A model generated the notes under the pieces. The model searched no databases and was not told the origin of the DNA. It was given only the letters and a program-made list of their open reading frames with translations. A stretch of 37,444 nucleotides of DNA from a virus. Below are positions 1 to 37,444 of this stretch, piece after piece. Each line of letters opens with the position of its first letter. Position 1 is the stretch's first letter. The position numbers and the translations under genes are program-made. The stretch lies in IMG/VR virus record IMGVR_UViG_3300022821_000059, positions 1 to 37,444 of that record; one strand, given 5' to 3'.

Positions 1-143
1 GGGAGGGGGGGGGTATCACCGGGTATTCACTTGCATTTATCCTCACCCATAGGCAATGCGTGGCAAATGGAGGCAATACCGTACTGGTACTGGGGAGTGT
101 GGCAGAACGCTACAAATGCAGGGCAATGTGGTGCAATTGAGGG
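1..143. other. Left-end noncoding stretch with GGCAAT repeats
   Basis: No gene is visible here. It begins with a run of G (1-13, one A inside), which may be a contig end or sequencing artefact. GGCAAT occurs at 52-57, 72-77 and 122-127, with related GGCAAA at 62-67 and TGCAAT near 132. It lies downstream of the last leftward gene, so it could be a 3' untranslated region, a genome terminus or spaced protein-binding repeats; nothing decides between these. Confidence 0.35.
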
Positions 144-344
144 CTAATTGGCGGCGTGCGCACCTATCCTTGTTGGCATGGTGTCGGCCAGGTTGAGCGC
201 TGCTCTTGCCTCTCCGTCCTTGCGCTCACCTTCGCGCTCAAACACATCCTGCTCGTAGCTGGTCCGGCACTGTCTGCAACGCTCCCAGTTCGGGTGGCTG
301 CAGATCAGGAGTCTGTGTAGTCGCTTCTCGCTGTCGCTGCTCAT
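144..344 (-). CDS. Hypothetical 66-aa protein with CxxC
   Basis: The last leftward gene of the window. Its ATG overlaps the stop of the upstream gene (ATGA), so it is probably translated by coupling. The protein is charged and has one CxxC pair near residue 23 (CRQC) plus another Cys nearby (LICSH), which could bind a metal. I recognise no family. Its place at the end of a run of small nuclease-type genes suggests an accessory role in DNA metabolism, but that is only context. Confidence 0.6.
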   Translation of the reverse strand: MSSDSEKRLHRLLICSHPNWERCRQCRTSYEQDVFEREGERKDGEARAALNLADTMPTRIGAHAAN

Positions 345-631
345 CGCAATATCCCCTCTCGCGGCATGATGCCAAGCTCTCGGACCTCCCCCGTCTCTGG
401 ATCAATCTCGCACCTTGCAGGGTCTGTCCTCTCCGCTGGATCAACCCTCTTGAGCCCACCATCCTCATCCATGATCACCGAGCATCTGCCGAACATCAGC
501 AAGTCAGTGTAGAGCTGCTTGAGCAGTGGATCTGCACGCCTCAGCGCCTCATCCCTGCATGACTCAGGGAGACTACTCATTATCTCTCGGGTCATGTTCT
601 CCAGCCTCTTGGCCCGGTCTCGGTAGCTCAT
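341..631 (-). CDS. Hypothetical 96-aa protein
   Basis: The chosen start (MSYRDRAKR) overlaps the stop of the 37-aa membrane protein gene upstream (ATGA); the open frame extends further upstream but runs over that gene. The N-terminal half is helical and charged; the C-terminal half is acidic with a DPETGEVREL stretch typical of short phage proteins of unknown role. There is no recognisable domain. It belongs to the leftmost operon with the nuclease-like genes. Confidence 0.6.
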   Translation of the reverse strand: MSYRDRAKRLENMTREIMSSLPESCRDEALRRADPLLKQLYTDLLMFGRCSVIMDEDGGLKRVDPAERTDPARCEIDPETGEVRELGIMPREGILR

Positions 632-741
632 CGCTTGAACATCTTCTTCAGCGCCCAGACCGTTGCGCCCATGCAAATAACAGCGAGGCTCCCAAGGCAC
701 GCGAACATGATGAACTTGAATACGGCTATTTCCCATTCCAT
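628..741 (-). CDS. Small single-pass membrane protein (37 aa)
   Basis: Encodes MEWEIAVFKF followed by a hydrophobic stretch (about residues 8-30, IMFACLGSLAVICMGATVWAL) and a basic tail KKMFKR, the pattern of a one-segment inner-membrane protein with a cytoplasmic positive end. A good ribosome site (GGAGG, about 8 nt upstream) precedes the ATG. Its stop overlaps the next start (ATGA) and its start lies just after the upstream gene's stop, so it fits the operon exactly. Function unknown; it could be a holin-like or superinfection-exclusion peptide, but nothing proves either. Confidence 0.6.
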   Translation of the reverse strand: MEWEIAVFKFIMFACLGSLAVICMGATVWALKKMFKR

Positions 742-744
742 CGC

Positions 745-1173
745 TCAGTCCTCCAGCACAATCACCCCAGGAGCCTCGATCCTCTCCTGCCGCGGTCTGC
801 GAGCCTCGGCGGCACTCTGCATGCGCTTGCGCAGCTCGGCCCGGCTCAGTATGTCGTGATGCTCCTTGCACAGCCAGCGCACCTTGAGCTCCTGGCCACG
901 CTCATAGCTGTAATGGTGAGCCTCTGTGGGCATGCAGCCGCACTTGGAGCCTCCCTTTGGTGTCCAGTTGCACGGCAGCTGGCGCAGCTCGCCGCGCTTG
1001 ACGGCCTGGCCGACCATCTTGCGGGCGCGCACCTTGACGGGGTCGGAGTGGTTTCTGGCCTTCAGGGCCTTGAAAATGGCGTCTTGGCGGTCTTGTTCAC
1101 GCTTTCGGGATGCTTCGCGGCGTGCTTCAACCCAGGGGTTTAGCGGCGTGGTCGTGTCGTCCCATTCGCTCAT
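745..1173 (-). CDS. HNH-like / zinc-finger endonuclease protein
   Basis: 142 aa from the ATG that overlaps the stop of the VRR-NUC gene (ATGA). The N-terminal 60 residues are charged and helical. The C-terminal half carries a metal-binding pattern: C68, C78, C80, H86-H87 (EAHHYSY), then WLC102 and H105-H106 (KEHHDIL). This Cys/His layout, with a histidine pair before an aromatic residue and a WLCxxHH block, is seen in small phage HNH-type or zinc-finger proteins that nick or bind DNA. Nuclease activity is inferred from the pattern. It sits directly after another nuclease gene. Confidence 0.6.
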   Translation of the reverse strand: MSEWDDTTTPLNPWVEARREASRKREQDRQDAIFKALKARNHSDPVKVRARKMVGQAVKRGELRQLPCNWTPKGGSKCGCMPTEAHHYSYERGQELKVRWLCKEHHDILSRAELRKRMQSAAEARRPRQERIEAPGVIVLED

Positions 1174-1466
1174 TTGATATCGAACCCCACGGCGCGCAGG
1201 GCCTCCTTGGTGTTCTTGACCACCGCCACGGGGCGGCCGCGCCAGGCTGGAATCCACTTCTTCTGTGCTGGCGTAAGCTGGCGCGCTGATGGCACCTTGC
1301 GCCCGTCCTTGACCTCCAGCAGGTAGGTGTGCCCGCGCAGGCCCACCAGCAGGTCAGGCACGCCACCGCCAACCGCGGCGAGGCTGTCAACTGAGCAGCC
1401 GGCGGCGCCCAGGGCCGCGACGATCTCTTTCTGGTTGTCGTCTATTTTTGTGCTGCGGTAGGACAT
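1170..1466 (-). CDS. VRR-NUC (PD-(D/E)XK) endonuclease
   Basis: A 98-aa protein with the compact PD-(D/E)XK core of VRR-NUC nucleases: GVPDLLVG with D38, then LLEVKDG with E51 and K53, followed by a conserved LTPAQKKW segment and a C-terminal strand (PVAVVKN). These residues bind the catalytic metal and cut DNA phosphodiester bonds. Stand-alone VRR-NUC proteins of this size are common in phages, where branched-DNA cleavage during replication or packaging is the usual suggestion. The start follows the previous stop directly (TAGATG) and the end overlaps the HNH-like gene. Confidence 0.8.
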   Translation of the reverse strand: MSYRSTKIDDNQKEIVAALGAAGCSVDSLAAVGGGVPDLLVGLRGHTYLLEVKDGRKVPSARQLTPAQKKWIPAWRGRPVAVVKNTKEALRAVGFDIK

Positions 1467-1628
1467 CTACTCCGACAGCTCCGCAACGGCAGCCACCACC
1501 CTTGGATCTTCGGGGTCAACGCCATGAGGAAGGCCGACAATTGGAACCAGGCGCCAGAATGCGGACTTGTTCCAGTCGGGGCGGTCCTGCTCGAACATCT
1601 CCAGCCATTCCTCTGTCAGTTCATCCAT
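1467..1628 (-). CDS. Hypothetical acidic 53-aa protein
   Basis: Short frame starting MDELTEEWLEMFEQD and ending at a TAG that abuts the VRR-NUC start. It has the acidic, tryptophan-containing composition of a genuine small phage protein (two WN/FWR motifs) and good codon use, unlike the other frames here. Its ATG overlaps the stop of the 26-codon frame upstream (TAATG), so translation may be coupled; no separate ribosome site is clear. No family recognised. Confidence 0.5.
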   Translation of the reverse strand: MDELTEEWLEMFEQDRPDWNKSAFWRLVPIVGLPHGVDPEDPRVVAAVAELSE

Positions 1629-1708
1629 TATGATATTTTCAGGCACAGGGCCACGCCGTAGCAGATTTCCTTCTCCATCTTCGCGGTGTGAAGGGGGGAA
1701 CGGCCCAT
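1628..1708 (-). CDS. Possible 26-aa leader-like peptide
   Basis: A very short frame (MGRSPLHTAK to LCLKIS) linked by TGATG to the RHH gene upstream and by TAATG to the 53-aa gene downstream. It bridges the gap between them exactly, which is why it is listed. An inner ATG (MEKEICYG) is also available. It could simply be a coupling peptide that carries ribosomes across the junction. Evidence is positional only. Confidence 0.25.
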   Translation of the reverse strand: MGRSPLHTAKMEKEICYGVALCLKIS

Positions 1709-1932
1709 CAGGAGGCGCTCTCGTCGTCCGCCTTGATGCACACCTTGTCGATTCCCAGGCGCACCACGTCGGCCCTGCCCTTGAAGCCCAGGCGGGCCTT
1801 GGCGTTCTCCAGGCGGCGCTTGGTGCCCTCCCTTACCTGGATCGGCTCGAGGCGCTCTTTGAGCTTCTTCTCCCGCTTCTTGCGCTTCTTGGGCGGTGGG
1901 GCGGTGGCGTCTGCTTTGTTCGCTTCAGTCAT
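1708..1932 (-). CDS. Ribbon-helix-helix repressor-like protein
   Basis: 74 aa. The first 28 residues are a basic, Lys/Arg-rich tail (PPPKKRKKREKK). Residues 29-65 fit a ribbon-helix-helix fold: a short strand (PIQVRE), helix (TKRRLENAKARLG), turn, and second helix (RADVVRLGIDKV). RHH proteins bind DNA as dimers on short repeated half-sites and usually repress. The gene faces a region holding four copies of a 7-bp motif, one covering its own start, so autoregulation is likely. A -10 box lies only 5-6 nt upstream of the ATG and no ribosome site is visible, so the transcript may be leaderless. Confidence 0.65.
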   Translation of the reverse strand: MTEANKADATAPPPKKRKKREKKLKERLEPIQVREGTKRRLENAKARLGFKGRADVVRLGIDKVCIKADDESAS

Positions 1933-2016
1933 GTCTACTTATAATGCAGACGGACATGAGGTTGTCAACGGTAAATGGACATGAGTTTTGCTGTTGACAA
2001 GATTTATAGTCATGTC
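1929..2016. promoter_or_regulatory. Operator array: four TCATGTC/GACATGA copies
   Basis: The heptamer TCATGTC occurs at 1929-1935 and 2010-2016, and its reverse complement GACATGA at 1953-1959 and 1978-1984, with start-to-start spacings of 24, 25 and 32 bp. An additional inverted pair, TTGTCAAC (1962-1969) and GTTGACAA (1993-2000), provides -35 boxes in both directions. A fifth copy lies in the promoter at 4817-4823. The most likely binder is the adjacent RHH protein. Seen in sequence; binding is inferred. Confidence 0.6.
1938..1968 (-). promoter_or_regulatory. Leftward sigma70-type promoter of the RHH gene
   Basis: Read on the minus strand, a perfect -35 TTGACA (+ strand 1963-1968) is followed after 18 nt by TTATAA (1939-1944), or after 19 nt by TATAAG. 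Transcription would start near 1932, at the A of the RHH start codon. A motif copy (1953-1959) lies inside the spacer and another (1929-1935) covers the start, ideal positions for repression. Confidence 0.55.
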
Positions 2017-2024
2017 AGCTTATT
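1994..2024 (+). promoter_or_regulatory. Possible rightward promoter for the 88-aa gene
   Basis: TTGACA (1994-1999) is a perfect -35 on the plus strand. Ten bases later comes TCATGTC (2010-2016), the same geometry as the minus-strand promoter at 4811-4839 (TTGACC, 10 nt, TCATGTC). The expected -10 (about 2017-2024, AGCTTATT) is weak, and TATAGT (2005-2010) is a competing -10 without a good -35. If active, it would be controlled by the same operator. Confidence 0.35.
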
Positions 2025-2045
2025 GGTAACTATTGGAGGTGAAGG

Positions 2046-2312
2046 ATGGAAGGACTCGGCACATTAAAGGTTTTCAGACCACTTATCCTTGTAACTCAAA
2101 CCAGAGCTGGGCTTGCAACTGCACATGGAGGGGAAGCCTATCCGGTAGGATCCAGCGATGTTCCTGACATTTACAAGTACGTCCACAGATCGTCAGTTCG
2201 CTGCTCGGAGGGAATACTGCACTTCAACCAGCAAGATGAATGCCGAATATCCATCTACGGAATCGCTCCCGGCCAATGGACATCGTTTAAGTTCTATTCG
2301 TCTGGCGAGTAG
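2046..2312 (+). CDS. Only rightward gene; hypothetical 88-aa protein
   Basis: Starts after a strong ribosome site (GGAGGTGA a few nt before the ATG) and fills the gap between the operator region and the 3' end of the endolysin gene, overlapping that gene tail-to-tail by 26 bp. It is visibly less GC-rich than its neighbours. The protein has an N-terminal hydrophobic stretch (LKVFRPLILV), then mixed beta-type sequence with aromatic residues near the end (YGIAPGQWTSFKFYSS). No family recognised. Its position opposite a repressor-like gene invites comparison with a Cro or antirepressor slot, but it shows no clear DNA-binding fold. Confidence 0.55.
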   Translation: MEGLGTLKVFRPLILVTQTRAGLATAHGGEAYPVGSSDVPDIYKYVHRSSVRCSEGILHFNQQDECRISIYGIAPGQWTSFKFYSSGE

Positions 2313-2817
2313 GCGTCCACAGTTCCAGCCCCGTCCCCTCCATCCAGCTATCCTTGAACCCAGGCCCCGGGTCGTGGCGCGTGTCGCTTACGATGCTGTG
2401 ACGCGTCCAGAAGCGCAGGCCGGGCTTGACCGCGCACCATGTCCAGATGAGCCGCCGGAAGGCCTCATGCTGCCCTGCGTCCCGCGGGTCCTGGTCGTAG
2501 GGCCCCGGCAAGGCCAGGCCATACCAACAGTTCCAGGCGCCGGCGTGGCTTGCCCTGTGGGTCAGGGGCACGGTGAGGACGAAGTCCTGATGCCGCTTGC
2601 TCCATGCGGCGTGGTAGCTCACCCTGCGGTCGTCCCCCTCGTTGGTGGTGTAGTCGGCCACGCCTTCGTTTCGGTGGCCGCTGTGGATGATCAGCCCCTC
2701 GGGTTCGCTGTCCAGCTCGCGCAGGGCCCCCTCGAGGTACTCGTCGTCCTGCCAGATGGTGAACCCGGGCAGCCATGGGGAATCGATGCCAGCGGGGAGC
2801 CAGGCGTCACCCGTCAT
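2287..2817 (-). CDS. Endolysin, N-acetylmuramoyl-L-alanine amidase
   Basis: 176 aa, the size of a single-domain phage endolysin. It fits the Amidase_2 family (zinc amidases cutting between N-acetylmuramic acid and L-alanine): first zinc histidine in GLIIHSGH (H45), VSYHAAWS (H69), the HRASHAGAWN block (H91), and the C-terminal zinc pair in TRHSIVSDTRHDPGPGF (H140, D149). No signal peptide or cell-wall binding domain is visible, so it probably needs the holin to reach the wall. It begins directly after the holin stop (TAGATG), forming a lysis cassette. Confidence 0.82.
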   Translation of the reverse strand: MTGDAWLPAGIDSPWLPGFTIWQDDEYLEGALRELDSEPEGLIIHSGHRNEGVADYTTNEGDDRRVSYHAAWSKRHQDFVLTVPLTHRASHAGAWNCWYGLALPGPYDQDPRDAGQHEAFRRLIWTWCAVKPGLRFWTRHSIVSDTRHDPGPGFKDSWMEGTGLELWTPTRQTNRT

Positions 2818-3444
2818 CTACTGCACCGGGGGCGAGTCCACCACCTTGACCCCACCCTTGGCCGTGGTGGGGCACTTGAACCCGATGCACTTGACTGCGG
2901 GCTGTCCAGTGAGGTCAACCGGCTTGGCGCCCACGGACAGCGCCATGACCAGCACAGGACCGAGTCCCGGCACCTCCAGCGGCGCCGCCGTGGCGAACGT
3001 GCCAGCCAGTCCCACCCCGATGCCGTAGCCCGGGCCCACCTTCTCCTTGATGATGGAGTCCGCCTTGTAGCAGCGGGCCAGGTGCTCCGCGCCCGCGCTC
3101 ATCTCCTCCATTTTCTTGCAGGTGTAGGGGGTCGCCTTTCCCGCAGCGTCCACCAGGATGCCGCCGGCCTTGATGATGTCATCCCAGGGCATGGCCTTGA
3201 GGAATGCGCAGCCTCCCACGCCCAGGGAGAGCACCAGCAGCAGGGGCAGCAGCGGCGAGGAGGCCTTGACCTTGCCCCGGCTGTGCGTGTAGCCCATCGC
3301 GCCGAGGATCACCAGCACAGCGCCCACCAGCTGCCCGGACCAGTGGGCGATGGGGATGGCGCCGGTGGCCATCAGGCCGCCGAGGACCTGGGCCGCCAGG
3401 GATAACCAGAATTCAGTTGTTTTGATGCCTGATTTGATCGCCAT
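2818..3444 (-). CDS. Holin with fused lipoprotein-like C-terminal part
   Basis: 208 aa from the second of two adjacent ATGs, which is better spaced from AGGAG. The first 60 residues resemble small phage holins that begin with KTTEFWLSLAAQVLG: two membrane segments (about 12-31 and 38-55) and a SRGKVK turn. Then comes a third hydrophobic run (LLPLLLVLSLG) ending in a lipobox-like GVGGC (Cys at about 79), and a 130-residue domain with further Cys residues (YTCKK, ARCYK, KCIGFKC). An internal ATG (residue 50, MGYTHSRGK) would create a separate lipoprotein with a proper signal peptide. The C-terminal part could act as an outer-membrane spanin-like component; unproven. Confidence 0.65.
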   Translation of the reverse strand: MAIKSGIKTTEFWLSLAAQVLGGLMATGAIPIAHWSGQLVGAVLVILGAMGYTHSRGKVKASSPLLPLLLVLSLGVGGCAFLKAMPWDDIIKAGGILVDAAGKATPYTCKKMEEMSAGAEHLARCYKADSIIKEKVGPGYGIGVGLAGTFATAAPLEVPGLGPVLVMALSVGAKPVDLTGQPAVKCIGFKCPTTAKGGVKVVDSPPVQ

Positions 3445-3453
3445 CATGTCTCC

Positions 3454-3708
3454 TCACAGGTTCGCCAGCAGGTTGAGAAGGCGCGCAGGCAGCATGCCGC
3501 AGGCAGCATGCCACCCCCGGGCGTCGCTGTACAGCGGGAATCCGGCCTCCTGCAGGGCCACGATGTCACGGTAGGCCGTTCGCTGACAGCACCCCGAGAT
3601 CCGGGCCCACTCCGATGCGCGCACAGGCTGACGGCTGGCGCGGTAGAACATCAGCACCAGCTTGAGCAGGCGCAGGCTGCCCTTGATGGACTCCTTGTTG
3701 GCCTTCAT
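3454..3708 (-). CDS. Small helix-turn-helix regulator
   Basis: 84 aa. The start MKANKESIKG has a strong GGAGGAG site and overlaps the stop of the upstream gene (ATGA). Residues about 12-70 form a winged-helix/HTH_11-type unit: hydrophobic helix LLKLVLMFY, RASEWARISG, recognition-type segment CCQRTAYRDIVALQEAGFPL, then a short wing with GW. Such domains begin DeoR/WYL-type regulators; here only the DNA-binding part exists. It lies between recombination and lysis genes and could control the switch between them; no target site is identified. Confidence 0.65.
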   Translation of the reverse strand: MKANKESIKGSLRLLKLVLMFYRASRQPVRASEWARISGCCQRTAYRDIVALQEAGFPLYSDARGWHAACGMLPARLLNLLANL

Positions 3709-3893
3709 CTGCTCTCCTCCGGGGCCCGCTCCCGCGTGGTGCACAGAATCACGGACCCCTTGCCGAAGTGCCTCTCACGCCAAGCGGCAGCAGCGGCCAT
3801 GCTGGCATCCGTGCCGGCGTCCTTCTCCTCGCGGGTCAGGTGGCGGCGCGTGGGGTCGTGCGGCTCCAGGGGCTTGTGCTTGTAGGGCGCCAT
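3705..3893 (-). CDS. Hypothetical 62-aa protein
   Basis: Basic, His/Arg-rich N-terminus (MAPYKHKPLEPHDPTRRHL) followed by an Ala-rich helix and HFGKGSVILC. It is linked to both neighbours by overlaps: TGATG with the Rad52-family gene upstream, ATGA with the HTH gene downstream. No family recognised; the operon position suggests an early accessory protein. Confidence 0.55.
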   Translation of the reverse strand: MAPYKHKPLEPHDPTRRHLTREEKDAGTDASMAAAAAWRERHFGKGSVILCTTRERAPEESR

Positions 3894-4642
3894 CAGTGCA
3901 GGTCCGCTTCGGCGTTCAGCTTCTCCAGCTTCTCGATGATGCTGATCGCCGTGGCTTTATTCATGCCCGCCCGGATCTTGTCGCGGGTGTAGTCCTCCGA
4001 CTCCTCCGTCAAGAGGTCCAGCTTCAGCAGGTCCTTGATGGTCTTGATCTGCTTGGCCGTGGCGGCGTTGGCCTGGGCCTGCTCGAGCTCGGCGGCGCCG
4101 TGGTCCTGGTCGTCATCATCCGGGGGAGGCTGCGCGGCCTTCTCCTCGGGCTTGGCGCCGGCGAGCAGGGCCCACTTGGGCAGGGCAGGAGGATCCCACT
4201 TGAAGTACTTCCCGTCTTTCCCCTTGGTCTTGCCCTTCAGCTTGCCGTTGTCGTGGATGTTGGCCCACCCGCCCTTCAGATTGTACAGGTAGCGCCCGAT
4301 CCCCCACTTCACCGCGGCGCGCTTGAATGCCGCGCTGTAGCCACCCTTGACCGCCTCCACGTCCGTATTGTCGGCGCCGTCGTACTTCCAGACCCACTCG
4401 CCGTCAATCTGGACTCCGATCCCGCACATGACACCGCCGGCCGGGCCGGGCATGTAGGTGTCTGTCCAGCGCGCTGCGCCCACCACCTCGTCCAGGCGGT
4501 CCATGATGGCGCGGGAGGTCACGTAGGCCAGCACCAGCGCCCAGGGCTTTCCGTTCTTGATGTCCGCCGTCTTCACCCGCCAGGTGATGTCCTCCGCCTT
4601 AAGCGGTGCGGCCAGGGCTTCAAAGTCGATTTCATTTGGCAT
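3893..4642 (-). CDS. Rad52/22-family single-strand annealing protein
   Basis: 249 aa after an excellent ribosome site (AAGGAGG). Residues about 10-120 match the Rad52/Rad22/Sak annealing fold: ITWRVK near the N-terminus, YVTSRAIMDRLDEVVGAARW, the central WVWKYDGADN strand, then GGYSAAFKRAAVKWGIGRYLY, the typical KRAAVxxGIGRYLY helix. A Pro/Asp-rich linker (PPPDDDDQDH) leads to a helical C-terminal tail, probably for partner contact. Phage proteins of this group anneal complementary single strands in recombination and concatemer formation. It is led by the promoter at 4811-4839, which holds a copy of the heptamer operator. Confidence 0.78.
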   Translation of the reverse strand: MPNEIDFEALAAPLKAEDITWRVKTADIKNGKPWALVLAYVTSRAIMDRLDEVVGAARWTDTYMPGPAGGVMCGIGVQIDGEWVWKYDGADNTDVEAVKGGYSAAFKRAAVKWGIGRYLYNLKGGWANIHDNGKLKGKTKGKDGKYFKWDPPALPKWALLAGAKPEEKAAQPPPDDDDQDHGAAELEQAQANAATAKQIKTIKDLLKLDLLTEESEDYTRDKIRAGMNKATAISIIEKLEKLNAEADLH

Positions 4643-4783
4643 CTGGTGCCTCCTTGATAGTCAGGTTTGAAATAGGGGAAATTCCGCAGGCGCTGAGGAA
4701 GCTGGCGGCCTGGGCCTCGCTGACGTCCACGCTGGCCAGGCCCCCGCGGCCCACCACCACCCGATCTCAGTCCTTCTTTTCAT
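4632..4783 (-). pseudogene. Small gene with apparent 1-nt frameshift
   Basis: The ATG at 4783 has a strong ribosome site (GGAGGGTCACC), but its frame quickly becomes Trp/Pro/Arg-rich nonsense. The neighbouring frame, from GTG codons at 4760, reads VVVGRGGLASVDVSEAQAA and ends SNLTIKEAPDAK at 4632, overlapping the Rad52 start by 11 nt, and looks like a real protein. One extra base near the GGG at 4760-4763 would join them as MKRRTEIR-VVVGRGG, about 50 aa. Either the gene is broken, the sequence has an error, or translation starts at GTG (42 aa; AAGGA lies about 10 nt upstream). Confidence 0.45.
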
Positions 4784-4808
4784 GGTGACCCTCCGTCCTT
4801 GCTGATAG

Positions 4809-4839
4809 TCTATATTGACATGACTTTAATACGGGTCAA
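4809..4839 (-). promoter_or_regulatory. Leftward early promoter with operator in spacer
   Basis: On the minus strand: TTGACC (4834-4839), 17 nt, AATATA (4811-4816); a 19-nt spacing gives TATAGA. The spacer contains TCATGTC on the minus strand (GACATGA at 4817-4823), the same motif as in the RHH control region, directly against the -10. It would transcribe the small gene at 4632-4783, Rad52, the HTH gene and the lysis genes. Confidence 0.5.
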
Positions 4840-4841
4840 TA

Positions 4842-4873
4842 GCAGATGTTGCCGATCTGCAATTTTATTTTAA
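4842..4873 (+). terminator. Possible rightward terminator
   Basis: GCAGAT (4842-4847) pairs with ATCTGC (4855-4860) across a 7-nt loop, followed on the plus strand by AATTTTATTTTA. The stem is short. It would stop antisense rightward transcripts or be a structure between two leftward units; no rightward gene ends nearby. Confidence 0.25.
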
Positions 4874-4913
4874 TGCGCGGGAGGAGCCGCGAGAGGAGGG
4901 GGTGCAGCTGGAG

Positions 4914-5315
4914 CTACTGGCCGACCTGGCCGGTGCCGGGGAGCTCCTCCTTGATCTTGGTGAGCAGCTTCGAGACGGTCTCCTCCTTCACCTTGAGCAG
5001 GGAGGAGAGGGTCGGCAAGCTGAGGTCCGCCTTGGCCTTTGGGTCTTTCTCCTCCGCCGCGGCGAGCTCCAGGGAGGCCATGATGCCCCGCAGCTCCGCC
5101 TTTAGCTGGTCGCAGGTGCGCCGGGAGGGAGCCTTCTTCTCAACGAAGGAGACCTCCTTGCCGAAGAAGTCAGATACCGACTTGAGGATCTCCGCCTCGG
5201 TGGCATACCCTCCGTTGAGCTCCAACATCATGCCCAAGGTGGGGTGCGACCACTTCTCAATCTTGCACAGGCTATTGCTGGTGAACTGCATATCCTTGGT
5301 TTTAGCGTCAGACAT
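4914..5315 (-). CDS. Hypothetical 133-aa protein
   Basis: Good ribosome site (GGAGGGTCACC before ATG, the same leader as at 4783). The N-terminal half is mixed (WSHPTLGMMLELNGGYATEAEIL), the C-terminal half is Lys/Glu/Leu-rich and likely a helical coiled coil (LKVKEETVSKLLTKIKEEL). No family recognised. Located just before the recombination genes. Confidence 0.6.
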   Translation of the reverse strand: MSDAKTKDMQFTSNSLCKIEKWSHPTLGMMLELNGGYATEAEILKSVSDFFGKEVSFVEKKAPSRRTCDQLKAELRGIMASLELAAAEEKDPKAKADLSLPTLSSLLKVKEETVSKLLTKIKEELPGTGQVGQ

Positions 5316-5369
5316 GGTGACCCTCCGGTCTGTTGGTCAGTGGTTGATAATGCGCCGCGTGGCGCGGGT

Positions 5370-5582
5370 TTATCGGTTCAATATCTTGTCGATCTTCTTC
5401 AGGCGCTTGGAGCACTCATCCCTCCGCTGGCGAAGGATCAAGATGTGCTCCTTGCAGCACCTGTGCAGGTTCACCAGGTGGGCCCTCTCCTCCACCAGGG
5501 CGGCCTTGACTTCCACGGGGCTCGGCTTCTTTCCGGCGTGCCTGGCGGCCAGCTCGTCCACGCTGCGGGGCGGGCGGGTCAC
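5370..5582 (-). CDS. Hypothetical helical 70-aa protein
   Basis: I start it at GTG 5582, whose TG is shared with the TGA ending the DUF5131-like gene (GTGA overlap). The protein (VTRPPRSVDELAARH, ending KRLKKIDKILNR) is basic and strongly helical with a CC pair (HRCCKEH). The same frame is open upstream to 6050, but that upstream part is not homogeneous and belongs to another gene that changes frame. No family recognised. Confidence 0.5.
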   Translation of the reverse strand: MTRPPRSVDELAARHAGKKPSPVEVKAALVEERAHLVNLHRCCKEHILILRQRRDECSKRLKKIDKILNR

Positions 5583-6050
5583 GCGGGCCAGCCTTCGGGA
5601 AGGGCCCGGTGCTCGGCTCCATCCAGCGCCAGCGGGGACTTGAGCCAGAACGGTACGCCGGACAGCTGGCAATGGGCCCGGGCATCTCTGTTCAGGCCTG
5701 GCCAGGGCCACGCCAACGCACGCCGCGATGTACTCAGGATGGGCCCGCGCAACCTCGGCAGGCTCGCCCATGATCCACCCGTACCGCTGAGGCTTGCGCG
5801 TGGTCAGGCACTTGCGCAGGCGGTTGGGGTGGAGCTTAATCTGATGCGCAGGGGCAGGTTCAATGCCGAAACCTGGGCCAGGCAGGACCTCGCCAGCCCC
5901 GTGGATGCCCTGGAAGTACCCCGTGATCATGCCCGGCAGCCAGCACTTGCGGCACCCCTCCGGCCTTTCGGCCGCAGGAAGCGCCAGCCGCGAGCACCCC
6001 GTGTATGGGCAGTTGCATGCCGTCCACCAGTCTGCTGAATTCTTGCTCAT
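5579..6050 (-). pseudogene. Decayed DUF5131 (phage Gp37/Gp68-like) gene
   Basis: The start is sound (AAGGAGG before MSKNSADWW). The N-terminal part resembles DUF5131: ADWWTACNCPYTGCSR, a GCRKCW pair, LHPNRLRKCL, RKPQRYGWIMGEP. Near 5690-5715 this frame turns Pro/Arg-rich, while the adjacent frame reads GLNRDARAHCQLSGVPFWLK and HRALPEGWP, the usual DUF5131 C-terminal signature, ending in a TGA that overlaps the next start. Joined, it is about 156 aa against roughly 220-260 for the family, so the middle is missing too. It looks like an internal deletion with loss of frame. A continuous frame 5370-6050 exists and would be read as 226 aa by an automatic caller. Confidence 0.5.
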
Positions 6051-6078
6051 CTCGTTGACCCTCCTTCGCTTGCGCGCC

Positions 6079-6762
6079 CTACCTTCTGCTGGCTGCCTCT
6101 ACTGCCTCCATCATCGGGTCGCCCTGCGGCACGCCATGCTTGACCGCCAGCTTGAGCAGCGCCTTGATGGTCGCCGGCTTGGTGTCGGCGTGCACGCCCC
6201 GCCCGGCGCGGAAGTCATCGATCACCAGCTTGCCGAGTGCCGTGGCGTGGTTGTAGATGTCCACGGCGGCCGCATCCTCGGCCGGGAACATGTCCTGCTG
6301 CGCACGGTTCATCTTGACCCACACCCGGCCGAGCAGGTTGCGGTGGATGAAGGACAGGACATCGACTGCATTGTCACCGAGCTCCACAGAAATGGTGATA
6401 TCCAGCGACAAATCAGGGCCGCCTGCCTTCATGGCGGCGCTGACCCGTCCGCTGAGGTCCATGGTGGTCTTGAAGTACAACTCCTCGTCTGGCGCGGCCT
6501 CGTCCCCGGTGAACAACCAGACCTCCGCCTTGTTGGTGTCCAGGTGCAGGGGAGCGCCGGCCAGGCGGCTGGGCCTGTCGTCCCCGTTGGACAGCATCTG
6601 CTGCACCTTGACCGCGTCACCGCCGATGCTCTCGGCCAGGGCCTGGTCAAAGGTGTAGTTCAGCTTGATGGACAGGCGCTTTTGTTCCCGGCCGCCCTTC
6701 TTTCCCTTGTAAACGTCCTCGGCCTGAGACATCAGGCGCGCTTCAAATGCTGCCTTGAACAT
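6079..6762 (-). CDS. Hypothetical 227-aa early protein
   Basis: Start chosen at MFKAAFEARL because AGGAGGGAAAT lies directly before it; an upstream ATG in frame has no such site and lies in a hairpin. The protein is soluble, with KKGGREQKRLSIKLNYTFDQAL, beta-type sequence in the middle (AEVWLFTGDE, DLSLDITISVEL) and a helical C-terminus. I do not recognise it. Its place between replication and annealing genes would suit a DNA-metabolism accessory protein, but no catalytic motif is visible. Confidence 0.65.
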   Translation of the reverse strand: MFKAAFEARLMSQAEDVYKGKKGGREQKRLSIKLNYTFDQALAESIGGDAVKVQQMLSNGDDRPSRLAGAPLHLDTNKAEVWLFTGDEAAPDEELYFKTTMDLSGRVSAAMKAGGPDLSLDITISVELGDNAVDVLSFIHRNLLGRVWVKMNRAQQDMFPAEDAAAVDIYNHATALGKLVIDDFRAGRGVHADTKPATIKALLKLAVKHGVPQGDPMMEAVEAASRR

Positions 6763-6774
6763 ATTTCCCTCCTG

Positions 6775-6822
6775 AAAAAGAGCGCCGCCACGGTTGTCCG
6801 CCACGGATAAGCCCGGGGCGCT
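6775..6822 (-). terminator. Hairpin with T tract ahead of the 227-aa gene
   Basis: On the minus strand AGCGCC (6817-6822) pairs with GGCGCT (6781-6786), followed by C and TTTTT (6775-6779). The loop is long and contains two 9-bp direct repeats (CCGCCACGG at 6785-6793 and 6798-6806, plus strand). It sits directly before the ribosome site of the next gene, so it could be an attenuator. The rest of 6763-6937 has only tiny frames (one reading HSNDRLVLVPANMSR). Confidence 0.35.
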
Positions 6823-6937
6823 TCTAATACTCCCTGGGCGGCGCGTTGTTTATCTGCTCATGTTGGCCGGCACCAGCACCAATCGGTCATTGGAATGTGA
6901 AATATTGATCAAGCTCTGACATTTGGTTATTCCTTTC

Positions 6938-7372
6938 CTAGTTGGGGGTTGGGTACTTCGCACCCATGTTGAAGATCTTAGAAATTTGATTAAATGCCTC
7001 CCGGGCGTCGGCCCCTAAGAGATCATCGGCGGCTGCGAATATCTGCGTTGATTCAATAACGCGCATGACCCCATCCCCCGCTATGTAATCGGGCTTTGTT
7101 TCAAAGCCGATCCCTATCGCCTCCAGGATGGCCGCGAAGCCGTCATAGTCAATTTCCGCCGGCGGGCGGCACTTGAGCATCCACTCCTTAACCGGGCCCG
7201 GGGCAAGTAAACCGACGCTAATTACCCTTTTAGCCCAATACCCGATGGTCACACCTTCACACTTGGGGTTGTGGGCAAAGTCCACCATGACCACGCCAAG
7301 CAGCATTCCTGCTACCTGTTTAATTTCTTCTTTATTCATTCTGCTTTCTCTTTTAAAGGATCGCCTCTTCAT
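6938..7372 (-). CDS. Hypothetical 144-aa protein
   Basis: Start at MKRRSFKRES is supported by GGAGGGCTGAACA just before it, lying in the end of the upstream gene; a second ATG (MNKEEIKQ, 7339) is weaker. One moderately hydrophobic stretch (VAGMLLGVVMVDFA) near the N-terminus, then a mixed soluble domain ending FNMGAKYPTPN. Not recognised. Lower GC than its neighbours. Confidence 0.6.
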   Translation of the reverse strand: MKRRSFKRESRMNKEEIKQVAGMLLGVVMVDFAHNPKCEGVTIGYWAKRVISVGLLAPGPVKEWMLKCRPPAEIDYDGFAAILEAIGIGFETKPDYIAGDGVMRVIESTQIFAAADDLLGADAREAFNQISKIFNMGAKYPTPN

Positions 7373-7375
7373 TGT

Positions 7376-7600
7376 TCAGCCCTCCGGTTTGCTGTTATCG
7401 GTGGGTTCTACCTGCTGTTGACGCTCACACTCAGCGAAGTACGCCTCCATGTCCTCTGCTGAGGCGCACTCGCCGCTGGTGTGGTAGAGGTGCGGATTGA
7501 CGCATTTGTCGCCCAGGACGCAGCCTGGGTCTTCTTCGGGCTGGTCTTCGTATCCGTCGTAGTAGTCATCCTCTTCTTCTTCGTCGTCCCATGGACTCAT
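7376..7600 (-). CDS. Acidic Cys/His-rich 74-aa protein
   Basis: MSPWDDEEEEDDYYDGYEDQ gives a strongly acidic start; then GCVLGDKC and NPHLYHTSGEC form a possible C-C-H-H-C metal site, followed by a helix (AEDMEAYFAECER). The ATG is chosen over a TTG upstream because AAAGGGAA precedes it. The acidic N-terminus could mimic DNA or bind a host protein, as small acidic phage proteins often do; this is inference. Confidence 0.55.
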   Translation of the reverse strand: MSPWDDEEEEDDYYDGYEDQPEEDPGCVLGDKCVNPHLYHTSGECASAEDMEAYFAECERQQQVEPTDNSKPEG

Positions 7601-7634
7601 TTCGTGTCGTTCCCTTTGCTGCAACGGGTGGTTA

Positions 7635-8342
7635 CTACATTGAGCAAACGCGACATGTGGCCTTCCTCCGGGTTTGTCTCGGCGTGTAACCAGCCTCGAA
7701 TTTCAATCTCAAGTTCTTCATGGATGCCGGTTGAGTGTCCCGGCTCGGGGACCGGAAGGTGTGACCTACCTGCTCCTCCCACTGCTCGCCCTGGGCGTAC
7801 ATCTCCGGGTGCTCCATCCAGAGCGTCCACCACTCCCCGAGTGTCTGGAAAAAGCACACGGCGCAGTCTGTACGGTCGGGTGGGGCATATCCACGGGCCG
7901 CGCAGTATTCGATAACGCGGCGCTCATCCCATCCCCATTCTCTGAGCGGGTAGGAGATCCCGGCGTCCCCGGCGTCATAGGTTCCTCCAACCCTGCCAAG
8001 CTCATCGGCACGGAGACCCACGGCCAACATGCAGCCCCGGTTTTCGTGCAGCCAGCGGGCCATGGGCTCGATTTTGATCATCCGGGTACACCAACGCATC
8101 CGCCAGGAGGGGAGGCAGTCCTGCTCCTCAATCAATTCCTCCAGCGTGGGGGCATCCAGATCGATCAGTTCCGCCCCCGTGGCCTTCACCACCCGTTCTA
8201 GGTGCTCGCGCACCCCCGGCAGTTCATTGCCGGTGGCCGTGTGTAGTAGGCAAAATGACCGCCCCATCTCGGCCAGGCGCAGGGCCATGGCGGTGGAGTC
8301 CTTGCCGCCACTGAAGGCGACCACGAGGGGGAAGAGGCTCAC
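7635..8342 (-). CDS. PAPS reductase-like PP-loop ATPase family protein
   Basis: The start GTG at 8342 follows AAGGAGGAGG, the best ribosome site in the area. The PP-loop FSGGKDST begins 9 residues in and binds ATP or a phosphosulfate. Conserved phage-family segments follow: LHTATGNELPGV, RWCTRMIKI, VGLRADE, YPLREWGWD, PDRTDCAVCFFQTLGEWW, EEQVGHTFRS and a final CRVC. These resemble PAPS reductase/adenine nucleotide alpha-hydrolase proteins widespread in phages whose substrate is unsettled; the Cys pairs could hold a metal. Same frame as 8343-8441, so a 268-aa form is possible. Confidence 0.72.
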   Translation of the reverse strand: MSLFPLVVAFSGGKDSTAMALRLAEMGRSFCLLHTATGNELPGVREHLERVVKATGAELIDLDAPTLEELIEEQDCLPSWRMRWCTRMIKIEPMARWLHENRGCMLAVGLRADELGRVGGTYDAGDAGISYPLREWGWDERRVIEYCAARGYAPPDRTDCAVCFFQTLGEWWTLWMEHPEMYAQGEQWEEQVGHTFRSPSRDTQPASMKNLRLKFEAGYTPRQTRRKATCRVCSM

Positions 8343-8441
8343 GATACCTCCTCCTTGCTCCAGTCTTTGTAGCTCTGGCCGCTGATCGGGGGTGCTCACC
8401 CGAATGTACAACCCACAACGTCTCTCGATCTCTTGCTTCAT
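8343..8441 (-). other. In-frame upstream segment resembling serine recombinase N-terminus
   Basis: 33 codons in frame with the PP-loop gene, with their own ATG and AAGGGG site. They read YIRVSTPDQRPELQ, close to the N-terminal consensus of serine recombinases (Y-x-R-V-S-T-x-x-Q with the catalytic Ser), but the recombinase stops there. It may be a relic, a chance match, or a real N-terminal extension of the PP-loop protein. Confidence 0.4.
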
Positions 8442-8444
8442 TTG

Positions 8445-9281
8445 TCACCCCTTGCTTTTAGGGTCGTTTCCGCATCCACTACCTGTGGGCCTCACCTGTT
8501 CATCCGTCCACAGCCACGCAAAGCCCGACGCCACCCACCGCTGCAACACTCGGTTGCCGTACACGGACAGCGTGGCCTTCTTCTCCTTGGCCGTCTTCTT
8601 GTCCCAGCCAAGGTTTGTGGTGATCAAGGTCCGCATCTCGCCCCGGTCTTCACGGTCCCGGGCATCAAAGAAGCGCCCGATCCTCTCCACGTCCTCCGCC
8701 TCCTCCTCTCCCAGATCGTCCACTAGGAGCCAAGGGGCGAGCAGGTATGGGGACAGCGGGCCAGCTCTGAACTTCAACGGGTCCTCTGTCCACCAGCGCC
8801 GCAGGGCTATCCCAAGGGTGGGGGCATCGATGAAACGGCCAGGGACCCACAGGTAGGCGCTGTCCCGGATGGCGCGATTTCTGACCGTCTTGAGGGGCAT
8901 CTTCAGCCGGCACCCGTTGGCCATGGCCCTGCAGCCGGCGTCCGTCTTTGCGTTGCCACCAGGTCCGGCGAGCACCACCACGCGGGAGCCCCTGCCCAGG
9001 GCCGCCTTGAGCTTCGCGATAGCTTCAGTCTCCCTGAATGCGTGCCCCGGCTTGTTGTTCCGCGGCCGGGTCACCCCGGTGAGAATGAACTCCCTCTCAT
9101 TGGGCGGGACCTCCAGGCTGCGCAACTCGGCCTCGAGGTTCATCTGGTCTAGTTTCTGCTGAAGCTCCTGAGCCTCGAGTATTTCATCATCAGTAGGGGG
9201 CCGCGGTGAGATGTCGGGAAGAAGACCCATGTCCTCCAGGATTTCCGGCATGCTCATCTCTTCAATGCTTTTTCGTGCCAT
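8445..9281 (-). CDS. DnaC-like helicase loader ATPase
   Basis: 278 aa from the ATG after GAGGAGGA. A helical N-terminal part (EILEAQELQQKLDQMNLEAEL) precedes an AAA+ core: VVLAGPGGNAKT at about 102-113, Walker B PWLLVDDLGE at 183-191, sensor LITTNLGW, and an arginine-finger type YGNRVLQRW. Family members load replicative helicase at origins. The usual GK[ST] is AKT here (Ala for the invariant Gly before Lys), which could slow ATP turnover. The neighbour upstream is a replication initiator, the standard phage pairing. Confidence 0.72.
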   Translation of the reverse strand: MARKSIEEMSMPEILEDMGLLPDISPRPPTDDEILEAQELQQKLDQMNLEAELRSLEVPPNEREFILTGVTRPRNNKPGHAFRETEAIAKLKAALGRGSRVVVLAGPGGNAKTDAGCRAMANGCRLKMPLKTVRNRAIRDSAYLWVPGRFIDAPTLGIALRRWWTEDPLKFRAGPLSPYLLAPWLLVDDLGEEEAEDVERIGRFFDARDREDRGEMRTLITTNLGWDKKTAKEKKATLSVYGNRVLQRWVASGFAWLWTDEQVRPTGSGCGNDPKSKG

Positions 9282-9285
9282 CACG

Positions 9286-10185
9286 CTAGTCCTCCTCGTC
9301 CTCGCCCGTGTAGCAGCCGTCAAGAATGTTGGCCGGCGCCACCGGGAAGGTGGTCTGCTTGCCCTTGGTCTTGAACCCTCCACTTTTTCCGCGGGCCATG
9401 GCCGCCTCTATCTTCTCCAGCTTGGTGCGCGGGTCGCTCTTGCCCTTCTTCTTCTTGCGCAGGGCCGGGGGCGTCAGACAGTTGTCACGCCAGCCCGGGA
9501 ACCCGTCGGCCTGGTCGTCGTGGTCCTTGAAGACGAACTCACCGATTGCCCGGATCTCCAACTCCGTCTTCTTGTCCGTCTCCACCACCTTGCGCAGGGC
9601 GTCCGCCCAACTGGGGAGCTCCTTGGTGAAGTTCTTCCCATGCCAATAGGGATGATTCTCCCCCCACCAACGGGCGAGCGGTATGTATCGCTCGCTTCTC
9701 TCTTCTGCTTTAGATGGTGTTGCTGCTGCTGATGTAGATGCTGCTGCAGCTGCAGCTGCTGCTGATGGTGGATTATTCGTGACAGGGCGTGACATGGCGT
9801 GACTGTCACGGGATTCCGCTCTTTTGTCACGGGCTCGCTTTCGCGCCTGTCGGTCCGCGTCTTTGCGCCGTCTGTCCTCCAAGGCGTCTTTATCCCTGTA
9901 CTTTTCATAGTTGAGCAGGACCCACCCGCCGTCAACGGGCTCAACCCGGCGCCCGCCGTGATCAGGGGTGCGCGAGAACTCGTCGGGGTCCAGCAGCACC
10001 TGCAGCGCCGCCTTGGCCTCCTGCATATCCAGGCGCGCAGCATCGGCCAGTCCGGGCAGGGAGGACTCCACCACGCCGTCCCTGTCGCACATGGCCAGCA
10101 GGGTGATCCACAGGATCTGCACGTCCTTGCCGGACCTCCAGACGGTGGAGTGGATGATGCTTCCGAACAGCTTGGAGTAGCTCAT
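9286..10185 (-). CDS. Phage replication initiator-like protein
   Basis: 299 aa; the ATG overlaps the methyltransferase stop (ATGA). The first 90 residues resemble the winged-helix domain of phage O-type or replisome-organiser proteins (MSYSKLFGSIIHSTVWRSGKDVQ, ILWITLLAMCDRDG, SLPGLADAARLDM, DGGWVLLNYEKYRD). A basic stretch (RQARKRARDKRAE) and a poly-Ala linker follow, then a C-terminal domain (RWWGENHPYWHGKN, GWRDNCLTPPAL) and a Lys-rich tail. It would bind the origin and recruit the downstream loader. No origin iterons are clear inside the gene. Confidence 0.68.
   Translation of the reverse strand: MSYSKLFGSIIHSTVWRSGKDVQILWITLLAMCDRDGVVESSLPGLADAARLDMQEAKAALQVLLDPDEFSRTPDHGGRRVEPVDGGWVLLNYEKYRDKDALEDRRRKDADRQARKRARDKRAESRDSHAMSRPVTNNPPSAAAAAAAASTSAAATPSKAEERSERYIPLARWWGENHPYWHGKNFTKELPSWADALRKVVETDKKTELEIRAIGEFVFKDHDDQADGFPGWRDNCLTPPALRKKKKGKSDPRTKLEKIEAAMARGKSGGFKTKGKQTTFPVAPANILDGCYTGEDEED
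9717..9771. repeat. GCT/GCA triplet repeat encoding an Ala/Ser linker
   Basis: A run of GCT and GCA triplets (plus-strand view) encodes, on the minus strand, about 20 residues dominated by Ala with a few Ser and Thr, in the initiator protein. It separates the DNA-binding and C-terminal domains. Such triplet runs change length easily. Confidence 0.6.
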
Positions 10186-11171
10186 GGATTTCCTGGTCCT
10201 GTTGCTTGAGTTTCGATCACTGGTCCTCCGAGGACACGCCATGCAAGCGCAGCCACTGCTGGAACTTGCCCATTTCCAATGGCTTTAAGTCGGTCCACCC
10301 GAGAGGCCACCCCATGAGCCACTCGACCCACGTTGGGTTCAACTGCCCACCATTCTCTGGGTTGTATTGTGCCCGCCCGCTCCCCGTCTTGCGCTCTGTC
10401 CCGCTGTAGCGGCTCATCTCCATCGTGCCCATGTCCTGCATTGAGGCCCGGGGAGTCGGCCATCGGCTCGTTGGGTTGCCGTGTCCATCCTTGCCGAGCG
10501 CCGCCAGAACCAGCGGAGTCCCTCCCCCTGAAGAGCCGGAGGCCCGAGTCACCTTCTTGATCGTGTTGCAGTCCCTCACCGTAGGCGTGGGCCACATCTT
10601 CACTTCCCTGGCCAGGTTTGTCTTTGGCCTTCCGTCCCCGCGGTGAGCACCAAGACTCCCTTTGCTGTCCGAGGCGATTGGAGTTGGCCAGGATCCAGAT
10701 CCGGTCCCTCTTGTGGTTGGCGCCAACGTGGTGAGCTCCCAGCACACCCCAGCGATCATCCTTCCCCATTTCGGCCAGGTCTCCTTGAACAACTCCGAGC
10801 CCCCGAGAAGTAAGCATTGGGCTGTTTTCCACGAAGCCGTAAGCGGGTCGAACCTCGCGAATGATCCGGGCCATCTCTGCCCAGAGGCCGGACCTTGCAC
10901 CGTCGATGCCTTCCCCTTTACCTGCTGTGCTGATGTCCTGGCACGGGAATCCGCCGCTGATGACATCGACGCGCCCTCGCCACGGTCGCCCGTCAAAGGT
11001 GCAGACATCGTCCCAGACGGGGAACCGGGGCAGGCACCCGTCGGCCTGTCTTCGGAGGAGCACTGACCTGGGGTAGGCAGCATTTTCAACAGCGCAGACG
11101 GTGCGCCATCCAAGGAGGACCCCTCCCAGGATGCCTCCTCCTGCCCCTGCAAAAAGTGCCAGCTCATTCAA
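10182..11171 (-). CDS. DNA (cytosine-5) methyltransferase, Dcm type
   Basis: 329 aa starting at TTG, the only start after an in-frame TGA and before motif I; the TTG overlaps the upstream stop. Motif I LFAGAGGGILGG binds S-adenosylmethionine; motif IV GGFPCQDIS holds the catalytic Cys (C77); motif VI is ENSP (residues 115-118); motif VIII HKRDRIWIL; motif X AIGNGQVP near 297-304. It methylates cytosine, probably to protect phage DNA from host restriction; no partner nuclease is adjacent. Residues 165-270 are the target-recognition region. A second long frame covers nearly all of the gene. Confidence 0.8.
   Translation of the reverse strand: MNELALFAGAGGGILGGVLLGWRTVCAVENAAYPRSVLLRRQADGCLPRFPVWDDVCTFDGRPWRGRVDVISGGFPCQDISTAGKGEGIDGARSGLWAEMARIIREVRPAYGFVENSPMLTSRGLGVVQGDLAEMGKDDRWGVLGAHHVGANHKRDRIWILANSNRLGQQRESWCSPRGRKAKDKPGQGSEDVAHAYGEGLQHDQEGDSGLRLFRGRDSAGSGGARQGWTRQPNEPMADSPGLNAGHGHDGDEPLQRDRAQDGERAGTIQPREWWAVEPNVGRVAHGVASRVDRLKAIGNGQVPAVAALAWRVLGGPVIETQATGPGNP
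10217..11167 (-). CDS. Overprinted frame in dcm (WPTP/WVEWLMGWP type)
   Basis: 316 codons in the +1 frame within dcm, from an ATG that directly follows the upstream TGA, 4 nt from the dcm TTG. The protein (MSWHFLQGQEEASW) resembles, from memory, a family of phage proteins beginning MSWLFSQALVEEYS and carrying ARFDPLTASWKTAQC, ETWPKWGRM, repeated WPTP motifs and LNPTWVEWLMGWPLGWTDLKPL. The family N-terminus corresponds to motif I of Dcm read one base over, so the relation may be old overprinting. Whether it is translated here is unknown. Confidence 0.4.
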   Translation of the reverse strand: MSWHFLQGQEEASWEGSSLDGAPSALLKMLPTPGQCSSEDRPTGACPGSPSGTMSAPLTGDRGEGASMSSAADSRARTSAQQVKGKASTVQGPASGQRWPGSFARFDPLTASWKTAQCLLLGGSELFKETWPKWGRMIAGVCWELTTLAPTTRGTGSGSWPTPIASDSKGSLGAHRGDGRPKTNLAREVKMWPTPTVRDCNTIKKVTRASGSSGGGTPLVLAALGKDGHGNPTSRWPTPRASMQDMGTMEMSRYSGTERKTGSGRAQYNPENGGQLNPTWVEWLMGWPLGWTDLKPLEMGKFQQWLRLHGVSSEDQ

Positions 11172-11407
11172 GAGCCGTCAGCGTCCTGCGGCTTCACGGG
11201 GAGCACCATCCCGCCCATGCTGGCCGGCACGATGTCTTCGTCCAGGCAGTCCATGGCGTAGCCGATCAGCCAGTCGGCAGTGGCGATGATGGAGGGCTTC
11301 TTGCTTGAGCGAACGATCACCTGCAGGCGCAGCCGGAAGGCCTCAAACCGAGATTGAAGGTGCTCGGCCAGCTTCAGGGTGATCACATGTCTTTTGGTTC
11401 CGTCCAT
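11168..11407 (-). CDS. Hypothetical 79-aa protein, possibly DNA-binding
   Basis: Start at MDGTKRHVITLK follows AAAGGA; a GTG further upstream (11446) lacks a site. A strand (KRHVITLKL), two helices (AEHLQSRFEAFRLRLQVIV and ATADWLIGYAMDCLDE) could form a ribbon-helix-helix-like unit, but the loop is long and the match weak. It begins the replication block; its stop overlaps the dcm TTG. Confidence 0.55.
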   Translation of the reverse strand: MDGTKRHVITLKLAEHLQSRFEAFRLRLQVIVRSSKKPSIIATADWLIGYAMDCLDEDIVPASMGGMVLPVKPQDADGS

Positions 11408-11504
11408 TGATATATTCCTTTTGGTAGGTAATTTGTTATTACCCACACGAGAGGGTGTGTCAATGGATTATTTGCTGGAAAGAATATTGCAGAGATGAAA
11501 AGAT

Positions 11505-11897
11505 TTATAAGGTGGGGCTTGCTTCAGTTGTTCCGGCCAGGGCCGCGGCGCACCCGCCCGGGTCGCACCCGCGCTTCTGCGGCTTGCCGTCCCGGTCGTA
11601 GGCCACGGTGGCCTTGTGCACCTCCGACAGCTTGCCGCTGTTGCGGGCCGCGGCGTGGGCCCTGCGCTTCTCCGCAGTGGCCAGCTGCTCCACCGCCAGC
11701 ATCAGGGCATCCAGCGGGTCCTGGCGTCCCTCCTTGGCGTTGCGGCGCTGGGCCATGGCGGTGCGTATCCAGGCGGTTGACAAGTCCTTGAGCACGCCGG
11801 CCACGGTGACGATGAGGACGGCCAGGGCGCCAGCTATGCCGAGCTCCCCGGGGCCGAGGGTGGATGTGGACTCCATGAGGGTGATGATCGGGTGCAT
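11505..11897 (-). CDS. Single-TM membrane protein (130 aa)
   Basis: After GGAGCAGTAG comes MHPIITLMES, then one hydrophobic helix (about residues 19-38, GIAGALAVLIVTVAGVLKDL), followed by a charged, likely helical region (RRNAKEGRQ, EQLATAEKRRAHAAARN) and a C-terminus with two Cys. N-terminal anchor plus helical tail fits an inner-membrane spanin or a phage holin-like accessory, but no family is certain. Lies between the tail fibre and the replication genes. Confidence 0.55.
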   Translation of the reverse strand: MHPIITLMESTSTLGPGELGIAGALAVLIVTVAGVLKDLSTAWIRTAMAQRRNAKEGRQDPLDALMLAVEQLATAEKRRAHAAARNSGKLSEVHKATVAYDRDGKPQKRGCDPGGCAAALAGTTEASPTL

Positions 11898-11940
11898 CTA
11901 CTGCTCCAGTGCGCCATCCCAGGCGCGGTACCGACTTGAC

Positions 11941-14127
11941 CTAGTAGACGACAGGAACGCTGATCACGGGCCCGATTGTATATACCTCACTGCCTGCCAC
12001 CTGGTTTGGGAAAATATCGCCAACGCCGAACTTCAATGGGCGCACCGTGAAAACGATAGGACCAACGTGATAGGGCAAAGTTATCAGGTTTGAGGTAGTC
12101 GTCTGGGCCGTGTGTTTAGCTCCGGTGGTTTCGTAAGCGCTGATCGTCCATGTCTCCCCGACGGATGCTATTGGGATGGAATACGGCGCTGTAAAGGTCA
12201 GGGTCGTTGGACCTATCGCGCCGGCGATCACAAAGTCCTGTGTCGCTACCTGTGAGTTTGATCCGTTCCACAACTTCACGCGCAGGGTGTGCGGATTAGC
12301 TATAACCTGTGCATTTAGCCGCACGCCAATAACGCTACAAGCCTCGGAGATAAGAAAAGCGGCCCCGTTTACCCAGTTGCCGCTCAGCTCCGTCGGTGAA
12401 TAAACATCAGCATAGGCAGGAGTGTGTACAAGGGTCCCGCCTCCAGCCGATATTCCGGTAAGCGCGGACCCGTCGCCGTCGGTCATAAGGTAAGTCCCAT
12501 CCGCATCGGGCTGGGTTCGGGTTCGGTTGGCGGTCATGGACACGACTTCTTCCAGTTCCGCGCCAGCCGTCATTCCAGCAAGGTTGTACTTGTAAAGCGA
12601 GGTATCGTCGGCGCTGTTTTGTATCTCAAACTCGGCGTCAGAGAACTCGCTACCGGCAACGGCACCGCCTCCAGCCGCCGTATTCGGAATCTTGCCCCTG
12701 AGATCGTCCCCGCGCCCGCCCGTGTACAGGGTCCATGTCGTGTCGGCGTCGTTCCAGATGACGAGGCGGTAGAGCAAAAAGCCGGTCCCAAGAAACTCAG
12801 ACGGGATCGAGTAGTCGATTTCCTTCTTCTTGTCCTCGCGGACCTTGCTTGCCTTGTTTGCGCCCTCGGACCCGGCCGGAAGGGAGCAGTAGATCTTGCA
12901 GTCGCCCGTGGCCTCTGAGACACAACCCCAGAACGTGATCGCGTATGTCTTGCCGGTGAGGCTCGCACCTGTGCTGTCCTTGAGAAGGTCAGCGATGTTG
13001 GTGATCTCGCGGTAGGCCGTATCCGGGTCGTTGACGCAGTAGATGGTCGCCGGGTTGCTGAAAAGAGGGAAACTGTGCTGATGGCTCTGATATATCACGC
13101 CCGCCGTGGTGGACAGGCCGATGGTGGCGGTTCCGGTCCCGGAGAAGGTAGGGGCCGCGCCGCTCACATAGGACGCATGCTGCTGACGGATATACGCGCC
13201 GTCATGGGCGATGTGACCGTTTCCTGGGCTGGATGCGACGTGGTCGGTCCACGCCTGCAGCTTCATGACTTTTTTCGTGGCCATGGTTGCGGCGGTCTGA
13301 CAGAGCACATCCCCAATCCGCATGTGCTCGATATTGTCAGCGGGCCAGCCGACGGTGCTCACGGTCAGGGCTTTGGTCGTCTCAAGGATGTAAATGTAAT
13401 TCCTGACGAATACCTCGTCTGTACCCTGCGTAAGCGCGATGGTAGCCGGAGCAGTGGTCCAGGTGTAGACGCCGGTGGAGAACATGATACGGATGTTCCC
13501 GCCGCCCTCTTTCTGGATGGATGCTGTGATGGTCGCGCCGTCGCTGTCCACGGTCACGGATGGGCTATCGAGGGCGAGGCCGTTGGCAACCCCGACGAAA
13601 TTGGTCATGTCGGTATCGAGCTTGGCCAGGGAGACCGTGGCATCGGGCGGGGTGCGCTCGTTGGTGTTCCTGGCGTCGGAGTCGTTGACGTATTTGTCGC
13701 CAGCCGCAGGGGTGCCGGTGCCGGCCAGGGCGGCCTTCTCGTCGCCTGTCGGGAAGCGTGCGTCCCCGGTGTCCGCGATGGCGTTGGGCGCGCCGTGGGT
13801 GATGGCCAGTGCCGCGTGGGTTGCAGATGTTCCTACAGGGTCAGAAGCTGCCTGTGCGGCGGCGGCGCTGCCGGCAGGGTCGCTGGCCAGCTCCGCCGCG
13901 GCCTGGGCCGCCGCGGGGGCGTCGCCCTGGGCCACATCGGCGGCCAGCGTGCCCACGTCCTTGGTGACGCTGTCGCCCGCCCCGGTGTGGTATGCGCCCT
14001 CTATTCCGTGGGCGTTTGGGTCCCGGTCATTATCAAGGGTGCCGTCATGGGTGCCCGTCCCGAGAGCAGCATGCGCAACCAGAGCCGCTTCAACCTCTGC
14101 CGCATTTCCTCCACCAGTGCGGGGCAT
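11941..14127 (-). CDS. Tail fibre / receptor-binding protein
   Basis: 728 aa. The N-terminal 150 residues are Ala/Gly/Asp-rich and repetitive (AAQAAAELASDPAGSAAAAQ), the low-complexity stalk typical of trimeric fibres. The middle has beta-rich sequence (VTVDSDGATITASIQ, YTWTTAPATIAL) and a Gly-rich hinge (GGGAVAGSEF). The C-terminal 130 residues (SGNWVNGAAFLISEACSVIGVRL, LRVKLWNGSNSQVATQ, VGETWTISAYETTG) look like a DUF4082-type jelly-roll that could bind glycan. It is the last large virion gene, next to the sugar-modifying cassette, and is a candidate substrate or partner. Confidence 0.68.
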   Translation of the reverse strand: MPRTGGGNAAEVEAALVAHAALGTGTHDGTLDNDRDPNAHGIEGAYHTGAGDSVTKDVGTLAADVAQGDAPAAAQAAAELASDPAGSAAAAQAASDPVGTSATHAALAITHGAPNAIADTGDARFPTGDEKAALAGTGTPAAGDKYVNDSDARNTNERTPPDATVSLAKLDTDMTNFVGVANGLALDSPSVTVDSDGATITASIQKEGGGNIRIMFSTGVYTWTTAPATIALTQGTDEVFVRNYIYILETTKALTVSTVGWPADNIEHMRIGDVLCQTAATMATKKVMKLQAWTDHVASSPGNGHIAHDGAYIRQQHASYVSGAAPTFSGTGTATIGLSTTAGVIYQSHQHSFPLFSNPATIYCVNDPDTAYREITNIADLLKDSTGASLTGKTYAITFWGCVSEATGDCKIYCSLPAGSEGANKASKVREDKKKEIDYSIPSEFLGTGFLLYRLVIWNDADTTWTLYTGGRGDDLRGKIPNTAAGGGAVAGSEFSDAEFEIQNSADDTSLYKYNLAGMTAGAELEEVVSMTANRTRTQPDADGTYLMTDGDGSALTGISAGGGTLVHTPAYADVYSPTELSGNWVNGAAFLISEACSVIGVRLNAQVIANPHTLRVKLWNGSNSQVATQDFVIAGAIGPTTLTFTAPYSIPIASVGETWTISAYETTGAKHTAQTTTSNLITLPYHVGPIVFTVRPLKFGVGDIFPNQVAGSEVYTIGPVISVPVVY

Positions 14128-14129
14128 GG

Positions 14130-14486
14130 CTACACCTTATCGAGGCGGCTGCAGATGAGCAGGCCGGCCGCGGGAGCAGTCGTGGTTTCATGAGCCAAAA
14201 AGGCCTCTGATGCATTCTCGACGGTGAAAACGAATGTCCCGCCCGTCGGCAATGGGTAGTTGTTGATGGTTATCCCGCCCAGCACGACAGTTTCACCGCC
14301 CTGGCGCAGGTAGTGCCCGAGAGAGACAGAGCTTGCCTCAATCGTCATCGGGTAAGTAGGGGGATTGCTCGCCAGGGCGGCCTCGGCAAGTGGCTGGAGG
14401 TCAAGGCGCCCCTCGGCACCAGTTACCACTCCAAGCGCGGGGCCCAGTTTGTCGCTCTTCACTGTGTAATATCGTCCTCTCGACAT
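14130..14486 (-). CDS. Small tail-fibre-associated protein (118 aa)
   Basis: A strong AGGAGGCTGAG site sets the ATG, which lies 28 nt inside the sulfotransferase end. The protein is mostly beta-type (YYTVKSDKLGPALG, GGITINNYPLPTGGTFVFTVEN) with no membrane segment. No family recognised; position before the fibre suggests a structural or assembly helper. Confidence 0.55.
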   Translation of the reverse strand: MSRGRYYTVKSDKLGPALGVVTGAEGRLDLQPLAEAALASNPPTYPMTIEASSVSLGHYLRQGGETVVLGGITINNYPLPTGGTFVFTVENASEAFLAHETTTAPAAGLLICSRLDKV

Positions 14487-15352
14487 CTCAGCCTCCTGAA
14501 CCGGGTCTCTAGTGCCAGCGCCCGTTCATCCTGCATTATAGCCTCCGCCTGACTTGGCGTGAGGATCGATTTCCATTTGTCATCAAGGGCAATGCGCCCC
14601 TTGAACTTTTCTTGCCACTGGTGGGCATAGGTCCGCTCTACGCCCTTCGTCGGGTAGTCCTTGCCGTGGTGGAACCTCACCGAGAAGTTGCCGCCGATGT
14701 GGTGATGCGGCTGAGCGGTGAAGTCCAGCGCGGTGAAGTCCAGGGGCAGCCCCAGGGCGGCGCAGGTGGCCCGGAGCGTCCGGTATGGGTGCAGGGCCAG
14801 ATCTTCCAGCTTAACGGCGTGGACGGGCAGCCCCTTACCCTCGGCCCAGTCCAGAACCGTGTTGTAGTTGCCGACCACCCACGGGATACCCTCCTGCACC
14901 TCGGCGTCCGTGGGGTTCACGTCCTCCATGAGGGTCCCGCTCTTGTCCCAGATGCTCTTGTTCTTGCGGAGCCAGTTGACCACGAACGAGGCGACGTGGG
15001 CCCGCATGTCCTTGTATGGCACCATGCAAATATCGGGCAGCCCAAACCTCTCGTAGTGGTGCGGGCTCTTGTCGCTCGTGACGATGATGTCGCAGCCGGT
15101 AGCCTTTGCCAGCGCGGGCCACCACGTCCCAGGGAACCCAGCACAGTCTGCTATTTCCTCCAGCGCCGCGGGGGTGAAGATCGAGCAGGGATCGTCCCGG
15201 CACTCGGTGCAGTAGTAGGGCCGGTTAAAGGTGCGATGGTCAACAATCCAGTGATCCTCGCCGACTCCTGTAACCCCGGGGAGGCCGTCAAGGATGAGGT
15301 TCCAGAGGGTTGAGCCGCTCCAGCTCGGGGCGATCATGCCTATTACTCTCAT
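14459..15352 (-). CDS. Sulfotransferase family protein
   Basis: 297 aa. IAPSWSGSTLWNLIL (7-21) fits the 5'-phosphosulfate-binding loop of PAPS-dependent sulfotransferases, and DICMVPYKDMRAHVASFV (107-124) the 3'-phosphate-binding strand and helix. A Cys cluster (CTEC at 48-51, C56) follows the loop, as in some bacterial members. Enzymes of this fold move sulfate from PAPS to hydroxyls or amines of glycans or small molecules. The start overlaps the methyltransferase stop (ATGA). A short tandem repeat LDFTALDFTA (204-213) is present. The acceptor is unknown; a sugar made by the upstream glycosyltransferases is the obvious candidate. Confidence 0.75.
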   Translation of the reverse strand: MRVIGMIAPSWSGSTLWNLILDGLPGVTGVGEDHWIVDHRTFNRPYYCTECRDDPCSIFTPAALEEIADCAGFPGTWWPALAKATGCDIIVTSDKSPHHYERFGLPDICMVPYKDMRAHVASFVVNWLRKNKSIWDKSGTLMEDVNPTDAEVQEGIPWVVGNYNTVLDWAEGKGLPVHAVKLEDLALHPYRTLRATCAALGLPLDFTALDFTAQPHHHIGGNFSVRFHHGKDYPTKGVERTYAHQWQEKFKGRIALDDKWKSILTPSQAEAIMQDERALALETRFRRLRCREDDITQ

Positions 15353-16149
15353 GGCTTCACCGCGTAGACCGTGATCAGGCCGCTTTCCGAGTCCAGCGAC
15401 ACCTTGCGAAGCTCAAACCCCACCCCCAGCAGGATCTGACAAAGGGCGCCGCTGGTGAAGTGGTAGGGGTGGGCGTTGGGCGCGAACTGCCCAGAGGTCT
15501 GGAGGCCGCGCGCCTGGTTCTCCTGGGTCAGGTCCAGATCCCGGTCAAAGTGCCACTCCTCGTAGAAGGTCTTGAGCAGGAGAGCACCGCCCGGCCGGAG
15601 GTGGGCGAACACCTTGCGCAGGTCCGCCCCCGGGGTGAACGTGTGCTCGATCATGTCCCACATGATCACGGCGTCCAGGTTCTCGGGGAGGGTGGCCTTT
15701 TGGAGGATCGCGCTCTGGATGTCAAGCCCGTGCATCGCCCCCACTTCGGGACCAGCCCGGGAGGCATCGCAGCCGGAGACCTCGAAGCCGAGGTGCTTGG
15801 CTACCAGGAGCATTTCACCCCAGGCGGCCCCCACCTCGAACAGGGTAGCCGGGCCCGGTTCAGGGCCGATGCGGCTCAACTCCTTAATAGCATCCGCGAA
15901 AATGCCCCATCGCACATCCCTGAACATCTGGAGGTTGCTGGCGTCCTCGCTGGCCGGGTCCCCGTATTCGTAGGACTTGCGGATGTACTCGTCGTAGGCA
16001 GCCGAGGTGTAGAACCTCTCGTCACCCATGGTCCCGGCGTAGAACCTGGCGCCGCAGCCCAGGCACTGGACCAAGTCGGCCCCCATGCCGAACACGTTGT
16101 TGTAGCGGGTGGGGCGCGTCCTGGTGTCTTGGCAGATCTCGCAACTCAT
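15349..16149 (-). CDS. Zinc-ribbon class I SAM methyltransferase
   Basis: 266 aa; ATG overlaps the stop of the fusion gene (ATGA). Two CxxC pairs (C3/C6 and C29/C32) form an N-terminal zinc ribbon, often found before sugar or small-molecule methyltransferases of the Methyltransf_23 type. The Rossmann core has motif I LFEVGAAWGEM (103-113), acidic GCDAS (127-130), and DMIEHTFTP (165-173), then HLRPGGALLLKTF. It would methylate an oxygen, nitrogen or carbon using S-adenosylmethionine. Context suggests a glycan or a radical-SAM product. Confidence 0.75.
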   Translation of the reverse strand: MSCEICQDTRTRPTRYNNVFGMGADLVQCLGCGARFYAGTMGDERFYTSAAYDEYIRKSYEYGDPASEDASNLQMFRDVRWGIFADAIKELSRIGPEPGPATLFEVGAAWGEMLLVAKHLGFEVSGCDASRAGPEVGAMHGLDIQSAILQKATLPENLDAVIMWDMIEHTFTPGADLRKVFAHLRPGGALLLKTFYEEWHFDRDLDLTQENQARGLQTSGQFAPNAHPYHFTSGALCQILLGVGFELRKVSLDSESGLITVYAVKP

Positions 16150-19100
16150 GAGGACCACCCCCCGAAGCACTTGGCGCAGGTATCAGGCAAGGGCAGGTCC
16201 CCCATCATCTGAGCCCGCAGCGTCTCGAAGCTCTTGGAGTGCCACAGCATGGGCCAGTAGATTCCTCCGTGTTTGTCGATGTCAGGCGGCAGGATGCGCC
16301 GGCAGGGGGTCACCGCCCCGTTGGCGTCCACCCCGATGCTCACGAATGGGCTCTGACAGGTGCGCGGGCAGTCCTCCGGGTCACCGATGGGAACGGGCCA
16401 GGCCTCGACCAGGCCGTCACCGATTCCGCTGGCCTTGATGCGCTCCAGCTCCTCGGCTTCCGGGGTTCCGATGCGGATCACGTTGTACTCAAACGCTTTC
16501 TCATCTCCATGGGGTAGGAGGTTGTGGAAGTGCACGAAGTCAGCCCCGGAGATCTTGGCCATGTCGATGGTTTTCTTTATCCGACTCAGCCCGCCCTTGG
16601 TGATGAGCATGGAAAACCCAACGCGGATCCCGGTTGCTGACATGACGTTGAATGCGCCAATGGGATACTTGTTTTCATCACCATTTAAGCTCTCAAGGCT
16701 CATTGACACATAGCCAGGCTTCCAGGCCTTCAGGTTCTCCAGGTTCTCCTGCAGCAGCAACCCATTGGTGATCAGCCCCGTATTGAGCCCCCTGGCGTTG
16801 CACTCCGCGAACAGGTCCACGAGGTTGGAGTGCATCAGGGGCTCACCGAACCCGGCAAAGCACACCGATTCGATGCTCGGGGAGTTGTCCAGGGTGTCCA
16901 CCAGGGTGTCAAGCCGCAGCTCCCCGGTGCGCTGGAAGTTGGGATCCTGCTGGCGAGCGCAGAACCAGCAGCTCTTGTTGCACTCCCCGGTCAGGTACAG
17001 GGTCAGCTCCCGGGGGCCGGGGGGCATGCCACTGAACCAGTAGTTGAGCCGCGCGAAGGTCGGGTCAGGGCGTGAGGCGTCCAGCTCGGTGGGCGGTGGC
17101 AGGTCCGCGCCAAGGCCGGAGAGCACCCCAAGCGCCATGGCCCGCTTGATCTTGTCCTCCGGGTCGTCCAGCCAGTCCTGGATCCGCGCTTCGTGGTGCC
17201 CCTCAGCTGCCAGCCAGCCCATGTGCTGCGGGCGGGCCCTGAGCTTGATCATGAGCCTCTGCCAGCGGGTGAAGGCCATCTGCTCGGTCTGGGCCGCGAA
17301 GTGCTCACCCGCACACTGCTCCCGAAGCCAGGGAACATCCGCCGGCGCCGCGATGTCAAAGCCGTCCTTGGCCATGGCCTCATACTGGGGCGTCTCGCAG
17401 GAGATTGAGTCCTCGTAGGGGTAGTTCCTGGTGATGCGGTGGCGGTAGATCTTCACCCCCATGATAGGGCGTCCCTCTTCGCGCCCCCACAGCCAGTCGG
17501 TGTACTGGGCGCACAGAGGGGAGGTGCCCGTGATGCCCTTGTAGAGCTTCTCCACGGCGTCCAGGTCCAGGAGCATATCCGCGTCCACCTGGATGTAGTA
17601 GGGCGTCTCGCAGGTGTCCAACATGGCCTGGAAGGCGCGGTGCATCGGGGAGACGTTCTCCACCAGCACGATATTGACCTTTCGGGTCTGGGCCTCCAGG
17701 CGCTCGATACACTCAGCGGTGGACGGCTCGCCTGTCGTGATGACGAAGGCGGTCACCAGGGCGGACAGGTCCGGGTCTCGGGGGGCGACGGCCAAGGCTG
17801 GGGCCCATGCCTTGACGAGCTTGGACCATCGCCAGGAGACTGCCCTGGTTTGAGCCTGCCTCCCGGCCTCCTGCAGGTCCCACTCCCTTATATCCTCGAT
17901 TGCCGTGCAGAGGGAACCAACGCCGCGATGGACGATCCAGCCGCTCTCGTGGACCATGAAGGCGCCCATGTCTCCCACCCCGGTAGTGATGGCCGGCCGC
18001 CCGCACGCCGCCGCCTCCTTGACCGTATTGGGCCCGCCCTCCTCGATGCTCATATTCACGTAGCATGAGATCCGCCTGTAGAACTTCTCGGCCATCTGGT
18101 GGTGAGGGATCGGCTCATCGTGGGCCAGGTCGTGAACCACCAGCGGGACCTTGCACCGCTCGGCGGCCTCCTTGATCAGCTCCAGGCCCTTCAGGTCGTA
18201 CACATCCACCCCGGCGATGTCCTTGGATGGGTTGCTGTTGCCACACCAGCCCAGGGTGAACTCTTCGGGGAAGGGCTGCGGCGGGAACAGGTCCAGGTCC
18301 ACCCCGTCCGGGCAGATGAAGATGGGCGGCAGCTCCTCGCCCTCAAACATCGCCTCCAGGGTCTCTTGCACATCGGCGTTGGCCACCACCACCCCGGAGC
18401 AAATGAACAGGGCCTCGGCCAGCTTGTCCCGCTGGTTCGCCCAGCTGTACTTGTCGTAGAGGCAGAGGGTGAATCGGTTCGCCCGGACCTTCCCGGCGAT
18501 CTCCCGGAGGCCATCCCACCAGAAGGCGATGAAGTGGTCACACCCGTGTGGCTCGGTGGCCGTCATCAGCTCGGTCCAGGGCATGACGGTGAAGTCGTAC
18601 TCGTGGCCGAAGGCGCGGCGGACCTGCATCGCGTTGTTGTGGAAGGCGTGTCCGTAGCGGTCTATCGAGAGGGTTGTGCCGGTGAGGATCGGGGCGGGCT
18701 CTGGCTCTGGCGCGCGCGCGGGGGCCGACCTGGTGCTCTCCATGGACTGGATCAGGTCGGAGTAGGACTGGGCCATCTTGGCGGTGGTGTGCTCTCTTCT
18801 GGCCCTGTCTCGGCATAAATCGGACAGCAGCTTGTGCTGTTTCGGGTCGCTTGCCAGGCCGGCAATCATCACCGCAAGGCGGTCGGATGTCGGGGCATCT
18901 ACATGCCCCATCCATTCGCTGAGCACCCCCTGGCCAAAATGCACAATCGGGATGCCCCGCAAGGCCCCCTCGATAGCCGCCATCGGGCAGCCCTCGTAAT
19001 CCCCGGCGAAGACCAGGCAGTCAACGCGGGCCAGGGCATGATCGATGTCAGCGGTGGGGCCGTGGAATGTTGCCCGCCCGCCAACACCAAAGTCAAAGGC

Positions 19101-19736
19101 ACGCTGGCTCAGGGCGCTCTTTATCGGCCCCTCGCCCCAGCACTCCAGCCGTACATGCTCCGGCAGCAAGGACAGGGCCTCGAGGATGGTGTTGAACCCC
19201 TTCTCCGGGGCGTACCGTCCGAGGTGGCCGATGATGAAGGGCTCATCCGGGCTGATGCGCTTGCGCCGGGTGAAGGCGTCGGGGGCGGTGGAGCCGTTCT
19301 GGATGATCTCCGCTGGGCAGTAAGCCAACACGAGAGACAGCGCCTCATGGCTCACAGAGACGAGCCCATCAATGAGGCCACCCTCTCCCATCGCCATTGC
19401 GTCCCGAGGAACATCGCCGCCCGGCGAATGCAGCACATACACGCTCCCTGGGGGCTTGTCCTGCCCCTCGAACACGCGACCCCACCAGATGGTAGCCCCC
19501 ACCCCGGCGAGGTCGGGCAGGCCGTCTCGGGACACGTCCACCAGCTCCACCGGGTGGCCAAGCTCTGACAGCCCGTGAGCCAGCTCGATAGCCATCTTTT
19601 CCGCCCCGCCCATGAGCAGGGAGGGGGTGCAGATCACAACCCGCTTCAGGGTCGTATCCCTTTTCGGTTGTCTGACTCTCGGCTTCGGAAGGGGGACGCT
19701 GCGGGGTACTTCGGAAAAACCTTCTGGGATGCCCAT
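16146..19736 (-). CDS. Glycosyltransferase x3 - radical SAM/SPASM fusion
   Basis: 1196 aa. Domain 1 (31-335): GT4-like GT-B with GGAEKMA (43-49), GRYAPEKGF (173-181) and an EX7E pair (E248/E256). A Pro/Ala/Glu linker (336-350). Domain 2 (about 356-645): second GT-B, CPDGVDLDLF, LGWCGNSNP, EX7E (E566/E574) and GRPAITT. Domain 3 (655-870): GT-A-like, FVITTGEPSTAECIERL and DxD in QVDADM (718-720). Domain 4 (905-1196): radical SAM with CNKSCWFC (919-926), GEPL (964-967), and C-terminal Cys (1123, 1127, 1145, 1187, 1190) of SPASM/twitch type. It would transfer sugars and carry out a radical step, on an unknown acceptor. It starts at TAATG from the ejection gene, in the late operon. Confidence 0.82.
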   Translation of the reverse strand: MGIPEGFSEVPRSVPLPKPRVRQPKRDTTLKRVVICTPSLLMGGAEKMAIELAHGLSELGHPVELVDVSRDGLPDLAGVGATIWWGRVFEGQDKPPGSVYVLHSPGGDVPRDAMAMGEGGLIDGLVSVSHEALSLVLAYCPAEIIQNGSTAPDAFTRRKRISPDEPFIIGHLGRYAPEKGFNTILEALSLLPEHVRLECWGEGPIKSALSQRAFDFGVGGRATFHGPTADIDHALARVDCLVFAGDYEGCPMAAIEGALRGIPIVHFGQGVLSEWMGHVDAPTSDRLAVMIAGLASDPKQHKLLSDLCRDRARREHTTAKMAQSYSDLIQSMESTRSAPARAPEPEPAPILTGTTLSIDRYGHAFHNNAMQVRRAFGHEYDFTVMPWTELMTATEPHGCDHFIAFWWDGLREIAGKVRANRFTLCLYDKYSWANQRDKLAEALFICSGVVVANADVQETLEAMFEGEELPPIFICPDGVDLDLFPPQPFPEEFTLGWCGNSNPSKDIAGVDVYDLKGLELIKEAAERCKVPLVVHDLAHDEPIPHHQMAEKFYRRISCYVNMSIEEGGPNTVKEAAACGRPAITTGVGDMGAFMVHESGWIVHRGVGSLCTAIEDIREWDLQEAGRQAQTRAVSWRWSKLVKAWAPALAVAPRDPDLSALVTAFVITTGEPSTAECIERLEAQTRKVNIVLVENVSPMHRAFQAMLDTCETPYYIQVDADMLLDLDAVEKLYKGITGTSPLCAQYTDWLWGREEGRPIMGVKIYRHRITRNYPYEDSISCETPQYEAMAKDGFDIAAPADVPWLREQCAGEHFAAQTEQMAFTRWQRLMIKLRARPQHMGWLAAEGHHEARIQDWLDDPEDKIKRAMALGVLSGLGADLPPPTELDASRPDPTFARLNYWFSGMPPGPRELTLYLTGECNKSCWFCARQQDPNFQRTGELRLDTLVDTLDNSPSIESVCFAGFGEPLMHSNLVDLFAECNARGLNTGLITNGLLLQENLENLKAWKPGYVSMSLESLNGDENKYPIGAFNVMSATGIRVGFSMLITKGGLSRIKKTIDMAKISGADFVHFHNLLPHGDEKAFEYNVIRIGTPEAEELERIKASGIGDGLVEAWPVPIGDPEDCPRTCQSPFVSIGVDANGAVTPCRRILPPDIDKHGGIYWPMLWHSKSFETLRAQMMGDLPLPDTCAKCFGGWSS

Positions 19737-21928
19737 TACTGGCCTCTTTGTAGCCTCTGGGACTGCGTTGCGCTCGCCTTGGCCGCGCCTGTAATGGGTC
19801 GAGGCCGCGGTTTCGGGCCTGGCTGGGTTGGCTCCACGAGGGATAAAAGATACCTCTCGCGGGCCGGGTTGTACTGCTTTGGTGTGCTGACCTTAACACC
19901 AATCGCCTGGAGGTTTTTTAGATATTTGCGCTCAACGGTCCCGCCAAGTGCGTACGTCTTGGTAACCGCTGCCTGAAATATGCCCTGCAGTTGCTGCATG
20001 GCCCCGGGGTAAGCCCGCCGCATGGCCTCGACTTCCGGGGAGCCGGGTGAAAGCCTGCCCTCTGCGAGCGCCTTAAGGAACACCTCGGGATCAACGACGG
20101 TTGAGAGCTTGGCTTTAAACTTCGCCGCCGCAGCCCGTGGAATCTTGCCCTCCTGGTATATATTCGCGGGGTTCACCTCCTGCAGGTAGGCCATGATGTC
20201 TGTAACCTTGGATACCGCCTCCTGGGCAACCATATTTGGGATATCAGGGTTGAGGCTCGACAGCAGGCCGGCCTCCATGCGGGTTAAGTCTATCCCTGCA
20301 AGAGCGCGGGCCTTTTCGTCGGTCCAGTCCTCGGTATTCGCCAGGATCCCGGTCCCCTTTGACTGCGCTTTTCCTGCAAGAGTTGATGCCCACTCAGATA
20401 TTCCAAGCCCTCCCTTTTGTGCCGCCCGGGGGAACACCGACTCGACGGCCGACATGATGGCGGCGCCTCCCGTCGTCTCCTCAAGGCGCCCAAGGCCAAG
20501 TTGAACAGCGGCGCCGGCTGGACCACCAACGGCGAACCCTCCTACGGCCCGCTCAAGGGGCCATTTTGCATACTGGATAATCTCTGGCTTGAAAGCGTCC
20601 TGTACATCGCGCACAACGCCGCCGATGGGCCCCTTCATCCTTCCGGCGATGCGGTTCACGTATTTCATCATCCTGGGCCCCATGAAGAACCCAAGAGCCT
20701 GCATCCCAACGCCGCCGCCCATGTAGTAGGCCAGCCCCAGCCCTACGGCTCGCCCCGTCACCCTGTTGGCAAAGGTTGCCTCGGATGTGGCCAGGCGCTG
20801 CTCTCCTGCGAGTATCAACTCCTTCGCCCTGCCTATTGCCGACATGTCCGGGGCAAGGGCGGCAACCTCGGCCCGCTCTGCGGCTACAATGGTGCGCTCT
20901 TGTGCGGCCTTCAGGGCATTCTTGGCCTTGATTGTGCCCTGTGCTCCAAGTCCAGCAGCCTCCTCCATGCGGGCTGTTGCCAGGGCCTGCTCAGACACTC
21001 CCACGCCTTCCTGGGCGGCTCGCAGTTCAGACCTTGCCATGGATACGGCCGCAGGGTCCCCTGTGATCGCCTCAGCTGCCCGCAGGTCGGCCTGTAGCAC
21101 CTTGAGCGACTTTTGGGACGCCTCCAGATCCTCCAGGCCGCGGCCAAAGTACTTTTGTGCTGCCTTGGCGCCTCGGCCAACAACGCGCATCCCGGTTCCG
21201 AGACCAGCAAAAACCATTGCCCCTGATTTTGTCCCGTCCGCCAACTTCTCCAGGACCTGGGCGGAAGACAACTCCTCGGGTGACAGGGCAATATCGCTAG
21301 TGGCCTGCCCTGCTCCGATGGCGCCGCCGACGATTCCCTCCCTTACAGCTGTTCCGGCCAAGTCCGACAGGAGGCCAGCTTCCGCTGGCTGTGACAGCCT
21401 GGCCAATGTTGACATCTCAGCACGAGCGGCGGCGCCGGCGGCCAATGGGTGAGCAGCTCCACGGGTGGCGGCAAGGGCGCCACGGCCAACCTGTCTCGCG
21501 GCGGAGCCGGCCTCAGCTATCCCGCGAGCTGTAGCCGCTCCGGCCTTCCCTGCGCCTTTGAGCAGAAGCGAACCAGGTCCGGCGAAAAGAGTAGCGACCG
21601 ATCCAGCAACATCACCGGCGCCGCTGTAGATGGGGGAGAACTCCTGGAGGCCTCGAAGTGTTTCTGCCTCCACGGCGCCAGATTGAACCATAGCGAGGTC
21701 TGATAGGCCAAAAGTTCCGCCACGAAGGGCGCCAGCCAGCAGAGCCAGTCCTGGCTTGTCGTACTCCTGACGCCGCTTCTCCTGGGCGATGTCTGCAGGG
21801 GTGGCCTGGACAAGGCCCTCGGCTGCAGCCTGCGCGCGCTCTGCAACAGACTTCACCTTTGAGACCACACCAGTCCACGGGTCCACCAGGTAGGCGCGGC
21901 GGTCTGCCTCGGTGATTATCGGCGCCAT
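19736..21928 (-). CDS. Internal virion / ejection protein (730 aa)
   Basis: Follows GGGGG near its ATG. Ala/Gly-rich throughout, with long weakly hydrophobic stretches (ALLAGALRGGTFGLSDLAM, YYMGGGVGMQALGFFMGP) alternating with charged coiled coil (LEASQKSLKVLQADLRAAEA). C-terminal part ends basic and Pro-rich (TQPGPKPRPRPITG). That fits podovirus internal proteins that leave the capsid and form a trans-envelope channel. No transglycosylase motif is obvious. Last of four such genes. Confidence 0.6.
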   Translation of the reverse strand: MAPIITEADRRAYLVDPWTGVVSKVKSVAERAQAAAEGLVQATPADIAQEKRRQEYDKPGLALLAGALRGGTFGLSDLAMVQSGAVEAETLRGLQEFSPIYSGAGDVAGSVATLFAGPGSLLLKGAGKAGAATARGIAEAGSAARQVGRGALAATRGAAHPLAAGAAARAEMSTLARLSQPAEAGLLSDLAGTAVREGIVGGAIGAGQATSDIALSPEELSSAQVLEKLADGTKSGAMVFAGLGTGMRVVGRGAKAAQKYFGRGLEDLEASQKSLKVLQADLRAAEAITGDPAAVSMARSELRAAQEGVGVSEQALATARMEEAAGLGAQGTIKAKNALKAAQERTIVAAERAEVAALAPDMSAIGRAKELILAGEQRLATSEATFANRVTGRAVGLGLAYYMGGGVGMQALGFFMGPRMMKYVNRIAGRMKGPIGGVVRDVQDAFKPEIIQYAKWPLERAVGGFAVGGPAGAAVQLGLGRLEETTGGAAIMSAVESVFPRAAQKGGLGISEWASTLAGKAQSKGTGILANTEDWTDEKARALAGIDLTRMEAGLLSSLNPDIPNMVAQEAVSKVTDIMAYLQEVNPANIYQEGKIPRAAAAKFKAKLSTVVDPEVFLKALAEGRLSPGSPEVEAMRRAYPGAMQQLQGIFQAAVTKTYALGGTVERKYLKNLQAIGVKVSTPKQYNPARERYLLSLVEPTQPGPKPRPRPITGAAKASATQSQRLQRGQ

Positions 21929-21934
21929 GGCCCC

Positions 21935-23449
21935 CTACTTGAGCCCCGGGAGCGGGCGGTTTTTGGTGTAGCGCTGCAGGAGTTTGACCATCCCGGGCAC
22001 GCCTTCCTGGGCGGCTGCTGCCCCTTGGAGGTTGACCGCGATGTCCGCCGCCACGTTCTTTTGGATCTCGCCCAGGGTCTTGCCCATGTCCTCTGGCGTG
22101 GTTAGTTCGGCATCAAGGGATGTCTTTGCCCGGTTGTACTCATCATCAGAGAGCACGCCGCCAGCGTTCATCCTCCCGAGCTTGGTCAGCAGGGGCTTGA
22201 TGAGGACCTCCCTTATTCGCCTCTGGTCCCCTGCGGGCCATCGCTTGCTGATAGGCCCGTACCCGCCCGAGAGGATCTTCCCCCGGGCAACATCGGACAA
22301 GCGCATAACCTGCAGGCCAAGGACAGCATCTTTGCGCACGTCGTCTGGGAGCTTGGCTGCCTTTTCCACCTTGGCCGCAGCTCCTCCGACGAGGCCGCGC
22401 CTGGAGGATCCGCCTCGGGTTACCGTCTCAGTTGACCGCGCCTGGCGCTTTTCCTCCTCGCTGATGAGCTGATTCTGGAAGCCGATGTCGACCTGCGCCA
22501 ACCCCGTATCGATGTTTGCGCGGGATATGGCGCTCCCGGTTCGGGCCTTCATTGTCTGAAGGAGTCCCTTGAAATCCTCTATCCTCATAAGGCGCAGCTC
22601 GCTCTCACCCTCTCGGTCGTCGCCGTATTCTGCCCTGAGCATGCCGAGGTCGTTGGTAATCGCGGCCTCTTGGTCATTTAGGTTTTCAAGCTCCCCCTCT
22701 TGCATCTTGATATCCCTGTCAACCAGATCATTCATCATTTGCATGATCGGATTCGGGCCACCTATCCCCCGCTCCGACATCACGAAAGCCTTTGCTCCGG
22801 CTGCGATTGCCATGGCTAGGCCGCCGAGAAGTCCGGTCGTGTTCCTGAACCGCCTATGTGGATCAACTTTAAAATCTCTTTTTTCTTGCCTAACTCCCGC
22901 GCGCGTTTCCTCTCTCTCCTCGGCGTCGGATAGGTATTTCATTCGCCGTGCTTCTGCCTTTGCTGCGTCCTTTTTCTTTAAGGACTCATAGACCATGCGG
23001 GCGCCCTGTTGCTGTCTGGCCCCGGCCTCAATGGCTCGACCCTCCGCCTGCTTTGATGCCGCAAGTGCTTGATATGCCCTGTTTCTGCTCTCCGTAAGTT
23101 CAGGAGAAACCGGAGCAAGCGGGGTGGTTGTGCTGGTTGTTTTCCCCCACTGAGAACTGCCACCTAGATTCGCCATCCTGGGTGGTGCAACCGGTTGCAC
23201 GGGCGCCCCGGCCGGAACAGATTGAGCGGATGAAACAGGAAACACGGGAGGCACGGAAGGGGCAATCCCAAGCGGCTGTGCAGCCGCCAAAACCTCCTGC
23301 TCAACCGCGTCCTGTCGATCCATGTATGCCGACAAGGCCATCTCTTCATTCGCTACAGGGGTGGCCGAATATGCAATAGCTGGAACAGGACCTTCGGTGC
23401 CGATTGTTGGGTACGGAGGAATATATTCAGACTCGTAAGGTCCGCCCAT
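21935..23449 (-). CDS. Internal virion / ejection protein (504 aa)
   Basis: Start MGGPYESEY after AAGGAAG and 2 nt from the upstream stop. A Pro-rich N-terminus (YIPPYPTIGTEG, PVQPVAPPRM), then Lys/Arg/Glu-rich helix (KKKDAAKAEARRMKYL), one GGLAMAIAAGAKAFVM stretch, and coiled coil with Glu/Asp/Leu (LENLNDQEAAITNDLGML). Helical content suits a virion-internal scaffold or pilot protein. No enzyme motif. Confidence 0.55.
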   Translation of the reverse strand: MGGPYESEYIPPYPTIGTEGPVPAIAYSATPVANEEMALSAYMDRQDAVEQEVLAAAQPLGIAPSVPPVFPVSSAQSVPAGAPVQPVAPPRMANLGGSSQWGKTTSTTTPLAPVSPELTESRNRAYQALAASKQAEGRAIEAGARQQQGARMVYESLKKKDAAKAEARRMKYLSDAEEREETRAGVRQEKRDFKVDPHRRFRNTTGLLGGLAMAIAAGAKAFVMSERGIGGPNPIMQMMNDLVDRDIKMQEGELENLNDQEAAITNDLGMLRAEYGDDREGESELRLMRIEDFKGLLQTMKARTGSAISRANIDTGLAQVDIGFQNQLISEEEKRQARSTETVTRGGSSRRGLVGGAAAKVEKAAKLPDDVRKDAVLGLQVMRLSDVARGKILSGGYGPISKRWPAGDQRRIREVLIKPLLTKLGRMNAGGVLSDDEYNRAKTSLDAELTTPEDMGKTLGEIQKNVAADIAVNLQGAAAAQEGVPGMVKLLQRYTKNRPLPGLK

Positions 23450-23450
23450 T

Positions 23451-24119
23451 TTACGCTTCCTTTTTGTAAGCAGACAGCGCATTTCCAGCAGCACCGAGTG
23501 CGGTTCCGCCTGCATCGATTAAGGATAGCGTCCGCTGATAATCAGAATCGCTAATCAATCCGGCTGCGTAGGCTCTCGACGCCCTGGCCTTTTCCTGGGC
23601 GTGCCGATAACGGACATCCGCGTCCATCGTATTCCACTTGTCTTGTGTTGCAAGCTGGGAGTATGCGAGCTTTTCCCTCTCCAGCGCCTGCTGACCAGCG
23701 GCTGCCTGGGTTGCGCCAGTTGAGTAGTTCTGCAGGGCCCCTCTGCGCTCGTCAGCCGCTCCGGCCATGGTTTTTCCGCCGATGGTGCTGCCTGCCTGGC
23801 CGTAACCTAACATTGCAGCTCTAGCCGAAGCCGGGTCACCGCCGGCGGACATGGCACCGGCTCCCTTTTGCAGGGCCTGGCCACCCTGGTAGGCTCCTAT
23901 CCTCTCGGCAGCCGTTACACCGGTGGTTTGGTCGCCAAGTACCCCCATGGCGCCAAGTTGTTGATCTCGGAGGCCAGAGGACCTTGACGCGACAGACCGG
24001 GCCTCATCCTCGCCCCATCTCGGGATCCCCTTTTTCCACTGAGGGGCGGTTGTATCGTATATCGGATCGTAGTAGCTATCTTCTTCCCCGGTGGCGCCGG
24101 TATATGCGTCAATTGTCAT
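23451..24119 (-). CDS. Internal virion protein (222 aa)
   Basis: TAGGAGAGTAG precedes the ATG. After MTIDAYTGATG and an acidic/Tyr part (YYDPIYDTTAPQW), the chain is Ala/Gly/Gln-rich helix (GGQALQKGAGAMSAGG, EKARASRAYAAGL). Similar in size and composition to the next upstream gene; perhaps distant duplicates. Likely packed inside the capsid. Confidence 0.5.
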   Translation of the reverse strand: MTIDAYTGATGEEDSYYDPIYDTTAPQWKKGIPRWGEDEARSVASRSSGLRDQQLGAMGVLGDQTTGVTAAERIGAYQGGQALQKGAGAMSAGGDPASARAAMLGYGQAGSTIGGKTMAGAADERRGALQNYSTGATQAAAGQQALEREKLAYSQLATQDKWNTMDADVRYRHAQEKARASRAYAAGLISDSDYQRTLSLIDAGGTALGAAGNALSAYKKEA

Positions 24120-24130
24120 CTGCTACTCTC

Positions 24131-24784
24131 CTACAGGTTGGAGCCGAGAGTTACTATAGCAAGGCCGGCATCTCCCATGGCTGTGGATACACTGCTATCT
24201 TTCTTTACGTTGCCGAGATAGTCCTGATAGCTTCTGGCCTGGGTGGATGCCTGCAGGTCATCCATCATTGAAGTAGCCCTTCTACGCTTGTCCTTGTCCT
24301 TGATGCCAAGCTGGGTATACCCGCTGGCTGTCCTCTCCAGACCCATTTGTGTCTTCATGTTTCGATCTGCCGCCGCTGCATACGCCTTGGCCGCGGCCTG
24401 CCTCTCTAGCTGCTGGGCTACAACAGACCGCGCCTGCAGGTCCCGGGCTCCGGTGTCCCGCTGAAGCGAGGCGCCGCGATCAACGGATGCACTCCTGCCT
24501 CCCCTCTGGCCTGTTGACGCGAGAGATTGATACGCCCTGTCCTGCTGGACGCCCTGGCGCTGAGCCTGCTGTCTGGCCATGCTCTGCTCGCCGGTTGCGT
24601 AGGATCGAAGGCGATCCATGGCCAGCCGCTGCCCAGCCATGGCTTGCTTGCTGTCTCGGTATAGACCGCCAACCATCCCAGATCCGCGGCCAGTCGCACG
24701 GCCCATCCCTTCGCCAAAATAAGCACGCGGATCGGGATCGCCTATAAGGTCTCCTGGACTTAGTGCATGTGCTTCCCAACCCAT
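24131..24784 (-). CDS. Internal virion protein (217 aa)
   Basis: ATG overlaps the nozzle stop (TGATG). Gly-rich start (GEGMGRATGRGSGMVGG), then Gln/Arg/Ala-rich helices (ARQQAQRQGVQQDRAYQ, QLERQAAAKAYAAAADRN) and a short hydrophobic C-terminus (GDAGLAIVTLGSNL). Together with the next gene it probably forms a pair of small ejection proteins. No sequence family recognised with certainty. Confidence 0.5.
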   Translation of the reverse strand: MGWEAHALSPGDLIGDPDPRAYFGEGMGRATGRGSGMVGGLYRDSKQAMAGQRLAMDRLRSYATGEQSMARQQAQRQGVQQDRAYQSLASTGQRGGRSASVDRGASLQRDTGARDLQARSVVAQQLERQAAAKAYAAAADRNMKTQMGLERTASGYTQLGIKDKDKRRRATSMMDDLQASTQARSYQDYLGNVKKDSSVSTAMGDAGLAIVTLGSNL

Positions 24785-27700
24785 CAGCTTGCGCTCCTCC
24801 GCGGCCCCAGCCGCATCTCCCGGTTAAGCAGGCCAACTACAGCGGCCATCCCGGTGAACGTGAAGCTCTGCCCGGTCTGCTCCGCGTCCCTTATCCTCAC
24901 CCGAAAGCTCGTGATTCTCTGCCTATATGGTAGAGCCCTCATCAACAGGGCGTCTTCATTGTAGCTGCCAGAGCCGGCGCCGTAATACTCACCCATCTCA
25001 AAAGCGTCCAGATCAACGGTGTCCAACTCCTGCTCATCCTTCCACTCTGGGTCATTATCGTACTGGAAGGCCACCAGCAGGCGGAAATCGTCCAGGCTGT
25101 AGCCCTCCACCAGCAGCGAGTACAGGCGCTGGAAGGCGGCCAGCCCGGCGAAGTTGAAGATCCCGCTCTCCAGGGTGGTGGTGGGGCTGATCCCTCCGTC
25201 CGTGTAGGCTCCCAGTGTCTGGCCTCGGACGGCCTCTGCGGCGGCGCCAGCTCCAACCATGGCGAGTTCACCGTCAACCGTGGCGCAGTCCTTGGCCTGG
25301 CCGTTCGTCCATGTGGACCACAGGCCGTACAGGTAGTCATACACCAACACAGGGGCGTCAAGGCCATCGCTGACCCAGGCCGCGGCATGCTGGCCAGGGA
25401 GCAGGGCGCCAGAGCGGTAGGTGTAGGCCTCGGTGAAGTGGCGGACCTGGTCCCCCAATGCCGCGACGGCAAACTTGGTGCTGAGCTGGTGCAGGCCGGT
25501 GGGCGCAAGGAAGGCCAGGGCCCCGGGCAACTCCACCAGGCTCTTCTGCTTGATGCAACCCACTGCCTCGCTCACCAGGTAGGGCTCGGAGTACCCGCGG
25601 CCCAGGCCAAAGGCGCTCAGGCCGGTCCCGGTCACCCTGTAGGCGCGGTCCACCTTGAAGGCGATCAAGGAATCATAAAAGGATGCAAGAGCTGTGATGG
25701 CTCCACCCTCTGGCGGGATGTTGATGACCAGGGTGTCGCTGTGCTCTGGCGCGATGAGGTTGCTTACGCCGCGCGAGAACACCTTGGAGTAGCGGATCAA
25801 CGTGTCCGGGCGCTCAGCGTCCACCACGAAGTGCCGGCTCTGGTGGAGGCAGTGAACCTCCCCAAGCGGGGGCTGAGCGTTCTCAAGTACAGCGCCCGTG
25901 GTGTACAGGGTGGAGTTGGTGGACACGACGGCATCGGAGAGCAGGTCCGTGAAGTCCACGGTATCCAGCACCAGGCTATTGGTCCTCGTGCCCACCAGGT
26001 ACATGGTGGTGGTGGCAGCCGCTGCCTTGAGGGTCCTGTAGATCGCGATCCTGACGTTGGGCTTGTTGGTGTTGTGCAGGCACGGGCAGGTGAGCACCAC
26101 GGAGCTGTTCGGCGGCGCCCCAACGTTGATGGTCACCTGGCTGCTGGGCGCACTCTCATGGAGCAGGTTCTTCGCGTCGTACCATTGGTAGGTGTACAAG
26201 TAGAAGTGCTGGCCCTGGTCCACGGCCCCGACTGCTACGGCCGGGTTTGCCACCGTTGGGTCCTCGGGCTGCTGCAGCAGGTAGCCGAGCTCCACAACGG
26301 TCACCCCGTCCCAGTATTGGGGCAGGCTCCCCCCGATGATCAGGGCCTCCTCCGTCTCGATGCTCTCCACCTGGTCAGGGTTGCTTATCTCCAGGGATGC
26401 CCCGGCGATGGTGTCTCCGTCCTCGTCAAGGATGCGGGCGGCCGATGTGAGGTATCCCCCGCTCTGGTCCAGCAGGATGGTGTCTGCGATGCCCCAATCG
26501 TTTGTGTTGTTGTTGCTTGCGCTGGAGAAGATCAAGGCCTTTCCGGCAAGCAGACCGCTCAGATCGATGATGTAGCAGTCCAGGGCATCGGGCTGGGTAA
26601 CACACAGGGAAACCAGACCGCGGTCCAGCCATGGTTTGCTAATAATCTGGGCCTTGCCTTGGATCTTAGTGAATCCGCCATCTACCGGGATAGCGGGCAC
26701 GGTGAAATCGAGATCAACCCTGTACACCTGCGGCTTGAGCGTCCCGCCGTCGTACCAGGTGTAGAACAGGTAGCCCGTAGCGGCTGACAGGGCGATCCCG
26801 GTCATGTTCGCCGCCTCCTCCCCTGCGTTCATAGTAGGCGGTACGGCCGGCGCCAGGGGACTGCCACCAACGGCGAAGGGGGCGAAGGTCTGTGTCAGGT
26901 CCGTGAGGTTGTAGCCGGTGACGTAGATACGCAGCGTTGTCCTGTCAAAGTAGGCACCCACCCACAAGGTAGGACTCTGGAGCCAGCAGGCCACGGCGTC
27001 TGCGTCTGCTATGGCCTCCGTGGTGGAGGTGTAGGTAAGCGTATTTGCGTCAACCCGCATGATCCGCACCGAGGCGCCGGCGGCATCCCTTGCGATTCCC
27101 TGAAATACCCTCCCGCCTATGCTCACCACGTCAAGCTGAAAGCTGCTAGTTGCAACCAGGCCGGTATTTACCTCTGCCGAAATCGCTCCCGCCGCAGTGA
27201 CGATCCTGTATCGGAGTTTGGCCCCTCCGGCTGCCGCGATGTAGAAACAAAACACCTCCAATGTATCCAGGGCCACGATCAAGCGGGTATGCATGGCGGA
27301 AGCGCCAGTCTGCAGGGTCTCCTCGGCTATCATCTGGCCGCTGGTGGTGTTGTAGGAGCGGATCACGGCGTTGTTGGTGGCGGTGAGGCTGTTGATCTCC
27401 TGGGAGCACCTGACCTCGAGCCTGGCAGCCTCTATCCTTGCTGTGTTGGGCTGCTGTACGGCCACGCCCTGCTGCACCGCGTGGCGCCCCTGGATGACGC
27501 TCCATATCGCCAGGGTATCCGCCTGCCGCATCACCCCGGTGGACCATGCATCGCCCTCAAAGGCTTTTATGGCCCGGTCCAGCACCACCAGGTCACCCTT
27601 GTAGACCGCGGCGTGGGGGTCGGAGTAGGAAGCCGGCAGAGCATCCAAACCAAAGCGCTTGGTAATGGCCCCTTTCTTGGTCCAGCGTGCATTCTCGACC

Positions 27701-27813
27701 TTGAGCCAGGACTGGTCCACCAGCTGCGGATTGGTGCCGGTATCCAAGCCCACCTGTCCAGCCTTCAGCCCGATGACCTTCTTATCCAGGCCGGTACGCT
27801 TGCGGACGGTCAT
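24784..27813 (-). CDS. Tail nozzle / tubular protein (1009 aa)
   Basis: A large beta-rich chain. An N-terminal segment (GLDTGTNPQLVDQSWLKVENARWTKKGA, beginning the fold shared by nozzle proteins) leads to repeated beta units. The middle-to-late region has the signature of podovirus nozzles: FVVDAERPDTLIRYSK, GGAITALASFYDSLIAFKVDRAYRVTG, VGCIKQKSLVELPGALAFLAPTGLH. Other nozzles (T7 gp12, P22 gp10) are 470-800 aa, so this is long. It would close the tail end and anchor fibres. Start ATG shares bases with the upstream TAG/TAA. Confidence 0.65.
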   Translation of the reverse strand: MTVRKRTGLDKKVIGLKAGQVGLDTGTNPQLVDQSWLKVENARWTKKGAITKRFGLDALPASYSDPHAAVYKGDLVVLDRAIKAFEGDAWSTGVMRQADTLAIWSVIQGRHAVQQGVAVQQPNTARIEAARLEVRCSQEINSLTATNNAVIRSYNTTSGQMIAEETLQTGASAMHTRLIVALDTLEVFCFYIAAAGGAKLRYRIVTAAGAISAEVNTGLVATSSFQLDVVSIGGRVFQGIARDAAGASVRIMRVDANTLTYTSTTEAIADADAVACWLQSPTLWVGAYFDRTTLRIYVTGYNLTDLTQTFAPFAVGGSPLAPAVPPTMNAGEEAANMTGIALSAATGYLFYTWYDGGTLKPQVYRVDLDFTVPAIPVDGGFTKIQGKAQIISKPWLDRGLVSLCVTQPDALDCYIIDLSGLLAGKALIFSSASNNNTNDWGIADTILLDQSGGYLTSAARILDEDGDTIAGASLEISNPDQVESIETEEALIIGGSLPQYWDGVTVVELGYLLQQPEDPTVANPAVAVGAVDQGQHFYLYTYQWYDAKNLLHESAPSSQVTINVGAPPNSSVVLTCPCLHNTNKPNVRIAIYRTLKAAAATTTMYLVGTRTNSLVLDTVDFTDLLSDAVVSTNSTLYTTGAVLENAQPPLGEVHCLHQSRHFVVDAERPDTLIRYSKVFSRGVSNLIAPEHSDTLVINIPPEGGAITALASFYDSLIAFKVDRAYRVTGTGLSAFGLGRGYSEPYLVSEAVGCIKQKSLVELPGALAFLAPTGLHQLSTKFAVAALGDQVRHFTEAYTYRSGALLPGQHAAAWVSDGLDAPVLVYDYLYGLWSTWTNGQAKDCATVDGELAMVGAGAAAEAVRGQTLGAYTDGGISPTTTLESGIFNFAGLAAFQRLYSLLVEGYSLDDFRLLVAFQYDNDPEWKDEQELDTVDLDAFEMGEYYGAGSGSYNEDALLMRALPYRQRITSFRVRIRDAEQTGQSFTFTGMAAVVGLLNREMRLGPRRSAS

Positions 27814-28112
27814 TAGTACACACGCGCGGCGAATGTGCAGGCTCCGGAGGCCCTGAAGGTGATGGTGTTCTTGTCCCAGGTCACACGGTCCACGATGACC
27901 CCGGCTCCCACCAGGTCCGACTGCAGCCAGCCCACCGGGAGCCGGCCAAGGCCGTGGTTTACCTGCTCGGAACCAGCCCCGCCGAATGTGATGGCCACTG
28001 GGTTGCTCTTGAAGCCCAAGGACTCGTCCTGCAGGGCGGCAACCTCAGTCTCAAGGGTATCCTGCCCATCCTGGACATCTTCGCGATCTGTGGCTGTTCT
28101 TGCTGGGGGCAT
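27813..28112 (-). CDS. Small tail protein (99 aa)
   Basis: The ATG at 28112 overlaps the adaptor stop (TAATG) with AGGTGG upstream; a GTG at 28124 would add four residues. An N-terminal charged helix (EDVQDGQDTLETEVAALQ) precedes beta strands (NPVAITFGGAGSE, NHGLGRLPVGWLQSD, NTITFRASGACTFAARVY), a pattern seen in small tail or fibre-attachment proteins of podoviruses. Role inferred from position. Confidence 0.55.
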   Translation of the reverse strand: MPPARTATDREDVQDGQDTLETEVAALQDESLGFKSNPVAITFGGAGSEQVNHGLGRLPVGWLQSDLVGAGVIVDRVTWDKNTITFRASGACTFAARVY

Positions 28113-28837
28113 TACCTGGACCACCTGGCGTAGATATCGGAGTCGACCAGGTCCAGCTCCACGTCTCGCACACGCTTGGGCTCTCCTTCGTCCCGGTCGG
28201 TGGCATCAACGTTGATCTCCCCGAGCAGCACGGCCAGGTCCCCCTGCAGGTCCGCCACGTCCTCCTCCTGCTTCTCCTTCACCTTGATCGTGGCGTGCAT
28301 GACGATCACCTCATCCCAGCCGACAACGCCGTCCAACTGCTCGGTGTCGTCGGTCCCGTCGGTGTTCAACTTCGGGGCATTTGGGATGTAAAAGACCGTG
28401 ACCGTGGCGCCGGCCTGGGGCTCTGGCCTGATCTGGAACTGAACCTCACCCGTCAACCTGATCCCGCTGTCCACGATGCGGTAGCGCCAGTCTGGGATCT
28501 GGCTTGAGATCTGGAGCTGGTAGCGCTCCGAGGACATGTACCGCCGCATGGGGATGATGCGCCCGTGGTAGGCAACCCCGACGCTGCGGACCTTCCAGAA
28601 GTCGCTCGGGAGCGAGTAGGTTGCGGTGCCGGCCACCACGGTGACGGGGTGATCTCGCTCAACCCAGTCAGGGCTGCAGCTCACCAGGGTACGGTAATAG
28701 AGCCCGATCCCCTCATTGAGGAAGCGGCGCATCTGCGGCTTTGTGATGTAACCTGCGGTCTCGTTGGCCGGCTCTGGAATTCCGGCCAGGTCGTAGGCCC
28801 GCGTGATCAGGTTGGCAAGGGTCTCATTGCGGGCCAT
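28112..28837 (-). CDS. Head-tail adaptor protein
   Basis: 241 aa. N-terminal helices (LANLITRAYDLAGIPE, RRFLNEGIGLYYRTLV) followed by TATYSLPSDFWKVRSVGVAYHG and RRYMSSERYQLQ, the layout of podovirus adaptors that sit under the portal and begin the tail (T7 gp11 / P22 gp4-type role). C-terminal half has beta strands (TVTVFYIPNAP) and an acidic helical region. Encoded between capsid and nozzle genes, as in other short-tailed phages. Confidence 0.68.
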   Translation of the reverse strand: MARNETLANLITRAYDLAGIPEPANETAGYITKPQMRRFLNEGIGLYYRTLVSCSPDWVERDHPVTVVAGTATYSLPSDFWKVRSVGVAYHGRIIPMRRYMSSERYQLQISSQIPDWRYRIVDSGIRLTGEVQFQIRPEPQAGATVTVFYIPNAPKLNTDGTDDTEQLDGVVGWDEVIVMHATIKVKEKQEEDVADLQGDLAVLLGEINVDATDRDEGEPKRVRDVELDLVDSDIYARWSR

Positions 28838-28864
28838 GTTACACCTGTCCTTGGCTCAGGTAGG

Positions 28865-29230
28865 CTACTTCTCCATCGTGATCTGCACGAATAGGCCCGC
28901 GTCGAGAACGTTGACTGCCGCCGGCGGGCTGCTCAGGTTCGTGAACTGCAAAACCACGGATGACGTTGTGTGATCCGAGATATACCAGCGCACGCCAGGA
29001 TCGGCGCTATTGCTGATAGCAACCCGTGCCCCCAGAAACCGCTTGAAATCGTCCTGGAGGTTGAAGGTGTACTGACCGACTCCAGTTCTCACCAGGGCAG
29101 GGTCGGCAACCACACCTGGAAAGTTGACGGAGTTTGCGTCGCCGGTGCCGTCGGTTGTAATGACGCCTTCAAAGACGACATCGTTAAACCTGGCCCGAGT
29201 AACCCCTGGCGCGTATTTCCTGTTGCCCAT
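28865..29230 (-). CDS. Small virion protein after the capsid gene
   Basis: 121 aa with CAGGAGCG site. Mostly beta-type (RFNDVVFEGVITTDG, SVVLQFTNLSSPPAAVNVL). Its place directly after the major capsid gene, behind a GC-rich hairpin, suggests a head decoration or completion protein; sequence alone does not show it. Confidence 0.5.
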   Translation of the reverse strand: MGNRKYAPGVTRARFNDVVFEGVITTDGTGDANSVNFPGVVADPALVRTGVGQYTFNLQDDFKRFLGARVAISNSADPGVRWYISDHTTSSVVLQFTNLSSPPAAVNVLDAGLFVQITMEK

Positions 29231-29249
29231 TTCACGCTCCTGTCAGAGC

Positions 29250-29275
29250 GGGGGCCCCACCGTAGCGAGGCCCCC
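29250..29275 (-). terminator. GC-rich hairpin just after the capsid gene
   Basis: GGGGGCC (29250-29256) and GGCCCCC (29269-29275) form a 7-bp stem with a 12-nt loop, starting 8 nt beyond the capsid stop. No U tract follows in either direction, so it is more likely a partial terminator or an mRNA-stabilising structure that raises capsid expression than a full stop. Confidence 0.35.
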
Positions 29276-29283
29276 GGAAGGGG

Positions 29284-30552
29284 TTATACGAAGTCGAACC
29301 TGCACCACGAGCGGGGGCGCTTGATCCCGAACTGGGGCCACGCCACCAGCCGGAACTCACGGGCCAGGGAGCTCTCCATCGGGCGGCCGGACTGAGCCTG
29401 CGGGCCCGCCCAGTGGGGGACGCTGCTGATGCTCACCACCTGCAGCTTGTCCTTGTCGCCAGCGTAGATGCTGTCCCGGGGGCAGTTTCGATCCCCGATG
29501 CACTCGATGATCCCGGCCGGGGTAGCGACCTTGATCACCTCGTAGCCCAGGGTGGCCACCACCTTGCCGTTCTCGGCCTTGAAGGGCACCTGCTTGTAGT
29601 ACCGCTCCACGCTGCCGACGGCGTTGATCAGGCGCCGGATGCGGAAGGGGTTCATGAAGCAGGTGTTCATCACGCCGCCGCCGCGTGAGACGTACTCGCC
29701 GGCCAGCTGCAGGGCGTCATCCTCGTTGAAGCCGGCGTAATCGCCGCCAGCCGCATCGGAGAAGTAATACCCGGCCAGGCTCGTCCGGTTGACCACCCGG
29801 TTGTAGCCGAAGATGGTCGAGTTTGCCGTGAACTCGGCGGTGGTGGGGATCCAGGCAGCGAAGCCCAGGAAGCTCAGGCGGTCGGCCGCGGTGACATAGT
29901 CACCCTCGGTGAAGATGAGGTCCCCAGCGGCGATACCGGCCGCCAGGCTGTTCGGGGAGAGGGCCAGGGTGACCGACCCGGCCAGCTCGTCCACGCGGGT
30001 GACGGCCAGCGGGGTGGTGCTTCGCAGGGCAGAGGCGGCATTCAGGGCGAAGACCAGCTGTTGGCCCTCGTGGAAGTTGACCACGTCCAGGGCGTCAGCG
30101 AACAGCAGGGTGGTGGTGCCCAGGGCCGCCGTGGCGCTGATGGCCCCGAGGGAGCCTGAACCATCACCGAACATGTTGCGCCCGCAGCTGTTGCGAAGGG
30201 CGGTCAGCGCGCCGTCCGTCTGCACCTTCATGGTGTTTCTGATGGCCTTGGCGCTGGTGTTGGAGCCCGCCAGCAGCTTCTCGCCGATCTGGATCACGCT
30301 GTGATCATCGGCAAAGGTCATCGGGAACTTGGCATGACGCACCCGGCCGGCGTTGCGCTGGGCCACGGCGAAGGTGTTGCTCCGCCCCGGGATGTCGTAC
30401 TCGACGTAGAACGAATAGTCCTCGCCTCCGCCATCGGTGGACTTCGCGGCGGCCATCCAGGCCGGGTTGTAGTTGGCAACGGTGCTTTCGAGACGCCAGG
30501 GCGCGTACATGTGCTTGAGTGCGTCCCAGAGTGCGTAGGTGGTAACAGCCAT
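29284..30552 (-). CDS. Major capsid protein
   Basis: 422 aa after CAGGAG. N-terminus (TTYALWDALKHMYAPWRLESTV) and internal pieces (SVIQIGEKLLAGSNTSAK, GDYVTAADRLSFLGFAAW, SRGGGVMNTCFMNPFRIRRL, MESSLAREFRLVAWPQF) fit an HK97-like coat protein of P22/podovirus type. It builds the head shell on the scaffold-like protein upstream. The ending RSWCRFDFV is unusually aromatic. Identification rests on gene order, size and composition. Confidence 0.72.
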   Translation of the reverse strand: MAVTTYALWDALKHMYAPWRLESTVANYNPAWMAAAKSTDGGGEDYSFYVEYDIPGRSNTFAVAQRNAGRVRHAKFPMTFADDHSVIQIGEKLLAGSNTSAKAIRNTMKVQTDGALTALRNSCGRNMFGDGSGSLGAISATAALGTTTLLFADALDVVNFHEGQQLVFALNAASALRSTTPLAVTRVDELAGSVTLALSPNSLAAGIAAGDLIFTEGDYVTAADRLSFLGFAAWIPTTAEFTANSTIFGYNRVVNRTSLAGYYFSDAAGGDYAGFNEDDALQLAGEYVSRGGGVMNTCFMNPFRIRRLINAVGSVERYYKQVPFKAENGKVVATLGYEVIKVATPAGIIECIGDRNCPRDSIYAGDKDKLQVVSISSVPHWAGPQAQSGRPMESSLAREFRLVAWPQFGIKRPRSWCRFDFV

Positions 30553-30656
30553 GAGGGTCTCCTGTTATTGCCGCTCAGGAGTCCCCCTCTTCTGGCTTGG
30601 AGGGAGGAAGGTGCTGGCGTTAGGTCGTTAGACCCATCGCGGCGGTGGTTTAGGTG

Positions 30657-31607
30657 CTAGAGCTTGGCGCCGCTTCTGATGGCTTTGTCCAGGTAATCCA
30701 GCACGTCTTGTTCGGCTTGTTCGGCGGTTACTACCCGCTCCTCGGTGATCGGCTCCCCGTTTAGGTCGCCGGTGATCGCTTTGCTGGGTGGTGCCCCGAG
30801 ATCTACTGGCGCGGGTGGGGCGGCCTGGCTTGGTGTGCCCAGCTTGGACCTTACGTGATCCTCGAATATTTTATTCTTGAGAAGTTCATTGATGTTTGTC
30901 AAGACGTTTCCCTTGACCTCCGCCTCCGCACTCACGAGGATTCGATCAAAGGACGCCTGATCGGGCATCGCGCCGGCGCCCTGGATTCCCACCGCGTTGC
31001 GGGCCTGAACATGGGCCAGCACGCCGCGGTAGACGGCCTGCACACCCTGGGTTCCAGTGCTCGCCAGAACGGGGTGGCTGTCCGCTTTTTCGGCCAGGAC
31101 GGAGGCCAGGCGCGCATGCTCCGCGTTAACGTTGGCCGCCCGGGATGCGTCGTTGTCCGCTGCGTCCCGGTCATCCAGGCGCTTCTGCATGGCCGCGATC
31201 TGGGCCGTGACGTCCGGAGCCTCCGGGGTCCCGCCCAGGGCGAGCTCCGTTGCCGCGCCAGCATCGAAGCCCAGGGCCTTCAGGGCCGCGCGCTGCTCCT
31301 CCGGGGTTCCAGAGACGCCCTGCTTCAGGGCCCGGAACTGATCCAGCTCGTGCTGCTGGGCTCGCAAGGCCACGCCTGCGTCATGCTGCTCTCGGTCCTT
31401 GCGCTCCAGCTCCAGGCGGGTGGCCTCATGCGGATCAACAGCCAGGGGGTCCACCACGGGGGGCGGATCGGGCTCGCCCAGCACCGCGGGGGTCACCGGC
31501 TCCGGCGCCACGGGGTCCAGCGTGGACATGTCCGGGTCTTCTACGGGGGGAATCCCGCTCACTTCAAGCTCTGCTGCCGCCTCTTGATCCAACTGGTCTG
31601 GCATCAT
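30657..31607 (-). CDS. Scaffolding-like protein
   Basis: 316 aa. Acidic, Pro-rich N-terminal third (VEDPDMSTLDPVAPEPVTP), long charged helices (THE RLELERKDREQHDAG region and AQIAAMQKRLDDRDAADN), and a helical C-terminus ending in KAIRSGAKL, which could touch the capsid protein. Order portal-scaffold-capsid supports the assignment. No protease motif seen. Confidence 0.62.
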   Translation of the reverse strand: MMPDQLDQEAAAELEVSGIPPVEDPDMSTLDPVAPEPVTPAVLGEPDPPPVVDPLAVDPHEATRLELERKDREQHDAGVALRAQQHELDQFRALKQGVSGTPEEQRAALKALGFDAGAATELALGGTPEAPDVTAQIAAMQKRLDDRDAADNDASRAANVNAEHARLASVLAEKADSHPVLASTGTQGVQAVYRGVLAHVQARNAVGIQGAGAMPDQASFDRILVSAEAEVKGNVLTNINELLKNKIFEDHVRSKLGTPSQAAPPAPVDLGAPPSKAITGDLNGEPITEERVVTAEQAEQDVLDYLDKAIRSGAKL

Positions 31608-31617
31608 CTCCTCCTGG

Positions 31618-33519
31618 CTATTGTGGGATTACTGGCTCGGGTAAAACATCCGGGGGCATCCCCGGGGGCATTCCTTGGGGTGGAGCGGGTGGGCCGCCGG
31701 CGCCCTCTGGCGGCATCTGCTCCGCTGCCTGCATCACTTCCATCTGCATCTGGCGCTTGGCTACCTCCTCCTCCTGCATGGCCTGGGCCTGATCAATCCA
31801 GTCCTGAAGGAGGCTGATCCGGTCCTCCGGGTACTTGTACGACTTGGCCCGGAACATCGCGGCAGACACCCGGTCGATGATCCCCTGCTGCATCACCATG
31901 TAGGGCTCAGGGCTCTGCTCCTCGCCTTCCAGCATCTCCTCGATCTGGCGGTCCACATCGTCAATGGCCGCCGTGGCCAGGCTGTCGGAGTGCTCCAGGT
32001 CGGGGAAGGAGAGCAGCTTGCGCGCCTCCTCCTTGCTTGTGACGAATCCGCCCTTCTCCAGCCGCTCCACCGTCTCCAGGCGCCCCGTGGGGGTGATCGG
32101 GAGGAACGAGGTGGGGAACACCTGCAGCTCGTAGGCGGTGCGATCCAGGTCAATCTCAGACCACTTGATCTCGCTGTAGCCGTTCTTGGTCCTGGATCTG
32201 CTGACGTGGTCCCCCAGGTCCTTGCATGCCTCAACCGTCAGGTCCGCGATGTCCATGAAGAAGTTCTCCCAGCTGGTGGACAGCAGGGCATGGCGCCCGG
32301 TCTCAAGGTCGGCCAGGGTATTAAGCGCCCGGCCCGACTCGATCCCGGCAGGCTTGACGCTGGTGGCGCTCATCTGAGAAACGCCCTCGCTCTCAAAAAT
32401 CCACTCTCGGAGTTGGCCTACAAACCTGAAGACCTCCGAGTTGATGCTGGTGGGCATCTCCACCACGGGTTTGACGTTGCCCTCGTACTCCACCAGGTCC
32501 CCATTGACGTTGCGGATCTTGTCGGGGTTCAGCTTCGCATCCTTCGGGGCGATGATCTTGGCATTACTGAACAGGTGCATGGCTCCCTGGACCCGGCGCA
32601 AGAGCTTGTTCAGCTCCATCTGAAGGGGCTCCTCACTCTCCATGACGCCCTGGCTGTAGAAGCCCAGCACCGGCTCAGACCATCGGAGGAAGGCGAACGG
32701 GTAGTGATCTCGGTCGTACTTCTCCTTGTACAGGGTCGCGCCCTTGATCACGCAGCAATGCTTGCCGTCCCCAGCCTTGGGCCCGCTGGGGAGGTGCCAA
32801 CCCTCGATCACCTCGATGATGTCCGTCACCCGGGCCACGGACCCGTCACCGGCCGAGACCTCATCGGTGAAGTCCCCGATGGCGCCCATGATCTCCTCTT
32901 CCTTGTCCGGGTATCGGGCCTTGAGCACGCCGGCGCTCACATAGGCCACCTGGTACAGGGTGCGCGGGATCTCAGCGGTGAGGTAATCGGTCTCCGGGAC
33001 GATGATCTGCCCGGGGAACACCCGCTCGAAAACAACCTCTCCGTCCCTCGCGTAGACGGCCATGGCCCCCAGGTCCATGATCCCGGCGTCGTGGAACACC
33101 TTTACGGCCTTGCGGTAGACGTTGCCCTTGTACCACTCGCCCTGGACGGCCTTCTGCATCTGCTTGGCCTGGCGCTGGAGCTTCCAGGCGTCCGGGTCGC
33201 TGATGCTGGTCAAAAAGGTAGGGGTGATCTTCTGAGCCGCGATGCGGGCGGCCAGGGTCTGCACGCACGACCGGGCAGGGTTCAGGTAGAGCTGCTTTTC
33301 GCCCTTCAGCGCGTTGCGCCACCTCGTGTCCTCATCAACCTCGGTTCCAGGAATCCATCCTGAAACGTCCTTGTTGAGGTAGGCGGACATGTGCCGGCGC
33401 AGCTTCACATTCCGCTGATCGATGTCCTGGCGCAGCTCCCCAATGGTCTCGTAAACGCCCAGGTGTGGGGTTTTTGTCTCCCACCAATGCAGGTTCGATT
33501 TCTCATTATTAGAAGTCAT
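31618..33519 (-). CDS. Portal protein
   Basis: 633 aa from MTSNNEKSN (AGGTGAG site), overlapping the terminase end by 11 nt. Features include RRHMSAYLNKDVSGW near the start, PARSCVQTLAARIAAQKITP, GVMESEEPLQMELNKLLRRVQ (a typical portal helix), and the VSQMSATSVKPAGIESGRALNTL segment common to portals, where ring tunnel helices follow. The tail is Gln/Met/Pro-rich (PPAPPQGMPPGMPP). It forms the dodecameric gate at one vertex and docks the terminase. Confidence 0.75.
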   Translation of the reverse strand: MTSNNEKSNLHWWETKTPHLGVYETIGELRQDIDQRNVKLRRHMSAYLNKDVSGWIPGTEVDEDTRWRNALKGEKQLYLNPARSCVQTLAARIAAQKITPTFLTSISDPDAWKLQRQAKQMQKAVQGEWYKGNVYRKAVKVFHDAGIMDLGAMAVYARDGEVVFERVFPGQIIVPETDYLTAEIPRTLYQVAYVSAGVLKARYPDKEEEIMGAIGDFTDEVSAGDGSVARVTDIIEVIEGWHLPSGPKAGDGKHCCVIKGATLYKEKYDRDHYPFAFLRWSEPVLGFYSQGVMESEEPLQMELNKLLRRVQGAMHLFSNAKIIAPKDAKLNPDKIRNVNGDLVEYEGNVKPVVEMPTSINSEVFRFVGQLREWIFESEGVSQMSATSVKPAGIESGRALNTLADLETGRHALLSTSWENFFMDIADLTVEACKDLGDHVSRSRTKNGYSEIKWSEIDLDRTAYELQVFPTSFLPITPTGRLETVERLEKGGFVTSKEEARKLLSFPDLEHSDSLATAAIDDVDRQIEEMLEGEEQSPEPYMVMQQGIIDRVSAAMFRAKSYKYPEDRISLLQDWIDQAQAMQEEEVAKRQMQMEVMQAAEQMPPEGAGGPPAPPQGMPPGMPPDVLPEPVIPQ

Positions 33520-34990
33520 TCCACTCACCTGATCCCTGGTCCTCGAGGCTATCGAAGTACTCCTGACGCATCTTCTTTGATTCCCGGGCATTCATCTCGC
33601 TGGCGGTGAGCACCGTTTCAGGCTCAACCTCGCCCCGTAGATAATGCCGCGCATGGCGGAAGGCCACAAGGCGAGCATCGCAGCAGTCATTGGGCATCCC
33701 GGGCTGTTCCACCCACGTCCCGTCCGGGCGGTATTTCTTGACCAGCTTCGTGGTCTCCTCAACGCTTGGGCTCTTTTCTGGCTCCTGAACTGAAAGCCGG
33801 CCCTCCGCGGCCTGGCTGTTGAAGATGTCAATCCAGGTCCGCTTGTCCCACCGCTCGGCCTCCATGATGGGCAAGCCGTGGGCCAGGCGCAGTTCGTTGA
33901 AGACCTCCAGGTTGGAGGAGTCGCCCACCATCTGGAACCTGCCGCCCTGGGCCTCATCCACCGGGTATGATGCAACACACTCGCGGATCACATCAGCGAA
34001 CGGCTTGAGCAGGAGGAATGATTTTTTCCAGCTCCAGATCTCTACCAGGTGTCCACTGTTCTCGCGCCACCCGTTGAGGCTCAGGGCCTTGGCATCATTC
34101 CACCCGCTATCTATTCCAAGGACATATCGATCAGACGGCTGCGGTTTCCAGATGTGCGGATATTTGTTGAGCTTGAAGGGGTCGAACCTGTAGACCTTTT
34201 TGCCCAGCTCTTGAACCCAGGCCTTAAAGTAGGTCCGCAGGGTTTTCGGGTCCTCCATGTACTTGGGGTTGACCCTGGCCTTCTCTGAGAGCTCATCAGC
34301 AAACTGGCGGGCCATGTGCGGGTTCTGGGCCGTGGTCCAGGTGTGCACCTTCCACAGCTCTGCCTCGGGGGCCTTGAGGGTGGCGTGAGGCCGCCGCCCG
34401 GAGAAGATATCTTTGTAATCGAATTGGTGGGTGAGCTCATAGTGCAGGCCCATGGGGATGATGCCCGGGATGCTGGCAATCCACATCGTGCCGTTGTCGT
34501 GGTCCAGCGTTCCGGGGTACAGGACGTCCTCTACCAGGTCGTTGGTCACGGCAGGCATGAAGGCCGCCTCATCCACTGCGGCGCTCAGGATGGCGCGTCC
34601 GTACAGCTTGTAGATGACGGCCAGACGGTTCGCGCCGTAGAGCTGGATGGTGCTTCCGCCCGGCAGGGTGATCCTCAGCTTCTCCTCCTGGAACCGAACA
34701 TCACGGCCTGGGACCATTCCCACCAGGCGGCAGATCTTCTTTAGGATCGGCCAGGCGATGGCCTCGGCAGCATCGAAGGTGAGGCTGACGAAGACGCTCA
34801 TGCTGTTGATGGTCAGCAGCCCCTTGACCATCATGTCCGCGAGGATGGTGAAGGTCTTTCCAGCTCGGCGGGTGGTCCAGAGGCACTTGCGCCTGTTGGT
34901 GTCCGCTGCGGCAGCCATCTGGTAATCGAATAAAAGCGCGGCTATGGCTGCAGCAACTCGGTTGCGCTGTGATGAGGTCCAGCGGCGCAA
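33509..34990 (-). CDS. Terminase large subunit (TerL)
   Basis: 493 aa if TTG 34990 is the start; it directly follows the upstream TAG, and the adenine-binding Q motif (FDYQ, residues 21-24) lies before the first ATG at 34918, so ATG would cut it. Walker A TTRRAGKT (39-46), Walker B LSAAVDEAAF (D140, E141), coupling IASIPG (171-176), then nuclease residues D294 (GIDSGWND), D357 (VGDSSN) and D435/D438 (NDCCDA). It pumps and cuts concatemeric DNA. No small terminase was recognised in the window. Confidence 0.85.
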   Translation of the reverse strand: MRRWTSSQRNRVAAAIAALLFDYQMAAAADTNRRKCLWTTRRAGKTFTILADMMVKGLLTINSMSVFVSLTFDAAEAIAWPILKKICRLVGMVPGRDVRFQEEKLRITLPGGSTIQLYGANRLAVIYKLYGRAILSAAVDEAAFMPAVTNDLVEDVLYPGTLDHDNGTMWIASIPGIIPMGLHYELTHQFDYKDIFSGRRPHATLKAPEAELWKVHTWTTAQNPHMARQFADELSEKARVNPKYMEDPKTLRTYFKAWVQELGKKVYRFDPFKLNKYPHIWKPQPSDRYVLGIDSGWNDAKALSLNGWRENSGHLVEIWSWKKSFLLLKPFADVIRECVASYPVDEAQGGRFQMVGDSSNLEVFNELRLAHGLPIMEAERWDKRTWIDIFNSQAAEGRLSVQEPEKSPSVEETTKLVKKYRPDGTWVEQPGMPNDCCDARLVAFRHARHYLRGEVEPETVLTASEMNARESKKMRQEYFDSLEDQGSGEWNDF

Positions 34991-35245
34991 CTACTCAGGC
35001 GGCGCCTGGTCCGGCGCATCGGTCTCGGCGGCGGCCTTGGCCGGGGTCTTGGGCGGGGCGCCGTAGTGGACCTGCTTGACCATGCACCAGGGCCACAGGT
35101 CGGTAATGTGGCCGGTGTCGTAGACCTCCACGCCCTCGGCCGTCAGCTTGAAGGTGTAGCGGCCGCCAGCGGGCTTGAAGTGGTCAGCGCCGGCGCCCGG
35201 CATCATGCGGATCATCTGGATCTCGGGTTTCTTCTTCGGGGGCAT
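34991..35245 (-). CDS. Hypothetical 84-aa protein before TerL
   Basis: GGAGAACC before ATG. Basic N-terminus (MPPKKKPEIQ), a GGRYTFKLTAEGVEVYDTGHI strand pattern and a Pro/Ala-rich acidic tail. It occupies the place where a small terminase might be, but lacks its helical DNA-binding fold. Unassigned. Confidence 0.55.
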   Translation of the reverse strand: MPPKKKPEIQMIRMMPGAGADHFKPAGGRYTFKLTAEGVEVYDTGHITDLWPWCMVKQVHYGAPPKTPAKAAAETDAPDQAPPE

Positions 35246-35253
35246 GGTTCTCC

Positions 35254-35736
35254 TTACGACTGGTAGATCCTGGGCTGCTGGGCCTGCTCGTCGGCCCGGT
35301 CGGCATCCTGCTCCGCCTTGGCCGCGACGTGGTTCTGGTACTCCTCAAAGAGGGTGATCCCGATCTCGTAGTTCTCCAGATCCAGGCCCTCGAGGATCAC
35401 ACCAGCGATGGTGGAGGCGTCCACCAGGGCCACCAGCTCCTGGTCAACCTCGTTGGGAACGTGCATGGGTTCCGACCTGATCAGCACCACGTCCCCCTCC
35501 TTGTACAGCATCGGGGCCCGCTCGCCAGTCGGGAGCATGCGGCCCAGGCCGACGGCCGCCACCATGCACAGGTTCATCGTGTACTTGGCGGCCTCCTTCT
35601 CCGGGATGAGCAGGCCCTGGGTGCCGTCCTTGGCCGTGAAGGCGTCGCCGCCCACCAGCATCTCACTGGTCCTGCGCATGGTGCGCACCAGGTACTGACC
35701 CTCGCCCGGGCCGATCTTCAGCTTGAAATCGCTCAT
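35254..35736 (-). CDS. GroES-like co-chaperonin-type protein
   Basis: 160 aa after GGAGGTAG. Central elements recall a Cpn10 fold: GLLIPEKEAAKYTMN, MVAAVGLGR, YKEGDVVLIRSEPM and a closing VDASTIAGVIL strand, where GroES has its last beta segment. A C-terminal helix (FEEYQNHVAAKAEQDADRAD) is extra. Phage GroES analogues (T4 gp31 type) help GroEL fold capsid protein; the position just ahead of packaging and head genes fits. The mobile loop is not obvious, so the call is moderate. Confidence 0.5.
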   Translation of the reverse strand: MSDFKLKIGPGEGQYLVRTMRRTSEMLVGGDAFTAKDGTQGLLIPEKEAAKYTMNLCMVAAVGLGRMLPTGERAPMLYKEGDVVLIRSEPMHVPNEVDQELVALVDASTIAGVILEGLDLENYEIGITLFEEYQNHVAAKAEQDADRADEQAQQPRIYQS

Positions 35737-35781
35737 GCTACCTCCAGTAAAAAGAAAGATATGTCACACGCCGTTCCGTAT

Positions 35782-36633
35782 CTATCGCGCGCGGAGCTCA
35801 AAGGGAAGCTCGGCGCACTGGAACCCGGCACCTCCGGCGTGTCCGCCTCCGCCCAGGGCCTTGCAGGTGGCGCCCAGGTCAAGCCCTTCCTTGTCTGTGA
35901 ACAGGTTCACCGTCCACTTCTCGGCAGATGGCGACCAGCGAAACAAGCACATCGCGTCGTACTTGTCAGCGTCCCATACGGAGTCGAAAAACTTGCTGTT
36001 ACTCGGCCCGGTATTGGCGGCCAGAAGTTTTAGTTCTCCCAGGGTGGTATCGAAGCACAGGTGCTTGGCGTGCCCGGCGTCCTGCTCTTTTTGATATTGA
36101 AGGACAGTACGGCCTCCGGACACGATTTCATTAATTCCATGGCCATCAAATAGCAAATTCCAGTCAACCTGCTTTCGGCCTTCAATCCCAAGCCGCATCC
36201 CGTACTGAAACGGGAGGCATTCAGGATCGTGGTGGTCCCATACGTCGTACTCGGCAAGAAGCTGCACGGCCCGGGGAACGGCATCATTCGGGAATAGATA
36301 CTGCCAGGTTAGGGCGCAGGCGCCGAGGCCTGTAGAAGCAAGGCCTGCAAACTGAACGTGTGTCCCGTCCATCACGGATGAGCAGTGATCCGTGATGGCG
36401 CTCTTGTGGTGGTCAATCCAGGTCAGCGTGCACATGCCGTTTAGGCGGACCATGTCCACAAAAGGCTGAAGGCTGAAATCAACCATGAAGACAACCTCGT
36501 CATCCTTGATGTCATCCCAGGGGAAAGGCTGGCCGTGGTCTATGCCGATCATCTCGCAGCAGGGATGCTTTCGCAGCACGATGGCCGCCGAGCACTTACC
36601 GTCGAGATCCGCCGAGTGATAAAAACACTTCAT
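35782..36633 (-). CDS. DHH-family phosphoesterase
   Basis: 283 aa from the second of two ATGs (better spaced from GGAGGT). Motif I FYHSADLDGKCSA (D9, D11), motif II MVDFS (D52), motif III WIDHHKS (D74-H76), motif IV EYDVWDHHD (D130), and the DHHA1 Gly motif GGGGHAGGAGF (261-271). DHH/DHHA1 proteins hydrolyse phosphodiesters of nanoRNA, cyclic dinucleotides or DNA 5' ends. In a phage it could recycle nucleotides or degrade a host cyclic-nucleotide alarm signal; the sequence does not say which. Confidence 0.78.
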   Translation of the reverse strand: MKCFYHSADLDGKCSAAIVLRKHPCCEMIGIDHGQPFPWDDIKDDEVVFMVDFSLQPFVDMVRLNGMCTLTWIDHHKSAITDHCSSVMDGTHVQFAGLASTGLGACALTWQYLFPNDAVPRAVQLLAEYDVWDHHDPECLPFQYGMRLGIEGRKQVDWNLLFDGHGINEIVSGGRTVLQYQKEQDAGHAKHLCFDTTLGELKLLAANTGPSNSKFFDSVWDADKYDAMCLFRWSPSAEKWTVNLFTDKEGLDLGATCKALGGGGHAGGAGFQCAELPFELRAR

Positions 36634-37115
36634 CATCCACCTCCAGAAAACGCCACGAAGTACGGGTTCCACTGCAGGCCGTACCCCTTGCAGAGCTTGG
36701 ACCACAGCTTCATGTTCCGCTTCGTGAGCTTGGTCTCATGCGTCACGTACCCGGGCGCCACATGATCACCCCAGAGCTGGTCCAGCAGACCGGAGAGCAC
36801 GCCCTGCTTGCGCCACGGGTTGCGAACATAGGCGAAGTGCAGCACCCGGAAGGGGCCCACCTTACCGCCGCAGGCGAATCCGTAGATCTGCGGCGGGAAG
36901 TCCTTGGGGTGCGCGATGATCGGGGGGAAGCGCTCAAGGAGCAGCTCTATCAGGGCGCGGTGGTCCCGGAACCTCTCCTTGGTCATGTGGGTGAAGGGGA
37001 GCACCTGGCCCGGCCGTGGCGGGCGGATGGCCTTGCACCAGCTGTCCATGACCAGGCCCACGTCCCCCTCTGGGTCGTAGGGGCGGTAGATCGGGGTGAG
37101 GCGTTGAGCGCTCAT
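36633..37115 (-). CDS. GNAT-like acetyltransferase protein
   Basis: 160 aa from MSAQRLTPIYRP; the ATG overlaps the stop upstream (ATGA). The middle has a GNAT motif A-like block: FRVLHFAYVRNPWRKQGVLSGLL, with the R/Q-x-x-G-x-G/A acetyl-CoA pyrophosphate loop (RKQGVL), and KLTKRNMKLWSKLCKGYGLQW after it. Acceptor unknown. The stop shares bases with the DHH gene start (TGATG). Confidence 0.5.
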   Translation of the reverse strand: MSAQRLTPIYRPYDPEGDVGLVMDSWCKAIRPPRPGQVLPFTHMTKERFRDHRALIELLLERFPPIIAHPKDFPPQIYGFACGGKVGPFRVLHFAYVRNPWRKQGVLSGLLDQLWGDHVAPGYVTHETKLTKRNMKLWSKLCKGYGLQWNPYFVAFSGGG

Positions 37116-37444
37116 CGTATGTTGTCCCCTGCAAGGGATGCCAGCCCCTTCGCAATCCTCTTCCACTTCTTGACCTTCTTGGTGAGCTTCTTGATATCCG
37201 ACTCCAGACCATCGGCCCGCTCTGCCTCTATTTCCCGGGCCTCATCAGAATCAACCAGCTGGCAAAACTTCTTCTTGATCTCGCACACCTGCTCCCGGGC
37301 GGCCTCGGCCTTCCCCTTCCAGTCATCGGCTCGCTTGACGGATGCTTTGCTCGCCACCTTGATCCTGGCATCCAATCCACGGATCTGCTCACGGGATGAG
37401 ATGTTCAAGGTCTCGACGACATCCATCAGCCGCTCAAGCTCCTT
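37112..37444 (-). CDS. Coiled-coil protein, 5' end beyond window
   Basis: The frame is open to the right edge; upstream codons read KELERL before the first visible Met (37426), so the gene probably begins outside. The visible part is Lys/Glu/Ala-rich and helical throughout (KASVKRADDWKGKAEAAREQ, ESDIKKLTKKVKKWKRIAKG), a coiled coil. No family recognised. Confidence 0.55.
   Translation of the reverse strand, partial: KELERLMDVVETLNISSREQIRGLDARIKVASKASVKRADDWKGKAEAAREQVCEIKKKFCQLVDSDEAREIEAERADGLESDIKKLTKKVKKWKRIAKGLASLAGDNIR

Follow-up and report, generated by a model that had tools for sequence, protein, structure and literature searches.

A heptamer shared by three predicted promoters of a podovirus-like phage suggests an operator for a small ribbon-helix-helix-like regulator

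The repressor Arc of phage P22 binds one contiguous 21-bp operator placed between the -35 and -10 boxes of a promoter, and is autoregulated. In phage lambda, the repressor gene cI and the gene divergent from it share the operator cluster OR, and the cI message made from PRM is leaderless. Viral regulators of the ribbon-helix-helix (RHH) type are also described from SIRV1 (SvtR) and SSV1 (F55), where they bind the promoter of their own gene and a few more viral promoters and delay the genes concerned (PMC5569661). Here we describe a viral locus with a comparable arrangement, in which five copies of the heptamer TCATGTC lie on three predicted promoters (Table 1). We judge the chances slightly better than even that all five are sites of one regulator, likeliest the adjacent 74-aa RHH-like protein, and that this regulator controls three early promoters.

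The DNA analyzed is IMG/VR virus record IMGVR_UViG_3300022821_000059 (37,444 bases, hereafter the window), with nearly all genes on the leftward strand. A methyltransferase and the replication and recombination genes occupy the low coordinates, and the gene set as a whole points to a podovirus-like phage. Among the roughly 40 genes scanned, a part of the gene complement, none matched an integrase; lysogeny is thus not indicated by the genes tested, and on this ground we put aside the idea of a lysogeny switch proper. Just upstream of the terminase gene lie genes for a GroES-like co-chaperonin (35254-35736, leftward; phrog_3188, E 1.1e-5) and a DHH phosphoesterase-like protein (35782-36705, leftward; phrog_4771, E 1.1e-29). 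Two long leftward ORFs in different frames, 10182-11171 and 10217-11167, each hit families of phage DNA methyltransferases (phrog_363, E 1.7e-63, and PF00145, E 6.6e-24, for one; phrog_1008, E 2.3e-32, for the second) and form an apparent overprinted gene pair that overlaps by ~950 bp.

Table 1. Coordinates of the genes, heptamer sites and predicted promoters discussed in the text (positions in the window; + rightward, - leftward).
Feature	Positions	Strand	Remarks
74-aa basic protein, probable RHH autorepressor	1708-1932	-	Phage codon usage; strand-helix-helix pattern at low confidence
Heptamer site 1, TCATGTC	1929-1935	+	Overlaps start codon of 74-aa gene
Leftward promoter of 74-aa gene (predicted)	1938-1968	-	TTGACA, 19 bp, TATAAG; rank 1 of 74,808
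Heptamer site 2, TCATGTC	1953-1959	-	In spacer of 74-aa gene's promoter
Heptamer site 3, TCATGTC	1978-1984	-	Centered between two divergent -35 boxes; dyad center 1981
Rightward promoter, probable	1994-2023	+	TTGACA, weak -10 (GCTTAT or similar); rank 39 of 74,808
Heptamer site 4, TCATGTC	2010-2016	+	10 nt downstream of rightward promoter's -35
88-aa protein, no recognized function	2046-2312	+	Strong Shine-Dalgarno GGAGGTGAAGG; no family match
N-acetylmuramoyl-L-alanine amidase (endolysin)	2287-2817	-	PF01510, E 8.5e-6, just above cut-off
Membrane protein, perhaps holin/spanin-like	2818-3447	-	Putative, from hydrophobic N-terminal segments
HTH_11 winged-helix protein	3454-3711	-	PF08279, E 7.8e-7, above cut-off
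Erf/Rad52-like single-strand annealing protein	3893-4642	-	phrog_1097, E 2.9e-66; PF04098, E 1.6e-13
Small leader ORF, probable, 42 aa	4632-4760	-	GTG start; overlaps Erf gene start; judged from translation
Leftward promoter of recombination/lysis transcript, probable	4809-4839	-	TTGACC, 19 bp, TATAGA; rank 37 of 74,808
Heptamer site 5, TCATGTC	4817-4823	-	In spacer of recombination/lysis transcript's promoter
Internal virion-type protein	24784-27813
Capsid-like protein	29284-30552
Portal-like protein	31618-33591
Terminase large subunit	33509-34990

The same phage is represented among viral contigs by L004-L006, which cover only 17.7-37.4 kb, and its relatives L007 and L008 (~70-73% DNA identity) reach no further than the structural half. 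No relatives were found among GTDB contigs or among phage and plasmid proteins, and the contigs related through Erf (L002, L003, L020-L099) encode nothing homologous to the 74-aa, 88-aa or HTH_11 proteins. Phylogenetic footprinting of the heptamer sites failed; none of the contigs of relatives that were found spans the region. Contig L006 extends 681 bp beyond the window, and GGCAAT/AATTGCC words cluster at both phage sequence ends, in window positions 1-150 and in positions 1-90 of L006 within this extension, where 250 bp hold 7 of 21 copies against 0.14 expected. These clusters suggest that the two ends of the phage are contiguous, with a second repeat region (an origin, late promoter or packaging site) located there.

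Four copies of TCATGTC or its complement GACATGA fall within 88 bp beside the 74-aa gene, with the fifth at 4817-4823, exactly where the preliminary description had placed its proposed operators. Across the window the heptamer occurs 11 times against 4.8 expected, a count that one of 100 shuffled sequences reaches. Of the 11, six do not belong to the proposed operators and fall without exception in coding DNA, in about the number due to chance; the remaining five lie in or at the edge of the intergenic DNA, which amounts to ~2.7 kb (binomial P 0.0013). At the density of the window 0.026 copies would be expected per 88 bp (P ~2e-8, calculated post hoc). None of 5000 dinucleotide shuffles of positions 1925-2045 (121 bp) held any 7-mer four times, which rejects a chance origin of the cluster, with the caveat that 7-mers repeated four-fold within 90-100 bp are also met in other parts of the window, as they are in Markov simulations. 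Four-fold clusters are in themselves no rarity in a G+C-rich window, and those others are mostly overlapping or G+C-rich simple repeats; the heptamer cluster stands out because it is not of low complexity, lies in intergenic DNA of 40% G+C and sits on promoter elements.

The bases around the heptamers agree as well. All five sites fit an extended consensus, TCATGTCnRYnT (purine, pyrimidine and T downstream). The window has a single further copy that conforms, at 13605 inside a gene. Sites 1 and 4 belong to a direct repeat (1927-1942/2008-2023, 14 of 16 bases), sites 2 and 3 have 11 of 12 bases in common, and an inverted repeat made by the divergent pair of -35 boxes (1962-1975/1987-2000) is centered at 1981, as is site 3. 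Sites 1-4 are 24, 25 and 32 bp apart in mixed orientation, neither contiguous nor uniformly phased. A further copy at 3444-3450 was excluded from the operators: it overlaps one of the start codons within the lysis operon, nothing around it resembles a promoter, and it does not fit the extended consensus. Judged at the level of sequence, the same word recurs at the promoter of the putative regulator itself and at other phage promoters, and a shared operator is very probable.

The likeness of two of the sites reaches beyond the heptamer. As the preliminary description had observed, TTGACA at 1994-1999 and TTGACC at 4839-4834 are each followed after exactly 10 nt by TCATGTC. This agreement is part of a 29-bp module, TGCTrTTGACnnGnnTTAnAGTCATGTCA, whose two copies (1990-2018 and 4846-4818), 2.8 kb apart, are identical without gaps at 23 of 29 bases, a match equaled by one of 1000 shuffled pairs. 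The module TTGACNNGNNTTANAGTCATGTCA had no exact match in the viral contigs scanned, from which this phage's own records may have been excluded. A likeness of such extent could reflect a promoter that was merely duplicated, without operator function, the other heptamers then being due to chance. We consider this very unlikely, given that the heptamer is kept exactly at three sites (1, 2 and 3) that are not part of the module, differ in context and occur in both orientations, and that none of the 5000 shuffles reproduced them.

A weighted scan for sigma70-type promoters ranked 74,808 positions, and a separate strict scan was scored out of 12. First in the weighted ranking stands the leftward promoter of the 74-aa gene, which scored 10 in the strict scan and was read there as TTGACA, 16 bp, CATTAT. 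With the 19-bp and 16-bp spacers alike, transcription is predicted to start at the ATG or no more than 2 nt away from it, and the gene has no Shine-Dalgarno sequence, whereas several neighboring genes have one; the 74-aa message is thus probably leaderless. This is the truly good promoter of the three. The earlier description of the promoter at 4839 as good was overstated: it and the promoter at 1994 both have a good -35 and a weak -10, and neither was found as good in the strict scan. An alternative rightward promoter (TTGTTC at 1916, 18 bp, TATAAT at 1940-1945) ranks third. Elsewhere, a good promoter-like site at 11463 on the leftward strand (TTGACA, 17 bp, AATAAC; rank 5), upstream of the gene at 11168-11446, carries no exact heptamer and is a candidate unregulated early promoter. 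A rightward terminator-like hairpin with a T-rich tail lies beside the Erf promoter (4842-4870; -8.1 kcal/mol, z -2.4); no rightward gene ends there, and the hairpin might serve to stop antisense transcription begun at the 1994 rightward promoter.

The geometry of these promoters bears on who binds the heptamers and to what effect. The best-scoring -10 elements stand 19 bp from the -35 for the 74-aa and Erf genes and 18 bp for the 88-aa gene, and those of the promoters at 1994 and 4839 are weak, as might be expected if the heptamers bound an activator that remodels a long 19-bp spacer before a poor -10 in the fashion of MerR. Binding by such an activator, or by a host regulator or nucleoid protein, is in our estimate quite unlikely: the region showed no MerR-like gene, the 74-aa promoter has its 16-bp alternative, and the heptamer has no clear dyad, unlike MerR operators. 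That the 88-aa and Erf promoters have weak -10 elements would nonetheless fit activation. Returning to a phage-encoded repressor, sites 2, 4 and 5 lie between the -35 and the -10, so that a repressor bound there would compete with RNA polymerase.

The 74-aa protein had been assigned to the RHH family in the preliminary description, an assignment that is plausible. Codon usage in its ORF is typical of the phage (GC3 0.89, log-odds 0.55 per codon). What marks the protein as RHH-like is the residue pattern IQVR-helix-GFKGRADVVRLGI together with the predicted helices, the core LEPIQVREGTKRRLENAKARLGFKGRADVVRLGIDKVCI resembling a strand, a helix, a G-containing loop and a second helix. A single-sequence AlphaFold model, of low confidence (pLDDT 63), places an extended segment at residues 28-34 and helices at 35-48 and 53-65 with a loop between them, the order expected of an RHH protein, a type that dimerizes through its N-terminal strand; the sole Foldseek match of the model, the RHH protein NikR, is not significant (E 5.4, probability 0.08). 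On the other side, no Pfam or NCBIfam profile, RHH models included, matched the protein at E up to 10, the RHH models PF01402 and PF17723 matched nothing in the window, and phage, viral, plasmid and GTDB collections held no homologue. The phage family phrog_876, annotated as a transcriptional repressor, gave a marginal E of 0.024 that a genome search did not reproduce. RHH proteins carry a G-X-S/T/N loop motif between the helices, and with RelB, bases inserted between half-sites abolish repression, no spacing being tolerated (PMC2812701). The loop of the 74-aa protein, GFKGRAD, lacks the motif, and the heptamers, with their intervals of 24, 25 and 32 bp, are not the adjacent, regularly spaced short half-sites of this family. 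Single dimers on the near-palindrome GTCATGTC, or degenerate neighboring half-sites, offer a possible way round the problem of spacing. We therefore retain RHH as a reasonable reading of the sequence, with membership unproven, and the 74-aa protein as a plausible RHH protein and binder.

The sole recognized DNA-binding domain above cut-off in the region belongs to another protein, the HTH_11 winged-helix protein, whose gene is part of the transcript that starts at 4839 and is headed by site 5. Were this protein, the first candidate among other phage proteins, to bind the heptamers, it would feed back on its own and the divergent promoters; we regard this as unlikely, since four of the five sites are 1.4 kb away and adjoin the 74-aa gene instead, and since the heptamers here are single, whereas the operators of winged-helix proteins tend to be clear inverted repeats. 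We infer that the binder is the 74-aa protein, a prediction that we hold to be reasonably likely. Other genes of the region call for brief comment. The 88-aa gene, which overlaps the amidase gene tail to tail, is the sole rightward gene recognized, and its status as a gene is uncertain because its coding log-odds is -0.08; its foreign composition (GC3 0.49 vs 0.79-0.89 in most others), combined with the strong Shine-Dalgarno, makes it resemble a recently acquired moron. A ribosome-binding stretch, GGAGGGTCAmC, recurs in near-identical form before the starts of three genes, at 4770-4800, 5312-5330 and 6048-6065.

Taken together, these features suggest how a 74-aa repressor could act. A strong and probably leaderless promoter would make the repressor early, and as it accumulated it would fill sites 1-3, at the start site, in the spacer and just upstream of the -35, and shut its own promoter. 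Occupancy of site 4 would shut the divergent 88-aa gene, and occupancy of site 5 the transcript that runs from Erf to the amidase, which encodes the Erf recombinase, the HTH_11 protein and the lysis genes. The outcome would be a timed, self-limiting early burst, with the recombination and lysis genes waiting until the repressor falls or is diluted by replication. We infer repression rather than activation here, and with it the role in timing. Coordinated control of the three promoters, as first proposed, is well supported by the sequence as far as the common operators go; the RHH nature of the 74-aa protein and its part as binder are unproven, and against them stand its want of an RHH profile and of homologues, the absent loop motif and the isolation of the sites. 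A bolder reading, which we hold to be doubtful, is that the protein founds a new repressor family, a sequence orphan in a phage with no recognized lysogeny genes, that uses isolated asymmetric heptamers (TCATGTCnRYnT) at irregular spacing to time recombination and lysis as one regulon and not to maintain lysogeny.

If the favored explanation is true, the locus provides a compact regulator-operator pair with a simple seven-base code, in a phage group for which no cultured relative was found, and an example of a phage that places recombination and lysis genes alike under a single early repressor. Among known systems it most resembles Arc and Mnt of phage P22, RHH proteins, in having a small basic phage protein beside its operators, an operator between the -35 and -10 boxes and proposed autoregulation; it differs in having no sequence match to them, five dispersed single heptamers and no recognized antirepressor gene. 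With lambda cI and OR it shares a divergent gene pair with a common operator cluster and a probably leaderless repressor message, but the 74-aa protein is of a different predicted fold, no Cro-like partner was recognized and no integrase was among the genes tested. Like SvtR and F55, the protein is a predicted viral RHH-like regulator acting at its own and a few other promoters, whereas theirs are archaeal promoters with longer inverted or tandem repeat motifs, and no homology to the 74-aa protein was detected (PMC5569661). A small autoregulated viral repressor with few operators is thus a well-known type of switch, built here of component parts not seen before.
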